DNA of 64,000 nt from Loigolactobacillus jiayinensis (GTDB lineage: Bacteria; Bacillota; Bacilli; Lactobacillales; Lactobacillaceae), in the NCBI RefSeq assembly GCF_003946445.1, contig NZ_RHOF01000013.1:1-64000 (forward strand), written 5' to 3'. The first letter of the stretch is position 1; each line of letters begins with the position of its first letter. Below the pieces are notes generated by a model. The model was not told the DNA's origin, searched no databases, and was given only the letters and a program-made list of their open reading frames with translations. Shown piece after piece: positions 1-64,000 of the stretch. Both the position numbers and the translations under genes were made by a program.

Positions 1-129
1 AATTCTGAGATCGGGCGATTTGTATTGAAAAACGGTTTATTATTAGGTGCTTACTCTCAAACGAAGCAAACCGCCGTCACTTTACTGATCACTAAACAAT
101 GGTGGATAAGGCTTGGCCAGGGGAAGTAG
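1..129 (+). CDS. Possible 3' end of a gene cut by the window edge
   Basis: A reading frame is open from the first base to a TAG at 127-129, giving 42 residues ending in WWIRLGQGK. It could be the C-terminus of a protein beginning outside the window. No family is recognised, and an open frame of this length can occur by chance. Confidence 0.25.
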   Translation, partial: NSEIGRFVLKNGLLLGAYSQTKQTAVTLLITKQWWIRLGQGK

Positions 130-172
130 CGTAACGTAATGCTGACGGCACGAATAGAATTCAACTCAGATC

Positions 173-222
173 AAAAAAACTGGCAGCTACGACGAAAATT
201 CGCCATAGTTGCCAGTTTTATT
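173..222 (-). terminator. Intrinsic terminator of the hydroxyacid dehydrogenase gene
   Basis: The arms AACTGGCA and TGCCAGTT form a hairpin. Read on the minus strand it is followed by a run of T (the AAAAAA at 174-179). T-rich sequence on the other side could also make it work for plus-strand transcripts. Confidence 0.75.
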
Positions 223-223
223 T

Positions 224-1171
224 TTATGCGGTTTTAACTTTTTTCGCCATACCAGGTAAGGTTTCAAACTTTTCACGAATCAAGCCGGCGGAGTGTTCAA
301 ATTTCGTTTCTTCAGCGGCGGTTAGTGGTGATTCAGTGACGCTAATAACGCCTTCCTTGCCAATAATTGCGGGCTGACCAACGTAGGTTTGATACTTTTC
401 ACTAAAGGCGGAACATGGGCAGGCTAGATGGGCATCGGCTAAAACGGCTTGGCTTAACTTGACGGCACAAGTCGCGATGGCGTAGCTTGTGTAGCCCTTG
501 CCGGAATGAACCGCCCAGCCGCCACGACGAGCAGCGTCTTCTAGTTCATTTAAATCAACATCTTGGTCGGCAGCTAAGTCGCGAATTGGGAGGCCGTTAA
601 CGCGAACCGTCGACCAAGCAGAAAATTGTGATTCACCATGTTCGCCGTAAACGTAGCCGGTAACGTTTTTAGGATCAACGTCAAATTGGTCACTAACGAC
701 TTTTTGCATGCGGGCGGTATCTAGGAAAGTCCCTGTACCTAGCACGTGACTTTGAGGTAAGCCGGTGGTTTGTTGTAAGTAGTAAGTAATGCAGTCGCAA
801 GGATTCATCACATCGATCAGGACACCTTTAAAGCCAGATGCCTTGATTTTTGGTGCGATGTCTTGAACGATTTCGCGCGTATAACTGAATTCAGCCCAGC
901 GGTTGCCGCTGGCGTTGTCCAATGCGTGAATGTTACCAGCAGTGACAAATAAAATATCCGCATCGGCTAGTTCAGTGTAGTCACCAACTGTGATTCGTGT
1001 GCGTGTATCCAGTCGTGCTTGTGCATCTTCTAAATCAAGCTTTTCAGCCATTGCTTTTGCTTCGTTATGATCATCGAGGAGGACGAGTTCGTCCGCAATC
1101 CCTTTGGTCACCAAAGTATAAGCAGTTGTGGCACCAACGTGGCCCACACCAATAATTCCGTATTTACGCAT
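224..1171 (-). CDS. L-2-hydroxyacid dehydrogenase (L-HicDH / L-LDH family)
   Basis: NAD-dependent cytoplasmic oxidoreductase of the lactate/malate dehydrogenase family, about 315 aa. The N-terminus MRKYGIIGVGHVG carries the GxGxxG nucleotide-binding loop. The motif GEHGESQFSAWS contains the catalytic histidine, and DTARM carries the substrate-binding arginine. The sequence resembles L-2-hydroxyisocaproate dehydrogenase of lactobacilli (LGTGTFLDTARMQ, GKGYTSYAIAT) more than classical L-LDH, so branched or bulky 2-oxoacids from amino-acid breakdown are likely substrates. The start at 1171 was chosen over two upstream ATGs (1186, 1222) because AGGAG lies 8-9 bases before it and the glycine loop then sits at the usual place. 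Monocistronic, with its own terminator. Substrate preference cannot be read from sequence. Confidence 0.88.
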   Translation of the reverse strand: MRKYGIIGVGHVGATTAYTLVTKGIADELVLLDDHNEAKAMAEKLDLEDAQARLDTRTRITVGDYTELADADILFVTAGNIHALDNASGNRWAEFSYTREIVQDIAPKIKASGFKGVLIDVMNPCDCITYYLQQTTGLPQSHVLGTGTFLDTARMQKVVSDQFDVDPKNVTGYVYGEHGESQFSAWSTVRVNGLPIRDLAADQDVDLNELEDAARRGGWAVHSGKGYTSYAIATCAVKLSQAVLADAHLACPCSAFSEKYQTYVGQPAIIGKEGVISVTESPLTAAEETKFEHSAGLIREKFETLPGMAKKVKTA

Positions 1172-1409
1172 CCAATCACTCCTCATGATAGTAGATAATT
1201 TTTGAGCGACAAACATGCTCATTGAATTATCATTTATTTTTAATTTATACTGATTATATTAAGTCGCTGTAAAAGCAATGTCAACCCTGTTTATGCTTAA
1301 AAATAAGAAATATGTAGATTTTTAGCACTAATTCGTTAAATTAATACAGCTTAAGCTTAATTAAATAAAGCCACTGACAATAAGTGATTTAGTTACATAA
1401 AGTATTTTT

Positions 1410-1438
1410 TTGTGGCGTTTCCGCTACCATGGTAGAAT
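1410..1438 (+). promoter_or_regulatory. Promoter of the DUF2207 gene with a palindrome in its spacer
   Basis: A -35 TTGTGG (1410-1415), a 17-base spacer and a -10 TAGAAT (1433-1438) lie just upstream of the gene. The perfect 12-bp palindrome CTACCATGGTAG (1424-1435) overlaps the spacer and -10, a typical operator position. Confidence 0.5.
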
Positions 1439-1466
1439 AAGAGTTAATAGATGAGGGGGTTAGATC

Positions 1467-3317
1467 ATGCGGCAACGGCTTAAATGGTTGTTAGCGTTGG
1501 TTGGTGTGCTGTTTATTTTTGGTGGCTCAGCGGCGGTGCAAGCGAAAAGTTATGATATCACCAACTATACGATGCAGATCAATGTGGCCAAAGATGGTAG
1601 TGCAGCGGTGACGCAACGAGTGCGCTACGACTTTGACGGTGATTTTAATGGTGTTTATTATAATCAGGATTTAGCGGGTATCGGCGGCATGTCACAAACA
1701 TCGGTCGCAGTGCTCAATAGTCAGAATAAGCTGCAACAAATTACCGCCAGTAACACTGAAGCGGCGGGAACTTACACAACCAGTGATAGTGATGATCGCC
1801 GCCAATTGAAGGTGTTTTATCCGATCGATAACGATACGGCAACATTTATTTATCGTTATCGGTTGGATGGTGTAGTCACCAATTATCGTGATACGGCTGA
1901 GCTAAATTGGAAAGTGATCGGTACTGGCTGGGATGTACCGTTGAATAACGTGAAGGTGACGATTCAGCTGCCGACCAAAAATGTGACGCAACTACAAGCG
2001 TGGACGCATGGTCAGCTTTCGGGTAACACGAAGGTGGAGAAAAAAGCCGGCCGTGTAGTGATCACCTTGGCTAAGAATCCGGCGAATACCTATGTTGAAA
2101 GTCATATGCTTTTTCCAACTGCGGTCACAGCAGCCAACACCAACACGAGTACGAAGAACCGGAAAAAGGCAGTCCAGCAACAGGAAGCTGAGTTTGCGGC
2201 AGAAGCTAATCGTGTGCGGCAGCGTGCGCAATTAATACCTGGCGCGATTGCACTGGCTAGTTTACTGTTAGGCATCGTCGTGTTGGCCAGTCAGTCACTT
2301 TGGCTACGGCGACATCCAGCGGAACTTTATCCCGAACCAGCACCAATCAAACATTGGTATGACATTCCTGAGTATCCGCCAGCGGTTGCGCAGCGCTTGT
2401 TAAGTGCATTAGCACCAAATAAAAAGGCGTTCACGGCCACATTAATGGATCTGGCGGTGGCAAAGAAAATTACGATCACACCAACTAAGGTCGGCCACAA
2501 AGAGACCTTTGAAATTGCGCCCACTGCAAAATTTACGGATCAAGACCGTATTTTCAAATTATTATTCGAGACGGTACCACGGCGTGATCATGACGGCGGT
2601 GTTAGCTTATTGGATATTAAGAATTATGGACGCAGTGATAAAAGCGGTCGCTTGGGTAAAGCCTATGAAGATTGGGAAATGCGTGTTCGTGGTGCGGTTG
2701 ATGAGCTACATTATGAAAATAATACTAATGGTCAAGTACGCAATCGTGCTTGGATAATTGCTGTTGCAGGAACGGTATTTGCACTAGGCACTGGGATAGC
2801 CGCAATCTTCACTTTCCCAGTTGCCCGCGTCCCATTGTGGAGCTTGGCGGCGTTGCTGTTAGTTGCCAGTTGGCTGGTGTTATTAGTCAAAACGCATAAG
2901 TTACCACGCTACACCCAATTAGGTGCCCAGAAGATCAATGAAGTGCGTGGCTTTAAACAAATGCTAGAGGATGTTGGTCATTTTGATATGGCGCAAGTTG
3001 GCGATTTGATTTTGTGGGATCGCATTTTGCCCTATGCGGTGGCATTTGGTTCCGCAGATAAGGTAGTAGCGGCGCTGAAAATGAACTTTAGCACTGAACA
3101 ATTAGCCAGCAGTATGCCCATTAATTATCCACTATTTATTTATGGTTACGGCGGCTTTGGTGGCCAAGCTGATTTTGGTGAAGCGTTCACCAGCGGCTTT
3201 GGTAGTAGCTTAGCGGCTAGTAGTAGTGCTAGTTCCAGCAGCCACGGTAGCTCGGGTGGCTTCTCCGGCGGGAACTCTGGTGGTTTTGGTGGTGGCTCTG
3301 GCGGTGGCGCGTTTTAG
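1467..3317 (+). CDS. DUF2207 family membrane protein with Gly/Ser-rich tail
   Basis: 616-aa envelope protein. A signal peptide (about residues 1-26, ending near VQAKS) precedes an extracellular beta-rich region to about residue 220. One membrane segment lies near 255-280 and a pair near 430-473, with soluble stretches between. The last 45 residues are almost entirely Gly and Ser, ending GGSGGGAF. This layout is that of DUF2207 proteins, predicted membrane proteins of Gram-positive bacteria with no established reaction. The GAGGGGG-like ribosome binding site is 8-10 bases before the ATG. Stands alone between terminators. Function unknown. Confidence 0.85.
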   Translation: MRQRLKWLLALVGVLFIFGGSAAVQAKSYDITNYTMQINVAKDGSAAVTQRVRYDFDGDFNGVYYNQDLAGIGGMSQTSVAVLNSQNKLQQITASNTEAAGTYTTSDSDDRRQLKVFYPIDNDTATFIYRYRLDGVVTNYRDTAELNWKVIGTGWDVPLNNVKVTIQLPTKNVTQLQAWTHGQLSGNTKVEKKAGRVVITLAKNPANTYVESHMLFPTAVTAANTNTSTKNRKKAVQQQEAEFAAEANRVRQRAQLIPGAIALASLLLGIVVLASQSLWLRRHPAELYPEPAPIKHWYDIPEYPPAVAQRLLSALAPNKKAFTATLMDLAVAKKITITPTKVGHKETFEIAPTAKFTDQDRIFKLLFETVPRRDHDGGVSLLDIKNYGRSDKSGRLGKAYEDWEMRVRGAVDELHYENNTNGQVRNRAWIIAVAGTVFALGTGIAAIFTFPVARVPLWSLAALLLVASWLVLLVKTHKLPRYTQLGAQKINEVRGFKQMLEDVGHFDMAQVGDLILWDRILPYAVAFGSADKVVAALKMNFSTEQLASSMPINYPLFIYGYGGFGGQADFGEAFTSGFGSSLAASSSASSSSHGSSGGFSGGNSGGFGGGSGGGAF

Positions 3318-3423
3318 CGACTAGAAAAAATTAAAAGTAATGACATATTTTAAGCTTAGTTTAAGCTAATCACCCTATAGTATAAATATACCCCAAACCC
3401 CTAACCTCATCTAATTTCACTGA

Positions 3424-3470
3424 AAAACAAAGACGGACTGGCAACGATGTTGTCGGTCCGTCTTTGTTTT
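3424..3470. terminator. Bidirectional terminator between convergent genes
   Basis: The arms AACAAAGACGGAC and GTCCGTCTTTGTT pair perfectly. The hairpin has an A run on the left and a T run on the right, so it can end both the DUF2207 transcript and the ethanolamine cluster transcript. Confidence 0.85.
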
Positions 3471-5115
3471 ATTTGATATTGTTGCGGCGCATGCTTGTTT
3501 GAATGAATTGCTCCGTTGCGACTGGCGGCATGCTTTCGGTTTGCTTATGCTGCAAACGCTGGCTGATAGCAACATAGGTTCCTAAGTGGGGGCCGGTAAA
3601 CTTTTTACGGGCACTGACGTAATAATATAAATAAAGTAGGAATAGAACGGCAATGAAAATTTCACCGGTAGCATAATGTAAGGTGAGGTGTTTGGTGATC
3701 ACGACTGTGCTTGGCGAAATAATCATTAAGCTGACTAAGAAGATGATCCATAAGCAGGCAATCAGATTGACCGGCAAGCTCCATTTACGTAAATTCCAAG
3801 GCCCGTCATCGGCAGCGGTCCAAGCGCCGCGTAATCGTGCCCGAATTTTAAGTGCAATTGGGATGAAATACGAGCTATATAAGCCGATAACGCTTAGTGA
3901 GGTAACGATGGCGTAAACGTTATTTGATAAGCTGGATAAAAAGGCGATGCCACTAACTAACCAAATCGCAGCTGCTGGCGTATGGTATTTAGGCGAAACC
4001 TTAGCCCAAATTTTTGATAACGGCAGACCGCCATCACGACTAAAGGCGAAAACGATACGTGATGCTGAGGTAATAGAAGATAAACCGCAGAACCACATTG
4101 CAATGGTGACTAGCCAGAGAATACCTTGGCCAATTGTGCCACCAACAGCTTGCTGGATGACGGTCATAAAGGCATTATTACCACTTTGCGCTACGGCTAG
4201 CGGATTTTTAATTGACATCGTGACTAGTGCTAACAGGATATAACCGAAGATACCGGAGATAGCAACGGAGAGGAAGACCCCCCACGGCGCTCTAACTTGT
4301 GGATCTAACGTTTCTTCACTGGTATGGGCTGAAGCATCATAACCCGTCAGTGTCCACTGCGCTTGTAATAAGCCCAGTAGAAAAGCGAACCAGTAAGGTG
4401 TGCTACCAGAAGTCACGGTGGAAAAATTAGTTGTGAAAATATAGCCAACTGAATGTTTCGGTCCGAAGTATACGAGAACGGCGATGATCAAGAGAACACC
4501 AATTAAATGGTAGAAAGCCGAGATCGAGTTAAATTTATCAATAATATGAATACCGACGTGGTTCAAAATTGCGTGGGAAGCTAGGATAACGGCAAAAACG
4601 CCGATGGTTTGTATTTTTGATGGTTGGTTAAACAGTAAGGCGGCCGTAAAATTGGCACACCCATAATCGATACCGGCGACGATAGTCACTTGACCAATTA
4701 GGTTAAGCCATGCAGTGAGCCAGCCCCAAGTTGAGCCGCCGAGAATCGCCGCCCAGTGATAAATCGCACCGCTAGTGGGAATTGATGAGGTTAATTCGGC
4801 CATTGCTGCGGCGACAAATAGGACGAAAAAGGTGACAATTGGCCAACCTAAGCCCATGACGCCAGGACCACCTTGATTAAAGCCATAACCATAAAGAGTG
4901 ACAGCGCCAGTCAAAACGGAAATGATTGAAAATGAGACGGCGAAGTTAGAAAAGCCGCCCATGTCGCGTAATAATTCCTGTTTGTAACCAAATGAATGCA
5001 ATTGTGCGGTACTTTGACCGTTGGCACGAGCCAAGCGGACACTACGACTAGCTTGCCAAATGATGCTGCCGATAAGAATAACGACAATGAGAATTAAACT
5101 AAAACCTAATAACAT
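3469..5115 (-). CDS. APC-superfamily permease, probable ethanolamine transporter
   Basis: About 548 aa, a multi-pass permease of the amino acid-polyamine-organocation superfamily, closest in look to the GABA/choline (UGA4-like) branch. The motif FAVSFSIISVLTGAVTLYGY opens the transporter core, and AELTSSIPTSGAIYHWAA is the characteristic TM2-3 signature. An additional hydrophobic segment precedes the core (first 25 residues). It is the last gene of a minus-strand run eutB-eutC-permease, 46 bases after eutC, so ethanolamine is the inferred substrate; GABA, choline or an amino acid remain possible. ATG at 5115 was preferred to GTG at 5124, which is only 2-3 bases from the GGAG; the distance from the GGAG to the ATG is 11 bases, a little long. 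Confidence 0.75.
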   Translation of the reverse strand: MLLGFSLILIVVILIGSIIWQASRSVRLARANGQSTAQLHSFGYKQELLRDMGGFSNFAVSFSIISVLTGAVTLYGYGFNQGGPGVMGLGWPIVTFFVLFVAAAMAELTSSIPTSGAIYHWAAILGGSTWGWLTAWLNLIGQVTIVAGIDYGCANFTAALLFNQPSKIQTIGVFAVILASHAILNHVGIHIIDKFNSISAFYHLIGVLLIIAVLVYFGPKHSVGYIFTTNFSTVTSGSTPYWFAFLLGLLQAQWTLTGYDASAHTSEETLDPQVRAPWGVFLSVAISGIFGYILLALVTMSIKNPLAVAQSGNNAFMTVIQQAVGGTIGQGILWLVTIAMWFCGLSSITSASRIVFAFSRDGGLPLSKIWAKVSPKYHTPAAAIWLVSGIAFLSSLSNNVYAIVTSLSVIGLYSSYFIPIALKIRARLRGAWTAADDGPWNLRKWSLPVNLIACLWIIFLVSLMIISPSTVVITKHLTLHYATGEIFIAVLFLLYLYYYVSARKKFTGPHLGTYVAISQRLQHKQTESMPPVATEQFIQTSMRRNNIK

Positions 5116-5161
5116 CGCACTCACTTCTCCTTCTTCTATGGCTTATGCCTTAATGATGACT

Positions 5162-6022
5162 TTACTCGAGCTTTTGCTTTAAGGCCACGCCAGACAAGTG
5201 ATACCGCAGCATGTCTTGGCAAGTGGCACTGATTTGTGTGGCAGCTACGTTAACCGGCGTACCACCGGCATGAATATTGGAGATGACTGTCCGCTGTGCT
5301 TCAGCCATACCGACTTGAGGGCGAAAGGCGATATACGCACTAAGCGAGTTGGCACTGACCAAGCCGGGCCGCTCGCCAATCAGCATGCAGACAACCTCGG
5401 CGTTGGTAGCCGCACCGATAGCATCCATTGCGGCAACGCGGGAATATTTAACAAAAGGGATATGCGTACGATCCAATGCAATATCGGCTGCTTTGAAACT
5501 TTGTTGTAATGCTGGCAACAATTGACCGATATTAGATTCTATTGCGGCTGAACTCAGACCGTCACCAACGATAATTTGAACTGCAGCATGTTGCGGTAAT
5601 TGACTAACTAACTGCTTAAGTGCTGTGGCGCTGAAGCAGCGGCCCTTAGGTGGATTTTTTAAGTAATCTTGTTTATTTTGACAAGTCGTTTGAATCGCTA
5701 TTAGGCCTTGCTGTTGAATAAATTCAGGCTTAACTTCAGTCAAAACGGCGTCACGCGCAGCGGCATGATCGGCTAAAAAGCGTAAACTAGGTTGCGTTAA
5801 ATAACGCGTGCCGCAGCGACCAAGTCCAATTCTGGCGGGTGTAGCGAGTTTCATTTCCAACAACTTATGCCGATCAGCAGGCAATAACAAAATCTGGTGA
5901 CGTTGATTAATTTGGTATAAATCAGTCAGCGGTGTAGTCTCTATTTGACTAGCCTTAATGCAGTAAGGGTTGCGTCGCTGTTGGGCTGATGATATGTCTT
6001 GCAATTCATTGGTTAAACTCAT
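5162..6022 (-). CDS. eutC: Ethanolamine ammonia-lyase small subunit
   Basis: 286-aa small subunit of adenosylcobalamin-dependent ethanolamine ammonia-lyase, which splits ethanolamine into acetaldehyde and ammonia. The C-terminal half carries the conserved block IGERPGLVSANSLSAYIAF followed by RTVISNIHAGGTP, the part of EutC that helps bind the cobalamin nucleotide. It overlaps eutB by 4 bases (ATGA), indicating translational coupling. Length is normal for the family. No eut microcompartment shell genes, eutA reactivase or eutD/eutE enzymes are present in the window, so acetaldehyde would have to be handled by general dehydrogenases. Confidence 0.93.
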   Translation of the reverse strand: MSLTNELQDISSAQQRRNPYCIKASQIETTPLTDLYQINQRHQILLLPADRHKLLEMKLATPARIGLGRCGTRYLTQPSLRFLADHAAARDAVLTEVKPEFIQQQGLIAIQTTCQNKQDYLKNPPKGRCFSATALKQLVSQLPQHAAVQIIVGDGLSSAAIESNIGQLLPALQQSFKAADIALDRTHIPFVKYSRVAAMDAIGAATNAEVVCMLIGERPGLVSANSLSAYIAFRPQVGMAEAQRTVISNIHAGGTPVNVAATQISATCQDMLRYHLSGVALKQKLE

Positions 6023-7413
6023 AGTAGAACTTCCTTTCGTGCAATGTTTGCGGCAGCGAAGGCACTAGCATCACCAGCTAGATCAGTTAATTGGCCATTT
6101 TGCCAGAACCCCATTTTTTCCATCCAAGTAGCGAATTCAGCAGTCGGGGTTAAGTCGAGCAAATCGCGAATTGTGGCAGTTTCCTGAAAGCCGGTGGTTT
6201 GGTAGTTGAGCATGACATCATCGGCTTGGGGCACACCCATGATGTAATTGCAGCCGGCGTTGGCCAATAATAAAGTTAAATTCTCGATATCATTTTGATC
6301 GGCTTGCATATGGTTGGTGTAGCAAGCATCGCAGCCCATTGATAGGCCGGTTAATTTACCCATGAAATGATCCTCGAGGCCAGCGCGAATTACTTGCTTG
6401 CCATCATATAAATATTCGGGACCGATAAAGCCAACCACGGTATTAACTAGAAATGGATCAAATAGCTTAGCAAAGCCGTAACAACGCGCTTCTAAGGTAA
6501 CCTGATCAGCGCCAAAGTTGGCGTTAGAAGACAGTTCTGAGCCTTGACCAGTTTCAAAATACATCACGTTAGGACCGCTAACGCAGTGCTCATTGGTCGC
6601 CAATGCTTTAGCGTCTAGCAATAGTTGCCGATTAATGCCAAAAGCGGTGTTACCTTTCTCGGAGCCAGCAATCGATTGGAACATCAAACCGGCGTTGGCA
6701 CCTTGCTTGATGGCAGTCATTTGTGTGGTAATGTGCGCTAGAACGCAAATTTGTGTTGGAATTTGGTAAGTCAGGCGGAAGTTTTCCAACTTTTTGATCA
6801 AGTTGGCAACGTGATTTGGGTCATCGATGACTGGATTGAGACCAATCACAGCGTCACCGCTGCCCATGCTTAAGCCTTCCATTGTGCTGGCTAAAATGCC
6901 ATGCCAATCGTCGGTGGGATGATTTGGTTGCAACCGTGCAGAAAAAGTTCCGGGGCGACCAATTGTAGTATTAGCCGTTTTTTCAATATTAATTTTCTTA
7001 GCTGCGGTGATTAAATCTAAGTTGGACATTAATTTGCAAACAGCGGCAATCATTTCAGTGGTTAGGCCGAGTGCTAATTGCTGGATCATGGTACCTGTAG
7101 TCTGGCTATCCAACAGCCATTCGCGTAGATCGGCCACTGTCCAATTTTTGATCTTATTGAATATCTTTAGATCAGTTTGATCGATAATCGTACGCGTAAC
7201 TTCATCGGTAGCGTAATCGATAACAGGATAATTGAATAAATCATTCAAGGTTAATTGACTGAGTACAAACTTGGCGGCGATGCGTTCTTGCTGGCTATTG
7301 GCTGCAATACCAGCTAATTGATCGCCAGATTTTTCTTCGTTAGCTTTTGCGAGCACTTCTGTGATTGACTGAAACTGGTACTTATTTTGATGGAGCTGCG
7401 TATTTAATTGCAT
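6019..7413 (-). CDS. eutB: Ethanolamine ammonia-lyase large subunit
   Basis: About 464 aa, the catalytic TIM-barrel subunit of ethanolamine ammonia-lyase, which works with EutC and adenosylcobalamin. Family blocks are visible: FSARLQPNHPTDDWHGI, then EGLSMGSGDAVIGLNPV, and later GLSMGCDACYTNHMQAD. ATG at 7413 is preferred over GTG at 7419 because GAGG lies 7 bases before it. First gene of the run eutB-eutC-permease. Activity requires a cobalamin coenzyme made or imported elsewhere. The upstream region has a good -10, twin palindromic sites and a cre-like site (listed separately), which suggests induction by substrate and possibly catabolite repression. Confidence 0.94.
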   Translation of the reverse strand: MQLNTQLHQNKYQFQSITEVLAKANEEKSGDQLAGIAANSQQERIAAKFVLSQLTLNDLFNYPVIDYATDEVTRTIIDQTDLKIFNKIKNWTVADLREWLLDSQTTGTMIQQLALGLTTEMIAAVCKLMSNLDLITAAKKINIEKTANTTIGRPGTFSARLQPNHPTDDWHGILASTMEGLSMGSGDAVIGLNPVIDDPNHVANLIKKLENFRLTYQIPTQICVLAHITTQMTAIKQGANAGLMFQSIAGSEKGNTAFGINRQLLLDAKALATNEHCVSGPNVMYFETGQGSELSSNANFGADQVTLEARCYGFAKLFDPFLVNTVVGFIGPEYLYDGKQVIRAGLEDHFMGKLTGLSMGCDACYTNHMQADQNDIENLTLLLANAGCNYIMGVPQADDVMLNYQTTGFQETATIRDLLDLTPTAEFATWMEKMGFWQNGQLTDLAGDASAFAAANIARKEVLL

Positions 7414-7437
7414 TAGCACGCCTCATTTCTAAGATTT

Positions 7438-7456
7438 ATGTTACTTTTTATAACAT
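7438..7456. promoter_or_regulatory. Palindromic operator candidate 1 of the eut promoter
   Basis: Inverted repeat ATGTTA-N7-TAACAT. Read on the minus strand it is ATGTTATAAAAAGTAACAT, nearly identical to the site at 7596-7614. It lies just downstream of the predicted eut transcription start, where a bound protein would block transcription. Confidence 0.5.
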
Positions 7457-7473
7457 GTAGTTACTTTAGCACT

Positions 7474-7479
7474 ATTATA
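7474..7479 (-). promoter_or_regulatory. -10 element of the eut operon
   Basis: On the minus strand this is TATAAT, about 60 bases upstream of the eutB ATG. No good -35 is found at 16-18 bases, which fits a promoter that needs an activator. Confidence 0.5.
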
Positions 7480-7538
7480 TCTGAATTTAAAGGCTTTTCA
7501 TGAATATGTTAGGTAGGCAAATAGCAACTTTTAGCTTG

Positions 7539-7552
7539 GGAAACCGCTGAAA
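7539..7552. promoter_or_regulatory. cre-like (CcpA) site upstream of eutB
   Basis: GGAAACCGCTGAAA matches the catabolite-responsive-element consensus TGNAANCGNTNNCA at all but two defined positions. It lies about 75 bases upstream of the predicted eut start site. A tentative call. Confidence 0.25.
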
Positions 7553-7595
7553 CAAGTTTTGATAAATGAAAATTTTTTTAAAATTAGGTAAGTGT

Positions 7596-7614
7596 ATGTT
7601 ATAAAATATAACGT
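7596..7614. promoter_or_regulatory. Palindromic operator candidate 2 of the eut promoter
   Basis: ATGTTATAAAATATAACGT contains the perfect inverted repeat GTTATA-AAA-TATAAC. It shares the first 11 bases and the general symmetry with the site at 7438-7456. The two centres are about 158 bp apart, close to 15 helical turns. Confidence 0.5.
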
Positions 7615-7628
7615 GAAAATGAAAGCAA

Positions 7629-7665
7629 TAAAAAATCCACAGGACCATTTTAGGCCGCTGTGGAT
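7629..7665 (-). terminator. Terminator of the P-type ATPase gene
   Basis: The arms ATCCACAG and CTGTGGAT form a hairpin which, read on the minus strand, is followed by TTTTTT. It directly follows the ATPase stop codon. Confidence 0.75.
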
Positions 7666-7681
7666 AATGAACTTATGCTAT

Positions 7682-10441
7682 TTAACTAGTGACAACCCGC
7701 CGGCGTGACCAATATTTCCGGACTTCATCAATCAAGATCAATGGAATCGGAATTGCTAACAGGTAGAGCCACTCGCTACCGCGTAATGGCGCGGTATTAA
7801 AGATAAGCTGTAATTCAGGTTGATACATTAATGCTAATAGGAGCAAGACTTCAAAAATGATCCCACCAATGATTCTGCGATTACTGAACAAGCCGATCCG
7901 GAAAACGGACGACCGTTTGGTACGGCAGTTAAGCGCCGCTGCAATTTGACAGAAAATAATTGTTGCTAAGGTCATGGTAGTGGCTTGGCGGTAATCTAAA
8001 CCGCTGTTGGCCAGGGTGGCTAGGGTCCAACCGTTGACGTGATTGGCGATAAAGTAGCCGGCAGTAGATAAAATAGCTGCAATCAAGCCATACCAACCAA
8101 AAGCTTTCCACAAAAGTTGGCGATTTAGTAAATGAGCATTGTGTGCCCGCGGTGGTTGTGCCATAATACCTGGTTCGCTGCGCTCGGCACCTAAACCTAG
8201 AGCAGGTAACATGTCCGTCCCTAAATCAACGGTTAAAATTTGCATAACAGTCAATGGCAATGGTATGAGCCCGCGACTAAACAAGAAAACAACGGAGGGC
8301 GCTGCTTCTGGCAAGTTACTATTTAAAATGTACAACAGAAATTTCTGAATATTACTATAAACGGTGCGACCTTCTTCAATCGCCGCTACGATCGAGGCAA
8401 AATTATCGTCGGTTAAGATCATATCGGCGGCGTCTTTGGCCACGTCCGTTCCAGTCATCCCCATCGCAATGCCAATATCAGCTTTCTTCAAGGCTGGTGC
8501 ATCGTTGACGCCATCGCCAGTTGAGGCTACGACTTCACCCATGCTTTGCAACATAGTTACGACTCGGTATTTCTGTTCTGGTGCCACACGAGCAAAAATT
8601 AATTCACCGCTAAGGGCAGTTTTTAATTCAGCGTCGCTCATGGCAGCTAGTTCATCGCCAGTGACAACACGCGCTTGATCGCTGGTGATACCGATTTTGC
8701 AGGCGATACTTTTAGCTGTCAAAGCACTATCGCCGGTGACCATAATGATTCGAATATTGGCGGCATGGCATTTGGCTACGGCGGCGTAAATTTCTGGCCG
8801 TGGTGGGTCAGCCATGATGGTTAAGCCGACAAAGGTGAGTTGCTGTTCAACGTCAGCTTGTTGCCACTCGGCTTGTTGCACGGGTAATTGCCGATAAGCT
8901 ACCGCTAACGAACGCAAGCCAGCGGCGGCGTAGTTTTTATCGGCGGCAAGAATTGTTTGGCGATCCTGCTCAGTCAGTGGCCGGACTTGACCATTGTCTA
9001 AAATCAGTGTGCTAATAGCCAATAAGCCGTCCAAAGCACCTTTGACATAAGCCGTTAGTTGGCCATGATCATTTTGAATCGTGGTCATACGCTTCCGCTC
9101 AGAGTCAAAAGGAAATTCAGTTTGTCGCGGTAATTTAGCTTGCAAACTCGGCAGGTCCAGCTGGGCCTTTTCAGCTAAAATTATCAACGCAGCTTCAGTG
9201 GGTGTGCCGAGAATCTTAGCTTGCTTATCGGCAGTTTGCGGTGCCTTGACAGTTGTGTTGTTGTTAAGCACACTAATTTGCAATAGTAAGTCGAGATCGT
9301 GATTATGGCCAAAGGTGTACGGTTGCTGATCAGTTTGAATCTGACCGTTATTGACGTAACCTTGGCCACTAACTTTGTATTCGCCACTAGGCAACCAGAT
9401 ATGGTTGACCGTCATTTGATTTTGCGTTAGCGTCCCAGTTTTATCAGAACAGATCACGGTAGTTTCGCCTAGTGTTTCCACACTGGATAAATCCTTGACC
9501 AACGCATGCTTTTTGGCCATCCGTTGCACGCCTTGCGCCAGCGACAACGTCACCGTTGGCAGTAAACCTTCTGGAATGAAGGCGACAATCATACCTAAGG
9601 CGAAGATAAATGATTTGGCGATCGGGTAGTGGACAAAGAAAATAGCCAAGATAAAGAAGAGTACGCCGATTAAAATAGCTAACAAAGAGATTTGTTGAGT
9701 CAAATGGTTCAGTTCTTTTTGCAAGGGGCTAACGTTTTGTTTTTGATTTTGAGTTAATTGGGCAATTTGGCCGAACTCAGTTGCCATCCCAGTGTTCAAC
9801 GCAATCGCTTGTGCATCACCGCTGGCAGCCATCGTGCCGGCGTATACAATGTTACTTTCAGCAAATTTACCATCGCCGGGCTGGTAAGCTACAGTTTTAG
9901 ATTCGGGGACTGATTCACCGGTTAATGCGGATTCGTCGACTTGTAAGCCAGTAGCACTGATTAAACGAGCGTCCGCAGAAATACTGTTGCCAGCCTGAAT
10001 CGTAAAGATGTCACCAGGCACTAAGTCAGCCGCGTCAACCCGTTGCTGCTGGCCATCGCGCAAGACTTGGGTATAAGCGGGTAACATTTGCCGCAGGGAG
10101 TCGGTAGCTTTTTGGGCCGCGTGTTCCTGCCAAAAGCTAAAAATACCATTGATCAGATTAACCGCCCAAATAGCGATTGCCAGTTCTAGCATGCCAGCGA
10201 ATAAAGCGATGATCCCGCTGACCCACAATAGGATTGCCATTAAGCTGGTGAAATTTTTGATAAATAACTTAAATTGTGATTGGCGGTGGCCACGCTGAAT
10301 CGTGTTTTGGCCAAATTTAGCCAAACGCTTGGTCGCTTCCTGGCCACTTATCCCAGCCGAGCTAGTCTTAAATTGCTGGAAAACCTGTTCTAGCGGTATC
10401 TGTGCGTATTCGCCGGCCGCTTTAAATTTTGGCTGTGCCAT
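7682..10441 (-). CDS. Cation-transporting P-type ATPase (P2 type, Na+/K+-ATPase-like)
   Basis: 919-aa P-type ATPase that pumps cations across the membrane using an aspartyl-phosphate intermediate. Visible parts in order: N-terminal cation-ATPase domain (residues 10-80), TGES actuator motif (ALTGESVP), TM4 motif PEGLLPT, phosphorylation motif CSDKTGTLTQNQM, ATP-binding KGA, hinge TGDGVNDAPAL, and C-terminal membrane helices. TM4 PEGLL, TM5 SNLPE and TM6 DLGTDMLPA resemble animal Na+/K+-ATPases (P2C) more than the Ca2+ pump pattern NxxTDGLPA, so Na+, K+ or mixed specificity is possible; many annotations would simply say calcium pump. AGGAG lies about 10 bases before the ATG. Monocistronic with its own terminator. 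Confidence 0.88.
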   Translation of the reverse strand: MAQPKFKAAGEYAQIPLEQVFQQFKTSSAGISGQEATKRLAKFGQNTIQRGHRQSQFKLFIKNFTSLMAILLWVSGIIALFAGMLELAIAIWAVNLINGIFSFWQEHAAQKATDSLRQMLPAYTQVLRDGQQQRVDAADLVPGDIFTIQAGNSISADARLISATGLQVDESALTGESVPESKTVAYQPGDGKFAESNIVYAGTMAASGDAQAIALNTGMATEFGQIAQLTQNQKQNVSPLQKELNHLTQQISLLAILIGVLFFILAIFFVHYPIAKSFIFALGMIVAFIPEGLLPTVTLSLAQGVQRMAKKHALVKDLSSVETLGETTVICSDKTGTLTQNQMTVNHIWLPSGEYKVSGQGYVNNGQIQTDQQPYTFGHNHDLDLLLQISVLNNNTTVKAPQTADKQAKILGTPTEAALIILAEKAQLDLPSLQAKLPRQTEFPFDSERKRMTTIQNDHGQLTAYVKGALDGLLAISTLILDNGQVRPLTEQDRQTILAADKNYAAAGLRSLAVAYRQLPVQQAEWQQADVEQQLTFVGLTIMADPPRPEIYAAVAKCHAANIRIIMVTGDSALTAKSIACKIGITSDQARVVTGDELAAMSDAELKTALSGELIFARVAPEQKYRVVTMLQSMGEVVASTGDGVNDAPALKKADIGIAMGMTGTDVAKDAADMILTDDNFASIVAAIEEGRTVYSNIQKFLLYILNSNLPEAAPSVVFLFSRGLIPLPLTVMQILTVDLGTDMLPALGLGAERSEPGIMAQPPRAHNAHLLNRQLLWKAFGWYGLIAAILSTAGYFIANHVNGWTLATLANSGLDYRQATTMTLATIIFCQIAAALNCRTKRSSVFRIGLFSNRRIIGGIIFEVLLLLALMYQPELQLIFNTAPLRGSEWLYLLAIPIPLILIDEVRKYWSRRRVVTS

Positions 10442-10530
10442 CAGCTCATCACTCCTTTAACTTATTCTTCAATTAGACAAATCAGCATCTGAGTAAGCTA
10501 CTTTCAACGTCATTATAGGTCTAATATAAG

Positions 10531-10571
10531 AAAAAACAACTAAAAGAGCACATGCCAATTTGGCATGTGCT
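10531..10571 (-). terminator. Probable terminator of nrdI
   Basis: A perfect inverted repeat AGCACATGCCA / TGGCATGTGCT with a 3-base loop lies just beyond the nrdI stop. On the minus strand it is followed by TTTTAG and then another T run (the AAAAAA at 10531-10536). Confidence 0.6.
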
Positions 10572-10583
10572 GACGATGTAAAT

Positions 10584-11057
10584 TTAGTTAGTATAGTGGT
10601 CGGCTGCAACCTGTTGTAAAACAGCGTAGATACGCTTGACATCAGTCGGCGTGCCGCGTAACTCGTAATCACCGACTACAGGGAAGTCATAGTCGTGGGC
10701 ATAACGCTTAGCAGTGAGGCAATATTGCTCGTTAAAATTACGATTGCCGGAACCGACTACGCCGAGACAAAAGTCACGATTGCGTTGGTAGCCAATGTAC
10801 TCACCTAAAACGGTGGTCAATAGTTCCTTAACACCATTGTCAACGCCGTTACCGCCATCTAAATAAGTCGGAACAAAGGCAAAATACGGCGTCGTTTCAG
10901 CTTCCAGTGGGCTGGCTTCAGAAATTTCTTTCAGTGTGATTAAGGGTTGATCAGCGGCAAGTGCATGCTGTTGTTCACTGTATTCCTGTAAGTCCTGAAC
11001 AAACGAGCGCGTGTTGCCGGAAATTGAAATGTATAAAATATTGATTGGTGTGGGCAT
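10584..11057 (-). CDS. nrdI: NrdI flavodoxin, class Ib ribonucleotide reductase activator
   Basis: 157-aa flavodoxin-like protein. NrdI supplies an oxidant for assembly of the dimanganese-tyrosyl radical cofactor of NrdF in class Ib ribonucleotide reductase. The N-terminal motif YISISGNTRSF is the FMN-phosphate binding loop, and VVGSGNRNFNEQYC is the conserved loop near the flavin. It stands alone; nrdE, nrdF and nrdH are not next to it as they are in many bacteria. An AGGTGG ribosome binding site lies close to the ATG. Confident on family; cofactor role by family knowledge. Confidence 0.9.
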   Translation of the reverse strand: MPTPINILYISISGNTRSFVQDLQEYSEQQHALAADQPLITLKEISEASPLEAETTPYFAFVPTYLDGGNGVDNGVKELLTTVLGEYIGYQRNRDFCLGVVGSGNRNFNEQYCLTAKRYAHDYDFPVVGDYELRGTPTDVKRIYAVLQQVAADHYTN

Positions 11058-11216
11058 AGGGCCACCTCTTCTATTGAATGTGTCTTAGAGGATGCTTTTT
11101 TAGACATGTTTACGCAAACCTTGTTTGAGAAGACTAAACTGAATAATCTTAAGCACATTCGTATAATGAACCTATTTTACCACAAAATGTCGTAGTGCTG
11201 CAGTGGCCGGGCTACC

Positions 11217-12410
11217 TTATTTAGTACAATCAGCCACTGGTTCGGGCTGGCGTAACAGCCAGCCAATTAAGATGACACTTAGTAATACCATTACGGCACC
11301 AAATAGTGGAGTGACGCTTAGATCCAAGTTGGCCGTGACTTGACCGCCAATTAGAGAGCCTAGTGCAATCCCAATGTTAAAGGCGGAAATATTTAGCGAT
11401 GAAGCTAGCGTGACATCATTTGGTGTATACGCTTCGGCTAAATTGACAATATAAAGTTGTAAGCCAGGTACATTCATGAAAGCAAAGAAGCCCATTATGA
11501 GGACGTTTAGCAAACCTAAATAGTGAAGGGATGAAGTTGCCATTAATGCCACTAAAGTGAGTGCTAAGCCGATGAACATTTTACGTAAAGCTCGCAGTGG
11601 TTGTAGGTTTGCCCAGCGACCGCCTAGTGTATTGCCTATTGCGACCATTAAACCGTAAATAACGAGAATAACGACGACTGCGGCAGCGGACCAGTCCATT
11701 TTTTCTTCCAATAATGGTGACAAGAACGTGTAAACGGTAAAAGTACCGCCGTAGCCTAATGCTGTGATCAGTAGCGCAACTAATAGTTGAGGGTTGCGTA
11801 AAATGCGCAGCAAGCCGCGGGGATCTGTTTTGCCGGGACGCGGTAAGTTACGCGGAATTAGCAGGCTATTGGCAATTAAGCCTAGTACGCCGATTGCACT
11901 GATAAATAGAAACGACATGTGCCAACTGGCAATTTGGCCGATAAAAGTGCCCAACGGTACGCCAGTGACAGTGGCAACAGTCAGCCCCGTGAACATAACG
12001 GCAATGGCCGATGCGCGTTTAGCTGGCGCCACCACATCAGCAGCAATTACAGAAGCCACGGACATGAATAAGCCATGAGCAAAGGCGGCGAAGACACGGG
12101 CAATCAGCAGGATGGCAAATGTTGGTGCCGCGGCGGCTAATAAGTTACTGGCGACGAATAACAACATAATACCAAGCATCAGTATTTTACGATCAAAGCG
12201 GCCCGTCAGCAGTGTCAATAATGGCGCGCCAACTGTGATGCCTAGCGCATAAATTGATACGGTCCAGCCGGCTTGGCTAAGTGTGATACCGAAACTTTTA
12301 ACTAGTAGCGGCATCAGGCCAACACTGATGAATTCGGTGGAACCAATGGCGAAGGCACTAATAGCCAAAGCTAATAATGTCCAAGTTGGGGCAATTTGTT
12401 TTTGTGACAT
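11217..12410 (-). CDS. MFS transporter, DHA1 (AraJ/sugar or drug efflux) type
   Basis: 397-aa major facilitator with 12 expected membrane helices. The opening LALAISAFAIGSTEFISVGL is the signature of the AraJ/YdhP/sugar-efflux branch, and the motif-A-like loop GAPLLTLLTGRFDRK follows TM2. ATG at 12410 was chosen because GAGGAG lies 8 bases upstream; a longer frame to 12485 has no such site and adds a non-membrane leader. Divergently transcribed from an HxlR-family regulator with a palindrome in the shared promoter region, so it is probably the regulator's target and expels a toxic compound. Substrate unknown. Confidence 0.85.
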   Translation of the reverse strand: MSQKQIAPTWTLLALAISAFAIGSTEFISVGLMPLLVKSFGITLSQAGWTVSIYALGITVGAPLLTLLTGRFDRKILMLGIMLLFVASNLLAAAAPTFAILLIARVFAAFAHGLFMSVASVIAADVVAPAKRASAIAVMFTGLTVATVTGVPLGTFIGQIASWHMSFLFISAIGVLGLIANSLLIPRNLPRPGKTDPRGLLRILRNPQLLVALLITALGYGGTFTVYTFLSPLLEEKMDWSAAAVVVILVIYGLMVAIGNTLGGRWANLQPLRALRKMFIGLALTLVALMATSSLHYLGLLNVLIMGFFAFMNVPGLQLYIVNLAEAYTPNDVTLASSLNISAFNIGIALGSLIGGQVTANLDLSVTPLFGAVMVLLSVILIGWLLRQPEPVADCTK

Positions 12411-12471
12411 GGGATACGCTCCTCGTATTATAATTCTGCAAATTTTTAGTGGCACTGGATACGTATTTGCA

Positions 12472-12490
12472 GTACAATTTATCATTATAC
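12472..12490. promoter_or_regulatory. Operator candidate between the MFS and hxlR-type genes
   Basis: GTACAAT-N5-ATTATAC is an inverted repeat with a single mismatch between its 7-base arms. It lies between the two divergent genes about 62 bases before the transporter ATG. HxlR-family proteins such as YodB bind short TAC-rich palindromes of similar size, so this is the likely binding site. Confidence 0.4.
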
Positions 12491-12590
12491 GAGTGGGATT
12501 ATAAAAGACAACTACGCACTATTTTGTGCTATAGGGACTAAAAAGTGCCTATGAGAATTTAGTGATCTAATTGCAGATAAGGAGACTATT

Positions 12591-12947
12591 ATGCCGAAAA
12601 CTTATAACATTGGTGTTGAAGCGACGATGGAGATTATTGGTGGTAAATGGAAGCCAATTATTTTATGCCATTTACGTAAAGGTGTGATGCGAACCGGCGA
12701 ATTACGGCGCGCCATTCCAAAAATTACGCAGAAAATGTTGACCCAGCAGTTGCGCGAACTAGAAGCAGCCGGGATCGTTTGCCGCACTGTTTTCCAGCAA
12801 GTGCCACCAAAGGTCGAATACAGTCTAACTGACTACGGCGAAAGTTTGGAAGGCATTTTACATCAACTGTGCGTTTGGGGCGAAGAAAACGTTGAACGGC
12901 GCCAAGACTGTGGTGAAGCAGTTAAATTATTACAGTGGGATAAATAG
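12591..12947 (+). CDS. HxlR-family transcriptional regulator
   Basis: 118-aa winged-helix DNA-binding protein of the HxlR/MarR-like class. The opening GVEATMEIIGGKWKPIILCHL and the following LRRAIPKITQKMLTQQLREL are diagnostic. Members sense electrophiles, quinones or disulfide stress through an N-terminal cysteine; here a cysteine sits in the recognition region (ILCHL), another is in AGIVCRT and two more are near the C-terminus. AAGGAG lies 7 bases before the ATG. Divergent from the MFS exporter, which it probably represses. Confidence 0.9.
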   Translation: MPKTYNIGVEATMEIIGGKWKPIILCHLRKGVMRTGELRRAIPKITQKMLTQQLRELEAAGIVCRTVFQQVPPKVEYSLTDYGESLEGILHQLCVWGEENVERRQDCGEAVKLLQWDK

Positions 12948-13153
12948 TTAGCTATCAATTTGGTTCACTGAAATAAACAGGGCAGCGTATAACTATAAAT
13001 GGCTGTCTGACGCTAAATAATTAGTGAACGCTAATCAGTATTTAATTTTATGATTAAAGTTACCGAATTATCAGATATTTTGCTTGCATTCCTTCTATAG
13101 ACGCGGTAATATATGCGCTATATTATCAGCTGTATGAGATGGAGGAAATCGAT

Positions 13154-13363
13154 ATGGACGTTCAAATAGGCAATACTGTACGCTGCAAGGCTAATGGCAA
13201 CATGGAAGCAGACTTCTCCGGTGTGATCGAAAAAGTCTACGAAAATTCAGCCTTGGTTAACATTACCGATTACGATGTCAAAACCGATAGCATGAATATC
13301 CAAGATCTACAGAATAAAGCCGTTATAAGTTTCGGTAAAATGAAATTAGTCGGCGCAAAATAG
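13154..13363 (+). CDS. Small DUF2187-like protein
   Basis: 69-aa protein starting MDVQIGNTVRCK. The pattern of a short SH3-like strand followed by GVIEKVYENSALVNIT is typical of DUF2187 (YkvS-like) proteins, which have no assigned function. ATG at 13154 has GGAGGAA 7 bases upstream; the in-frame ATG at 13139 overlaps that site. Followed at once by a strong terminator, so it is monocistronic. Confidence 0.75.
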   Translation: MDVQIGNTVRCKANGNMEADFSGVIEKVYENSALVNITDYDVKTDSMNIQDLQNKAVISFGKMKLVGAK

Positions 13364-13371
13364 GTATCAAA

Positions 13372-13408
13372 AATGGCGCATCCGCTGAATGGATGCGCCA
13401 TTTTTTTT
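13372..13408 (+). terminator. Strong intrinsic terminator
   Basis: Arms ATGGCGCATCC and GGATGCGCCAT with a 7-base loop, followed by eight T. Ends the DUF2187 transcript. Confidence 0.9.
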
Positions 13409-13410
13409 GT

Positions 13411-13440
13411 GTTCAAGCGCGTTTTCAAGCGCGCTTGAAC
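13411..13440. repeat. GC-rich hairpin next to the terminator
   Basis: Inverted repeat GTTCAAGCGCG-N8-CGCGCTTGAAC. It lies 2 bases after the previous terminator and before the end of ktrA. It has no T run on either side, so it is not a simple terminator. It may be a REP-like element or a 3' stabilising hairpin for the ktr transcript. Confidence 0.6.
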
Positions 13441-13487
13441 GCCGTGAGACCACAAAAGGTGGTTAAAACTAGTGCGTAATTTTTCTA

Positions 13488-14150
13488 TTAATTAGTCATC
13501 CGATCATTCAGCTCATCCACCGCTTTAGTAGAACCAACTACCGAAATTTCATCATTTAATTGCACAATATCATTGCCGGCAGGAGAAACAGTAACGTCAT
13601 TGCCGTGTTGAATGGCGATAACGGTGAGACCAAAGCGTTGATGGAAATTCAGCTCGTTCAAGCTTTTACCGAAAAAATCAGGGCTGGTAATTTTCACTTC
13701 AGCCATGGTGACATCATCGTTGATGGCTAAATAATTCAGAATATTTGGCGATAATAGGTGGTGGGCGACGCGGATCCCCATATCGCGTTCGGGATGAACA
13801 ACGTGATCAGCGCCGATGCGGGATAATACGCGCGCGTGCGTGTCATTTTCAGCTTTGGCAGTGATATCTGGGACACCAAGTTCTTTAACGATCAAGGTGA
13901 CTAAAATATTGGCTTGGATATTTTTACCAATCGCCACGATCACATGATCAAATTTACCAATTTCCAGTGAACGCAGGGTTTCTTCGTCTTGGGCATTGGC
14001 CACGATGGCTTGCGTGGCAACGTCAGCAATCGCGTTAACCCGCGTTTCATCAATATCGATTGCAAGAACGTCTTGGTGTTCATTGACTAATTCACGGCAA
14101 ATACTGTTACCAAAGCGGCCTAAACCGATGACGGCGAAATTTTGCTTCAT
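13488..14150 (-). CDS. ktrA: Potassium uptake regulatory subunit (KtrA/KtrC type RCK protein)
   Basis: 220-aa cytoplasmic RCK protein. An N-terminal Rossmann fold (VIGLGRFGNSICREL, ending with an acidic residue after the second strand in AIDIDE) binds ATP/ADP or NAD(H), and a C-terminal RCK_C domain follows from about residue 140. KtrA-type rings gate the KtrB potassium channel subunit in response to nucleotides. It lies 21 bases downstream of ktrB on the same strand, an operon for Na+-dependent K+ uptake in osmotic and pH homeostasis. Confidence 0.92.
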   Translation of the reverse strand: MKQNFAVIGLGRFGNSICRELVNEHQDVLAIDIDETRVNAIADVATQAIVANAQDEETLRSLEIGKFDHVIVAIGKNIQANILVTLIVKELGVPDITAKAENDTHARVLSRIGADHVVHPERDMGIRVAHHLLSPNILNYLAINDDVTMAEVKITSPDFFGKSLNELNFHQRFGLTVIAIQHGNDVTVSPAGNDIVQLNDEISVVGSTKAVDELNDRMTN

Positions 14151-14171
14151 TATAAAAGAACCTCCTTGAAA

Positions 14172-15521
14172 TTAACCTAGCATCACGTTTTCAGCAGGAT
14201 AGCGATAGCCTTTTTGGGGATGACTGGCGTTGAGTACAGTGAACATAACGGTATAAATGCCGACACGACCGAGAAACATGAGGAGCATGATGATCAGCTT
14301 ACCGATGGCGGTTAGATTTGGCGTTAAGCCCATGGACATGCCAGCGGTACTAAAGGCGGAAATCACTTCGAAAATAATGTATTCAAGGCCATAGCGTGAC
14401 GGCACAGTTTCTGTCGCAGTCAGCACCATGCTCGCAATGATCACTAAGACTAGACTCATAAAAACCAGCATTAGCGCCCGTAGAATATTTTGATCACTGA
14501 AGCGACGATGACCAAACTCAACATCTCGATTACCGCGTAAAACCGCCCAACTTTGTAAGGTCAATAAACCTAACGTAGTCGTTTTGATCCCACCAGCCGT
14601 TGAACCAGGCGTACCACCGATAAACATTAATACGATGGTCAGCAGAATGCCTGCAATCGAGATCTCACTGTAAGGAATCGTGGTGATGCCAGCCGTACGT
14701 GGCGTAACGGCTAGGAAGAACGTGTTGACCAAGCGATTAGCAAAATTAACGTGGGGTGCCATGACTTGCAGATTGTTTTCTGTTAGTAAAAATAAAACAA
14801 AGCCACCAAGCAGTAAGACGCCAGTGGTACTGAGCGCTAGTTTGGTATGCAGCGACAGACGTTTGTGGCGCTTAAGTAATAATAGGTCACGCCAAACTAA
14901 AAAGCCTAAGCCGCCTGCAATCACTAATGCACTAACAACGAGAATTAAGTAAGGGTCGTTTTGTTGGCTTTCCAGACTATTGCCGAACAGATCAAAGCCA
15001 GCGTTACAAAAGGCAGAGGCTGACTGAAAGACGCTCATAAACAGACCGCGACCCAAGCCATAACGCGGATAAAAATCAATTAACAAAAGCCCAGCGCCTA
15101 GTGTTTGAATTGCCAGCGACAAACCAATTACATATTTCATGACGCTATTAACGTCAGCTAGTTTTTCGAAGTTTAATGATTCTTTGATCAGTAAGCGAGT
15201 TGTTAAATCCACGCGCCGTTTCAATAAAACAAACGGTAACACGCTAAAAGTCATAAAACCTAAGCCACCAATTTCAATCATGATCAGAATGACACTTTGG
15301 CCAAATAAGGACCAATGTGCTGCTGTGTTGAAAATAGTCAGGCCAGTAATACACGTCGCTGATGTCGCGGTGAAAATAGCATCGAGAAATGGCGTTGTGT
15401 GGCCAGAACGGGTAGCAATCGGCAACATCAGCAAGAGTGCGCCAATTAAAATCAGCGTTAAAAAGCCTAATGTTAGGATCTCTGGTAACGGTATTCGCTT
15501 GTGGATGCCGGGTAGTTGCAA
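14172..15521 (-). CDS. ktrB: Potassium uptake membrane subunit (KtrB, TrkH family)
   Basis: 449-aa channel-like K+ transporter of the Trk/Ktr/HKT superfamily with four M1-P-M2 repeats. The four pore loops are visible as TSATCITGLT, QSASAFCNAGFD, GSTAGGIKT and SAFSTAGMSMG, each with the conserved glycine that forms the selectivity filter. Length fits KtrB rather than TrkH, and the partner ktrA follows. The start at 15521 has a GGAGG-type site (GGAGGCAGC on the minus strand) just upstream. Confidence 0.93.
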   Translation of the reverse strand: MQLPGIHKRIPLPEILTLGFLTLILIGALLLMLPIATRSGHTTPFLDAIFTATSATCITGLTIFNTAAHWSLFGQSVILIMIEIGGLGFMTFSVLPFVLLKRRVDLTTRLLIKESLNFEKLADVNSVMKYVIGLSLAIQTLGAGLLLIDFYPRYGLGRGLFMSVFQSASAFCNAGFDLFGNSLESQQNDPYLILVVSALVIAGGLGFLVWRDLLLLKRHKRLSLHTKLALSTTGVLLLGGFVLFLLTENNLQVMAPHVNFANRLVNTFFLAVTPRTAGITTIPYSEISIAGILLTIVLMFIGGTPGSTAGGIKTTTLGLLTLQSWAVLRGNRDVEFGHRRFSDQNILRALMLVFMSLVLVIIASMVLTATETVPSRYGLEYIIFEVISAFSTAGMSMGLTPNLTAIGKLIIMLLMFLGRVGIYTVMFTVLNASHPQKGYRYPAENVMLG

Positions 15522-15669
15522 GTTGCTGCCTCCTGTTCTACGTGAAGTCGTTATCTTGATTATGCCATAACTTATTGAACAACAACAGCCACATCCATGC
15601 CAAAAAGAACTATACTAGATTTATAAACTAATGGGCTTGCCACCCGATTAAGAAATAGGAAGCGATAAA

Positions 15670-15993
15670 ATGGCAGCAGCAGATGTAGTAGAAAAAAAGG
15701 TTCCAGAAATTGATTCAGCTTTAGTTGATCAGGCGGTTAAGCTGATCAAAACACAAGGGTACGCCACGCGTAAAGATTTTGAAAAGTTACAGGATAACGA
15801 TTGGGCGCGCCAATTCACTCAGCAAATTAGTGACGCGTTCCATGCTGCTGATGAAGCACCATACATTTATTACGAACGATTTGATTTCACTGATCATGAA
15901 ATCAGCGGGATCGTTTTCGATATGGATCAAATCAAGACCCGCGCTGCTGCCGGCATTAAGCTAGGCGAAGTGCTAGGCTTAAAATCATTTTAA
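15670..15993 (+). CDS. Hypothetical 107-aa protein
   Basis: No family recognised. The protein is charged, lacks membrane segments and signal peptide, and looks cytoplasmic and helical. The first part (VPEIDSALVDQAVKLIKTQ) could be an amphipathic helix, and the middle is rich in aromatic and acidic residues (AADEAPYIYYERFDFTDHE). An AGGAAGCG ribosome binding site precedes the ATG. It is flanked by ktrB (divergent) and by a gene-free segment full of hairpins. A TATACT box at 15611-15616 may be its -10. Probably a real gene, given the ribosome binding site and lactobacillus-like codon use. Confidence 0.6.
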   Translation: MAAADVVEKKVPEIDSALVDQAVKLIKTQGYATRKDFEKLQDNDWARQFTQQISDAFHAADEAPYIYYERFDFTDHEISGIVFDMDQIKTRAAAGIKLGEVLGLKSF

Positions 15994-16422
15994 CTAGATA
16001 AAAAAGAGACCGTGCCATAAGTGAAATGGTTCTTTCTGAGGTTTGGCTGTAAACAGAGCTAGTTAGCTGCCATTCCGTCGTCAGTGGACGGAACGAGTGG
16101 CGCGTTGGCGAGCTAATTTTTCCTAGATAAATGCAAAAGCAGGCGGGAAAATGGATCTCGCCAGCCACGCATAGTTCTAAATGGCACAGCCCACCATTAA
16201 GAACTATCGACACAGCTGCGACTTGAACTTGGCGATTTTTGCCGTAGTTCAATCGACAACGGGAAGCAAGCGCTGTTTAATGAGTAAGTACTAATTTGAT
16301 ACTTGCTAAACTTAGTTGTTAGAAACGAGCGACAGTGGCCCACTGGCGACTCCATTCCAGCAGGCAACGGTTGAACGTTCAAGCGTTGATTTGTTTAAGC
16401 GGCAAAGTTAGTGGGTGTTAGA
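15994..16422. other. Gene-free segment dense in inverted repeats, candidate structured RNA or intergenic repeat
   Basis: No credible gene is seen here. A series of inverted repeats follow one another: TTCCGTC/GACGGAA (16073-16093); GGCGAG/CTCGCC with TTTTCC/GGGAAAA nested inside (16107-16162); TAGTTCT/AGAACTA extended by ATGG/CCAT (16172-16206); TTGAACT/AGTTCAA with GGC/GCC (16223-16252); and TTGAACGTTCAA near 16373. The chain ends at a strong terminator. This suggests a folded transcript or a remnant repeat element; no known RNA family was recognised. Confidence 0.4.
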
Positions 16423-16476
16423 ACATAAAAACACCGATAAAACAGTCAGAAAACTGTTTTATCGGTGTTTTTATGT
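16423..16476. terminator. Perfect 24-bp inverted repeat, bidirectional terminator
   Basis: Two 24-base arms (16423-16446 and 16453-16476) pair without mismatch around the loop CAGAAA; each outer side contains ACATAAAAACACC or its complement. The T/A-rich ends let it terminate transcripts from both directions, including the MFS/DUF4811 operon on the minus strand. Confidence 0.8.
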
Positions 16477-16570
16477 GCATATAATTCTACGTTAAAACTA
16501 CGAATCACTAATAACTGCCGATTAACTCCAATTAAGCCAACTAAACGTCTTTTGACACATGTTTTTTAAA

Positions 16571-17098
16571 CTATTTTTGTTGCATTTTAGCCGCGGCCGC
16601 TGTGTCCAAGAGCTGCCAGTTAGCTGGCAAATTGAATTGATATTGGCAGTTGGCTAATTGACCGTTTTCACCAGTTATGCTAAACAAGGCCTGCGCCAAC
16701 TTATTTTGATAAACCCAGCGTGTGGTGCGTACTTTTAACTGTGGTTGCTGAGCGTTGCGCTGCAGGCTAACACGGCTATCGGCTAGCGTAGTTTTTTGTA
16801 ATTTAGTTGCAGACGTTGTTCGATATAAATAGATCCGTTCGTTACCTGTCCCTAACTTGTGGTAGAGCAACAAACTTGTTCCAGGCGTGGCAACGCTACT
16901 TTTTAAGGTGTACGTTTGCGTTTGGCTGACCTTTTTCATACCCAAATAGTTATTGTCGTTGGCGGCGATCAAGCCGATACTAGCGACGATTGCGACTAAA
17001 CTGAGTGCGTTAATTATTTGCCGCCGCAAGCCGCGCTTTAAGAAAACCATACTGTAACTGAAAAGCAGAACTGTTAGCGTTAAAATAACAATGATCAT
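16571..17098 (-). CDS. DUF4811-like membrane protein paired with an MFS exporter
   Basis: 175-aa protein with two N-terminal membrane segments (about residues 1-20 and 28-46) and an external C-terminal domain. Proteins of this kind (DUF4811) occur in lactobacilli directly behind DHA2-type drug exporters, as here: its start overlaps the end of the exporter gene by 4 bases. A role as accessory subunit of the exporter is inferred from this coupling only. Confidence 0.65.
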   Translation of the reverse strand: MIIVILTLTVLLFSYSMVFLKRGLRRQIINALSLVAIVASIGLIAANDNNYLGMKKVSQTQTYTLKSSVATPGTSLLLYHKLGTGNERIYLYRTTSATKLQKTTLADSRVSLQRNAQQPQLKVRTTRWVYQNKLAQALFSITGENGQLANCQYQFNLPANWQLLDTAAAAKMQQK

Positions 17099-18570
17099 AC
17101 GTGCACCTCCTGTGACCGCTTAACGTCCGGTAACATGAAGGTTAGTACTAAGCCAATGGCGCAGAAAATCAATGAAACCAAGAAGGCAGCATGATAACCC
17201 GATAAAGTGGCGTTAATAAAATGCTGTTGGTATGCCAACGGTGCTTGTTTGAGCAGCGCTTTAGCCGGTGCTTGAGCATTCGTAACGTTGGTCAACACAC
17301 TGATTAAAATTGCTGTACCCATGGAGGCCGCCACCTGACGAGTGGTGTTATTAACGGCAGTTCCGTGACCAATCAAGTTTAACGGTAAAGCGTTCATCCC
17401 AGTAGTTGTCACTGGCATCGTGACCATGGAGATCCCAAACATGCGCATCGTGTACAAGGCCGTGATGTAGATGATTGGTGTCTTGGCAGTCATCGTGACG
17501 AAAAAGGCGGTACCAACGGTCAAAAGAATCATACCAGCAATGGATAGCCGTTTAGCCCCAATATGATCGAAGATACGACCGGTGATTGGGCTCATAATAC
17601 CCATCATAATTGCACTAGGTAATAAAATTAAGCCAGAATGAAAGGCCGATTCGCCACGAACTGTTTGAATGTATAATGGCAGTACCATTTCTGCACCCAT
17701 CATGGCCATATAAGCGACGGCAGTTAAAATTGCGGATAACGAAAAAGCTTTGACCCCAAAAACGCGTAGTTCCAATAGTGGCTTATCCATGTGTAGCTGG
17801 CGGTGTACAAATAAGACCACGAAAATTAAGCCAATTATCATTGGAACTAATACTTTTGGATCACCCCAACTAGCGGAGCCAACGGAAGAAAAGGCGTAAA
17901 GCAAACTACCAAAACCAATCGTTGACACGATAACTGAGGTAACATCCAGTGCTGATTTTTTGGTTGGCAGAACTTTGCGCATAGTGAACAGTGCCAGTAA
18001 GAAAACAGCACCATTGACGGGCAAAACAACCAAAAACAGCATCCGCCACGAATAGTTCAGTAAAATCCAACCGGATAATGTTGGCCCAATCGCCGGTGCT
18101 AAGCCAATGACGATACCGGCTAAGCCCATTGCGGTGCCGCGCTTTTCTGGTGGGAAGATCGAAAGCATAATGGTTTGGAAAACAGGCGCCGAAATACCGA
18201 CACCCATGGCTTCGATCAAACGACCAACCAGTAAGACAGAAAAACTATTGGCTAGATAGCAGACAAGCGTGCCGATCCAAAATAAGCCCATAGCGGTTAA
18301 ATAAAGATACTTAGAGTTAAAACGACTGAGCAGCCACGCAGACACAGGAATCATGATGCCCATTACTAACATGAAGCCAGTCGTCAACCACTGCACGGTG
18401 TCCGCGGTGATGTTGAAATGCCGCATTAGGGTTGGAAAAGCCGTGGTCAAAATGGTTTGCATAATAAAAGTCGAAAAAGTACCAACGAGCATGGTCACCA
18501 CAAGTAATAACCGATTATACGGTTTACCATTGGCGTCCACCACTTGTTGGTTAGAGGGTTGCTGTAGCAT
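17095..18570 (-). CDS. MFS multidrug efflux transporter, DHA2 (EmrB/QacA) type
   Basis: About 491 aa, 14 expected membrane helices. DHA2 features include TAFPTLMRHFNITADTVQW after TM1, the motif-C stretch GLAPAIGPTLSGWILLNYSW, and GIMSPITGRIFDHIGAK in the later loop. Exports drugs or other toxic amphiphiles using the proton gradient; the substrate is unknown. ATG at 18570 is chosen because AAAGGA lies about 9 bases upstream; the open frame to 18636 has no ribosome binding site. Operon with the DUF4811-like gene. No regulator gene is adjacent. Confidence 0.88.
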   Translation of the reverse strand: MLQQPSNQQVVDANGKPYNRLLLVVTMLVGTFSTFIMQTILTTAFPTLMRHFNITADTVQWLTTGFMLVMGIMIPVSAWLLSRFNSKYLYLTAMGLFWIGTLVCYLANSFSVLLVGRLIEAMGVGISAPVFQTIMLSIFPPEKRGTAMGLAGIVIGLAPAIGPTLSGWILLNYSWRMLFLVVLPVNGAVFLLALFTMRKVLPTKKSALDVTSVIVSTIGFGSLLYAFSSVGSASWGDPKVLVPMIIGLIFVVLFVHRQLHMDKPLLELRVFGVKAFSLSAILTAVAYMAMMGAEMVLPLYIQTVRGESAFHSGLILLPSAIMMGIMSPITGRIFDHIGAKRLSIAGMILLTVGTAFFVTMTAKTPIIYITALYTMRMFGISMVTMPVTTTGMNALPLNLIGHGTAVNNTTRQVAASMGTAILISVLTNVTNAQAPAKALLKQAPLAYQQHFINATLSGYHAAFLVSLIFCAIGLVLTFMLPDVKRSQEVHV

Positions 18571-18692
18571 ATTCTGATGTCCTTTCACAAAATAATAATC
18601 TATAATTAAAAGTATAGCACTTCTATCTAATGCCACGAAAATAATGAGCAGAAGGCCACTGTTGAATAGTGCAGCAAGCGTCAGTTAAATAA

Positions 18693-18721
18693 TTCGGCTT
18701 TTACAGCAAGAGGCGTATAAT
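18693..18721 (+). promoter_or_regulatory. Probable promoter of the cardiolipin synthase gene
   Basis: -35-like TTCGGC, a spacer of 17 bases and a perfect -10 TATAAT at 18716-18721, about 40 bases before the ATG. Confidence 0.45.
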
Positions 18722-18759
18722 GGAAAACATCCAATAACAATGATGAAGGGATGGATTAG

Positions 18760-20217
18760 ATGAGCTGGGTACAAATCATTGTTGACATAGTAGTCACTTT
18801 GAACGCATTTTTAGCAATTATTACTGTTTTTCGACAGCATCGTGATATTTCAACGACTTGGGCGTGGCTATTAGTTCTAGTGTTGTTGCCAATTTTTGGT
18901 TTTTTACTCTATATTTTCTTAGGCCGGGGTATGGGCCGCGAGAAGCTATTTACGATAGAACACCAGGATCGTACTGGGCTGGAGGAATTGGTGGCAATGC
19001 AGAAACACGATGATGTTGAATTTAAAACACCATTATCAGAAAAAATCACCGCTAACGCAACCGGGATGGTGCGCTTATTTGAAAATACTGATAACGCACC
19101 ATTAACTAAGCGTAATCAGGTCGAAATTTTCACTGACGGTGAGAAAAAGTTTGCGGCGTTATTTGCTGATATTCGCCGCGCTAAACATAGTATACATATT
19201 GAGTACTATACGATTTATAGTGATAAAATTGGGCAGCAGTTATTAGATTTATTGGAAGAAAAAGCTGGCCAAGGAGTTGAAGTTCGCGTTTTATATGATG
19301 CGTTTGGATCGCATGGCACTACTAGCAAGTGGTTTCGCCATTTGACGGAACTTGGCGGGCATGCGGCAACTTTTATCACCTCACATAATTCAATTACGAA
19401 AACACGCTTGAATTACCATTGTCATCGTAAAATTGTGGTTATTGATGGTAAAGTTGGCTACACTGGCGGCTTCAATGTGGGCGATCAATATCTTGGACGA
19501 ATGCCCAAATTTGGATATTGGCGGGATACCCATTTGCGCATCATCGGCAACGGTGTTTTAGCATTACAAACGCGCTTCATCATGGATTGGAACGTTTCAG
19601 CCAGCACTGCGCAACATGTGCAGTACAAGTTGGATTATTTTCCTAAACCAGTAGCACCGAAAAACGCTAGTACAGCCTTGCAGATTGTGACGTCAGGGCC
19701 AACTTCTGACCGTGAACAAGTTAAGGCCGGGTATATCAAAATGATCTCGTTGGCTAAGAAAAGCATTTGGTTACAATCACCATACCTAGTGCCAGATGAA
19801 AGTGTGCTTTCAGCGTTGACCATTGCTGCTCAGTCCGGAATTGATGTCCGAATTATGATTCCAAATATGCCTGATCATCCGTTTATTTACCGAGCAACGC
19901 AATATTATGCCCAAATTCTTTTTGCTGCAGGTGTGAAAATCTATATCTATGAAAAAGGGTTTCTCCATGCCAAAACAGCCGTGATGGACGGCAAAATCTC
20001 CAGTGTTGGTTCAGCTAACCAAGATATTCGTAGTTACAAATTGAATTTTGAAGTCAATGCTTTTATGTACGATATCAAGATAGCCAAGCAATTAGCCCGA
20101 ATTTTTACTGCTGATATGGATGATTGTCGCTTGCTAACTCAAAAAGAAATCGACAATCAGTCTTACTGGCTAATTATTAAACAACGATTCTCACGCTTGT
20201 TGTCGCCGATATTGTAA
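18760..20217 (+). CDS. cls: Cardiolipin synthase
   Basis: 485-aa membrane-bound phospholipase-D-family enzyme that joins two phosphatidylglycerols into cardiolipin. Two N-terminal membrane segments (residues about 3-22 and 32-53) are followed by two PLD domains with HKD motifs: HRKIVVIDGKVGYTGGFN and HAKTAVMDGKISSVGSAN. Length and layout match ClsA-type enzymes of Bacillota. It has its own promoter and terminator. Confidence 0.93.
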   Translation: MSWVQIIVDIVVTLNAFLAIITVFRQHRDISTTWAWLLVLVLLPIFGFLLYIFLGRGMGREKLFTIEHQDRTGLEELVAMQKHDDVEFKTPLSEKITANATGMVRLFENTDNAPLTKRNQVEIFTDGEKKFAALFADIRRAKHSIHIEYYTIYSDKIGQQLLDLLEEKAGQGVEVRVLYDAFGSHGTTSKWFRHLTELGGHAATFITSHNSITKTRLNYHCHRKIVVIDGKVGYTGGFNVGDQYLGRMPKFGYWRDTHLRIIGNGVLALQTRFIMDWNVSASTAQHVQYKLDYFPKPVAPKNASTALQIVTSGPTSDREQVKAGYIKMISLAKKSIWLQSPYLVPDESVLSALTIAAQSGIDVRIMIPNMPDHPFIYRATQYYAQILFAAGVKIYIYEKGFLHAKTAVMDGKISSVGSANQDIRSYKLNFEVNAFMYDIKIAKQLARIFTADMDDCRLLTQKEIDNQSYWLIIKQRFSRLLSPIL

Positions 20218-20241
20218 AAGTCGCCTAGTGCGGCTTTTTTT
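20216..20241 (+). terminator. Terminator of cls
   Basis: Short hairpin AGTCGC-N5-GCGGCT followed by seven T, immediately after the cls stop codon. Confidence 0.75.
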
Positions 20242-20307
20242 GTATTTGCAGCTCCACGACACCAATGATACTATTTAGCTAATAACGATTAACAGGGAGT
20301 GAGTAGG

Positions 20308-20946
20308 GTGACTGAATTTTATTTTATCCGCCATGGCGTCACACCGCTAAATCAGCAGCACCGCTTTTGTGGTAGCGGGATTGATACGCCATTAGCGCCA
20401 GTTGGTATTGCGGGGGCACGGCAGGCTGGACGTTTTTTACAGGATGTAACTTTTGCACACGCTTATACATCACCGTTGCAGCGGGCGCAAGCGACGTTGG
20501 AAAATGTCTTAGCGATGAACCAAATGGCGCAAGTACCAATCAGCATTTTGCCGGATCTGCGTGAAATTAATCTAGGTGATTGGGATGGCGATGTGCTGGC
20601 TGATCATAAAGATGAAGTACAGTGTCAGTATTATTTCAACCAGCCAGAACGGTTTGATGCCACAATTGTGCATGCAGAAAGTTACGCTGATTTAGAAAAA
20701 CGTGGTCGCCGCGCGCTACTGCAAATTTTTCAGGAAAATCCTGCTGGTAATGTCCTGATTGCTAGTCATGGGGTCTTATTGATGACGCTACTGCAACGAG
20801 TGCTAGGTGTACCCGTTAGCGAAATTCGTCGTCACGGAGTGCTAGATAATACAAGTGTGACCCAATTAAATAGTACGGACGGCACTCATTTTACCAAGAA
20901 AATGTGGAACGAAACTAGCTTTCTACAATCAACAAAAGGAGCATAA
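20308..20946 (+). CDS. Histidine phosphatase (phosphoglycerate-mutase-like) family protein
   Basis: About 212 aa. The N-terminal FYFIRHGVTPLNQQHRFCG carries the catalytic RHG, and a second histidine is in ASHGVLL. Similar proteins are annotated as phosphoglycerate mutase 2, alpha-ribazole phosphatase or broad phosphatases; the substrate cannot be told from sequence. GTG at 20308 is preferred to GTG at 20299 because GGGAG is 8 bases upstream and the extra residues are outside the family fold. Followed 2 bases later by a HAD phosphatase gene, likely co-transcribed. Confidence 0.82.
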   Translation: MTEFYFIRHGVTPLNQQHRFCGSGIDTPLAPVGIAGARQAGRFLQDVTFAHAYTSPLQRAQATLENVLAMNQMAQVPISILPDLREINLGDWDGDVLADHKDEVQCQYYFNQPERFDATIVHAESYADLEKRGRRALLQIFQENPAGNVLIASHGVLLMTLLQRVLGVPVSEIRRHGVLDNTSVTQLNSTDGTHFTKKMWNETSFLQSTKGA

Positions 20947-20948
20947 CA

Positions 20949-21764
20949 GTGATAAAAATTATAGCAATCGATATCGATAAGACGTTACTGACCTCGCAAA
21001 ATGAGTTAGCACCAGCAACAGTTAAAGCCATCAATGCTGCTACAGCACAAGGTATCAAGGTGGTGTTGAGTACAGGGCGGCCGTTGATTGGGGTCACTGA
21101 CTATTTACAACAACTCGGCTTGGACCAGCAAGCAACTGAATATGTGATTACGTTTAATGGCGCAGTGGTGGCGACAACGGCTGGCAAAGTGTTGGCTGAA
21201 GAAGCGTTGAGTTACGCGGATTATACTGAGCTAGAGGCATTAGCACGCCGCGTTAATTTACATTTTCAAATTGAAAATAACGAACATTTATACACGGCTA
21301 ATCGAGATATTGGTGAATATTCGGTTTACGAGTCCAGCTTGGTTCATATTCCGTTATCGTACCGGACACCGGAAGAAATGCGGACTATCGAGATGCCAAA
21401 AGGGATGTACATTGATCAGCCAGATTTACTGACGGCGGCGTTAGAACAGCAGGCCGCTGAGTTTGCACCTTATCAACAACGGTTCAATTTTATGCGCAGC
21501 GCACCATTTTTCCTTGAAGTCACGCGTAAGACCGTTAACAAAGGTAGTGCGGTGGCTAAATTAGCGGAACAACTGGGCTTAACGGCGGCTAATGTGATGG
21601 CAATCGGTGATCAAGGCAATGATCTAAGTATGATCGAGTACGCTGGTACCGGTGTGGCAATGGGTAATGCGATTGCTAGCGTGAAGGCCGCCGCGCAACA
21701 CGTGACGACTGATAACGACCACGATGGTGTGGCCCAAGCAATTACTGAGTTAGCGTTAAACTAG
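20949..21764 (+). CDS. Cof-type HAD-IIB phosphatase
   Basis: 271-aa cytoplasmic sugar-phosphate or nucleotide phosphatase of the Cof/YidA class. Motif I is IDIDKTLLTS with the nucleophilic aspartate, motif II is the LSTGRP stretch, and motif III/IV is MAIGDQGNDLSMIEYAG. Starts with GTG, with AAGGAG about 7 bases before. In an operon with the preceding histidine phosphatase. Specific substrate unknown. Confidence 0.88.
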   Translation: MIKIIAIDIDKTLLTSQNELAPATVKAINAATAQGIKVVLSTGRPLIGVTDYLQQLGLDQQATEYVITFNGAVVATTAGKVLAEEALSYADYTELEALARRVNLHFQIENNEHLYTANRDIGEYSVYESSLVHIPLSYRTPEEMRTIEMPKGMYIDQPDLLTAALEQQAAEFAPYQQRFNFMRSAPFFLEVTRKTVNKGSAVAKLAEQLGLTAANVMAIGDQGNDLSMIEYAGTGVAMGNAIASVKAAAQHVTTDNDHDGVAQAITELALN

Positions 21765-21797
21765 CGTGCGTACGTTAGAATTGATGCACCTGTTTTA

Positions 21798-21856
21798 AGA
21801 GCGTAATCAAATAGCCAGCAAGTAGGCTCTGCTGGCTAAACGATTACGCTTTTTTT
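21798..21856. terminator. Terminator shared by convergent genes
   Basis: Arms AGCGTAATC and GATTACGCT enclose an inner pair AGCCAGCA/TGCTGGCT and are followed by seven T. The right arm contains the stop codon of the minus-strand glycosyltransferase. Confidence 0.8.
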
Positions 21857-22716
21857 GCGTTACGCTGCGGGCGCTGATTAAAAGCCTTCAGCTTTAATTT
21901 GCGGACTAGTGGTTGATAGGCGTTAAAGGCTGCCGCCGCAGGGTGGTGGTCAGTAGGATTCCATGGTTTACGATAGCCAGAATAGTGCAGTAAAACTGGG
22001 TTCTGGCGCGCGGCCTCATTGCGGCGTTCTTCTGTTGGATCGGAATGCTGCTGTTCCCGCCAAAGGAGGCGCGATTGTGCGTTGTATTTAGGGTGTAACG
22101 GTAGCCAGCGATCAGCTAAAATAGCGTTTAGTGCATCTTGATCGTGGTAACGCAAACGATCGGTGTTTTCCGCGATAAATGTTTTGGTTTGCTGGGAGAT
22201 TTTTGCTTGGCGCCAGTGGGACATATCGATCAGCATTAAGCCGGAATTGAAGTAGCGCTTATTTTGGTGGGGCACGTGCATTTTATCTAAGCGTGCTTCC
22301 ACATAGCCAGCGTCTTCCACCGCACCAATAATATTTCCCTGCAGATCTTGTTGCCACAACGGGCGCAGGTCACCATGACAAACCATGTCACAGTCTAAAT
22401 ACAGCAGGCGCTGCTGTTCACGCAGTGTTTCCGGTAAATCGATGCGATAATAGGCCGCTTGGATGATTCGTGCGTTGGTGGCCGCTTTGGCATAGCCAGC
22501 CGGATCAATGCGTAAAAAGGTGATGCGTAGGCAGTTGCCGTACTGTTGACACAATACATTTAAATAGTGATAATCAAGCGGTTCTAAACCGTCGTCGATG
22601 ATAAAAAATTCAAAATCAGCTGCCGAATTTTGTTCCAGAATCGAAATATAAAGTGTCAATAACGGTGTGCAAAACTCATGGTTTGAAGTTGAAGCAATTT
22701 TGATTGAGTCCGGCAT
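21844..22716 (-). CDS. Glycosyltransferase family 8 protein
   Basis: 290-aa retaining glycosyltransferase with a GT-A fold. The metal-binding DxD is in LLYLDCDMVCHGDL, preceded by FFIIDDG and followed by RYFNSGLMLIDMSHW, all typical of GT8 (LgtC/GspA-like). It would transfer a sugar (UDP-Glc or UDP-Gal) onto a cell-surface or protein acceptor. The C-terminus is strongly basic. A CCTTCC-type ribosome binding site precedes the ATG. Stands alone upstream of no obvious polysaccharide cluster. Confidence 0.85.
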   Translation of the reverse strand: MPDSIKIASTSNHEFCTPLLTLYISILEQNSAADFEFFIIDDGLEPLDYHYLNVLCQQYGNCLRITFLRIDPAGYAKAATNARIIQAAYYRIDLPETLREQQRLLYLDCDMVCHGDLRPLWQQDLQGNIIGAVEDAGYVEARLDKMHVPHQNKRYFNSGLMLIDMSHWRQAKISQQTKTFIAENTDRLRYHDQDALNAILADRWLPLHPKYNAQSRLLWREQQHSDPTEERRNEAARQNPVLLHYSGYRKPWNPTDHHPAAAAFNAYQPLVRKLKLKAFNQRPQRNAKKA

Positions 22717-22807
22717 GACTAGCCATCCCCTTCCTTTAGTAAGTGAGTGGCGTTAGTTCTTACGCAAACACACGTTCTCTAAAGCTGTTCCTATGGTAGA
22801 CTAAAAC

Positions 22808-25123
22808 TTATAGTAAATAAACAATTTCATATAAGAAGGTAGCTAGGTCTTGATCAGTCAACGTATTCAAGAAGCTAATGAACTGAATTTTCGTGTCAGC
22901 GGCCAAGAATTTTTGCCAAATTAGTTCCTTGGTGTCAAAGTCGATTTGCGCACGGCGAAGTTTATCAAATAAACGCTCAACAATTTTGTCGCGTTGCGGC
23001 GCCAATTCCATCCGCTCAAAGGTAACACCAAAGTCGGCACATTGATTTTGGACAAAAATAAGTCGATTGTTGTGGCTAGTCGTGCAAGCCTTAGCCGTGG
23101 TATCAACGTTGATTTTACATGGCGTCACGCCGACGAATTCTAATTGAAAAATCCGTTTTTTGGGTAAAATATTATCCGGATCAGCTACTTTGATTGTGAA
23201 ACGGCGTTGTTGCCAACTCCAATTAAAGGTAGTGACGGCGGTGTGCTCATCTTCATGTTCATACAGGCAATATTCATTATCAGCACCGGGATAGATTTTG
23301 ACAGCCAGTGTCTTGGGCAAGTGCATGACGTCATCAAGTGGATGTGGATTCAGCGGGATAATGCCACCGGCACGGACGAAAACGGGATAACGATGATTGT
23401 CACGGAATACATTTAAGGTAACATTGCCTTCATAGCGTAGGCCAGTAAAGAAGTCGAACCATTGACCTTCGGGAAACCAAACAATAACGCGCGATTGATC
23501 TAGCCGTGTGATTTTTGGCTTGACGATTGGTGCCACCAGTAATTCAGAGCCAAACATGGCCTGATTGCGCTGCTCATAGGCAGTGGCTTCGTCATGGCCG
23601 TAATACATTGGCCGTACTAATGGCGTCCCGAACGTATGGGTTTCATAGTTAGCAGAATCTAAATAGGGCACCAATTCATGACGCAAACGTAAAAATTTGC
23701 GCATAATTTCGCCGATTTCTTGATTGTAGTTTTGTGGTTCCTTACCGCCAAATGAGTTACTGCTGGAATGTAGGCGCATGATGGGACTGAAAACACCAAA
23801 CTGGAGCCAACGTAATGCCAACTCATCATCACGCACCCCATGCATATGGCCACCAATATCGTGGCTCCACCAGGTATAGCCGATGTTGGTAGCGGTGGCG
23901 GTAAAGTGTGGTTGAAACGCCAATGAATTCCAAGTGACGATAGTATCGCCAGAAAAACCAACTGGGTAGCGGTGACTACCCAATCCCGCATAGCGTGATA
24001 AGATCAACCCCTCGCCGTTGCGCTCACGGCTGTCTTTAAAGTGGTAATGATTTAACAGCCATAGTGGATCAACTTGTTGTTCTGTAAAGTTGGTGCCTTG
24101 TTGCCAATCGATCCACCAAAAGTCCACGCCCATTTTTTCTAATGGGTGGTGCACATCGGTAAAGTAGCTTTTGCGAAAGACATCATCATGCAGGTTAAAT
24201 AGTGCCGGTTCTTCAGCTTTAGTATCTAGTTGTAAACGTTCTGCCACTGCCGGGTAGGCGTCTTCAAAGGCACGAATACCATCGGCTGGATGCAAATTTA
24301 GTGTGACTTTTTTTCCGTGTTCATGTAGCCATTGTAGCAAGCGCTCGGGGTGCGGAAATAATTTACGGTTCCAGGTGTAGCCAGTCCAACCACTGCCAAA
24401 ACGATGCGGCACGCGGGTCAAATGCCAATCAATATCAAGGACGGCGATTGAAAAGGGGACACCATTGCGATCAAAATCTTGAAACAGCTTTTGATACTCT
24501 GCTTGAGTGTAGGCATGGTAACGACTCCACCAATTGCCTAAAGCATAACGAGGCAGTAGTGGCGGAAAGCCGGTCAGCTTGTAATAATCACGTAAACAAG
24601 CAAAAAAATCATGGCCGTACGCCAAATAATACCAATCGTCACCAGCGGCCGTTCGTGGTCGGAGTAAATCATTTTCGATAATAAAGGAGTGACTATCATT
24701 GATCACCGAATAGCCATTACGACTCATTAAGCCTTCTTCCAGCGGGACAGCGCCATCTGCACGATCTAATGTGCGGACAGTCCCTTTTAAGGTTTCCACC
24801 GGTTGGCCAAAATTCCAGCGATTATTATAGGAAGAGTAACCGTATTTTGTATCGATATACAATGAATCAGCTGTTAACGGGCCGCCTTCGTAATAGAGGT
24901 GAAAATAGTCAGTGACAATCTCCAACTCGTGTTGATTGCGCTGACGAAAAACTTTAAATTCAGGATCGCCAAGATCGCGATTTTGAACAATTTGGGTCAA
25001 ATGATTCTCGAAGTGTTCATTGGCGCTATACTCTAAGCGCACCATCCGCGACGTTAAAACCGTAAACCGATAGTTCTTTCCAGTAATAATATTGTCTGGC
25101 TGGCCTAGTTGCTGTTGTGTCAT
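22808..25123 (-). CDS. Glycoside hydrolase family 31 alpha-glucosidase
   Basis: 771-aa cytoplasmic enzyme of GH31 (alpha-glucosidase/alpha-xylosidase group). An N-terminal beta-sandwich (to about residue 180) is followed by a TIM barrel. The nucleophile is D339 in FWWIDWQQG, and the acid/base is D393 in GFSGDTIVTW. Barrel strands with LDIDWH and WWSHDIGGHMHG are also recognisable. A beta-rich domain and a helical extension follow from about residue 600 to the end (last helix LATFLYEIVYLL). No signal peptide. GGAGG lies upstream of the ATG. It is not next to a sugar transporter, so the substrate is unclear; isomaltose- or nigerose-type sugars are possible. Confidence 0.88.
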   Translation of the reverse strand: MTQQQLGQPDNIITGKNYRFTVLTSRMVRLEYSANEHFENHLTQIVQNRDLGDPEFKVFRQRNQHELEIVTDYFHLYYEGGPLTADSLYIDTKYGYSSYNNRWNFGQPVETLKGTVRTLDRADGAVPLEEGLMSRNGYSVINDSHSFIIENDLLRPRTAAGDDWYYLAYGHDFFACLRDYYKLTGFPPLLPRYALGNWWSRYHAYTQAEYQKLFQDFDRNGVPFSIAVLDIDWHLTRVPHRFGSGWTGYTWNRKLFPHPERLLQWLHEHGKKVTLNLHPADGIRAFEDAYPAVAERLQLDTKAEEPALFNLHDDVFRKSYFTDVHHPLEKMGVDFWWIDWQQGTNFTEQQVDPLWLLNHYHFKDSRERNGEGLILSRYAGLGSHRYPVGFSGDTIVTWNSLAFQPHFTATATNIGYTWWSHDIGGHMHGVRDDELALRWLQFGVFSPIMRLHSSSNSFGGKEPQNYNQEIGEIMRKFLRLRHELVPYLDSANYETHTFGTPLVRPMYYGHDEATAYEQRNQAMFGSELLVAPIVKPKITRLDQSRVIVWFPEGQWFDFFTGLRYEGNVTLNVFRDNHRYPVFVRAGGIIPLNPHPLDDVMHLPKTLAVKIYPGADNEYCLYEHEDEHTAVTTFNWSWQQRRFTIKVADPDNILPKKRIFQLEFVGVTPCKINVDTTAKACTTSHNNRLIFVQNQCADFGVTFERMELAPQRDKIVERLFDKLRRAQIDFDTKELIWQKFLAADTKIQFISFLNTLTDQDLATFLYEIVYLL

Positions 25124-25483
25124 GATAAAATTCCTCCAGTCAGTTGAATTAGGGGCATCCTACTTATTTCCACCTTAAAGCGCCAACGCAAGGCATGCAA
25201 GAAATGTGCGTGAAACAGATCGGCAATGTCATATAGTTGGTGATCAGGCGATTGATAGCGCAATACATTGAAATGCAAATGGCAAATGGCAAATTCCGTA
25301 AATATTTTAGCGTATTATTGATTTGCTGGAAAACGTGAGATAGCTTATAATGTAAGTGGATACATTTTATAAAAGATGGGCAAAGTGCCTGCTACATTTG
25401 ATAGACGCTACTTGATTTGATGCGTTAACGAACGGAGCAGTTAGCAAGGTTAACTGCATGTTAATAGGAAGGTGGTTAGGATA
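25124..25483 (+). promoter_or_regulatory. Long upstream region of cydABCD
   Basis: This 360-base gap carries a strong promoter (listed separately), a short tandem repeat GGCAAAT (25274-25294), an imperfect inverted repeat TTATAATGTA...TACATTTTATAA overlapping and following the -10 (25345-25372), and a leader hairpin GCAGTTA-N7-TAACTGC (25437-25457) just before the ribosome binding site. No canonical Rex site was found. No gene is seen. Confidence 0.5.
25323..25351 (+). promoter_or_regulatory. Promoter of the cydABCD operon
   Basis: -35 TTGCTG, a spacer of 17 bases and a perfect -10 TATAAT (25346-25351). The leader to the cydA start is about 125 bases. Confidence 0.65.
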
Positions 25484-26923
25484 ATGTTTGTACTCGGGGT
25501 CAGTCTGTTGTCATTGGCACGGTTCCAATTTGCCATGACAACGATTTTTCATTTCTTCTTTGTACCATTTTCAATTGGGATGGCGCTGCTTACTGCTATT
25601 ATGGAAACAATTTATGTGTTCAAGCGTGATGATGATTACAAGAAAATGGCACAATTTTGGGGTAAAATTTTCTTGCTTAGCTTTGCTGTTGGGGTTGTTA
25701 CCGGTTTGATTCAGGAATTCCAATTTGGGATGAACTGGTCAGATTATTCACGCTTTATGGGTGATATTTTTGGGGCGCCATTGGCCATTGAAGCCTTATT
25801 GGCATTTTTTATGGAGTCCGTTTTTATCGGTATGTGGATGTTCACTTGGGATCGATTTAAGCCCGGTATCCACGCACTATTTATTTGGTTAGTGACATTA
25901 GGTTCCAGCATTTCGGCATTGTGGATCTTGACGGCTAACAGCTTTATGCAAAACCCTGTAGCTTATCGAATCGCCAACGGACGGGCGGAAATGGCTAGTT
26001 TTACGGGCTTGCTGAAGAATCCACAACTGTGGGTTGAATTTCCCCACGTTATTTTTGGTGCCTTTACCACTGCGGCTTTTGCCTTGGCGGGGATGTCAGC
26101 TTGGCGCTTATTGAAAAAGAAGAATCAAACGTTCTACCGTAAATCACTACGTGTTGGCTTGTGGGTTGGTTTAGTAGCAGCAATCTTTACTGTTGCAGTT
26201 GGTGATCTACAAACGCAACAAGTGATCAAGGATCAACCGATGAAATTTGCTGCCACTGAAGGAATTTATAAGGATACTGGTGATCCGGCTTCATGGTCGA
26301 TCGTTCAAGGATTTGATACTAAAAATAAGAAAGCAACTTGGAGTATTGAAGTCCCTAAAATGTTAAGTTTGCTGACGTACCATAAGACTTCCGGCTCAGT
26401 TAAAGGCATGGATACGATCAACAAAGAACTTCACGCTAAGTATGATGGTAAATTTGGTTCGGATATCAATTATTACGTGCCACCGAAAACACTATTCTGG
26501 AGTTTTCGTGTTATGTCAGGTAGCGGTATGTTTTTCATTTTAGTTGCCATATTAGGCTTATGGTTTAGCCGCGCTAAGAAAAATACGTTGCAAAATAAGC
26601 GCTGGTTACTTTACGTACTCGGCTTCACTTTGTGGCTACCATTTATTGCTAATACCAGTGGCTGGCTAATTACCGAACTTGGTCGCTTCCCGTGGATCGT
26701 TTATGGATTGTATACAATTGCGGATGCCGTTTCACCAAGTGTTACAGCTGGTGATTTATGGTTCTCCAATATTATGTACTTCCTAATCTTCACGTTACTA
26801 GGTGGCACCATGATCTACTTCTCCCATCGGACGTTGGTGGCCGGACCCGATGCGCTAGATGATGCCGCTGGGTATGGGACAACGATTGATCCATTATCAA
26901 AGGGGGCCTTTAATCATGAGTAG
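25484..26923 (+). CDS. cydA: Cytochrome bd quinol oxidase subunit I
   Basis: About 479-aa membrane subunit of cytochrome bd, which oxidises quinol and reduces oxygen to water. The N-terminus LARFQFAMTTIFHFFFVPFSIG includes the haem-ligand histidine of the family; GRFPWIVYGLYT is the conserved quinol-side motif. The short Q-loop fits the Gram-positive form. ATG at 25484 gives the N-terminus usual for CydA; an in-frame GTG at 25472 almost touches the GGAAGG. First gene of cydABCD, overlapping cydB by 8 bases. Needs haem and a quinone, both commonly scavenged by lactobacilli. Confidence 0.94.
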   Translation: MFVLGVSLLSLARFQFAMTTIFHFFFVPFSIGMALLTAIMETIYVFKRDDDYKKMAQFWGKIFLLSFAVGVVTGLIQEFQFGMNWSDYSRFMGDIFGAPLAIEALLAFFMESVFIGMWMFTWDRFKPGIHALFIWLVTLGSSISALWILTANSFMQNPVAYRIANGRAEMASFTGLLKNPQLWVEFPHVIFGAFTTAAFALAGMSAWRLLKKKNQTFYRKSLRVGLWVGLVAAIFTVAVGDLQTQQVIKDQPMKFAATEGIYKDTGDPASWSIVQGFDTKNKKATWSIEVPKMLSLLTYHKTSGSVKGMDTINKELHAKYDGKFGSDINYYVPPKTLFWSFRVMSGSGMFFILVAILGLWFSRAKKNTLQNKRWLLYVLGFTLWLPFIANTSGWLITELGRFPWIVYGLYTIADAVSPSVTAGDLWFSNIMYFLIFTLLGGTMIYFSHRTLVAGPDALDDAAGYGTTIDPLSKGAFNHE

Positions 26924-27932
26924 CTTACAACTATTATGGTTCTTTCTGATCGGTTTATTGTTTTCTGTCTTCTTTTTCTTGGAAGGTTTTGATTACGGTG
27001 TCGGAATGTCGTTACGGCTGATTGCTCACGGCGAGAAAGAGCGCGGCGAGTTGATGCAAGCAATCGGACCACACTGGGATGGTAATGAGGTCTGGTTGAT
27101 CACAGCCGGTGGGGCGATGTTTGCTTCATTTCCATACTGGTACGCTAGCCTTTTCTCCGGCTTCTACATTATTTTGTTTCTAACCCTCTTTTCCTTGATT
27201 CTACGTGGTGTTTCGTTTGAGTTTCGCGCGCATGCCGAATCAGCCGCGGGCAAGAAGCTTTGGGGCTGGACATTATCGATTGGTAGCTTATGTGCACCAT
27301 TTTTATTAGGGATGATGTTTACTGATCTAGTTAAAGGCATGCCATTGGACGCTGCTGGCAATATTCGTGGCGGCTTCGGTGATTATGTCAATTTATTCTC
27401 AATCGTTGGTGGCGTTGCGGTCACGTTACTTTGCTTACTGCATGGCTTAAATTTCATTCGGCTAAAATTAACTGGTGATTTACGCCAACGTGCCCAGGCC
27501 TTAACCAAAGTGTTGTATCCAATCTTATTTGTTGGGTTAGTTGCCTTTGCCGGTCTGCTACTTTGGCAAACGGATTTCTTCACTAAGCGGCCGCTCTCCA
27601 GCTGGCTGATTCTAATTTTGATCGTCTTACTCAGCGTTGTGGCAACCTTTGGTGCTTATCGGGACAAAGAAGTGCTGTCATTTATCGCTAGTGGCGCGAC
27701 CTTGATCGGCGTCGTGGCGCTATTATTCAACGGCTTGTTTCCACGAGTCATGGTCGGTAATAATCCGCTACACAGTATTTTGATTGAAAATGCTTCATCA
27801 ACAGGCTATACATTAGGTGTGATGACGATTGTTGCTGTGATTTTAGTCCCAATCGTTCTTGCCTACACAATTTGGAGTTACTTTGTATTCAATCATCGTG
27901 TCTCTACAAAAAAAGTGGTGAGTGATAAATGA
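26916..27932 (+). CDS. cydB: Cytochrome bd quinol oxidase subunit II
   Basis: 338-aa partner of CydA with eight or nine membrane helices. The opening LEGFDYGVGM and the motif GPHWDGNEVWLITAGGAMFASFP (split across the first loop and TM2) are diagnostic. Start ATG at 26916 lies inside the end of cydA (TCATGAGTAG) with AAAGGGGG before it. Overlaps cydD by 4 bases. Part of the operon cydABCD. Confidence 0.95.
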   Translation: MSSLQLLWFFLIGLLFSVFFFLEGFDYGVGMSLRLIAHGEKERGELMQAIGPHWDGNEVWLITAGGAMFASFPYWYASLFSGFYIILFLTLFSLILRGVSFEFRAHAESAAGKKLWGWTLSIGSLCAPFLLGMMFTDLVKGMPLDAAGNIRGGFGDYVNLFSIVGGVAVTLLCLLHGLNFIRLKLTGDLRQRAQALTKVLYPILFVGLVAFAGLLLWQTDFFTKRPLSSWLILILIVLLSVVATFGAYRDKEVLSFIASGATLIGVVALLFNGLFPRVMVGNNPLHSILIENASSTGYTLGVMTIVAVILVPIVLAYTIWSYFVFNHRVSTKKVVSDK

Positions 27933-29659
27933 TCGATAAGCGCCTTTTACGCTTACCGGGAACTAAAAAAGTCTTATTAATGCTTGCAGGATTAACTATT
28001 CTGCAAGCATTTATGATTTTATTCCAAGGTAAGTATCTGGCCCAGGCAATCGTTAATTCATGGCGATTAAAAGCATTGGCTTGGCAATATCAAGCCATGC
28101 TTTTCTTTTTTCTGGCGTTACTGGGGCGCCATTTATTAAATTGGCTGAAAAGTCATGTGCTGGATCGTTACGCCAGTAAGGCTAGTGCTGCGTTGCGGCA
28201 ACAATTATTAACTAAATTATTTCATTTAGGGCCGAGTTTAGTGGCCAAGCAGGGAACCGGTAATATGGTCACAATGGCCTTAGAAGGTACGGATCAGGTG
28301 GAAAACTACATGACCCTGATTCTGAATAAAATGCTGAATATGATGATTATTCCTTGGATCTTGCTGATTTATATTTTTACGTTGGATGCACGGTCGGGTT
28401 GGACGCTTTTGATTGTGGTACCAATTGTCATTTTGTTCATGATTATTTTAGGTTTCGCTGCTCGCGATAAAGCCGATAAACAATACGCTGGCTACCAACA
28501 GTTGGCTAATCATTTTGTTGATGCGTTACGCGGCTTGGCAACATTGAAGTTACTTGGTATCAGCGATAAGTATGCTGATAATGTCTATCAGGTTAGTGAA
28601 TCGTACCGCAAACAAACTATGGGTGTGTTGCGGATTGCGGTATTATCTACTTTTGCATTGGATTTTTTCACGACACTATCAATTGCCGTGGTTGCCGTTT
28701 TCTTAGGTTTAGCACTATTAAATGGCCAAATGGCTTTATTTCCAGCATTAGCGACGCTGATTTTAGCGCCAGAGTTTTTCTTGCCATTACGCGACTTTTC
28801 CAGCGATTACCATGCAACCTTAGACGGTAAGAACGCGATGCAAGCGATGTTTACAATTTTAGAATTACCACAGCCACAACAACGGCAATTATTAACGGCG
28901 GCACCTACTTGGACGGCAGATAGTCAGTTAGATTTCACTAACGTTAATGTCAGCTATCCGGGCAGTAACGAAGCTGATTTGGCGGATGTTTCTTTCAGTG
29001 TCCGTGGCTATCGTAAAATTGGTGTTATCGGGGAATCTGGGTCTGGTAAGTCAACCTTGATCAATACGCTAGGCGGCTTTTTACAGCCACAGCAAGGTGA
29101 TATCAGGGTCAACGGGCAGTCAGTCCCCCATTTAAGTCAGGAACAATGGCAACAAAATTTTGTGTATTTGCCACAAAAGCCGTATTTATTTCATGCAACA
29201 ATTGCGGATAATATTGCCTTTTACCAGCCAGAAGCAACTGCTGCAGCAATTGAGCGTGCAGCTACTAAGGCTGGCCTGCACGAGTGGTTGGCGACGTTGC
29301 CAGATGGACTTGCAACGCTGATCGGCGAAGGCGCCCGTGGTGTCAGCGGTGGTCAAGGACAACGGATTGCTTTGGCGCGCGCTTTTCTAGATTCACAACG
29401 ACGCATTTTATTATTAGATGAACCAACAGCGCATCTAGATATCGAAACCGAAGTGGCACTAAAAGAAACGATGACGCCATTATTTGCTGATCATTTAGTC
29501 TTTTTTGCCACACATCGATTACACTGGATGCAGCAAATGGACTATGTTTTTGTGATCCAGCATGGACGATTAGTTGAACAAGGTACGCCAGCTGAATTAC
29601 AGGCACAAAATGGTGCGTATGTTGCTTTGATGGCACAAATGCGAGGTGAGACGCTATGA
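27929..29659 (+). CDS. cydD: ABC transporter CydD, needed for cytochrome bd assembly
   Basis: 576-aa half-transporter: an N-terminal six-helix membrane domain (to about residue 320) and a C-terminal ATPase domain with Walker A GESGSGKST, signature VSGGQGQRIALARAF and Walker B ILLLDEPTAHLD. With CydC it exports cysteine/glutathione-type thiols or handles haem, and is required for assembly of the bd oxidase. Coupled to cydB and cydC by 4-base overlaps (ATGA). Confidence 0.92.
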   Translation: MIDKRLLRLPGTKKVLLMLAGLTILQAFMILFQGKYLAQAIVNSWRLKALAWQYQAMLFFFLALLGRHLLNWLKSHVLDRYASKASAALRQQLLTKLFHLGPSLVAKQGTGNMVTMALEGTDQVENYMTLILNKMLNMMIIPWILLIYIFTLDARSGWTLLIVVPIVILFMIILGFAARDKADKQYAGYQQLANHFVDALRGLATLKLLGISDKYADNVYQVSESYRKQTMGVLRIAVLSTFALDFFTTLSIAVVAVFLGLALLNGQMALFPALATLILAPEFFLPLRDFSSDYHATLDGKNAMQAMFTILELPQPQQRQLLTAAPTWTADSQLDFTNVNVSYPGSNEADLADVSFSVRGYRKIGVIGESGSGKSTLINTLGGFLQPQQGDIRVNGQSVPHLSQEQWQQNFVYLPQKPYLFHATIADNIAFYQPEATAAAIERAATKAGLHEWLATLPDGLATLIGEGARGVSGGQGQRIALARAFLDSQRRILLLDEPTAHLDIETEVALKETMTPLFADHLVFFATHRLHWMQQMDYVFVIQHGRLVEQGTPAELQAQNGAYVALMAQMRGETL

Positions 29660-31383
29660 AGCAATTAAAGCATGATACCTGGGTCAAGCCCTATATGACA
29701 AAATATAAAGGTCTATTAGCTCTGATTTTAGTGTTAGGGTTAGTCACTTTTATTTGCGGTGGCGCCTTGATGTTCACCTCGGGCTATTTGATCAGTAAAG
29801 CAGCAACCAAGCCGGAAAATATTTTGCTGATTTATGTGCCGGTAGTGTTGGTACGCGCGTTTGGTATTGGCCGGCCAGTTTTTCGCTATATTGAACGCCT
29901 AACCAGTCATAATTGGGTGCTGAAAGTGACTTCTGATTTACGTAAGCGGTTGTACCAAACGTTAGCCAAGGATGCGGCTTTTTTTCAGCAGCATTTTAAA
30001 ACTGGCGATATTCTTGGTATTTTGGCAGATGATCTTGGCCATTTGCAAAATTTGTATTTACGAACAATTTTTCCAACGCTAATTAGTTGGTTGCTGTATG
30101 TTATTATTGTGATTGCGCTAGGGTTATTTAATTGGTTTTTTGCTTTGGCGATTGCGTTATTGCTGGCAATTATTATCTTTATTTTGCCACTAGTATCGGT
30201 GGCAGTATTAGGCGCACGGGTTGAACGACATAAGCAGTTACAACAGGAACTCTATACTGATATGACTGATGATGTGCTTGGCCTATCTGATTGGGTAGTT
30301 TCTGGCCGGCAAGCTGATTTTTTAGCACGACCACAGCCCACGTTAAAGGCGGCACGGCAAAATACAGTGACAACGCGGCATTTTGAATGGCGGCGTGATT
30401 TTCTGATTCAGTTAATTTTTGGTGTCGTGGTGGTTGTGCTAATGATTTGGACCAATCAACAATTTACGACGAATCAAAGTTTGGCGAACTGGATTGCGGC
30501 GTTTGTGTTATGCTTATTTCCATTGGTCGATGCGTTTGCGCCGGTGAGCCAAGGTGTAGAAGAATGGCCATTGTACATGTCTTCGGTGGCGCGGCTGAAT
30601 CATTTGCAGCCAGTCACCCGCGAACTGCCCACACAGCAAACCCTGAGTCAGCCAGTGGCAATGATTGATTTTCAGCAAATTGATTTTAAATACGCACCTG
30701 AGTTACCGCAGATTTTACAGCATTTCAATTTACACATAGCGGCTGGCGAAAAAGTAGCGATTCTTGGTCCTAGTGGTACCGGTAAAACGACGTTGTTGGA
30801 TCTGTTGCTAGGCGAACTGGAACCACAAGCTGGTCAAGTGACGATTAATCAAGTGCCAATTGCAGCATTACAGCAGCAACGGGCCCAGTTGATCGGGATG
30901 CTGGATCAAAAACCGTTTCTATTTAACACAACGGTGTTGAATAATATTCGTTTAGGTAATTTAGCGGCAAGTGATGAAGCGATTATGGCGGCTCTACAAG
31001 CGGTTGAATTAGGACCGCTAATGCAACGTTTGCCTGCGGGTGCCAATACGGTGGTTGAAGAAGCCGGCGCCCGTTTTTCTGGCGGCGAGCAACAACGATT
31101 AGCTTTGGCGCGAATATTGATTCAGGATGCGCCAATCATTTTGCTGGATGAACCAACTGTTGGGCTAGATCCAATTACTGAAAAAGCACTACTGAACACG
31201 ATATTCAACGTGTTGGCAGATAAAACAGTAATTTGGGTGACCCATCATTTACAGGGGGTCGAGCATGCGGATCAGGTGATTTTCTTGGAGCATGGCCAAA
31301 TTGTTATGCAAGGCTCACCACACGAACTATATCGGACCAATGAACGCTTCCGTAAGCTGTATCAGTTAGATCAAGGTTTGTAG
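29656..31383 (+). CDS. cydC: ABC transporter CydC, needed for cytochrome bd assembly
   Basis: 575-aa half-transporter, partner of CydD. Membrane domain first (TSGYLISKAATKPENILLIY is the CydC-like TM1-2 region), then an ATPase with Walker A GPSGTGKTT, signature FSGGEQQRLALARIL and Walker B IILLDEPTVGLD. Last gene of cydABCD, followed by a terminator. Confidence 0.92.
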   Translation: MKQLKHDTWVKPYMTKYKGLLALILVLGLVTFICGGALMFTSGYLISKAATKPENILLIYVPVVLVRAFGIGRPVFRYIERLTSHNWVLKVTSDLRKRLYQTLAKDAAFFQQHFKTGDILGILADDLGHLQNLYLRTIFPTLISWLLYVIIVIALGLFNWFFALAIALLLAIIIFILPLVSVAVLGARVERHKQLQQELYTDMTDDVLGLSDWVVSGRQADFLARPQPTLKAARQNTVTTRHFEWRRDFLIQLIFGVVVVVLMIWTNQQFTTNQSLANWIAAFVLCLFPLVDAFAPVSQGVEEWPLYMSSVARLNHLQPVTRELPTQQTLSQPVAMIDFQQIDFKYAPELPQILQHFNLHIAAGEKVAILGPSGTGKTTLLDLLLGELEPQAGQVTINQVPIAALQQQRAQLIGMLDQKPFLFNTTVLNNIRLGNLAASDEAIMAALQAVELGPLMQRLPAGANTVVEEAGARFSGGEQQRLALARILIQDAPIILLDEPTVGLDPITEKALLNTIFNVLADKTVIWVTHHLQGVEHADQVIFLEHGQIVMQGSPHELYRTNERFRKLYQLDQGL

Positions 31384-31441
31384 TGTTGACTGCTACAGGT
31401 TGACTGGATAGCAATATTGCTCTAGATTAGATTAAACGTAT

Positions 31442-31470
31442 AAAAAAGGCAGTAGCGTAGGCCTTTTTTT
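31442..31470 (+). terminator. Terminator of cydABCD
   Basis: AAAAAAGGC and GCCTTTTTTT pair around a 10-base loop. It reaches to the base before a possible ATG of the next gene, which argues for the later GTG start of that gene. Confidence 0.7.
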
Positions 31471-31503
31471 ATGCGCTTCTCAATAAAGGTAGGTGGCAAC
31501 TGC

Positions 31504-32418
31504 GTGTCTTTGTCAGTTTTTTTAGAATTAGTGGAGATCAAGGCGAAAACGGCGAGCGTTTTTCCCTTCTTGTTAGGTACTTTTTTTGCTTGGTATCATT
31601 ATCATCAGCTACACCCAGTTTATTTGGTGCTATTTTTTGTGGCGATGTTGATGTTTAATATGGCGGTGGATGCCAATGATAATTATCAAGATTATCATCG
31701 TGCTACGCATAATCAGGCGTTAGCGTTTCGGGAGCAAACCAATATTATTGGGGTGCATCATTTAAATCCAGCGCACATTGGTTGGCTGATTTTTTGGCTG
31801 ATTGCTGGGTCTGGAGCGTTAGGGCTGTTTATTGTAGCGCGTACGGGCTGGCCGCTGTTATGGCTGGGATTATTTAGTTATGCCGTCGGTTTTTTCTATG
31901 CTGGTGGGCCACGGCCAATTTCCACAACACCATTTGGAGAATTCTTCTCCGGTATTACGATGGGTTTTGTGATTTTTCTGATCAGTGTTTACATTAATAC
32001 GTACGATGTAATCACGTTTAATTGGGCCTTTGTTTGGCCAGTATTGTTGTCCTCTGGTTTAGCCGTTTGTAGTATCGCTAATCTAATGTTGGCCAACAAT
32101 ATTGCTGATGAGCAAGAGGATCGTGAATTAGGGCGGACGACGATTGTTTACTATTTAGGTAAAGCAGCAGCGTTAAAATTGTTTGTGACGTTGTATGTAG
32201 TCGGTTTTATTTGCCTACTGGCTGCAGTCTGGCTAGGCTATTTGCCTAAGCTAACGTTATTGACTTTTTTGACGGTGCCAATTGTTTGGCGTAATACACG
32301 TGACTTTCTGGCTAAGCAGATTAAAAAAGTAACGTTCCCATTAGCCATTAAAAATTTATTTTTAATCACTTTAGCGCAAGTTGTTTTCTTCGGCTTAGGT
32401 GTTTTAATTAACTGGTAA
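31504..32418 (+). CDS. menA: MenA-like prenyltransferase (UbiA family)
   Basis: About 304-aa membrane prenyltransferase. The two Asp-rich motifs expected of UbiA-type enzymes are visible as NMAVDANDNYQDYHRA and NNIADEQEDRELGRTT. MenA attaches a polyprenyl chain to 1,4-dihydroxy-2-naphthoate, giving demethylmenaquinone, the likely electron carrier for the bd oxidase encoded just upstream. GTG at 31504 with GGTGG 7 bases before is preferred over ATG at 31471, which abuts the cyd terminator. No other men genes are in the window, so DHNA may come from outside. UbiA relatives with other aromatic acceptors cannot be excluded. Confidence 0.82.
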   Translation: MSLSVFLELVEIKAKTASVFPFLLGTFFAWYHYHQLHPVYLVLFFVAMLMFNMAVDANDNYQDYHRATHNQALAFREQTNIIGVHHLNPAHIGWLIFWLIAGSGALGLFIVARTGWPLLWLGLFSYAVGFFYAGGPRPISTTPFGEFFSGITMGFVIFLISVYINTYDVITFNWAFVWPVLLSSGLAVCSIANLMLANNIADEQEDRELGRTTIVYYLGKAAALKLFVTLYVVGFICLLAAVWLGYLPKLTLLTFLTVPIVWRNTRDFLAKQIKKVTFPLAIKNLFLITLAQVVFFGLGVLINW

Positions 32419-32422
32419 ATAA

Positions 32423-32452
32423 AAATGACGCCAATTTGGCGTTATTTTTTTT
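32423..32452 (+). terminator. Terminator of the menA-like gene
   Basis: AATGACGCC/GGCGTTATT hairpin with loop AATTT, followed by a run of T. Confidence 0.8.
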
Positions 32453-32558
32453 AGCTAGCCTATATTTTATTAGTCCAACTATGCTACAATGAGAATTACA
32501 TTATTTTAATTAAGATTGAATGAGAAATCATTCAGAAAAACAAGGAGGAACCACAGAT

Positions 32559-33635
32559 ATGCAGCAAGTGTATAATTTTGCGGCGGGGCCAGCAGTATTG
32601 CCCCAGCCGGTATTGAAACAAATTCAGGCCGAGTTTTTGTCCTATCACGGTAGTGGCATGAGTATTACCGAGATCAGTCATCGCTCCTCCTTGTTTCAAG
32701 ATCTTTATCACGATGCTGAGCAGACTTTGCGGCAACTAATGCACTTACCAGATAACTATCGCATCCTATTTTTGCAGGGTGGCGCTAGTTTACAGTTTTA
32801 TATGTTGCCGCTAAACATTGCGGTAAACCGGCAAGTTGCTTACGTTGATACCGGCCATTGGTCACAAAAAGCAGTGACTGAAGCACAAAAATTAGCTGGC
32901 ATGCAAGTCGATATTGTGGCTAGTTCCAAAGATAGTAGCTACACAACGATTCCAGAGATTCCTACATTGAATAAAGCTTACGATTATGTTCATATCACGA
33001 CTAACAATACGATTGAGGGCACGGCTTTCAATCAGGTGCCTGATGTAAAAGGAACCTTAGTTGCTGATATGTCGTCCAATATTTTGGCACAGGAGTATCC
33101 TTTTGATAAATTTGGCGTCATCTACGCTGGTGCGCAGAAGAATATTGCACCTGCCGGGCTGACTGTGGTCATTGTGCGTGATGATCTGTTGGGCCAAGTT
33201 GAGGGCTTACCAACTATGTTGGACTATACGTTGCAAGCCAAAAAAGATTCAGCTTACAATACGCCACCAGTTTTCGATATTTACACGGCCGGGTTAGTTT
33301 TTCACTGGCTACAAGATCGTGGCGGTATTGCTGGCACTGAAAAAATCAACCGCGCTAAAGCTGGCATTTTGTACGATTATTTAGCGCAGTCTAAATTATT
33401 CCATTCACCAATCGCAGCCGCAGCGCGTTCATTGACGAATATTCCATTTGTGACCGGTGATTCTAACTTAGACGCTGAATTTGTAGCGGCAGCGGATGCG
33501 GCCGGGTTTAAGAATTTAAAAGGCCATCGCTTAGTTGGCGGTATGCGGGCTAGTTTGTATAATGCATTATCAATTGAGGCTGTCACGGCGTTAGTTGACT
33601 TTATGGCGAAATTTGAAAAAGGAGTGGGCAAATAA
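32559..33635 (+). CDS. serC: Phosphoserine aminotransferase
   Basis: 358-aa PLP enzyme that makes phosphoserine from 3-phosphohydroxypyruvate and glutamate. The opening VYNFAAGPAVLPQPVL, the phosphate-binding FLQGGASLQF and the PLP-lysine region AGAQKNIAPAGLT are characteristic. ATG at 32559 follows AAGGAGG by 8 bases; an upstream in-frame ATG (32520) lies inside a small hairpin GAATGA/TCATTC and has no ribosome binding site. The stop codon overlaps the serA start (TAATG). serB is not here, so a generic HAD phosphatase may finish serine synthesis. Confidence 0.95.
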   Translation: MQQVYNFAAGPAVLPQPVLKQIQAEFLSYHGSGMSITEISHRSSLFQDLYHDAEQTLRQLMHLPDNYRILFLQGGASLQFYMLPLNIAVNRQVAYVDTGHWSQKAVTEAQKLAGMQVDIVASSKDSSYTTIPEIPTLNKAYDYVHITTNNTIEGTAFNQVPDVKGTLVADMSSNILAQEYPFDKFGVIYAGAQKNIAPAGLTVVIVRDDLLGQVEGLPTMLDYTLQAKKDSAYNTPPVFDIYTAGLVFHWLQDRGGIAGTEKINRAKAGILYDYLAQSKLFHSPIAAAARSLTNIPFVTGDSNLDAEFVAAADAAGFKNLKGHRLVGGMRASLYNALSIEAVTALVDFMAKFEKGVGK

Positions 33636-34828
33636 TGTATCAAATCACAGCTTCGACAACCGTTGCTCCAGCTGGAGTAGCACTTTTTGATCAAGATAAA
33701 TACAAAGTTAATTATGGTGAAAAGCCTACTTCTGATGCGGCTGGCTTGCTGATTCGCAGTGTGGATCTCCACCAAACTGATCTACCAAAATCACTTTTGA
33801 CGATTGGCCGCGCTGGTGTTGGCGTGAATAATATTCCGTTGGAAAAGGCTGTTGAACAGGGTGTTGTGGTTTTCAATGCACCAGGTGCTAACGCGAATGG
33901 CGTCAAAGAATTAGTGCTGGCTGCACTGACAATTGGTGCACGGCCAATGTTACACGGTGCGCAATGGGTGCATAGTTTGAAGGGTAACGATGTTGATGTT
34001 CAGGTGGAAAAAGGCAAGAAAGCTTACGTGGGGACTGAACTACTCGGTAAACAATTAGGTGTGATTGGTTTGGGCCATGTTGGGGGCCTAGTCGCTAACA
34101 GTGCGTCATCTACCGCCTTTGGTATGCACGTTGTCGGTTATGATCCCTACATTCAAGTCGATACAGCTTGGAACTTGTCGCATCATATCCATCATGCCAA
34201 AAATGTGGGCGAAGTCTTACGTAATAGTGATTATGTAACGATCCACGTTCCTTTAACTGAAGAAACTTCAGAAATGCTCAATGCTGAAGCAATCGCACAA
34301 ATGAAGCCAGGTAGCGTGCTACTTAATTTCGCGCGCGACGATGTGGTCGATGAGGCAGCAATCATTGCTGCCTTAGATCGTGGCCAATTGCGCCAATATA
34401 TCACTGACTTTGCCACGCCAAAATTGATCCATCATCCCAAGGTGCTGTGTTTCCCCCATATTGGTGGTTCCACTGATGCGGCAGAAACCAACAGTGCCAA
34501 AATGGTGGTCCAAACGATGAAAAATTATTTGGAAACTGGCAATATTCGTAATTCAGTGACTTTTCCTGATACAGCGATGGACTTCCAGGCACCGTTACGC
34601 TTGACCTTGATTCACCGTAACGTACCGAAAATGGTTGGCCGGATGACTGAAGTTTTGAACAATTATGATTTAAATATCGTTAGCATGGCTAATCGTAGTA
34701 ATGGCGACTATGCCTACACGATGATCGACCTCGATGCGCTGGAAGCTAAACGCCTGCAACGCATCGGCGCTAAAATGGAACAAATCGAAAACGTGGTGCG
34801 TGTCCGCGTGATCGAACAACCTAAATAA
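33635..34828 (+). CDS. serA: D-3-phosphoglycerate dehydrogenase
   Basis: 397-aa NAD-dependent enzyme for the first step of serine synthesis. The Rossmann motif is GVIGLGHVGGLVA; catalytic region residues are seen in NFARDDVVDE and CFPHIGGSTDAAETN. A C-terminal ACT-like domain (from about residue 320, LTLIHRNVPKMVGRMTEVL) suggests feedback control by serine. In an operon with serC, with a 1-base overlap, in the order serC-serA. Confidence 0.94.
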   Translation: MYQITASTTVAPAGVALFDQDKYKVNYGEKPTSDAAGLLIRSVDLHQTDLPKSLLTIGRAGVGVNNIPLEKAVEQGVVVFNAPGANANGVKELVLAALTIGARPMLHGAQWVHSLKGNDVDVQVEKGKKAYVGTELLGKQLGVIGLGHVGGLVANSASSTAFGMHVVGYDPYIQVDTAWNLSHHIHHAKNVGEVLRNSDYVTIHVPLTEETSEMLNAEAIAQMKPGSVLLNFARDDVVDEAAIIAALDRGQLRQYITDFATPKLIHHPKVLCFPHIGGSTDAAETNSAKMVVQTMKNYLETGNIRNSVTFPDTAMDFQAPLRLTLIHRNVPKMVGRMTEVLNNYDLNIVSMANRSNGDYAYTMIDLDALEAKRLQRIGAKMEQIENVVRVRVIEQPK

Positions 34829-34833
34829 TTTTT

Positions 34834-34875
34834 AACGGGACGAGGCCACAGTAGTTGCCTTTCGTCCCGTTTTTA
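34834..34875 (+). terminator. Terminator of serCA
   Basis: AACGGGACGA pairs with TCGTCCCGTT and is followed by TTT. Directly after the serA stop. Confidence 0.85.
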
Positions 34876-34903
34876 ATTATCATTTGCATAATGGGGTGAG
34901 CAC

Positions 34904-35866
34904 ATGAAAATAGGTTTACGTACGATCAAGACAGCACTTGGCGCAGTGATTGCGATGGTGTTGGCTTACGAATTGAAGTTAGATTACTGGTCAACCGCCG
35001 GGATTATCACAATTTTAAGTGTCCAAAATACGACCCGGTATTCATTTAGTGTGGCCGGCTTACGGATTGGTGCCACTATTTTAGCGTTTGGCTTGGCCAT
35101 TTTAAGCTTTTGGCTATTGGGGTTCAATCCGTGGGCGTTTGGCTTGTTCTTATTACTATTTATTCCGTTGGCGATGCAATTACGTTTGCAAGAAGGCATT
35201 GTTGTCAGCGCAGTATTGGTCAGTCACTTCTTACTTCAAAAAAGTTACAGTTGGTACTGGTTGAGTAACGAATTTGAACTGATGCTGATCGGTGTTGGGG
35301 TGGCGTTGCTGTTTAATTTGTTCATGCCATCGCTTATGGCACAAATTAAAGGTTTCCAAAATACGGCGGAAGACGAGCTCCGCCAAATTCTATTGCAAAT
35401 GGCTGAACAACTCACCGGTACTACTGATGTACCGACTTGGCAACATTTAGGCGCGTTACTAACGGTGATTCGTAAGGGCCGTAATTGGGCTAGTCGCCAA
35501 CAAGATAACCAATTGTTAGTGGAAAATGATTTCTACAGATCATACTTTGAAATGCGGCGTAATCAATATGAAATGTTGCGCCAAATGCAGGCTAATTTAG
35601 ATCAGATTACGTTATCACTTAAAGAAAGTGCACCGATTCGCGAATTATTAACGGAAACGGCGACTACTTTGGCTGAGCCGACCAAGGTACCACATTTGCA
35701 AAAAAGTGTGACTAAATTACAGAAAAAGTTTGACGCGGCACCATTACCAACTAACCGCGCTGAATTTGAAAGTCGTGCGCATTTGTATTTATTCTTATTG
35801 GATTTTGAAACGTTACTGACACTAGCTGGTGATTTTTACGAAAAAGTTGTTTTAACGGAAAAGTAA
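34904..35866 (+). CDS. Aromatic acid exporter family (ArAE/FUSC-like) membrane protein
   Basis: 320 aa: four to five membrane helices in the first 150 residues, then a cytoplasmic helical domain rich in Gln, Leu and charged residues. The opening MKIGLRTIKTALGAVIAM and LDYWSTAGIITILSVQNTT is typical of the DUF939/ArAE_1 family. Related proteins export aromatic acids in other bacteria; the function in lactobacilli has not been shown. GGGGTGAG precedes the ATG. It lies alone between serA and a glucosaminidase gene. Confidence 0.8.
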   Translation: MKIGLRTIKTALGAVIAMVLAYELKLDYWSTAGIITILSVQNTTRYSFSVAGLRIGATILAFGLAILSFWLLGFNPWAFGLFLLLFIPLAMQLRLQEGIVVSAVLVSHFLLQKSYSWYWLSNEFELMLIGVGVALLFNLFMPSLMAQIKGFQNTAEDELRQILLQMAEQLTGTTDVPTWQHLGALLTVIRKGRNWASRQQDNQLLVENDFYRSYFEMRRNQYEMLRQMQANLDQITLSLKESAPIRELLTETATTLAEPTKVPHLQKSVTKLQKKFDAAPLPTNRAEFESRAHLYLFLLDFETLLTLAGDFYEKVVLTEK

Positions 35867-35935
35867 CAGTCAATGCGGCTGATTTTGTGTACAATGAAGT
35901 AAACTCATGGTGGGTAAAAAAGGGTAGGTGATGGC

Positions 35936-36571
35936 GTGGCCAAAAAGCGTAAAAAAGGTAAATTATTGCAACGATTAGGGTTACCGCAACTGATTCTGGC
36001 TGGTGTGATCGTCGCATTTGTCGGGTTGCTGTTGGTGCGCTTATTAGGCGAGCAGCCACGAGTGGTCGTTGACGATAGTGCTGGTGCCAATCAAGAAAGC
36101 GTTTTGCGTGAACATCAGGCTTTCATTACCAGCTTGGCACCAGAAGCACAGCGGCTACAATTGACGTACCATATCTTACCTAGTGTCACCATTGCTCAGG
36201 CAATCCTAGAGTCGGATTGGGGGACTAGTCGGTTGGCAACGCAATACCATAATTTATTTGGTGTTAAGGGCACTGATCCGAACACGTCACAAATTTTGTC
36301 GACCAAGGAGTATCAAAATGGTCAATGGATCGAAATTCATGCTCGTTTTCAAGTGTACAGCAGTAATACGGCAGCATTAGAAGCACATGCTAAGTTAATC
36401 GCCCAAGGGACGACGTGGAACCCGCAGCAGTATCAGCATGTGGTGGCAGCCAGCGACTACAAAACGGCAGCAGCAGCCTTGCAACAAGATGGCTATGCAA
36501 CCGACCCTACTTACGCCAAAAAGCTGATCAATGTGATCGAAACCTATAAATTAAATCAATATGATCAATGA
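35936..36571 (+). CDS. Membrane-anchored N-acetylglucosaminidase (GH73)
   Basis: 211 aa. A basic N-terminus (AKKRKKGK) and one membrane anchor (about residues 20-38) are followed by a mannosyl-glycoprotein endo-beta-N-acetylglucosaminidase domain. The motif TIAQAILESDWGTSRLA holds the catalytic glutamate, and HNLFGVKG the usual loop. It would cut peptidoglycan glycan strands at the cell surface, for example during growth or separation. Starts at GTG 35936 with GGTAGGTG upstream. No LysM or repeat domains. Confidence 0.87.
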   Translation: MAKKRKKGKLLQRLGLPQLILAGVIVAFVGLLLVRLLGEQPRVVVDDSAGANQESVLREHQAFITSLAPEAQRLQLTYHILPSVTIAQAILESDWGTSRLATQYHNLFGVKGTDPNTSQILSTKEYQNGQWIEIHARFQVYSSNTAALEAHAKLIAQGTTWNPQQYQHVVAASDYKTAAAALQQDGYATDPTYAKKLINVIETYKLNQYDQ

Positions 36572-36752
36572 ACGTTCGTGTTTTAGGCTGGAATTGATTT
36601 TAGTGATCGTTGAAGCGTAACAAGGGGCTAAAAGTTGATTAACGATAACTTACTACTGATTTTTCAGTTAAAACACTAATTCAGTAATGTGCTTAAACCC
36701 AAATGAAATCTTCCTAATCTGTATTGTCATTCGGAATTAACTGTGATAAAGT

Positions 36753-36758
36753 TATAAT
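36753..36758 (+). promoter_or_regulatory. -10 of the xpt-pbuX transcript
   Basis: A perfect TATAAT, with TTCGGA 17 bases upstream as a weak -35. It lies about 90 bases before the purine aptamer. Confidence 0.4.
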
Positions 36759-36824
36759 AATTTCAAATCTGTTTCGCTAACTCGTTTTTGGTCGCTAGTT
36801 TGTTAACCATGTTAGTGAAAATAG

Positions 36825-36846
36825 GTTAAAACAAATTTGTTTTAAC
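36825..36846. repeat. Perfect 22-bp palindrome before the riboswitch
   Basis: The arm GTTAAAACAAA is followed directly by its complement TTTGTTTTAAC, ending 3 bases before stem P1 of the purine aptamer. It is perfectly symmetrical with no loop, which suits a protein-binding site more than an RNA hairpin. Function unknown. Confidence 0.6.
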
Positions 36847-36849
36847 GCT

Positions 36850-36920
36850 TTACTTATATAATTACCATAATCTGGTTGGTGCGTTTCTACCCAGAACCGT
36901 AAATTCTGGACTATAAGTAA
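36850..36920 (+). promoter_or_regulatory. Purine riboswitch, guanine/xanthine class
   Basis: Stem P1 is formed by TTACTTATA and TATAAGTAA. Junction J2/3 contains the conserved GTTTCTACC, loop L3 is ACCGTAAAT between CCAGA and TCTGG, and J3/1 is GGACTATA. The C in GACTA at the base-recognition position predicts guanine/hypoxanthine rather than adenine. It is placed before xpt-pbuX and followed by a terminator, so ligand binding should switch expression off. Confidence 0.9.
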
Positions 36921-36937
36921 AATAAGTGGTCAATACT

Positions 36938-36973
36938 ACTTCTTTTACCGAATAGTGTAAAAGAAGTTTTTTT
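36938..36973 (+). terminator. Riboswitch-controlled terminator of xpt-pbuX
   Basis: ACTTCTTTTAC and GTAAAAGAAGT pair perfectly around an 8-base loop, followed by six more T. The expression platform of the purine riboswitch. Confidence 0.88.
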
Positions 36974-37028
36974 GTAAACAGCGTGTCTTCAGCGCAATTA
37001 TAATTATAAATTTTGGAGGTATTATATT

Positions 37029-37625
37029 ATGAAGTTGCTCGAGGAGCGAATTCGGCGTGATGGTCAAGTTTTAGATGGTAATGTGTTGAAGGTGGATAAT
37101 TTCTTAAATCATCAAGTTGATCCTGATTTAATGTTTGCTATGGGTGAAGAATTTGCCCAGTTATTCCGCGATGAAGGGATCACGAAGGTATTAACGGTGG
37201 AATCATCTGGGATTGCGCCCGCCTTATTGACTGGCTTACAGTTGCACGTGCCCGTTATTTTTGCCCGCAAGCACAAGAGCTTGACGCTGGTTAATGATTT
37301 GTACACAGCTACCGTTTATTCTTACACTAAAAAAGTGAGCAACGAAATTTCTATTTCGAAAAAATTTCTCGGCGCCGATGATAAAGTTTTGATCATCGAT
37401 GATTTCTTGGCCAATGGTCAGGCCGTAGCAGGGTTGATCCAAGTTTGTGAACAAGCTCATGCTGAAATCAAAGGGGTCGGTATTGCCATTGAGAAAACGT
37501 TCCAACGCGGCCATGAATTGATCAAAGAAAAAAACATTCGCTTAGAATCCTTGGCCCAAATTGCTTCATTTGAAAATGGTCACGTCGTTTTTGTCGGCGA
37601 CAAGGAGACTGAAGATGCAGAATAA
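37029..37625 (+). CDS. xpt: Xanthine phosphoribosyltransferase
   Basis: 198-aa salvage enzyme turning xanthine and PRPP into XMP. The PRPP-binding motif is [17 protein letters not shown]. The opening [29 protein letters not shown] matches Bacillus-type Xpt (shown here only as the family hallmark). GGAGG lies 9 bases before the ATG. First gene after the riboswitch; its end overlaps pbuX by 11 bases. Confidence 0.94.
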
Positions 37626-38949
37626 GCAAGCAAACAGCGTGTCACAACCAAAAGCGGCTGCGCTGGGCTTGCAACATATGTTAGCGATGTATTCTGGCTC
37701 AGTTTTAGTGCCGCTTTTGATTGGCGGTGCGCTTCATTTTTCCGCTAGTCAAATGACGTATCTGGTTTCAATTGATATCTTTATGTGCGGTTTAGCCACG
37801 TTACTGCAGATTTGGACCAATCGTTTTGTCGGTATTGGGTTGCCAGTTGTGCTCGGTTGTGCGGTTCAGGCCGTTGAACCACTAAAAATGATTGGTGAAC
37901 GTTTCACCATTGGTACCATGTACGGCGCAATTATTGCCGCCGGTGTTTTTGTTTTTCTAATTGCCGGTGCTTTTTCCAAGATCAAGCGGCTATTTCCGCC
38001 GTTGGTCACTGGTACGCTGATCACCGTGATCGGCTTAACCTTGATTCCGGTGGCTTTCACTAATTTAGGTGGTGGCGACGCTTCAGCGAAAAACTTTGGC
38101 TCGCCAGATGCGCTAGCAGTTGGTTTTCTAACTGTGTTAGTGATTTTGGCGGTTAACGTGTGGGGCGTTGGCTTTATTCGCCAAATTGCCGTTTTGATTG
38201 GTTTATTAGTGGGGACAATTGTCGCTGCGTTTATGGGTATGGTTTCGCTACAGCCAGTTGCCCAGGCCAGCTGGTTACATTTCCCCCAGCCGTTTTACTT
38301 TGGCGCACCACATTTTGAATGGTCGTCAATTGTGACTATGATTTTAGTTTCTCTAGTTTCAATGGTAGAATCCACTGGTGTATTTTTTGCGTTAGGCGAT
38401 ATTACCAACCGCAAAATTGATAGCAGTGATTTGAAAAAAGGTTATCGCGCAGAAGGTTTAGCAGTGGTTCTTGGTGGCATTTTCAACACCTTCCCCTACA
38501 CAACATTCTCGCAAAACGTTGGCTTGGTCCAATTATCTGGGATCAAAACGCGCAAACCTATTTTCTATTCTGCTGGTTTTCTAATTCTGTTAGGCCTATT
38601 ACCTAAAGTTGGTGCGGTAGCGACGATTATTCCGACGCCAGTATTAGGCGGCGCAATGTTAGTGATGTTCGGTATGGTAGCCATTCAAGGAATTCGGATG
38701 TTGCGTAACGTGAATTTCCATAACGATAAAAATGTACTGATCGCTGCTTTGTCAATTGGCTTAGGCCTAGGCGTCAGTGTTGAACCAACGATTTTTCAAG
38801 CATTGCCTAAAACCGTGCAACTATTATTAGGCAACGGTATCGTTATGGCCAGTTTATCGGCAGTTTTGTTGAATCTGATTTTGCGGCCACGTCAGCCTGA
38901 GGATGAACTAGAAGAAGATGACGGGTTGAATGAAAAAGAGTCAGAGTAA
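37615..38949 (+). CDS. pbuX: Xanthine permease
   Basis: 444-aa membrane transporter of the nucleobase-ascorbate (NCS2) family, about 14 helices. Key blocks are [20 protein letters not shown] at TM1, [14 protein letters not shown] and [17 protein letters not shown], the latter typical of xanthine/uric acid carriers. Start ATG at 37615 inside the end of xpt, with AAGGAG 7 bases before. Together with xpt it forms a salvage operon shut down by guanine-type ligands. Confidence 0.93.
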
Positions 38950-39017
38950 TGACGTTGCCGGCATGAACTTGGTGCAGCTAAGACTCAAAAGCTAAATACT
39001 TTTTTAAACACTCTGTT

Positions 39018-39046
39018 TTGACGGGTAGGTGCTGCTATGCTACGAT
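39018..39046 (+). promoter_or_regulatory. Promoter of the purK-like gene
   Basis: -35 TTGACG, a spacer of exactly 17 bases, and -10 TACGAT (39041-39046). The predicted start lies about 35 bases before the favoured GTG start. Confidence 0.65.
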
Positions 39047-39087
39047 GAAAGCGACTCATAGACGCGTAGATGAAGGTTGTGAAAAAT

Positions 39088-40233
39088 GTGACTGCAGTTA
39101 TTTATCCAGATAGTATGATTGGTATCATCGGCGGCGACGCTAACAGTAAATTGTTGGCATTAGCGGCGAAAAAATTAGGTTTTCGTGTCGGTATTCTGAC
39201 CGATACTTTAGATAGTCCTGCGGCCGGCGTTGCGGACGTCACCGAAATGGGCGCTTTAAATTCCGTAACTAATTTACAGAAGTTAGCACAGTTTTGCGAC
39301 GTCATGACCTATCAGTATGAAAATATCGATACCAATGTGTTAGAGCAGCTCAACGCGGTTAATTTTCCGCAAGGCACGGATATTTTATCGATTACCCAAG
39401 ATCGTCAGCTAGAGAAGGTTTTCTTTGAAAGTCATAATTTAAATATTGCCCCCTACGCAACAATCGTTGATATCAACGATATTTACGATGCGGTGGGCTC
39501 AATTGGCTATCCTTGCGTGTTGAAGCCGATACAAAAAAGCTATGGCAAGCAATTTCAGCATATTATTTATGGTGAAGGTGACATCGCTGCTTGTGAAGAA
39601 TACTTAACTTCAGGTACTTATATTTTGGAATCATGGGTACCATATGAAAGTGAATTAACGATCATGGTTGCTAAGGATAGCGATAAAAACTTAGCTTATA
39701 TGCCAGTTGTTGAAGATGTGATCATTGATCAAAAGCTATTTGAAACTATTGTGCCGGCACGAATTAAGCCAGCAGTAATGGCGGAAGTTCAGCGCATCGC
39801 GGAATTGATTGGACAAACGCTGGATTATGTTGGTGTGTTCGGCGTTGAATTTTTCTTAACTGCTTCTGACACATTATACGTTAAGCGCCTAGTACCAGGA
39901 CCGCATACGGCAGGTAACATCTTTAATGAAGCGACCAATGTGTCACAGTATGAACTGCATTTACGGACGTTGTGTCACTGGCCGTTGCCAAAAATAGAGT
40001 TGGTCAGTCCGGCAGTCTCGGTGACAATTCCTAAACGACTGATCACTGATACCTTCACACAGGTGCTGATCAAGCCAGACTGGTATTTCTACTATTATCT
40101 AGATAACGCTCAAGAAGCTGACGATCGTGCTGGCCACGTGACCATTTTAACCAGCGACACGCGGGCCACTTTAGAACAAATTTACGATACAGAAATTTGG
40201 AATAAACCACCACAACATAAGCAAATCAACTGA
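39088..40233 (+). CDS. Divergent PurK-like ATP-grasp protein
   Basis: About 381 aa, clearly of the PurK family (ATPase subunit of phosphoribosylaminoimidazole carboxylase) by its opening IYPDSMIGIIGGD, domain order and length. It departs from the family at key places. The first glycine loop usually reads GGGQLGxM but here is GGDANSKLL. The ATP-grasp loop GGYDGKGQ is replaced by IQKSYGKQF, and the metal-site NEIAPRPHNSGH appears as KRLVPGPHTAGN. No purE is next to it; purB follows about 90 bases later. It may be a paralogue with altered or lost activity. GTG at 39088 gives the family N-terminus; ATG at 39070 is possible but lacks a ribosome binding site. Confidence 0.75.
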   Translation: MTAVIYPDSMIGIIGGDANSKLLALAAKKLGFRVGILTDTLDSPAAGVADVTEMGALNSVTNLQKLAQFCDVMTYQYENIDTNVLEQLNAVNFPQGTDILSITQDRQLEKVFFESHNLNIAPYATIVDINDIYDAVGSIGYPCVLKPIQKSYGKQFQHIIYGEGDIAACEEYLTSGTYILESWVPYESELTIMVAKDSDKNLAYMPVVEDVIIDQKLFETIVPARIKPAVMAEVQRIAELIGQTLDYVGVFGVEFFLTASDTLYVKRLVPGPHTAGNIFNEATNVSQYELHLRTLCHWPLPKIELVSPAVSVTIPKRLITDTFTQVLIKPDWYFYYYLDNAQEADDRAGHVTILTSDTRATLEQIYDTEIWNKPPQHKQIN

Positions 40234-40245
40234 ACTAGTGTCAAC

Positions 40246-40292
40246 GTGGTCAACAAGTCTTAATGCAAGTTGTAAATGGCCTTGTTGACCAC
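40246..40292 (+). promoter_or_regulatory. Long hairpin in the purB leader
   Basis: GTGGTCAACAAG (40246-40257) and CTTGTTGACCAC (40281-40292) pair perfectly over 12 bp around a 23-base loop, 28 bases before the purB ATG. It may be an attenuator or weak terminator (TTTAATCT follows). The stem resembles one in the dagK leader (see findings). Confidence 0.6.
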
Positions 40293-40320
40293 TTTAATCT
40301 ATAAAAAAGTGAGGCTTACT

Positions 40321-41619
40321 ATGTTAGAACGTTATACGCGCCCAGAAATGGGTCACATTTGGACTGATCAGAATCGTTATCAAGCGTGGTTGGAAGTAGA
40401 AACGCTAGCCGATGAAGCATGGGCAGAAATTGGCGAAGTACCAAAGGCTGACGCCGTCAAGATTCGCCAAAACGCAACTTTTGATGTGACACGTATTGCT
40501 GAGCTGGAGAAACAGACTAAGCATGACGTGGTTGCCTTTACCCGCGATGTTTCTGAAAGCCTTGGTCCCGAGAAAAAATGGGTTCATTACGGTTTAACGT
40601 CAACTGACGTAGTCGATACTGCGTTTGGCTATTTGATGAAGCAGGCCAATGATTTAATTCGGCAAGATATTCAAAATTTGATCGACGTTTTAGCTAAGCA
40701 AGCAAAAACTTACAAATACACGGTGATGATGGGCCGTACCCATGGCGTACATGCGGAACCAACAACTTTTGGGTTGCGGATGGCGCAATGGTATGCTGAA
40801 ATGAAACGTAATCAAGAACGCTTCGAGCACGCAGCTAAAGGTGTTGAAGCAGGTAAAATCAGTGGGGCAGTCGGCACATTTGCCAACATTCCACCCTTTG
40901 TTGAAGCGTACGTTACCGAACATTTAGGTATTCGCGCACAGGATATTTCTACGCAAATTTTGCCACGTGATCTGCATGCTGAATACGTGGCAACGATGGC
41001 TTTAATTGCGACCTCAATTGAACGTTTTGCTACCGAGGTGCGCTCATTGCAACGCACAGAAATTCATGAAGTCGAAGAATTTTTTGCGGCAGGTCAAAAG
41101 GGTTCCTCAGCGATGCCGCATAAGCGCAACCCAATCGGTTCAGAAAACGTTACGGGCTTGGCGCGTGTGATTCGCGGGCATATGTTGACGGCTTATGAAG
41201 ATGTGCCGTTATGGCATGATCGCGATATTTCCCATTCTTCAGCTGAACGAATCATTATTCCTGATACTACCAGCTTGTTGGATTACATTTTGCATCGTTT
41301 CACTAAGATTCTGGATACGTTAACTATTTTCCCAGAAAAAATGCGGAGCAATATGGACGTTACTTACGGTCTGATCTACAGCCAACGTGTGATGTTGAAG
41401 TTGATTGAAAGTGGGATGAGTCGTGAGGCGGCTTATGATTTAGTACAGCCAAAAACTGCGGTGGCGTGGGATGAGAAAAAAGCATTCCGGCCATTGTTGG
41501 AAGCTGATCCCAAAATCACGGATGCACTTAGCAGCAAAGACTTAGACGATGCCTTTGACTATCACTGGCATTTACGGCACGTTGATGAAATTTTCGCGCG
41601 TGTCGGCTTAGCTGAATAG
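40321..41619 (+). CDS. purB: Adenylosuccinate lyase
   Basis: 432-aa enzyme of the fumarase/aspartase superfamily used twice in purine synthesis (SAICAR to AICAR and adenylosuccinate to AMP). The opening [20 protein letters not shown], the motif [11 protein letters not shown], the catalytic-histidine region [15 protein letters not shown] and the mobile signature loop [20 protein letters not shown] are all present. ATG at 40321 follows GTGAGG by 8-9 bases; an upstream in-frame ATG lies inside the leader hairpin. Confidence 0.96.
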
Positions 41620-41628
41620 ATGGAAACG

Positions 41629-41658
41629 AAACAGTAAGTTGCGGCTTACTGTTTTTTT
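41629..41658 (+). terminator. Terminator of purB
   Basis: AACAGTAAG pairs with CTTACTGTT and is followed by TTTTT. Confidence 0.85.
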
Positions 41659-41725
41659 ACACCAATAGTGCGAACTTATATTCGTATTTTCATAATTCTT
41701 TAGAGAAGTTTACGTAAATTTTTGC

Positions 41726-41847
41726 TATAATGTTGAGTTGAACGATGTAGCGCCGAGTTGACTTAACTTGGCGTTTTCCAGTTAGAGAAGAAAATAACGC
41801 AAAGTTGTTTAATATTAAAATAATTAAAACGGGGGACTGACTAAGTT
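41726..41847 (+). promoter_or_regulatory. Extended -10 and leader of pcrA
   Basis: TGCTATAAT (TATAAT at 41726-41731) is an extended -10. The transcript then folds CGCC-AGTT-N5-AACT-GGCG (about 41751-41774) followed by TTTT, which may be an attenuator. About 75 bases of leader follow before the start codon. Confidence 0.45.
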
Positions 41848-44124
41848 ATGGCCACAACGGATTTATTAACGGGCATGAACGACAAGCAGCAAGAGGCAGT
41901 GCAACAGACAGAAGGACCATTATTGATCATGGCTGGCGCCGGCTCAGGGAAAACGCGGGTCGTGACCCATCGAATTGCCTACTTAATTGAAGAATTAGAC
42001 GTGGCGCCATGGCGGATTTTAGCCATTACCTTTACAAATAAGGCTGCACGAGAAATGCGCGAACGGGTGGCAGATTTATTGAACGAGCGCGCTGAATCAG
42101 TTTGGGTGTCGACCTTCCATGCGTTATGCGTGCGGATTTTACGCCGTGATATCGATAAAATGACCGGCTATAGTCGCTCATTTACCATCGCTGATCCCGG
42201 TGAACAAAATACGCTGATGCGCCGAATCTTAACGCAGCAGAATATTGATCCCAAAAAATACACACCACGCTCAGTCCTTGGCGAAATTTCAAACGCCAAG
42301 AACCAATTATTAACGCCAAAAGACTACGCTGCCGCTGCAAAATCACCGTTTGAAGAAATTGTGGCGCGTTGTTATGAACCTTATCAAAACGAATTAGAAG
42401 CTAATCAGGCGCTTGATTTCGATGACTTGATCATGATCACCATCGAGTTATTCCGCAAGTCACCGGATACGTTGGCCTATTATCAAGATAAGTTCCGCTA
42501 CATTCATGTTGATGAATACCAGGATACCAACCAAGCACAATATACTTTGGTTAATATGTTGGCCCAAAAGTCGCATAATTTATGTGTTGTCGGTGATGCC
42601 GATCAGAGTATCTATGGCTGGCGGGGCGCTGATATGAGCAATATTATGAACTTTGAAAAGGATTATCCTGAAGCTAAAACAGTTATGCTGGAGCAAAATT
42701 ATCGTTCAACGCAAACCATTTTGCAGGCCGCGAATTCGGTGATCAACAATAATGTTAACCGCCAGCCCAAAAAATTGTGGACGGAAAATGATCCCGGCGA
42801 CAAGATTTCCTATTACCGTGGTCAAAATGAGCATGATGAAGCGCGATTTGTAGTAGCCAAAATTCAAGAAGAAATGGCTGCTAAGCAGTTCAACTATGGT
42901 GACTTTGCCGTTTTATACCGGACTAATGCACAATCACGGACGATTGAAGAAAATTTGGTCAAGGCCAATATTCCCTATAAAATGGTTGGCGGTCATAAAT
43001 TCTACGATCGTAAAGAAATCAAGGATTTACTGGCCTATTTACGGGTGATCGTCAATCCAGATGATTCCATTGATTTTGAACGTATCGTTAACAGCCCGAA
43101 GCGTGGTATTGGTAACGGAACAATTGATAAGCTGCGGGAGTTCGCCAATTACAATAATTGGTCGTTACTGGAAGCTGCGCGTAATGTTGACTTAGCCAAC
43201 GGTATTGCCACGCGGGCTCGGCACACATTAGGCAGTTTTGCTACAACCATGACGGCTTTGCGGGATAAACGGACAGAGTGGGATGTTACTGAACTCACTA
43301 ATCAAATGTTAGATCAAACGGGCTATTTAGACGCATTGAAGCAAGAAAAAACGCTTGAAGCGCAGACCCGGGTTGAAAATATTCAAGAATTTCTCTCCGT
43401 AACTAAAGAATTTGATGACGGCTACGATGATGAGGAAGACGCAGATAGTGACCGTTTCGTTGATTTTTTGACCGATTTAGCGCTGGTTTCCGATCAAGAT
43501 TCAATTGAAGAAGAAAGCAGTGAAGTCACTTTAATGACGTTACATGCCGCTAAAGGACTGGAGTTTCCGGTTGTCTTTATGATGGGGATGGAAGAGGGCA
43601 TTTTCCCACTGTCACGAGCGATGATGGAAAATGATGAATTAGAAGAAGAACGGCGTTTGGCGTACGTAGGTATTACGCGAGCGAAGAAGAAGCTTTATTT
43701 GACTAACGCTTATTCGCGAATGCTGTACGGCCGTACGCAAAGTAACCCTGCTTCCCGTTTTGTTGGCGAAATCGATGAAGACTTGATTCGTTTTGAAAAT
43801 AAAACTGCCGGCAGCTTATCGGAGCGCAATATTCCGTTTAGCGATTCGCGGCAACAAAATGCTTATACGCGGGCAACGGCGACGACTTATCGATCCGCAC
43901 GTGTTGGGACTGCAGCTAAAGCAACGACTAATACACCAAGTACGGGTGCTGAAGACAAGTCATGGCAAGCCGGCGACAAAGTTGAACACAAAAAATGGGG
44001 CGAAGGTACCGTGGTCAAGGTCAGTGGTAGTGGCACCGACGCGGAACTGGATATTGCCTTTAAGTCACAAGGCATTAAACGGCTATTGGCGGCATTTGCG
44101 CCGATTACGAAAGTAACGGAATAG
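41848..44124 (+). CDS. pcrA: ATP-dependent DNA helicase PcrA
   Basis: 758-aa superfamily 1A helicase acting in repair, plasmid replication and removal of RecA or RNA polymerase. Walker A is AGAGSGKTR (about residue 31-39), motif Ia FTNKAAREM, motif [10 protein letters not shown], motif [19 protein letters not shown], motif [11 protein letters not shown], motif [19 protein letters not shown] and motif [16 protein letters not shown]. The C-terminal tail ends with a Tudor-like region ([17 protein letters not shown]) that contacts RNA polymerase. Upstream of ligA and camS, the conserved order of Bacillota. Confidence 0.97.
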
Positions 44125-46287
<2,163 letters not shown>

Positions 46288-46324
46288 CGGTATCATGGTT
46301 CCTAAGATGCAAGGAGGAAATGTT

Positions 46325-47467
46325 GTGAAACGATTTAGCACAATATTAGCTTTAATAGTTAGCGCAGCTCTGTTGACAGCGTGTGGTCGGTTAGGCTCAT
46401 CCGGTGTCGGCACAACGAGCAGCACCAAAACCACGAGTACAATTCAGACGACTGGCCAAACTTCTGATGATGAATACCAAGGCGTGATCCAAAATGGTAA
46501 ATACAAAACTAGTAAGGCGCGCGGCCTGACTAAGGATCAAAACACTAACGGCTCAAACTTAAAGAGTTTTGAAAATGGATTACAAACAATTTCACAAAAA
46601 CAATTTGCTACGGATGATTATATTTTCCAAGAAGGTCAATATTTGAAGAAAGCTACAGCGCAGAATTGGTTGGATCGTAAATCCAAGAGTAACGCTAGCG
46701 GCTTGAATCCGGTGGATAACGGGGAAACTGATGCAACTAAGCGGAACCCTGATTATATACAAGCGATTGAAGAGCAAGATTATATGACCCAAGACGGTAA
46801 TAATCTGAAGCTTGGTGGGATGACAATTGGTTTGGCGATGAACCAGGTCGACTATTATCAAAAAGAAGACTATGGCGCCACCTATGAAACCAAAATTTCG
46901 CACGATAAAATGGTTAGTGAAGGTAAGTCGATGGCCAATACAGTGGTTTCACGGATGCGTAAAACTGAAGGCGTCGGTAATGTGCCAATTGTCATCGCAT
47001 TATATGAACAAGCCACTAATGACAGCCTAGTCGGCGGAACTTTCTTTGCCTATGGTATCAGTAAAGACGGCGGTAAAACCATTAGCGAGTGGCACAATGT
47101 GAATGAAGCCAATTACGTATTACCAGTAGTTGGTAGTGCTAAATCAGGTAGTACCAGCGATGCCGATTCCTTTAGCAACTTCAAAACGAACGTGCAATCG
47201 TTCTTCCCTAACTTATCTGGCGTGACGGCGCAAACACACTATAAGGATGGCAATTTATCGGGGATGAACATCACCATCAATACGCAATTCTATAGTGAAA
47301 CTGAAATCAAGAGCTTCACCCAATATTTAGTTACAGCAGCAAATAAATATTTACCAAGTGAGGCGGCTATTGAGATCACGGTTCAATCAACCGATGGCAC
47401 GCAGGCGTTCATTGCGCGTGAAGCGGGCGAAAAGAGCTTCTATAGTCACGTGTTTGGTAGTTACTAA
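46325..47467 (+). CDS. camS: CamS family lipoprotein
   Basis: 380-aa surface lipoprotein of the CamS/YerH family. The signal peptide ends in the lipobox LLTAC with the modified cysteine at residue 20. In staphylococci the signal peptide of CamS yields a sex-pheromone-like peptide; whether it does so here is unknown. GTG at 46325 was chosen because AAGGAGG lies about 7 bases upstream and it yields a correct signal peptide; the open frame to 46295 does not. Follows ligA closely, the usual position. Confidence 0.9.
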   Translation: MKRFSTILALIVSAALLTACGRLGSSGVGTTSSTKTTSTIQTTGQTSDDEYQGVIQNGKYKTSKARGLTKDQNTNGSNLKSFENGLQTISQKQFATDDYIFQEGQYLKKATAQNWLDRKSKSNASGLNPVDNGETDATKRNPDYIQAIEEQDYMTQDGNNLKLGGMTIGLAMNQVDYYQKEDYGATYETKISHDKMVSEGKSMANTVVSRMRKTEGVGNVPIVIALYEQATNDSLVGGTFFAYGISKDGGKTISEWHNVNEANYVLPVVGSAKSGSTSDADSFSNFKTNVQSFFPNLSGVTAQTHYKDGNLSGMNITINTQFYSETEIKSFTQYLVTAANKYLPSEAAIEITVQSTDGTQAFIAREAGEKSFYSHVFGSY

Positions 47468-47531
47468 AATAAATAGGGTTAAACGCTAATATGGAGTAAT
47501 TAAGACCTATAAAGTTGCTTACATTGTTCTA

Positions 47532-47596
47532 GTCCCGCCATGAGTGACAGATGAGATCACCGAATTCATCTGTTCAGCATGGCGGGATTTTTATTT
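47532..47596 (+). terminator. Terminator of pcrA-ligA-camS block
   Basis: TCCCGCCATG pairs with CATGGCGGGA, extended by an inner GACAGATGA/TTCATCTGT stem, and is followed by TTTTTATTT. Confidence 0.88.
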
Positions 47597-47677
47597 GCCA
47601 ATATTAGAATATCGCGCGTTATTCACATCGTTTACTCATGAAAATTAGAATGAAAGCTCGTTATTAGTAGGTGATTG

Positions 47678-47686
47678 TGCTAAACT
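47678..47686 (+). promoter_or_regulatory. Extended -10 of the symporter gene
   Basis: TGCTAAACT is an extended -10 about 70 bases before the GTG start. The same 12 bases TGCTAAACTAAA occur before cas9 at 56115-56126. Confidence 0.4.
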
Positions 47687-47754
47687 AAAAAATAGCTGTT
47701 TTTTAATGCTCATTAATATGAGATTTAATTAAGAATTTTCTGGAGGGACGTAAC

Positions 47755-49050
47755 GTGCATCAAAAACGTTTTTTACGCCTTAGTCTTGGCTGGCGTATCG
47801 TGATCGGCTTAGTATTAGGCTTAATTGTTGGCGCATTGACTTATCAAAATAAAGTCGCTATTGCTATTCTTAACCCGATCGGTACCATCTTCATTAATCT
47901 GATCAAGATGATCGTCTTACCTATCGTAGTGTCTTGCTTAGTCGTTGGTATTGCTAAAATGGGTGATATCAAAAAATTAGGTCGTGTCGGTGGTAAAACG
48001 CTGATTTACTTTGAACTAATGACGACCGTCGCGATTGCGTTAGGTTTAGTCGTTGGTAATCTAACCAAGCCAGGTGATGCGATCAATATTCAAACCTTGA
48101 GCAAGGTGTCGATCAGCCAATATGCGGCCACTGCCAAAACGGCTAGTAACCATGGACTCAGTGACATTATCATGAATATTGTGCCGACGAACTTTTTTGA
48201 AGCGTTGGGTAAGGGCGATATGATTCCAGTGATCTTCTTTACCGTTATGTTTGGTCTTGGTATCGCCGCAATCGGTAAACGTGGCCAAATTCTGACTGAC
48301 TTTTTTGAAGCCGCTTCGGAAGTGATGTTTAAAGTCACTAACTGGATCATGCAATTAGCCCCAATCGGTGTATTTGCTCTAATTGGCGTTACCATCGCTC
48401 AGTTTGGACTGGGCGCGCTGAAACCTTTGGCGCTGTTCCTGCTGATTACTTACGCAACCATGATCATCTTCGTAGTCGTCGTCATGGGGTTGGTGGCGCG
48501 GTTGTTCCATCTAAATATTTTCGATTTGTTATTGGTGATCAAGGATGAACTCATTTTGGCGTTTTCCACAGCTAGTTCTGAAGCTGCCTTACCGAAAATC
48601 ATGGAAAAGATGCCGCGTTATGGCGTCAGCCAAGGGATCGCGTCATTTGTTATTCCCACCGGCTATACCTTCAACTTAGATGGTTCGGCGATTTATCAAT
48701 CGTTGGCGGCACTGTTTTTGGCACAGGCTTATCATATCCATTTAAGCCTCGGGCAGCAGATCACGTTGTTAGTCGTTTTGATGATCACGTCTAAAGGGAT
48801 GGCTGGTGTGCCTGGCGCGTCTTTCGTTGTCTTGTTGGCAACAATCACCACGATTGGTGTCCCAGCTTCAGGGCTGGCCTTTATCGCCGGTGTTGATCGC
48901 TTAGTTGACATGGGTCGCACTGCGGTTAACGTGGTGGGTAACTCACTGGCGGCGTTGATCATCGCTAAGTCGGAACACGAATTTGACGAGGATAAGCAGC
49001 AAAATTATTTAGCGGAAATAAAAGCCGCATCAGCACAAAAAGCAAATTAA
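47755..49050 (+). CDS. Dicarboxylate/amino acid:cation symporter (GltT/GltP-like)
   Basis: 431-aa glutamate-transporter-homologue of the DAACS family. The hairpin-1 serine-rich motif AFSTASSEAALPKIM, the TM7 motif TGYTFNLDGSAIY (NMDGT-like) and the TM8 DRLVDMGRTAVNVVGNS are clear. It would take up glutamate, aspartate or C4-dicarboxylates with Na+ or H+. Starts with GTG, GGAGGG 6-7 bases before. It sits between camS and gatC with its own promoter and terminator, an insertion in an otherwise conserved block. Confidence 0.9.
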   Translation: MHQKRFLRLSLGWRIVIGLVLGLIVGALTYQNKVAIAILNPIGTIFINLIKMIVLPIVVSCLVVGIAKMGDIKKLGRVGGKTLIYFELMTTVAIALGLVVGNLTKPGDAINIQTLSKVSISQYAATAKTASNHGLSDIIMNIVPTNFFEALGKGDMIPVIFFTVMFGLGIAAIGKRGQILTDFFEAASEVMFKVTNWIMQLAPIGVFALIGVTIAQFGLGALKPLALFLLITYATMIIFVVVVMGLVARLFHLNIFDLLLVIKDELILAFSTASSEAALPKIMEKMPRYGVSQGIASFVIPTGYTFNLDGSAIYQSLAALFLAQAYHIHLSLGQQITLLVVLMITSKGMAGVPGASFVVLLATITTIGVPASGLAFIAGVDRLVDMGRTAVNVVGNSLAALIIAKSEHEFDEDKQQNYLAEIKAASAQKAN

Positions 49051-49079
49051 ACTAAGTGAAAAAACACTTTTCAGAAACT

Positions 49080-49103
49080 AGCAGCGATTTCGCTGCTTTT
49101 TTT
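49080..49103 (+). terminator. Terminator of the symporter gene
   Basis: AGCAGCG-ATTT-CGCTGCT followed by TTTTTT. Confidence 0.88.
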
Positions 49104-49133
49104 GCAGCCTGAATCGAAATCTATTACGCTACG

Positions 49134-49142
49134 TGCTATAAT
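49134..49142 (+). promoter_or_regulatory. Extended -10 of gatCAB
   Basis: TGCTATAAT, a perfect extended -10 with no clear -35. About 110 bases of leader follow before the gatC start. Confidence 0.55.
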
Positions 49143-49164
49143 AATTACATTGTGGCCGCATACG

Positions 49165-49205
49165 CGGTTAAACTTGGCGTGCTTTTTCAACCGCACGCTA
49201 AGGAA
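49165..49205 (+). promoter_or_regulatory. gatC leader with competing hairpins
   Basis: GCGGTT can pair with AACCGC, and GCGTGC with GCACGC; the two 3' arms overlap (AACCGCACGC), so the hairpins exclude each other. A CTTTTT tract lies between them. This may be an attenuator or switch. Confidence 0.35.
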
Positions 49206-49255
49206 GCTTCACGATAAAATTAAAATGTAATAAAAATGAAAGAGAGGCCAGAGAA

Positions 49256-49570
49256 TTGGCAATTAGTAAAGAGCAAGTCACTCACGTTGCGAACCTCGCC
49301 CGTTTATCTTTTGATGATGCAGAATTAAGTCAGTTTACTGATCAAATGAGTGAAATTACAGATATGTTCAATGAACTGCAAGCAGTCGATACAACCGATG
49401 TTGAACCGATGACGCATGTCGTCGATTTAGTGAATGTTGTCCGCGAAGATGTCCCAGCACCGGCTGATCCAGAAGAACGTAAGGCGTTATTGGCCAATGC
49501 ACCAGATACTGAAGATGGCTATATCAAGGTGCCAGCAATTTTTAACAATGGGGAGGATTCGGCTGAATGA
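49256..49570 (+). CDS. gatC: Asp/Glu-tRNA amidotransferase subunit C
   Basis: 104-aa subunit that holds GatA and GatB together in the amidotransferase making Gln-tRNA(Gln) and Asn-tRNA(Asn). The opening [19 protein letters not shown] is the family signature. It uses TTG as start, with GAGAGAGG 8 bases before. Overlaps gatA by 4 bases. Confidence 0.94.
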
Positions 49571-51030
49571 ACTTCTTTGACAATGATTTGACCACGATCC
49601 ATAACCAGTTGGTCAACCAAGAATTGACTAGTTATGATTTAACGAAACAAACAATTGATGCCTTAAAAGAAACCGATAAAACAATCGATGCTTTTTTGAC
49701 ATTGGATGAAGCTAATGCCTTGGCAACGGCTAAAGCAATTGATGAAAAAGGAATCGATCCGGACAACTTATTTGCCGGTATTCCCATTGCTATCAAAGAT
49801 AACATTATGACTAAAGGGTTACGGACCACTGCAGCTAGTAAGATTCTCGAGAATTTTACGCCGGTTTATGATGCTACGGTTATGGAAAAAATCCACGCTA
49901 ACGACATGGTTGTCATCGGTAAAACGAACATGGACGAATTTGCCATGGGTGGTTCAACTGAAAATTCAGCTTTTAAGACCACTAAGAACCCGTGGAACAC
50001 AACCAAAGTGCCTGGTGGCTCATCTGGTGGCTCTGCTGCAGCCGTTTCAGCTGGGATGGTACCATTTACCTTAGGCTCAGATACAGGTGGCTCAATTCGC
50101 CAGCCAGCCTCATTTACTGGTGTTGTCGGTATGAAGCCAACCTATGGCCGTATTTCCCGTTGGGGTTTGATCGCCTTTGGTTCAAGTTTGGATCAAATTG
50201 GCCCATTCTCCCGTAGCGTCAAAGATAACGCGGCGTTGTTGAATATTTTAGTTGGCGTCGACAAGCGTGATGGCACCTCAGTTGGTGATCATGATGCTGA
50301 TTTTACGGCTAAATTAGATGCCGGCGTTAAAGGCTTACGAATCGGCTTGCCTAAGGAATATTTAGGTGCCGGTGTACAACAAGAAGTTAAGGACGCTATT
50401 TTGGCGGCTGCTGACAAATACCGTGAGTTAGGTGCAATCGTGGACGAAGTTTCTTTGCCACATTCTAAATACGGTGTCGCTGCTTACTACATTATCTCTA
50501 GTTCTGAAGCTTCATCTAACTTGCAACGCTTTGACGGTATCCGTTATGGCGTACGGGCTAAGGATGCTAAGAATTTGAATGATGTTTACGTGGATTCACG
50601 GACGCAAGGTTTTGGTCCTGAAGTTAAGCGGCGGATCATGTTGGGGATGTATTCCTTATCTGCTGGCTACTACGATGCTTATTTCAAGAAAGCGGCGCAA
50701 GTTCGTACGTTAATGCGCCAAGACTTCGCTAATATTTTCAAAGATCATGACTTAGTTCTTGGTCCTGTTGCCCCAACCACGGCTTATGGTATCGGCGAAG
50801 ACGTCAGTGATCCTTTGACCATGTATGCTGGTGACGTATTAAGTGTACCGGTTAACTTAGCTGGCCTACCTGGCTTATCCTTACCCGCCGGTTTCGCTGA
50901 TGGCTTACCAATTGGCATGCAAATAATTGGCCAATCATTTGATGAGGCCACCATTTATCAAGCTGGCTATGCTTTTGAACAGGCCACTGATTTCCACAAA
51001 CAAGTCCCAACGTTAGGGGGTAACAACTAG
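49567..51030 (+). CDS. gatA: Asp/Glu-tRNA amidotransferase subunit A
   Basis: 487-aa glutaminase subunit of the amidase-signature family. The catalytic Lys is in [10 protein letters not shown], the Ser cis-Ser pair in [12 protein letters not shown] and [15 protein letters not shown]. It releases ammonia from glutamine for GatB. Middle gene of gatCAB; its stop overlaps the gatB GTG by one base (TAGTG). Confidence 0.96.
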
Positions 51031-52460
51031 TGAATTTTGAAACGACTATCGGACTTGAAGTCCATGTTGAATTAAAAACAAAATCAAAAATGTTTAGTCC
51101 ATCGGCCAATGAATTTGGCGATACCCCTAACATGAACACGAACGTGATTGACTGGGGTTATCCTGGTGTTTTGCCTAGTGTTAACAAGGGTGCATTGGAA
51201 TACGGTATGCGTGCTGCCTTAGCGTTGAACGCAACGATTGCCAAGGAAAACCACTTTGACCGTAAAAACTATTTCTATCCTGATAATCCAAAAGCTTATC
51301 AGATCACGCAATTTGAGCAGCCCATCGGCCATGATGGTTGGGTGGAAGTTGAATTAGAAGCCGGTGACACTAAAAAAATCGGTATTGAAGAATTACATTT
51401 GGAAGAAGATGCCGGTAAAAATACCCATCGCGGCCAAAATTCTTACGTTGATTTAAACCGTCAAGGCACACCATTAATTGAAATCGTCTCGAAACCAGAT
51501 ATGGCTTCGCCTGAAGAAGCTTACAAATATTTGGAAACTTTGCGGCAAGTCATTCAATTTAGCGGCGTTTCTGACGTTAAAATGGAAGAAGGCTCATTGC
51601 GGGTCGACGCCAATATTTCAATTCGGCCAGTGGGTCAAACTGAATACGGGACCAAGACGGAATTAAAGAACATCAACTCATTTAACTATTTACGTAAAGG
51701 TTTGGAATACGAAGAAAAGCGTCAAGCTCAGATCCTGTTGTCTGGCGGCACAATTCGCCAAGAAACACGTGGCTATAATGAAAATACTGGCGAAACCGTA
51801 TTACAACGGATTAAGGAAGGCTCTGACGATTACCGTTACTTCCCAGAACCAGATATCCCACCAATTCACATTAGCGATGACTGGATCGAAGCGGTACGAC
51901 AATCAATTCCTGAAATGCCAGCAGCACGGCGACAACGTTATGTCAACGACCTTGGTTTAAGTGCCGCAGATGCGACTGTTTTGACGCAAAGCTTGGAAAT
52001 GTCTGATTTCTTTGAAGCAACGGTTAAAGCTGGCGCTGATGCAAAATTAGCGGCTAACTGGTTGCAAGGCGAAGTTAGTGCGTACTTAAATGCAGAAAAG
52101 CTAGAATTAGCAGGAACTAAATTAACTGCAGAAAATCTGGCAACAATGATCAATTTAATTACTGACGGGACAATTTCCTCGAAAATTGCCAAGAAAGTCT
52201 TCAAAGAAATCATTACTAATGGAACGGAACCCAAGCAATGGGTCGAAGCAAAAGGCTTAGTTCAGTTATCTGATCCAGCTAAGTTATTGCCGATCATCAC
52301 CGAAATTTTGGATAATAACCAACAATCGATCGATGACTTCAAAAAGGGTAAAGACCGTGCCATCGGCTTCTTGGTTGGTCAAATCATGAAACAAACCCGT
52401 GGCCAGGCTAATCCTAAAGTGGTTAATCAATTATTGATGAAGGAATTGAAGCAGCGTTAG
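51030..52460 (+). CDS. gatB: Asp/Glu-tRNA amidotransferase subunit B
   Basis: 476-aa tRNA-binding, kinase-like subunit. The opening [20 protein letters not shown], the zinc/active-site region [11 protein letters not shown] and [20 protein letters not shown] are diagnostic; the C-terminal YqeY-like tail reads [18 protein letters not shown]. Starts with GTG. Needed because the organism probably lacks a glutaminyl-tRNA synthetase. Confidence 0.96.
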
Positions 52461-52594
52461 ATAGGTTGAAACTAAGAGCTTAAACGTGGTTAAAAAGAAA
52501 AAGCTTACACATAACGGAAGGTTCCTTACGTTAAGCTAGGCTATGTTCCAGTTTTTGAATGCTTTTTTACCACGCTCTAAAAAGGAGGATTCTC
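52461..52594 (+). promoter_or_regulatory. Structured leader of dagK
   Basis: GTGGTTAAAAAG pairs with CTTTTTTACCAC (one mismatch in 12), extended by GAGC/GCTC. Inside is a second hairpin AGCTTA...TAAGCT with TAACGGAAGG/CCTTACGTTA. The layout and several short blocks (AAACGTGGTTAAAAAG, AAGGTTC, GCTAGGCTA) recur before rlmD. Confidence 0.5.
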
Positions 52595-53581
52595 ATGCAG
52601 CAGCGGGCGCGTATTATTTATAATCCTAAGGCTGGTCATGAAGGCTTGAAACAAAGTCTAGTCGATATTTTTGCGATTTTTGAGCAAGCTGGTTATGAAA
52701 CAAGTGCTTACGCAACGACGCCAGAGCCACTTTCTGCGCAAAACGAAGCAACCCGCGCGGCACAAGCCGGCTTCAATTTAGTAGTTGCTGCTGGCGGCGA
52801 TGGGACGATCAATCAGGTCGTCAACGGCTTAGCTAGTTTGAAAAAGCGGCCTAAAATGGCGATTATTCCGGCAGGGACAACTAACGACTATGCGCGAGCA
52901 CTAAAAATTCCGCGCGATGATCCTGTTGAAGCGGCCAAAATCGTTTTGAAGAAAAAAACAATCAAAATGGATATTGGCCGTGCCGATAAAGAATATTTCA
53001 TGAATATTGCCGGCGGGGGCTTTTTAACGGAGCTTACTTATGGTGTACCGTCAGAAACTAAATCAATCTTTGGCTATTTAGCGTACTTACTGGAAGGTGC
53101 GCGGATGTTACCGCAGATCAAGCCGGTACCAATGCATTTAGTTTATGATGACGGTGAATTCAAAGGCAATGCGTCCATGTTTTTGCTCGGCTTGACTAAT
53201 TCAATCGGTGGTTTTGAAAAGGTAGCGCCAGACATTACGTTAGGTGACGGCCGTTTCTCACTGATCATCGTCAAAACTGCTAATTTGGCTGAACTAGTAC
53301 GCTTGCTTGCACTAGCTATCAACGGCAAACATTTAAATGATCCGCGTGTGATTTATGTTAAAACGCATAAGCTAGTTGCGAAAACGACTAACGGCGCAGA
53401 AATGAAAATCAATTTAGACGGCGAATTTGGCGGTACCGCACCAATGACTTTCGTCAATCTAAAGCAGCATTTAGAAATTTTTGCTGACGTTGACGCAATG
53501 CCGGAAACAGCTTTAGCAGCAGAGAATGATGCTGGTTTACCTGACGTACCAGTGAAACCAAAAACTGAAGTAACACATTAA
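52595..53581 (+). CDS. dagK: Diacylglycerol kinase (DgkB/YegS type)
   Basis: 328-aa soluble lipid kinase returning diacylglycerol from teichoic-acid turnover to phosphatidic acid. The opening RARIIYNPKAGHEG, the motif AAGGDGTINQVVNGL and PAGTTNDYARALKIP are typical; LDGEFGG is near the C-terminus. ATG at 52595 follows AAGGAGG by about 7 bases. The dagK-rlmD neighbourhood behind gatCAB matches the Bacillus order. Confidence 0.93.
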   Translation: MQQRARIIYNPKAGHEGLKQSLVDIFAIFEQAGYETSAYATTPEPLSAQNEATRAAQAGFNLVVAAGGDGTINQVVNGLASLKKRPKMAIIPAGTTNDYARALKIPRDDPVEAAKIVLKKKTIKMDIGRADKEYFMNIAGGGFLTELTYGVPSETKSIFGYLAYLLEGARMLPQIKPVPMHLVYDDGEFKGNASMFLLGLTNSIGGFEKVAPDITLGDGRFSLIIVKTANLAELVRLLALAINGKHLNDPRVIYVKTHKLVAKTTNGAEMKINLDGEFGGTAPMTFVNLKQHLEIFADVDAMPETALAAENDAGLPDVPVKPKTEVTH

Positions 53582-53599
53582 GCGTGTGTAAACTTGCTA

Positions 53600-53641
53600 A
53601 AAATGCTGTTCTCCGTTAGAATAGAGAGCAGTATTTTTTTA
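53600..53641 (+). terminator. Terminator of dagK
   Basis: ATGCTGTTCTC pairs with GAGAGCAGTAT (with G-T pairs), followed by a run of T. Confidence 0.8.
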
Positions 53642-53654
53642 TGCTCGTGTTGGC

Positions 53655-53778
53655 AGTTGAAACGTAGTTAAAAAGCGCTGTCGTTAGACTTGGCAAGGTT
53701 CAAGTCGTCGTTTTTTTGCGCCTGGCTAGGCTAGTGCTCAAAATCGGAGCGCTTTTTAAAAGCACTCTTACAAGGAGA
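53655..53778 (+). promoter_or_regulatory. Structured leader of rlmD, similar to the dagK leader
   Basis: TTAAAAAGCGCT pairs perfectly with AGCGCTTTTTAA. Inside lies GACTTG-N8-CAAGTC followed by a T run. AAACGTAGTTAAAAAG, AAGGTTC and GCTAGGCTA occur in the same order as in the dagK leader. It follows a separate dagK terminator, so it belongs to rlmD. Confidence 0.5.
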
Positions 53779-53783
53779 CCAAA

Positions 53784-55148
53784 ATGAAATTTATCGCACC
53801 AGTAACAAAAAATGAAGAAATCACCGCAACAATTATTGACCTGACTTACGAGGGGATGGGGGTTGCTAAAGTATCCGACTACCCATTGTTTATTGAAGAT
53901 GCTTTACCTGGTGAAGAAGTAAAATTAGTTATCACCAAAGTAGGTAAAAATTACGGCTATGCCCGTGTAATGGAACGGCTTAACGATAGCCCTGATCGTG
54001 TGGAATTACCTAATAAAACGTACATGCAATCTGGTATTGCGCCATTAGGCCATTTAAGTTATGCAGCACAATTGAAGTTTAAGCAACAACAATTACGCAA
54101 TGTGTACCAAAAAAATCATCTCGATATCGACGTTTTACCAACAATTGGGATGGCTGATCCTAAAGGCTACCGTAATAAGGCACAGATTCCTGTCCGCCAA
54201 GTTAACGGTCAACTAGAAACTGGCTTTTATCGCAAACGTAGTCATCAATTGATTCCACTAGAAGATTTCTATATTCAAGACCCTGAAATCGACCGTGCAA
54301 TCATTATCGTACGTGATCTTTTACGCCAGTACCACGTGCCCGCTTATGATGAAGCCCGTAATCGCGGTATCATGCGCCATATCATGGTTCGGCGCGGTCG
54401 TTTCACTCACGAAATGATGATTGTTTTGATCACACGGACCAGAGATATTCCACAATTGCAGAATATTATCAGTGGTATTGTAACTAAATTACCTGAAGTT
54501 GTTAGTATTATGCAAAGCGTTGTACCTAAGCCAACCAATGTGATCCTTGGGCGCACAGTTAAGAAATTATACGGTAAAACGTATATTCATGACCAAATTT
54601 TAGGCCATACGTTTGACGTCTCCGCTTTGTCGTTCTTTCAGGTTAACCCATTACAGACAGAAAAGCTTTACCAAACCGCCATCGACGCAGCACATTTAAC
54701 TGGTAAAGAAACCGTGATCGACGCTTATTCTGGTATCGGCACCATTTCCTTGTCATTGGCTAAACACGCAAAGTATGTCTACGGCGTTGAAGTAACCGAA
54801 GCTGCGGTTGCTGATGCTAAACGTAATGCCAAACATAACGGCATTCACAACGTGAAATTCCAGCTTGGCTTAGCCGAAAAAGTCATGCAAGAATGGCGTG
54901 AAGCTGGCTTTGAAGCTGACGTCTTAGTTGTCGATCCACCACGCAAAGGCTTGGCCAGCACATTTGTCGAAGCTGTTGGTGTTATGAAGCCCAAACGAAT
55001 CGTCTACGTTAGCTGCAACCCAGCAACTCTAGGCCGTGATATTGCCTTACTACAAGAATTTGGTTACCGCGCTGAAAAAACGCAACCAGTCGATATGTTC
55101 CCCTTAACGCAACACATCGAATCTGTAACGGCGTTAACGCTGGCTTAA
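53784..55148 (+). CDS. rlmD: 23S rRNA (uracil-5-)-methyltransferase
   Basis: 454-aa SAM-dependent RNA methyltransferase of the RumA/TrmA family. An N-terminal TRAM domain (ATIIDLTYEGMGVAKV) is followed by a Rossmann-type methyltransferase domain with IDAYSGIGTISLSLA, the motif VVDPPRKG, and the catalytic cysteine in YVSCNPATLGRDI. Similar Bacillota proteins (RlmCD) methylate U747 and U1939 of 23S rRNA; the exact target here is not shown. AAGGAG precedes the ATG. Confidence 0.92.
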   Translation: MKFIAPVTKNEEITATIIDLTYEGMGVAKVSDYPLFIEDALPGEEVKLVITKVGKNYGYARVMERLNDSPDRVELPNKTYMQSGIAPLGHLSYAAQLKFKQQQLRNVYQKNHLDIDVLPTIGMADPKGYRNKAQIPVRQVNGQLETGFYRKRSHQLIPLEDFYIQDPEIDRAIIIVRDLLRQYHVPAYDEARNRGIMRHIMVRRGRFTHEMMIVLITRTRDIPQLQNIISGIVTKLPEVVSIMQSVVPKPTNVILGRTVKKLYGKTYIHDQILGHTFDVSALSFFQVNPLQTEKLYQTAIDAAHLTGKETVIDAYSGIGTISLSLAKHAKYVYGVEVTEAAVADAKRNAKHNGIHNVKFQLGLAEKVMQEWREAGFEADVLVVDPPRKGLASTFVEAVGVMKPKRIVYVSCNPATLGRDIALLQEFGYRAEKTQPVDMFPLTQHIESVTALTLA

Positions 55149-55191
55149 TTTATTCTATTCACAAAGTAAATGATACTTGAACAAGCTAGTA

Positions 55192-55256
55192 AAAAAGCGT
55201 CTTTCAGTTATAAATCAGGTTTTAAACTTGATTTGTAGTCGAAGGACGTTTTTTAG
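55192..55256 (+). terminator. Terminator of rlmD
   Basis: AAAAAAGCGTC pairs with GACGTTTTTT around a structured inner part containing AATCAGGTTTTAAACTTGATT. Confidence 0.75.
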
Positions 55257-55447
55257 TCCAACCTGGTAAAAATAGGTTGCCGCATCCAATTATTCGGATA
55301 ATTACGCTTTAATTTGAACGGCTGACTGATGGACAACAGTTTGGAAAAACGTATAATTAAGTCGGATAAAGCGTAACAAACAAAATTGCTGGTTTCATCC
55401 ACGTAGTGAAAAAATATTAGTTTTGTTATCAGGAGATGGATGATTCA

Positions 55448-55855
55448 ATGGATGTTAAAGACGAATTTAACCAAATCATGCAAGAAGCAGCGCAGGTATC
55501 AATTGCAACGCTGACTGTCGACGGCCAAGCACCAGATGTCAGAATTGTTTTATTTGTTTATTTACCAGAAACACATCAACTATTATTCATGTCAGGTGCT
55601 GATTCACCAAAAATAGCACAAATCGCTGCCCATTCAGCTGCGGCCTTTACTACGCAGTCAGTTAGTGATCAAAAGTATGCCCGCGCCAAACAAGCCAAGG
55701 TTCAAAAAGTCACGCCAACTGAAGCAATGAAGACAGCTTATTTTGCTAAATTCCCAACTAGCGCTGCTTACGCTGCCCACAGTGAATTCTTCACAGTTGA
55801 CTTCAATTCAGCAGACGTTACAGCTGATAATCAGACGGAGACGATAACGTTTTAA
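55448..55855 (+). CDS. Pyridoxamine-5'-phosphate-oxidase-fold (PPOX) protein
   Basis: About 135-aa flavin-binding split-barrel protein. The pattern VSIATLTVDGQAPDVRIV and LLFMSGADSPKIAQIAAH is typical of small PPOX-family proteins in lactobacilli, which bind FMN or F420-like cofactors or haem; no reaction is assigned. ATG at 55448 is preferred because the AGGAG directly touches the ATG at 55436. Monocistronic, just before the CRISPR locus. Confidence 0.75.
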   Translation: MDVKDEFNQIMQEAAQVSIATLTVDGQAPDVRIVLFVYLPETHQLLFMSGADSPKIAQIAAHSAAAFTTQSVSDQKYARAKQAKVQKVTPTEAMKTAYFAKFPTSAAYAAHSEFFTVDFNSADVTADNQTETITF

Positions 55856-55892
55856 TGCCGCTAGCTGAAGTAAATATATATCGATAAAGAGG

Positions 55893-55935
55893 AGCCCCTT
55901 GAGATTAGACATCAGTCTAATTTCAAAGGGCTTTT
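55893..55935 (+). terminator. Terminator of the PPOX gene
   Basis: AGCCCCTTGAGATTAGAC pairs with GTCTAATTTCAAAGGGCT around ATCA, followed by TTT. Marks the left boundary of the CRISPR-cas locus. Confidence 0.85.
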
Positions 55936-56153
55936 GCTGTGATTAAATTTGGGTTAAATTAGAAATGAAGGCTGAGATTATGTCTGATCGCTTACAGTGT
56001 AAATTTACGATGAAAATAAGAATTATGTATCGTTAGTTTTTTAGTCTATTTGTTTAACAATTCCATTAGGAATAAAAAATTACGCTAAATCATCTTCTGG
56101 AAACGTTGTTATTATGCTAAACTAAAGGAAATTACAAAGATGGAGTTGATAGT
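55936..56153 (+). promoter_or_regulatory. cas9 upstream region
   Basis: An AT-rich stretch without a gene. TGCTAAACT (56115-56123) is an extended -10 and TTCTGG lies 17 bases before it. No anti-repeat to the CRISPR repeat was found here by eye on either strand, so the tracrRNA is not in this usual place. Confidence 0.5.
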
Positions 56154-59100
56154 ATGGGGTATAGAATAGGATTAGATGTGGGTATTACTTCAACCGGGTA
56201 TGCTGTCTTAAAAACGGATAAAGCAGGAAATCCATATAAAATTTTAACACTAGATTCAGTGATTTATCCACGGGCTGAAAATCCTAAAACAGGTGCTTCA
56301 TTAGCTGAACCGCGGCGGATAAAACGAGGATTACGGCGACGTACTCGCCGAACCAAATTTCGAAAGCAACGAACACAACAATTATTTGTACATAGCGGTT
56401 TATTATCTAAGGCTGAAATTGAGCAGATCTTAGAGAACCCGCAAACCCATCATTCAGTTTATGAACTCCGCGTGGCTGGACTTGATCGACGTTTGACTAA
56501 CAATGAATTATTCCGTGTGCTTTATTTCTTTATTGGCCACCGAGGATTTAAATCGAATCGTAAGTCTGAGCTCAACCCAGAAAATGAAGCCGATAAAAAG
56601 CAAATGGGTCAGTTGCTTAATTCAATTGAAGCTATCAAAAAAGATATGGCTGAAAAGGGATACCGTACGGTTGGTGAGTTGTATGTAAAAGATTCTAAAT
56701 ATACGGATCACAAACGTAATAAAGGCTATAATGATGGCTATTTAAGTACGCCAAATCGGCAAATGTTAGTTGATGAAATTAAGCAGATTTTGGATAAGCA
56801 ACGTGAATTGGGTAATGAAAAGTTGACTGATGAGTTTTATGCAACTTATTTACTGGGTAATGAAGACCATGCTGGTATTTTTCAAGCACAGCGGGATTTT
56901 GATGAAGGCCCTGGGTCTGGTCCTTATGCCGGTGATCAAATCAAAAAGATGGTTGGAAAAGATATTTTTGAGCCAACTGAGGATCGTGCGGCTAAAGCAA
57001 CCTACACTTTCCAATACTTTAACTTGTTACAGAAGATGACTAGTTTAAATTATCAGAATACAACTGGCGATAATTGGCATCCATTAAATGGTCTTGAGCG
57101 ACAAGCAATTATTGATACTGTTTTTGCAAAAGCGGAGAAACCAACTAAAACTTATAAACCGACAGATTTTGGCGAACTACGTAAGTTATTAAAATTACCA
57201 GATGACGCTCGATTTAATCTGGTCAATTATGGTAGTTTGCAAACGCAAAAGGAAATTGAAACTGTTGAAAAGAAAACACGGTTTGTTGATTTCAAAGCCT
57301 ATCATGATTTGGTGGGGGCATTACCAGAAGAAATGTGGCAGAATCGCCAACTGTTAGACCACATCGGAACTGCGTTGACTTTATATTCAAGTGATAAACG
57401 ACGTCAGCGCTATTTTGCTGAGGAGTTAAACTTGCCTAAAGAACTGATTGACGTTCTTTTGCCGTTAAATTTTGCTAAATTTGGTCATTTATCGATTAAA
57501 TCAATGCAGAATATTATTCCGTATCTGGAAATGGGTCAGGTTTACAGTGAAGCAACAACTAATGCTGGTTATGATTTCCGCAAAAAGGAAATTTCAAAAG
57601 ACACGATTCGTGAAGAAATTGCTAATCCAGTTGTTCGCAGAGCGGTAACAAAAACTATTAAAGTAGTTGAGCAAATTATTCGTCGTTACGGTAAACCAGA
57701 TGGCATTAATATTGAGTTAGCGCGTGAATTAGGTCGTAATTTTAAAGAAAGAGGCGATATACAAAAGCGCCAAGATAAGAATCGCCAAACTAATGATAAA
57801 ATTGCCGCTGAATTAACTGAATTGGGTATGCCAGTTAATGGTCAGAATATTATTCGCTATAAATTACACAAGGAACAGAATGGTATTGATCCTTATACTG
57901 GCGATCAGATTCCATTTGCGAGTGCGTTTAGCGCCAGTTATGAGGTTGACCATATTATTCCCTACAGTATCAGTTGGGATGATAGCTATACCAATAAAGT
58001 GCTTACTAGTGAAAAATGTAATCGCGAGAAAGGTAATCGGATTCCGATGGCTTATTTAGCCAACAATGAAAAGCGGACCAATGCATTGATTAACGTGGCG
58101 GACAACGTGATCCGTAATTCGCGTAAACGACAAAAGCTTTTGAAGCAGGAGTTAAGTGCCGAAGAGCAAAAAGACTGGAAGCAACGGAATATAAACGACA
58201 CGCGTTTTATTACCAAAGTCCTTTATAATTATTTCCGACAGGCAGTTGAATTTAATCCTGAATTGGATAAAAAACAACGCGTCTTGCCTTTAAATGGTGA
58301 AGTTACATCGAAGATCCGTAGTCGTTGGGGCTTCCTTAAAGTACGTGAAGATGGCGATTTACATCATGCAGTTGATGCTGCCGTAATCGCAGCAATTACG
58401 CCTACTTTTATCCAGCAAGTAACTAAATATAGCCAACGGCAAGAAGTCAAAAATAATCGCGCCTTATGGCATGAGACTGAAATCGATAAATCTGAATATA
58501 GAGCAGAAGAGAATCGAATGAATGCTAAGTTATTTGATAAAATTTTCAACGGATTCCCATTACCATGGCCAGAATTCCGTGATGAATTACTAGCTCGTAT
58601 CTCTGATAATCCCGCAGAAATGATGAAGAGTAGGAGTTGGAATACGTATACACCAGTCGAAATTGCTAAATTAAAGCCAGTATTTGTTGTCCGCCTAGCT
58701 AATCATAAAATATCAGGGCCAGCACATTTAGATACGATTCGCAGTGCCAAATTATTTGCCGAAAAAGGAATCATACTGAGCCGCGTTAGCATCGCCAAAC
58801 TGAAATTAAATAACAAAGGTCAGATTGCCACTGGGGATGGTGTTTATGATCCCGAGAATAGTAATAATGGCGATAAGGTGGTTTATTCAGCAATCAAAAC
58901 GGCATTAGAGGCTCATAACGGTTCTGGTGAATCGGCGTTCCCAGAGGGCTATTTAGAGTATATGGACCATGGCACTAAGAAATTAGTGCGTAAAGTCCGA
59001 GTGGCTAAGAAATCTTCATTACCAGTACTGCTAAAGAATAAAGCAGCTGCTGACAATGGTTCGATGGTACGAATTGATGTCTTTAATACTGGCAAGAAGT

Positions 59101-59519
59101 TTGTGTTTGTACCAATTTACGTTAAGGACACGGTTGACCGGGTATTGCCAAGTAGGGCAGTTGTTGCAAATAAACCACATTCATATTGGTATCAAGTTAC
59201 TGAAGATGATCAGTTTTGTTTTTCTCTGTATCCAGGAGATATGGTGCATATTGAATCTAAGAAAGGATTTAAACCTAAACTTTCAAACAAAGAAAGTGAT
59301 TCTGATATTATGCCAATTAAGAATTTTTATGGTTATTTTGATAGTGCGGATATCGCTACTGCGAGCATCAAGGTTCGTTCACACGATAGTTCGTACACGG
59401 CAAAAAGTATCGGCATTGCTGGGCTGTTAGCATTCGAAAAATACCAAGTCGACTACTTTGGCCGTTATCATAAAGTTCATGAGAAGAAGCGTCAGTTATT
59501 CGTTAAGCGAGATGAGTAA
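56154..59519 (+). CDS. cas9: Cas9 endonuclease, compact type II-C
   Basis: 1121-aa RNA-guided nuclease. RuvC-I opens the protein (IGLDVGITSTGYAVL, catalytic D8). An arginine-rich bridge helix follows at about residues 54-75. RuvC-II is INIELARELGR with E521. The HNH domain has YEVDHIIPYSISWDDSYTNK with H600 (D599). RuvC-III is GDLHHAVDAAVIAA with H738 and D741. The remaining part to the end is the PAM-interacting region. All nuclease residues are intact. Sequence blocks (AENPKTGASLAEPRR, HRGFKSNRKSE, TKFGHLS-like KFGHLSIKSM, FEKYQVD near the end) resemble the Geobacillus Cas9 group. cas1 and cas2 follow; csn2 and cas4 are absent, which defines subtype II-C. PAM unknown. Confidence 0.96.
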   Translation: MGYRIGLDVGITSTGYAVLKTDKAGNPYKILTLDSVIYPRAENPKTGASLAEPRRIKRGLRRRTRRTKFRKQRTQQLFVHSGLLSKAEIEQILENPQTHHSVYELRVAGLDRRLTNNELFRVLYFFIGHRGFKSNRKSELNPENEADKKQMGQLLNSIEAIKKDMAEKGYRTVGELYVKDSKYTDHKRNKGYNDGYLSTPNRQMLVDEIKQILDKQRELGNEKLTDEFYATYLLGNEDHAGIFQAQRDFDEGPGSGPYAGDQIKKMVGKDIFEPTEDRAAKATYTFQYFNLLQKMTSLNYQNTTGDNWHPLNGLERQAIIDTVFAKAEKPTKTYKPTDFGELRKLLKLPDDARFNLVNYGSLQTQKEIETVEKKTRFVDFKAYHDLVGALPEEMWQNRQLLDHIGTALTLYSSDKRRQRYFAEELNLPKELIDVLLPLNFAKFGHLSIKSMQNIIPYLEMGQVYSEATTNAGYDFRKKEISKDTIREEIANPVVRRAVTKTIKVVEQIIRRYGKPDGINIELARELGRNFKERGDIQKRQDKNRQTNDKIAAELTELGMPVNGQNIIRYKLHKEQNGIDPYTGDQIPFASAFSASYEVDHIIPYSISWDDSYTNKVLTSEKCNREKGNRIPMAYLANNEKRTNALINVADNVIRNSRKRQKLLKQELSAEEQKDWKQRNINDTRFITKVLYNYFRQAVEFNPELDKKQRVLPLNGEVTSKIRSRWGFLKVREDGDLHHAVDAAVIAAITPTFIQQVTKYSQRQEVKNNRALWHETEIDKSEYRAEENRMNAKLFDKIFNGFPLPWPEFRDELLARISDNPAEMMKSRSWNTYTPVEIAKLKPVFVVRLANHKISGPAHLDTIRSAKLFAEKGIILSRVSIAKLKLNNKGQIATGDGVYDPENSNNGDKVVYSAIKTALEAHNGSGESAFPEGYLEYMDHGTKKLVRKVRVAKKSSLPVLLKNKAAADNGSMVRIDVFNTGKKFVFVPIYVKDTVDRVLPSRAVVANKPHSYWYQVTEDDQFCFSLYPGDMVHIESKKGFKPKLSNKESDSDIMPIKNFYGYFDSADIATASIKVRSHDSSYTAKSIGIAGLLAFEKYQVDYFGRYHKVHEKKRQLFVKRDE

Positions 59520-59521
59520 TT

Positions 59522-60424
59522 ATGGCCTTTCGGAATTTATACATTCAAAATCCAGCACGCCTGAGTATTGCTAAAAGTCAGTTAGTAATTCAACAGGAAG
59601 AGCGCTACACCGTTCCAGTGGAGGATATTTCTAGTATTATGATTGAGCACAAACAATGTACGATCACAGCGCCAGCACTATCCTTTTTGGCTGAGCATCA
59701 AGTAGCGGTGTTTACGTGTGATCAGAAGCATCTGCCGTGTGCAGTTGTTTTACCACTGGGTCAGTATTATCGTAAATTAGAGGCATTAGAGTCCCAGTTA
59801 CATGTACGGACTAAAACTAAAGCGCGTTTGTGGCAGAAACTGATGAAGCAAAAGATTGAGAATCAGGCTAAAGTTTTAGAGTTAAATCACTGTAAAAACA
59901 TTGCCGAGCTTAACTTTTTAGCAACCCAAGTTACTGAGGGTGATAAAACATTTAAGGAATCACGGGCGGCACGGCTTTACTTTATGGGACTTTTTGGTGA
60001 TAAATTTAATCGGCGAAATGAAGATGTTATGAATGGTGCTTTAAACTATGGTTACGCAATTATTCGCGGTATCATTGCACGTGATATTTGTGCGTATGGT
60101 TTTGAGCCAGCATTTGGCGTATTTCATAAAAACGAGCTAAATCCATTCAATTTAGCTGATGATTTAATTGAGCCGTTTCGCGCGTACGTTGATTTATGGG
60201 TTTATGAACATCAAGCTGATTTAAAGGATGGTTTAACCCCTAAGAATAAGCAGGCGTTGTTCCAGCTATTATTTACAGAGGTTCGAATTGATAATGAATT
60301 CCATTCGTTGAGTAATGCGGTTCATAAATCAGTCTCATCGTACACCACTTGTTGTCGTAATAACTCTGCTGCGGGATTAAAGTTGCCGGAACTTATCCCG
60401 TTAGTGGCGCACGAGTATGAGTAG
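59522..60424 (+). CDS. cas1: Cas1 integrase
   Basis: 300-aa spacer-integration nuclease, type II form. The metal-binding triad is visible as E146 (FKESRAARLYF), H202 (GVFHKNELNPFNL) and E217 (ADDLIEPFRAY), with the same spacing (56 and 15) as in other type II Cas1 proteins. It starts 2 bases after the cas9 stop and overlaps cas2 by 8 bases, so the three genes form one operon. Confidence 0.95.
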   Translation: MAFRNLYIQNPARLSIAKSQLVIQQEERYTVPVEDISSIMIEHKQCTITAPALSFLAEHQVAVFTCDQKHLPCAVVLPLGQYYRKLEALESQLHVRTKTKARLWQKLMKQKIENQAKVLELNHCKNIAELNFLATQVTEGDKTFKESRAARLYFMGLFGDKFNRRNEDVMNGALNYGYAIIRGIIARDICAYGFEPAFGVFHKNELNPFNLADDLIEPFRAYVDLWVYEHQADLKDGLTPKNKQALFQLLFTEVRIDNEFHSLSNAVHKSVSSYTTCCRNNSAAGLKLPELIPLVAHEYE

Positions 60425-60740
60425 CAAATATATGCGTTTATTAGTTATGTTTGATTTACCAGTAGTAAAGGCAAAAGATCGCCGTGCAGCCGCAAAATTC
60501 CGGCAGTATTTATTAGGCGAAGGCTACGTAATGATGCAATATTCAGTTTATTATCGCATCGTTAACGGCTATGATATGTCAAAAAAATACGAGCTGCGGC
60601 TAGATGATAATTTGCCCGAAAAAGGGTCAGTGAGATTATTGGTTATAACCGAGAAACAATTCGATGAAATGCGTCTGTTAGTGGGCGATCCGCTGCCTAA
60701 CGAAGAAAAAGTTGATAGTGGCCAGATGACCACTTTTTAG
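60417..60740 (+). CDS. cas2: Cas2
   Basis: 107-aa ferredoxin-fold partner of Cas1 in spacer acquisition. The opening MRLLVMFDLPVVKAKDRR has the conserved Asp (D13 from the first ATG at 60417; an ATG five codons on is also possible), and the core block GYVMMQYSVYYR is typical. It is followed by a terminator and then the array. Confidence 0.95.
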   Translation: MSSKYMRLLVMFDLPVVKAKDRRAAAKFRQYLLGEGYVMMQYSVYYRIVNGYDMSKKYELRLDDNLPEKGSVRLLVITEKQFDEMRLLVGDPLPNEEKVDSGQMTTF

Positions 60741-60745
60741 ACAAG

Positions 60746-60785
60746 CGAAAGAGCCTGATATCCGCGTGATATCAGGCTCTTTTTG
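60746..60785 (+). terminator. Terminator between cas2 and the CRISPR array
   Basis: GAGCCTGATATC and GATATCAGGCTC form a 12-bp stem followed by TTTTT on the plus strand. On the minus strand only three T follow, so it would stop array transcripts less well. Confidence 0.88.
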
Positions 60786-60792
60786 TGTACTG

Positions 60793-63700
60793 GATCTATT
60801 TTAGCTGAAAACTGAAGGAATCAATAGCTAAGACTGTCTCATAGTCTTAGTACCGTAGATCTATTTTAGCTGAAAACTGAAGGAATCAATAGCGTCTTAC
60901 AAGCAGACTTATACGACAACTGTGATCTATTTTAGCTGAAAACTGAAGGAATCAATAGCAATCTGTACTTGCGATGTTAGCCACTCATGATCTATTTTAG
61001 CTGAAAACTGAAGGAATCAATAGCGCGTCTGAGTGCGTTAAAATAGGATATACAGATCTATTTTAGCTGAAAACTGAAGGAATCAATAGCGACTGATAAC
61101 GGTTATAACGGTACCACAACGATCTATTTTAGCTGAAAACTGAAGGAATCAATAGCGCATTGTGACGTAAGTATCACCTGTCATGGATCTATTTTAGCTG
61201 AAAACTGAAGGAATCAATAGCGAAAAAGGCCAGTGATTCATCGTTGCTGGTGATCTATTTTAGCTGAAAACTGAAGGAATCAATAGCTAAAGTCGTTACA
61301 TCGACAGAATGAAGCAGATCTATTTTAGCTGAAAACTGAAGGAATCAATAGCATCAACTGCACTGTCAGCTGTCGATCGTGCGATCTATTTTAGCTGAAA
61401 ACTGAAGGAATCAATAGCCACGGTGAATAAATATTGTCCTTATTTTACGATCTATTTTAGCTGAAAACTGAAGGAATCAATAGCCCATTAGCTGCTTGAT
61501 CGCATCTCCCATTGGATCTATTTTAGCTGAAAACTGAAGGAATCAATAGCGTAAAGCGTCCTATTAATCTGTCGATATTAGATCTATTTTAGCTGAAAAC
61601 TGAAGGAATCAATAGCGGCTGTTACCAACATCAATCACAACTTGGGGATCTATTTTAGCTGAAAACTGAAGGAATCAATAGCATGCTTAATATTGGCTTA
61701 GGGCTACCGACTGATCTATTTTAGCTGAAAACTGAAGGAATCAATAGCAATAATCTGCTTAACCGCAGGTACACCAATGATCTATTTTAGCTGAAAACTG
61801 AAGGAATCAATAGCGTGAAAGCATGAACTATAGCGAAAAAGTTTGATCTATTTTAGCTGAAAACTGAAGGAATCAATAGCAGGCTTAGTCAAGCAGTTAA
61901 CCGGCGGTGAGATCTATTTTAGCTGAAAACTGAAGGAATCAATAGCTATAATAAGCGTGCACCGTTTACCATTAGGGATCTATTTTAGCTGAAAACTGAA
62001 GGAATCAATAGCAAATATAATCATCATCAGCGCTGTCAACTCGATCTATTTTAGCTGAAAACTGAAGGAATCAATAGCTCCTTGACCTGTAACAATGATA
62101 TCTAGTTGGATCTATTTTAGCTGAAAACTGAAGGAATCAATAGCAGACAAACCGCAGATTCAAAGCTTTCTAGAGATCTATTTTAGCTGAAAACTGAAGG
62201 AATCAATAGCATGCCAGACCCACAATATCGGTATTTGATTGATCTATTTTAGCTGAAAACTGAAGGAATCAATAGCGGGACTTATTATAAAGACCCTACA
62301 GCGGCCGATCTATTTTAGCTGAAAACTGAAGGAATCAATAGCGCCTATCATGATTCAGTACCAGCTATTCGAGATCTATTTTAGCTGAAAACTGAAGGAA
62401 TCAATAGCCGGCTGTCGCTTTATTAATAGATTTCTCTCGATCTATTTTAGCTGAAAACTGAAGGAATCAATAGCTTGCGTTAGCAGCCTTTTTTACTAAT
62501 ACAGGATCTATTTTAGCTGAAAACTGAAGGAATCAATAGCCCAATCAGTTGCGTGAGAACCGAGCTCTAGGATCTATTTTAGCTGAAAACTGAAGGAATC
62601 AATAGCCCCAGCAATGGGCGTTCTTTTCGCGTACATGATCTATTTTAGCTGAAAACTGAAGGAATCAATAGCAGACGGCATCTATACTGTCGATCACAAA
62701 GAGATCTATTTTAGCTGAAAACTGAAGGAATCAATAGCACAGTAGTTTGGGCTATCCAGTTATCATAAGATCTATTTTAGCTGAAAACTGAAGGAATCAA
62801 TAGCCTGCACACAGTTTTAGAGTTCGCTTTTTGAGATCTATTTTAGCTGAAAACTGAAGGAATCAATAGCTATACGTTATGCTGGGTTGCTGTCCATGTT
62901 GATCTATTTTAGCTGAAAACTGAAGGAATCAATAGCAGGATGTCGTTAACCAAAATCTAAAAAAATGATCTATTTTAGCTGAAAACTGAAGGAATCAATA
63001 GCGATCACATGCCAAACAATACTTGCATAAGTGATCTATTTTAGCTGAAAACTGAAGGAATCAATAGCTAATCAGCCCATGATGACAGCAGAAATTGCGA
63101 TCTATTTTAGCTGAAAACTGAAGGAATCAATAGCTTCTTGCAGCCAGAGATTTAGGTTTTTGTTGATCTATTTTAGCTGAAAACTGAAGGAATCAATAGC
63201 ATTATCCAATAACAGATATAGAATTCAATAGATCTATTTTAGCTGAAAACTGAAGGAATCAATAGCAAACTCTTATCTATTGAATCCGGTAAAAAAGATC
63301 TATTTTAGCTGAAAACTGAAGGAATCAATAGCGTGCTGTTGCTGAATCAGCAATATAGAATAGATCTATTTTAGCTGAAAACTGAAGGAATCAATAGCCT
63401 GGAATATCCACGCTTTTCTACAATGTCTGATCTATTTTAGCTGAAAACTGAAGGAATCAATAGCTTGTGAGCGCTGATCCAAGAAGCAATGCCGGATCTA
63501 TTTTAGCTGAAAACTGAAGGAATCAATAGCCTATATGCAAACAGACCAGTATCTGTATGATCTATTTTAGCTGAAAACTGAAGGAATCAATAGCGTAGTA
63601 TGTGAATGGTGCCAAATGTTCGTGGATCTATTTTAGCTGAAAACTGAAGGAATCAATAGCTGATTTCTGCTTAACACCTGCCGATTGTGCGATCTATTTT

Positions 63701-63990
63701 AGCTGAAAACTGAAGGAATCAATAGCCAACAGCAACCGGCACGTCATTTGCCTTGAGATCTATTTTAGCTGAAAACTGAAGGAATCAATAGCGGCAAGAC
63801 GCATTTAACATTAGGCCACAAAGATCTATTTTAGCTGAAAACTGAAGGAATCAATAGCCCGGTACTGCTGCAGCGACTAGCACGTACAGATCTATTTTAG
63901 CTGAAAACTGAAGGAATCAATAGCATCAGTTTGCAGCTTGGCTTCAACCTGCTTGATCTATTTTAGCTGAAAACTGAAGGAATCAATAGC
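60793..63990 (-). CRISPR. Type II-C CRISPR array, 49 repeats in window, continues past the edge
   Basis: 49 identical 36-bp repeats beginning GATCTATTTTAGCTG and ending GGAATCAATAGC on the plus strand, separating 48 complete spacers. Ten bases of a 49th spacer follow to position 64000. 43 spacers are 30 nt, four are 29 nt (spacers 1, 3, 6, 8 counted from cas2) and one is 28 nt (spacer 42). Read on the minus strand, the repeat starts GCTATTGATTCC and ends CAGCTAAAATAGATC, resembling II-C repeats that carry a promoter -10 near their 3' end. The array is therefore taken to be transcribed towards cas2, with its leader outside the window. No degenerate repeat was seen. Confidence 0.97.
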
Positions 63991-64000
63991 GTCATAATTA

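What the first reader, a model, noticed from the sequence alone, without database searches (positions are those of the whole stretch)
56154..60740. Compact II-C Cas9 system in a lactobacillus, apparently intact and probably active
Cas9 of 1121 aa retains D8, E521, H600, H738 and D741; Cas1 retains E146/H202/E217; Cas2 retains its Asp. All repeats are identical, so there is no sign of decay. Many lactobacilli carry longer II-A systems with csn2; the Geobacillus-like compact type is less often studied in this family, and its PAM-interacting region may recognise a distinct PAM.
Basis: partly seen in the sequence, partly recalled or inferred. Interest (0 to 1): 0.75.

Follow-up and report, generated by a model that had tools for sequence, protein, structure and literature searches.

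The report
Cas9 defence locus fused with BREX
A lactobacillus relative carries a compact, apparently intact Cas9 immune system whose essential guide-processing RNA lies beyond a second antiviral system (BREX), and the two systems have been inherited together as one unit across many bacteria, which suggests that they may work as a joint defence.

Summary
Intact cas9 (1121 aa), cas1, cas2 and a CRISPR array lie at the stated place, and the Cas9 is II-C. The host is a Loigolactobacillus. The array runs past the window: 98 repeats, 97 distinct spacers, only the last repeat degenerate.

(1) The only tracrRNA found in the genome is not beside cas9. It lies just after pglZ, at the far end of a BREX cluster (brxA-brxB-brxC-pglX-pglZ, no brxL) that follows the array.
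(2) The pairing is old. Fifteen linked taxa from Lactobacillaceae and Carnobacteriaceae-type genera form one clade in both the Cas9 and the PglZ tree (distance correlation 0.99; 0.93 over 7 lineages). No PglZ of that clade was found without Cas9. Relatives have the permuted order BREX-tracrRNA-cas9-cas1-cas2-array.
(3) The anti-repeat puts crRNAs on the minus strand; the PAM there is N4CYAA (12 of 16 spacers).
(4) Six spacers match two resident prophages with at most one mismatch, five with the PAM, so Cas9 must be inhibited or silent here. No known anti-CRISPR family was found.

'Intact' is supported; 'probably active' is doubtful in this strain. Ten literature searches found no BREX-Cas9 cassette. 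Functional coupling is inferred, not shown.

The parts
56154..59519 (+). cas9, type II-C, 1121 aa, catalytic residues intact
59522..60424 (+). cas1 (type II), triad E146/H202/E217 present
60417..60740 (+). cas2
60741..60792 (.). cas2-array junction with a terminator-like hairpin; presumed acquisition (leader) end because the degenerate repeat is at the other end
   Evidence: sequence; degenerate far repeat; inference
60793..64000 (-). CRISPR array, the part inside the window (49 repeats); continues on the contig to 67222 (98 repeats, 97 spacers). crRNA strand inferred as minus from the anti-repeat and the PAM
62475..62504 (-). spacer 26: 30/30 match to own prophage on contig C50, flank N4CTAT (not the PAM)
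62805..62834 (-). spacer 31: 30/30 match to own prophage on C46, inside its integrase gene, PAM CACACTAA
62937..62966 (-). spacer 33: 29/30 match to own prophage on C50 (mismatch at the PAM-distal end), PAM TAAACTAA
63267..63296 (-). spacer 38: 30/30 match to own prophage on C50, PAM TATGCCAA
55856..56153 (.). gap upstream of cas9, where most II-C relatives surveyed carry the tracrRNA; none found here

Best explanation
This is a complete II-C CRISPR-Cas9 system that forms one half of a composite, co-inherited defence cassette with a brxL-less BREX system. Shown by sequence: the order cas9-cas1-cas2-array-brxA-brxB-brxC-pglX-pglZ-tracrRNA, all on one strand (in the window's own genome across one contig break); one tracrRNA found in the genome, just after pglZ; an anti-repeat that pairs with the minus-strand repeat; a PAM of N4CYAA; Cas9 and PglZ that diversified together; movement of the cassette between Loigolactobacillus and Lapidilactobacillus. 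Inferred: crRNAs are read from the minus strand, probably from -10-like boxes inside the repeats; the remote tracrRNA is supplied in trans from its own promoter; RNase III trims the duplex and Cas9 cuts phage DNA at N4CYAA; new spacers enter at the cas2 end (3' end of the crRNA strand). Because the tracrRNA sits beyond BREX, a deletion that takes BREX and its end also disables Cas9, which would help to keep the pair together. BREX may supply methylation-based self-marking while Cas9 supplies the DNA-cutting arm in place of BrxL (the least certain step). In this strain Cas9 is probably held in check by a prophage-borne, still unnamed inhibitor, since it tolerates five PAM-bearing self-targets.
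For: Cas operon, array and residues. BREX genes by PADLOC models. Gene order on single contigs in three other species. C33 and C108 ends map to abutting places of the G147 brxC-pglX gap. One full tracrRNA in G000, 100 bits against about 30 bits for array repeats (150 of 811 first-look candidates scored). tracrRNA alignment of 18 loci. Duplex -85.4 kcal/mol on the minus strand against -52.7 on the plus strand. PAM at offset 4 only, 12 of 16 spacers, background 1.05%. The same 15 taxa as one clade in both trees (SH-aLRT 94 for Cas9, 98 for PglZ). Mantel r 0.991 (0 of 20,000 permutations) and 0.929 on seven collapsed lineages (4 of 5,040). 6 of 6 Lactobacillaceae PglZ of at least 44% identity (own included) are Cas9-linked, while the other 34 of 40 are at most 30%. 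brxL absent from 13 of 14 linked genomes searched; in the 14th, G679, it lies with a second BREX. GatB of G158 69% identical while Cas9 is 88% and PglZ 86%. E. coli BREX without brxL still methylates but no longer protects: PMC6326788, passages.
Against: No expression, cleavage or phage data. In G000 itself BREX and the cas genes are on two contigs; the link rests on relatives. 8 of 20 other Lactobacillaceae genomes with BREX also lack brxL and have no Cas9 beside pglZ, so loss of brxL is not specific to the pairing, and PMC12839542 (section 19) argues that BrxL is not indispensable and PglZ is the core nuclease, so a missing BrxL need not be replaced. Where the order is permuted the tracrRNA lies between pglZ and cas9 (in three loci within about 190 nt of both), and in Isobaculum nearer to cas9, so it is displaced only in Loigolactobacillus and Lapidilactobacillus and its place need not be functional. 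Self-targets could mean that the system is silent. No named anti-CRISPR family was seen for 53 prophage ORFs. Four of 16 spacers have no PAM at their best protospacer.
Confidence: 0.72

Rival explanations
1. Linkage without coupling: two independent defence systems sit in one mobile island and are inherited together because they move together; the tracrRNA is at the BREX end only because the block was rearranged between duplicated tracrRNA copies.
For: Diverged second tracrRNA copies lie about 80-95 nt upstream of brxA in G147, G158 and G097, and between tracrRNA and cas9 in G119, which would allow such a rearrangement; the species closest by GatB, G123, has one lone tracrRNA and no Cas9 or PglZ match; the cassette moved between genera.
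Against: Exclusive and congruent pairing over seven lineages in two family groups is more than ordinary island clustering gives; 0 of 20 fetched other Lactobacillaceae BREX loci have Cas9 near pglZ.
Confidence: 0.4
2. The CRISPR half is silent or non-functional in this strain (no tracrRNA or crRNA expression, or an unseen defect), which is why self-targets persist.
For: Five PAM-bearing matches to two prophages; no named anti-CRISPR family seen.
Against: cas9, cas1, cas2, repeats, anti-repeat and a promoter-like stretch before the tracrRNA (TTGTCA-N17-TAGAAT, read by eye from the sequence) are all intact; L. coryniformis II-C crRNAs are expressed (PMC6070500).
Confidence: 0.25
3. The self-targets are an artefact: the culture or assembly mixes lysogens with cells that lack these prophages, or carries the array in only part of the cells.
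For: Draft assembly of 127 contigs, 2.18% contamination estimate.
Against: Both prophages have an integrase gene at one end and ordinary chromosomal genes on the other side of the same contig, so they are integrated rather than free phage. Host identity of those genes was not tested.
Confidence: 0.12

Closest known systems
Type II-C CRISPR-Cas9 of Lactobacillus (Loigolactobacillus) coryniformis (PMC6070500)
   Same: Same subtype and, by present naming (recalled), same genus; small-RNA sequencing there shows crRNAs of 17 nt spacer + 22 nt repeat
   Different: In the passages and section read, neither tracrRNA place nor BREX linkage nor PAM is given for that II-C system; I could not compare sequences
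GeoCas9/NmeCas9-like II-C Cas9 and BlatCas9 (N4CNAA, PMC9433092 passage)
   Same: Compact architecture; the best solved-structure hits are of this class (which entry is which Cas9 is recalled); N4C..AA type of PAM
   Different: Predicted N4CYAA, mostly CTAA; none of these is known to me to be linked to BREX (recall)
Type-1 BREX (PMC6326788, PMC12839542)
   Same: brxA, brxB, brxC, pglX, pglZ in the usual order
   Different: No brxL in the genus; a II-C locus and its tracrRNA attached; 'Cas9' occurs 0 times in the main text of the 2026 BREX survey
HerA/FtsK-BREX composite reported in PMC12839542 (abstract)
   Same: BREX machinery merged with another defence module
   Different: There the partner named in the abstract is not CRISPR-Cas
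II-C arrays that gain spacers at the 3' end and carry promoters in the repeats (PMC12080349, PMC12638026, passages)
   Same: Degenerate repeat at the 5' end of the crRNA strand, presumed new end at cas2, -10-like box at the repeat's 3' end (TAAAAT)
   Different: Not tested by expression here

Membership tests
Type II-C CRISPR-Cas | Cas9 with intact RuvC and HNH | tested here: met
Type II-C CRISPR-Cas | cas1 and cas2, no csn2 or cas4 in the locus | tested here: met
   (locus only; csn2 elsewhere in the genome was not searched)
Type II-C CRISPR-Cas | Cas9 branches with II-C, not II-A | tested here: met
   44 rows; five II-A lactobacillus Cas9s (by size and place; their csn2 was not checked) form a separate clade
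Type II-C CRISPR-Cas | tracrRNA with anti-repeat and terminator | tested here: met
   displaced beyond BREX
Type II-C CRISPR-Cas | crRNAs from promoters in the repeats | tested here: inconclusive
   -10-like TAAAAT on the crRNA strand of the repeat; no RNA data
Type II-C CRISPR-Cas | RNA-guided cleavage in vivo | not testable with these tools
   none
BREX (Type 1) | brxA, brxB, brxC, pglX, pglZ | tested here: met
   NPPY motif in PglX and P-loop in BrxC
BREX (Type 1) | brxL (present in 76% of Type-1 systems, PMC12839542) | tested here: not met
   TIGR02688 absent from 8 of 8 Loigolactobacillus genomes, four of which carry this BREX; so filed as a BREX core, not as canonical Type 1
BREX (Type 1) | site-specific adenine methylation | not testable with these tools
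   none
Known anti-CRISPR carrier prophage | gene of a named Acr family | tested here: inconclusive
   53 of 57 listed ORFs of up to 320 aa from the early regions of both prophages: no Acr family among those shown. NCBIfam: all 18 families for C46, 25 of 29 for C50. Pfam: all 25 for C50, 25 of 33 for both together. PHROGs: 25 of 126 shown. Late regions were not scanned.

The most novel reading that the evidence does not exclude
A BREX lineage gave up BrxL and took Cas9 as its DNA-cutting arm: BREX proteins mark or sense self while an adaptive, RNA-guided nuclease, whose tracrRNA is carried at the end of the BREX genes, does the killing. A sister BREX group pairs downstream of pglZ with small II-A-like Cas9 loci, so the same union may have happened more than once.
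Probability: 0.22. Interest if true: 0.87.

Novelty: new variant of a known kind. Interest (0 to 1): 0.62.

Why it matters
Two major antiviral systems that are normally studied apart have, in this lineage, diversified as one unit, with an essential RNA of one attached to the other. That makes the question whether adaptive and innate bacterial defences are physically or functionally coupled directly testable in harmless lactic acid bacteria. It also gives a compact Cas9 with a predicted N4CYAA PAM, a warning that tracrRNA searches limited to the cas neighbourhood can fail, and two prophages worth screening for a new II-C anti-CRISPR.

Tried and rejected
tracrRNA next to cas9: a weak match at about 56110-56140 (score 12) was seen first and dropped once the true tracrRNA was found and the model search showed, in C33, only places inside the array (one search lists 300 of 839 matches).

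crRNA from the plus strand: rejected because the anti-repeat carries the plus-strand sequence and the PAM appears only on the 3' side of minus-strand protospacers.

BREX methylation as a shield of the self-targets: the six strong self-target windows share no 5- or 6-mer on either strand, so one common PglX site in or at the targets is not supported.

Known anti-CRISPR genes: none among the families shown; four overlapping plus-strand ORFs of the 57 listed were left out, and not all family rows were visible.

Self-targeting as a habit of these cassettes: 8.7 kb of the G147 array gave no match in G147 outside array and tracrRNA. The rest of that array and the arrays of G170, G097 and G158 were not tested against their own genomes.

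Rows dropped before the PAM count: protospacers with more than 3 mismatches (spacers 5, 35, 43, 44, 70, 87 and weaker copies of 33, 36, 53, 58). Of these, spacers 5, 44 and 70 show N4CTAA or N4CCAA and 35, 43 and 87 do not. The phage and plasmid hits were not used for the PAM. Only 16 of 97 spacers enter the count.

BREX loci: 20 of the 33 non-own matches and 20 of the 34 low-identity matches were fetched. Some contigs end soon after pglZ. 'No Cas9' means no BLAST match of the window's Cas9 or Cas1 at E 1e-4 within about 10 kb. The Bacilli sample drew no linked genome other than the window's own, so it tests the clade's limits only weakly.

Unused: structure prediction, fold search and viral-contig scans.

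Literature: all 10 searches used. None of the listings shows a BREX-Cas9 cassette. The library is open-access only, and supplements were not read.
Full report
OBSERVATION. The window (43% GC) holds cas9 56154-59519, cas1 59522-60424 and cas2 60417-60740 on the + strand. The array starts at 60793 and leaves the window. On contig C33 of the source genome it ends at 67222: 98 repeats, 97 of them identical, the last degenerate; 97 distinct spacers, nearly all 30 nt. A genome-collection search gives the nearest named Cas9s in Loigolactobacillus zhaoyuanensis (90%), L. binensis (89%), Lapidilactobacillus bayanensis (88%) and L. backii (87%).

SUBTYPE. In a 44-row Cas9 tree the window protein lies among II-C proteins, and the II-A lactobacillus Cas9s form a separate clade (SH-aLRT 100). 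Solved-structure hits rank compact Cas9s first (675 and 663 bits), with about 100 bits for the best SpCas9-type entries shown (which entry is which enzyme is recalled). The first interpretation of subtype is right.

THE MISSING tracrRNA. Of 78 relatives, 52 gave an array and a scored best anti-repeat; in 38 of them that match lies 1-300 nt upstream of cas9 (one of the 38, L036, is only a repeat remnant without a tracrRNA tail). Here there is none. The array searched against the genus showed a conserved repeat-like match on another contig of the same genome (C108) and in four sister genomes, followed by hairpins and a terminator. Eighteen such elements align well, and 7 of 12 predicted terminator pairs show compensated changes. 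A covariance model finds one full copy in the source genome (C108:6333-6437, 100 bits); its four other hits there lie in the array at 30-33 bits (150 of 811 first-look candidates were scored). It pairs along 30 bp with the minus-strand repeat (-85.4 kcal/mol, against -52.7 for the plus strand). So crRNAs should come from the minus strand, running towards cas2. The degenerate repeat is then at the 5' end and the presumed acquisition end at cas2. This is the arrangement already described for II-C: spacers gained at the last repeat, promoters in the repeats (PMC12080349 and PMC12638026, passages read).

BREX BETWEEN ARRAY AND tracrRNA. After the array come brxA, brxB and brxC on C33, then pglX and pglZ on C108, then the tracrRNA 87 nt after pglZ. 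The two contig ends map to abutting places in the brxC-pglX gap of L. zhaoyuanensis. In L. zhaoyuanensis, binensis and backii the whole order cas9-cas1-cas2-array-brxABC-pglX-pglZ-tracrRNA is on one contig and one strand, with 162, 1788 and 334 nt between pglZ and anti-repeat (binensis has a Schlafen/AlbA_2-type gene there). Lapidilactobacillus bayanensis has brxA, brxB, brxC and pglZ downstream of cas9 on the same contig, and a tracrRNA after pglZ. There the tracrRNA follows pglZ by 46-84 nt in seven measured loci (L039, L040, L042, L242, L245, L246, L249), in three of which cas9 starts within about 200 nt of pglZ, and by 512 nt in Isobaculum, where it is nearer to cas9. In Trichococcus a Fic-family gene lies between tracrRNA and cas9. 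Diverged second tracrRNA copies stand just before brxA in three genomes and before cas9 in G119. They offer a simple route for the permutation by recombination (inference).

CO-INHERITANCE. Among 301 Lactobacillaceae, 40 have a PglZ at the threshold; the six at 44% identity or more to this one (own genome included) are all linked to this Cas9, and the other 34 are at most 30% identical. Among 345 Lactobacillales, all nine PglZ at 34% or more to the G119 protein (own genome included) have II-C Cas9 in the same locus. Among 398 Bacilli, 15 pass a strict threshold; only the window's own PglZ reaches 39% to the query from G658, and the other 14 are at most 36% (no other linked genome was drawn in that sample). 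The 15 linked taxa form one clade in both trees (SH-aLRT 94 for Cas9, just under the 95 mark, and 98 for PglZ) with the same main branches; inner branches differ, for example among the five Loigolactobacillus and Lapidilactobacillus rows. Both are quick trees without bootstraps, with long-branch warnings. Distances correlate at r = 0.991 (0 of 20,000 permutations) and 0.929 for seven collapsed lineages (4 of 5,040). GatB of Lapidilactobacillus is only 69% identical to this host's, against 88% for Cas9 and 86% for PglZ, so the cassette moved between the genera as a unit. brxL is absent from 13 of 14 linked genomes searched; in G679 it belongs to a second BREX on another contig. It is present in 12 of 20 genomes with other Lactobacillaceae BREX. 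Against over-reading: the other 8 of those 20 also lack brxL and have no Cas9 near pglZ.

A SECOND PAIRING. Of the twelve other fetched order-level BREX loci (L250-L261), five have small II-A-like cas genes within about 8 kb downstream of pglZ (L251, L253, L258, L260, L261; Cas1 36-38%, Cas9 26-28% in the four where it is complete, and a 306-320 aa ORF after cas2 in four of them, fused or mis-called in L260). The four complete Cas9s branch next to the II-A lactobacillus Cas9s. Three more loci (L252, L257, L259) show repetitive ORFs that look like arrays; these were not analysed. In total 13 of 20 fetched order-level BREX loci have cas genes downstream of pglZ, against 0 of 20 fetched other Lactobacillaceae loci.

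PAM AND SELF-TARGETS. Sixteen of 97 spacers have protospacers with at most 3 mismatches in the fetched genome stretches. Twelve carry N4CYAA exactly 4 nt 3' of the minus-strand protospacer; no other offset from 0 to 10 has any; background 1.05%. Six spacers (26, 31, 33, 38, 53, 57) match the organism's own genome with at most one mismatch, and five of them have the PAM. The targets lie in two prophages on contigs C46 and C50, each with an integrase gene at one end and chromosomal-type genes on the other side; spacer 31 targets the C46 integrase gene itself. An anti-CRISPR is one usual reading of such a pattern (PMC6990116, passages), but 53 small and early prophage ORFs show no named family among the rows visible, so the inhibitor is a prediction. 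L. zhaoyuanensis shows no such self-match for the 8.7 kb of its array that was tested.

MECHANISM. Shown: parts, order, strand of the anti-repeat, PAM, co-inheritance. Inferred: expression, cutting, new-spacer end, inhibitor, and any working link between BREX and Cas9. The most cautious functional reading is stable linkage: with the tracrRNA beyond BREX, a deletion that takes BREX and its end also disables Cas9. The bolder one uses the report that E. coli BREX without brxL still methylates but no longer protects (PMC6326788, passages): Cas9 would supply the missing effector. Against it, the 2026 BREX survey (PMC12839542; abstract, sections 19 and 35 part 1, and a term search read) holds that BrxL, present in 76% of Type-1 systems, is not indispensable and that PglZ is the core nuclease. 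That survey lists many auxiliary nucleases in the part read and does not use the word Cas9 in its main text.

VERDICT. Its setting is not ordinary: a co-diversified BREX-Cas9 cassette, here with the tracrRNA beyond BREX, and a resident self-targeting paradox.

Noticed in passing
G123:C1:136683-136787 (L180:6683-6787): A lone intact-looking tracrRNA in the species with the closest GatB (96%), with no Cas9 or PglZ match in that genome; probably a relic of a lost cassette.
   Followed up: partly
L174:12609-12709, L037:17727-17826, L178:13853-13958: Diverged second tracrRNA-like element just upstream of brxA in three species; could be a relic or a regulator.
   Followed up: partly
L019:1501-4806 (G281; Secundilactobacillus collinoides, also L062): Related Cas9 with Thr in place of the RuvC Asp8 (read by eye from its first residues): candidate natural nickase or dead Cas9.
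   Followed up: no
G170:C31 about 4292-16116 and G170:C28 about 10997-21260: L. binensis carries two long arrays with related repeats, over 300 repeats together judging by length; one lies at the rlmD site without cas9 beside it.
   Followed up: no
L119:1501-1536 (G191): A sister species has an array with GC-rich hairpin repeats (I-E-like, recalled) with a spacer resembling spacer 43 of this array (5 mismatches): perhaps the same phage remembered by two system types.
   Followed up: no
L251, L253, L258, L260, L261: Small II-A-like cas loci lie downstream of pglZ of other brxL-less BREX clusters, four of five in convergent orientation.
   Followed up: partly
L168-L170 (contig C46) and L171-L173 (contig C50): Two integrated prophages share several small early genes; candidate place for a new II-C anti-CRISPR.
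   Followed up: partly
window 36834-36933 +: Purine riboswitch (RF00167, 75.9 bits).
   Followed up: no
L014/L037 (Lapidilactobacillus bayanensis cas9): The cas9 reading frame has a TGA within the matched range; the ORF ends three codons short of the others.
   Followed up: no
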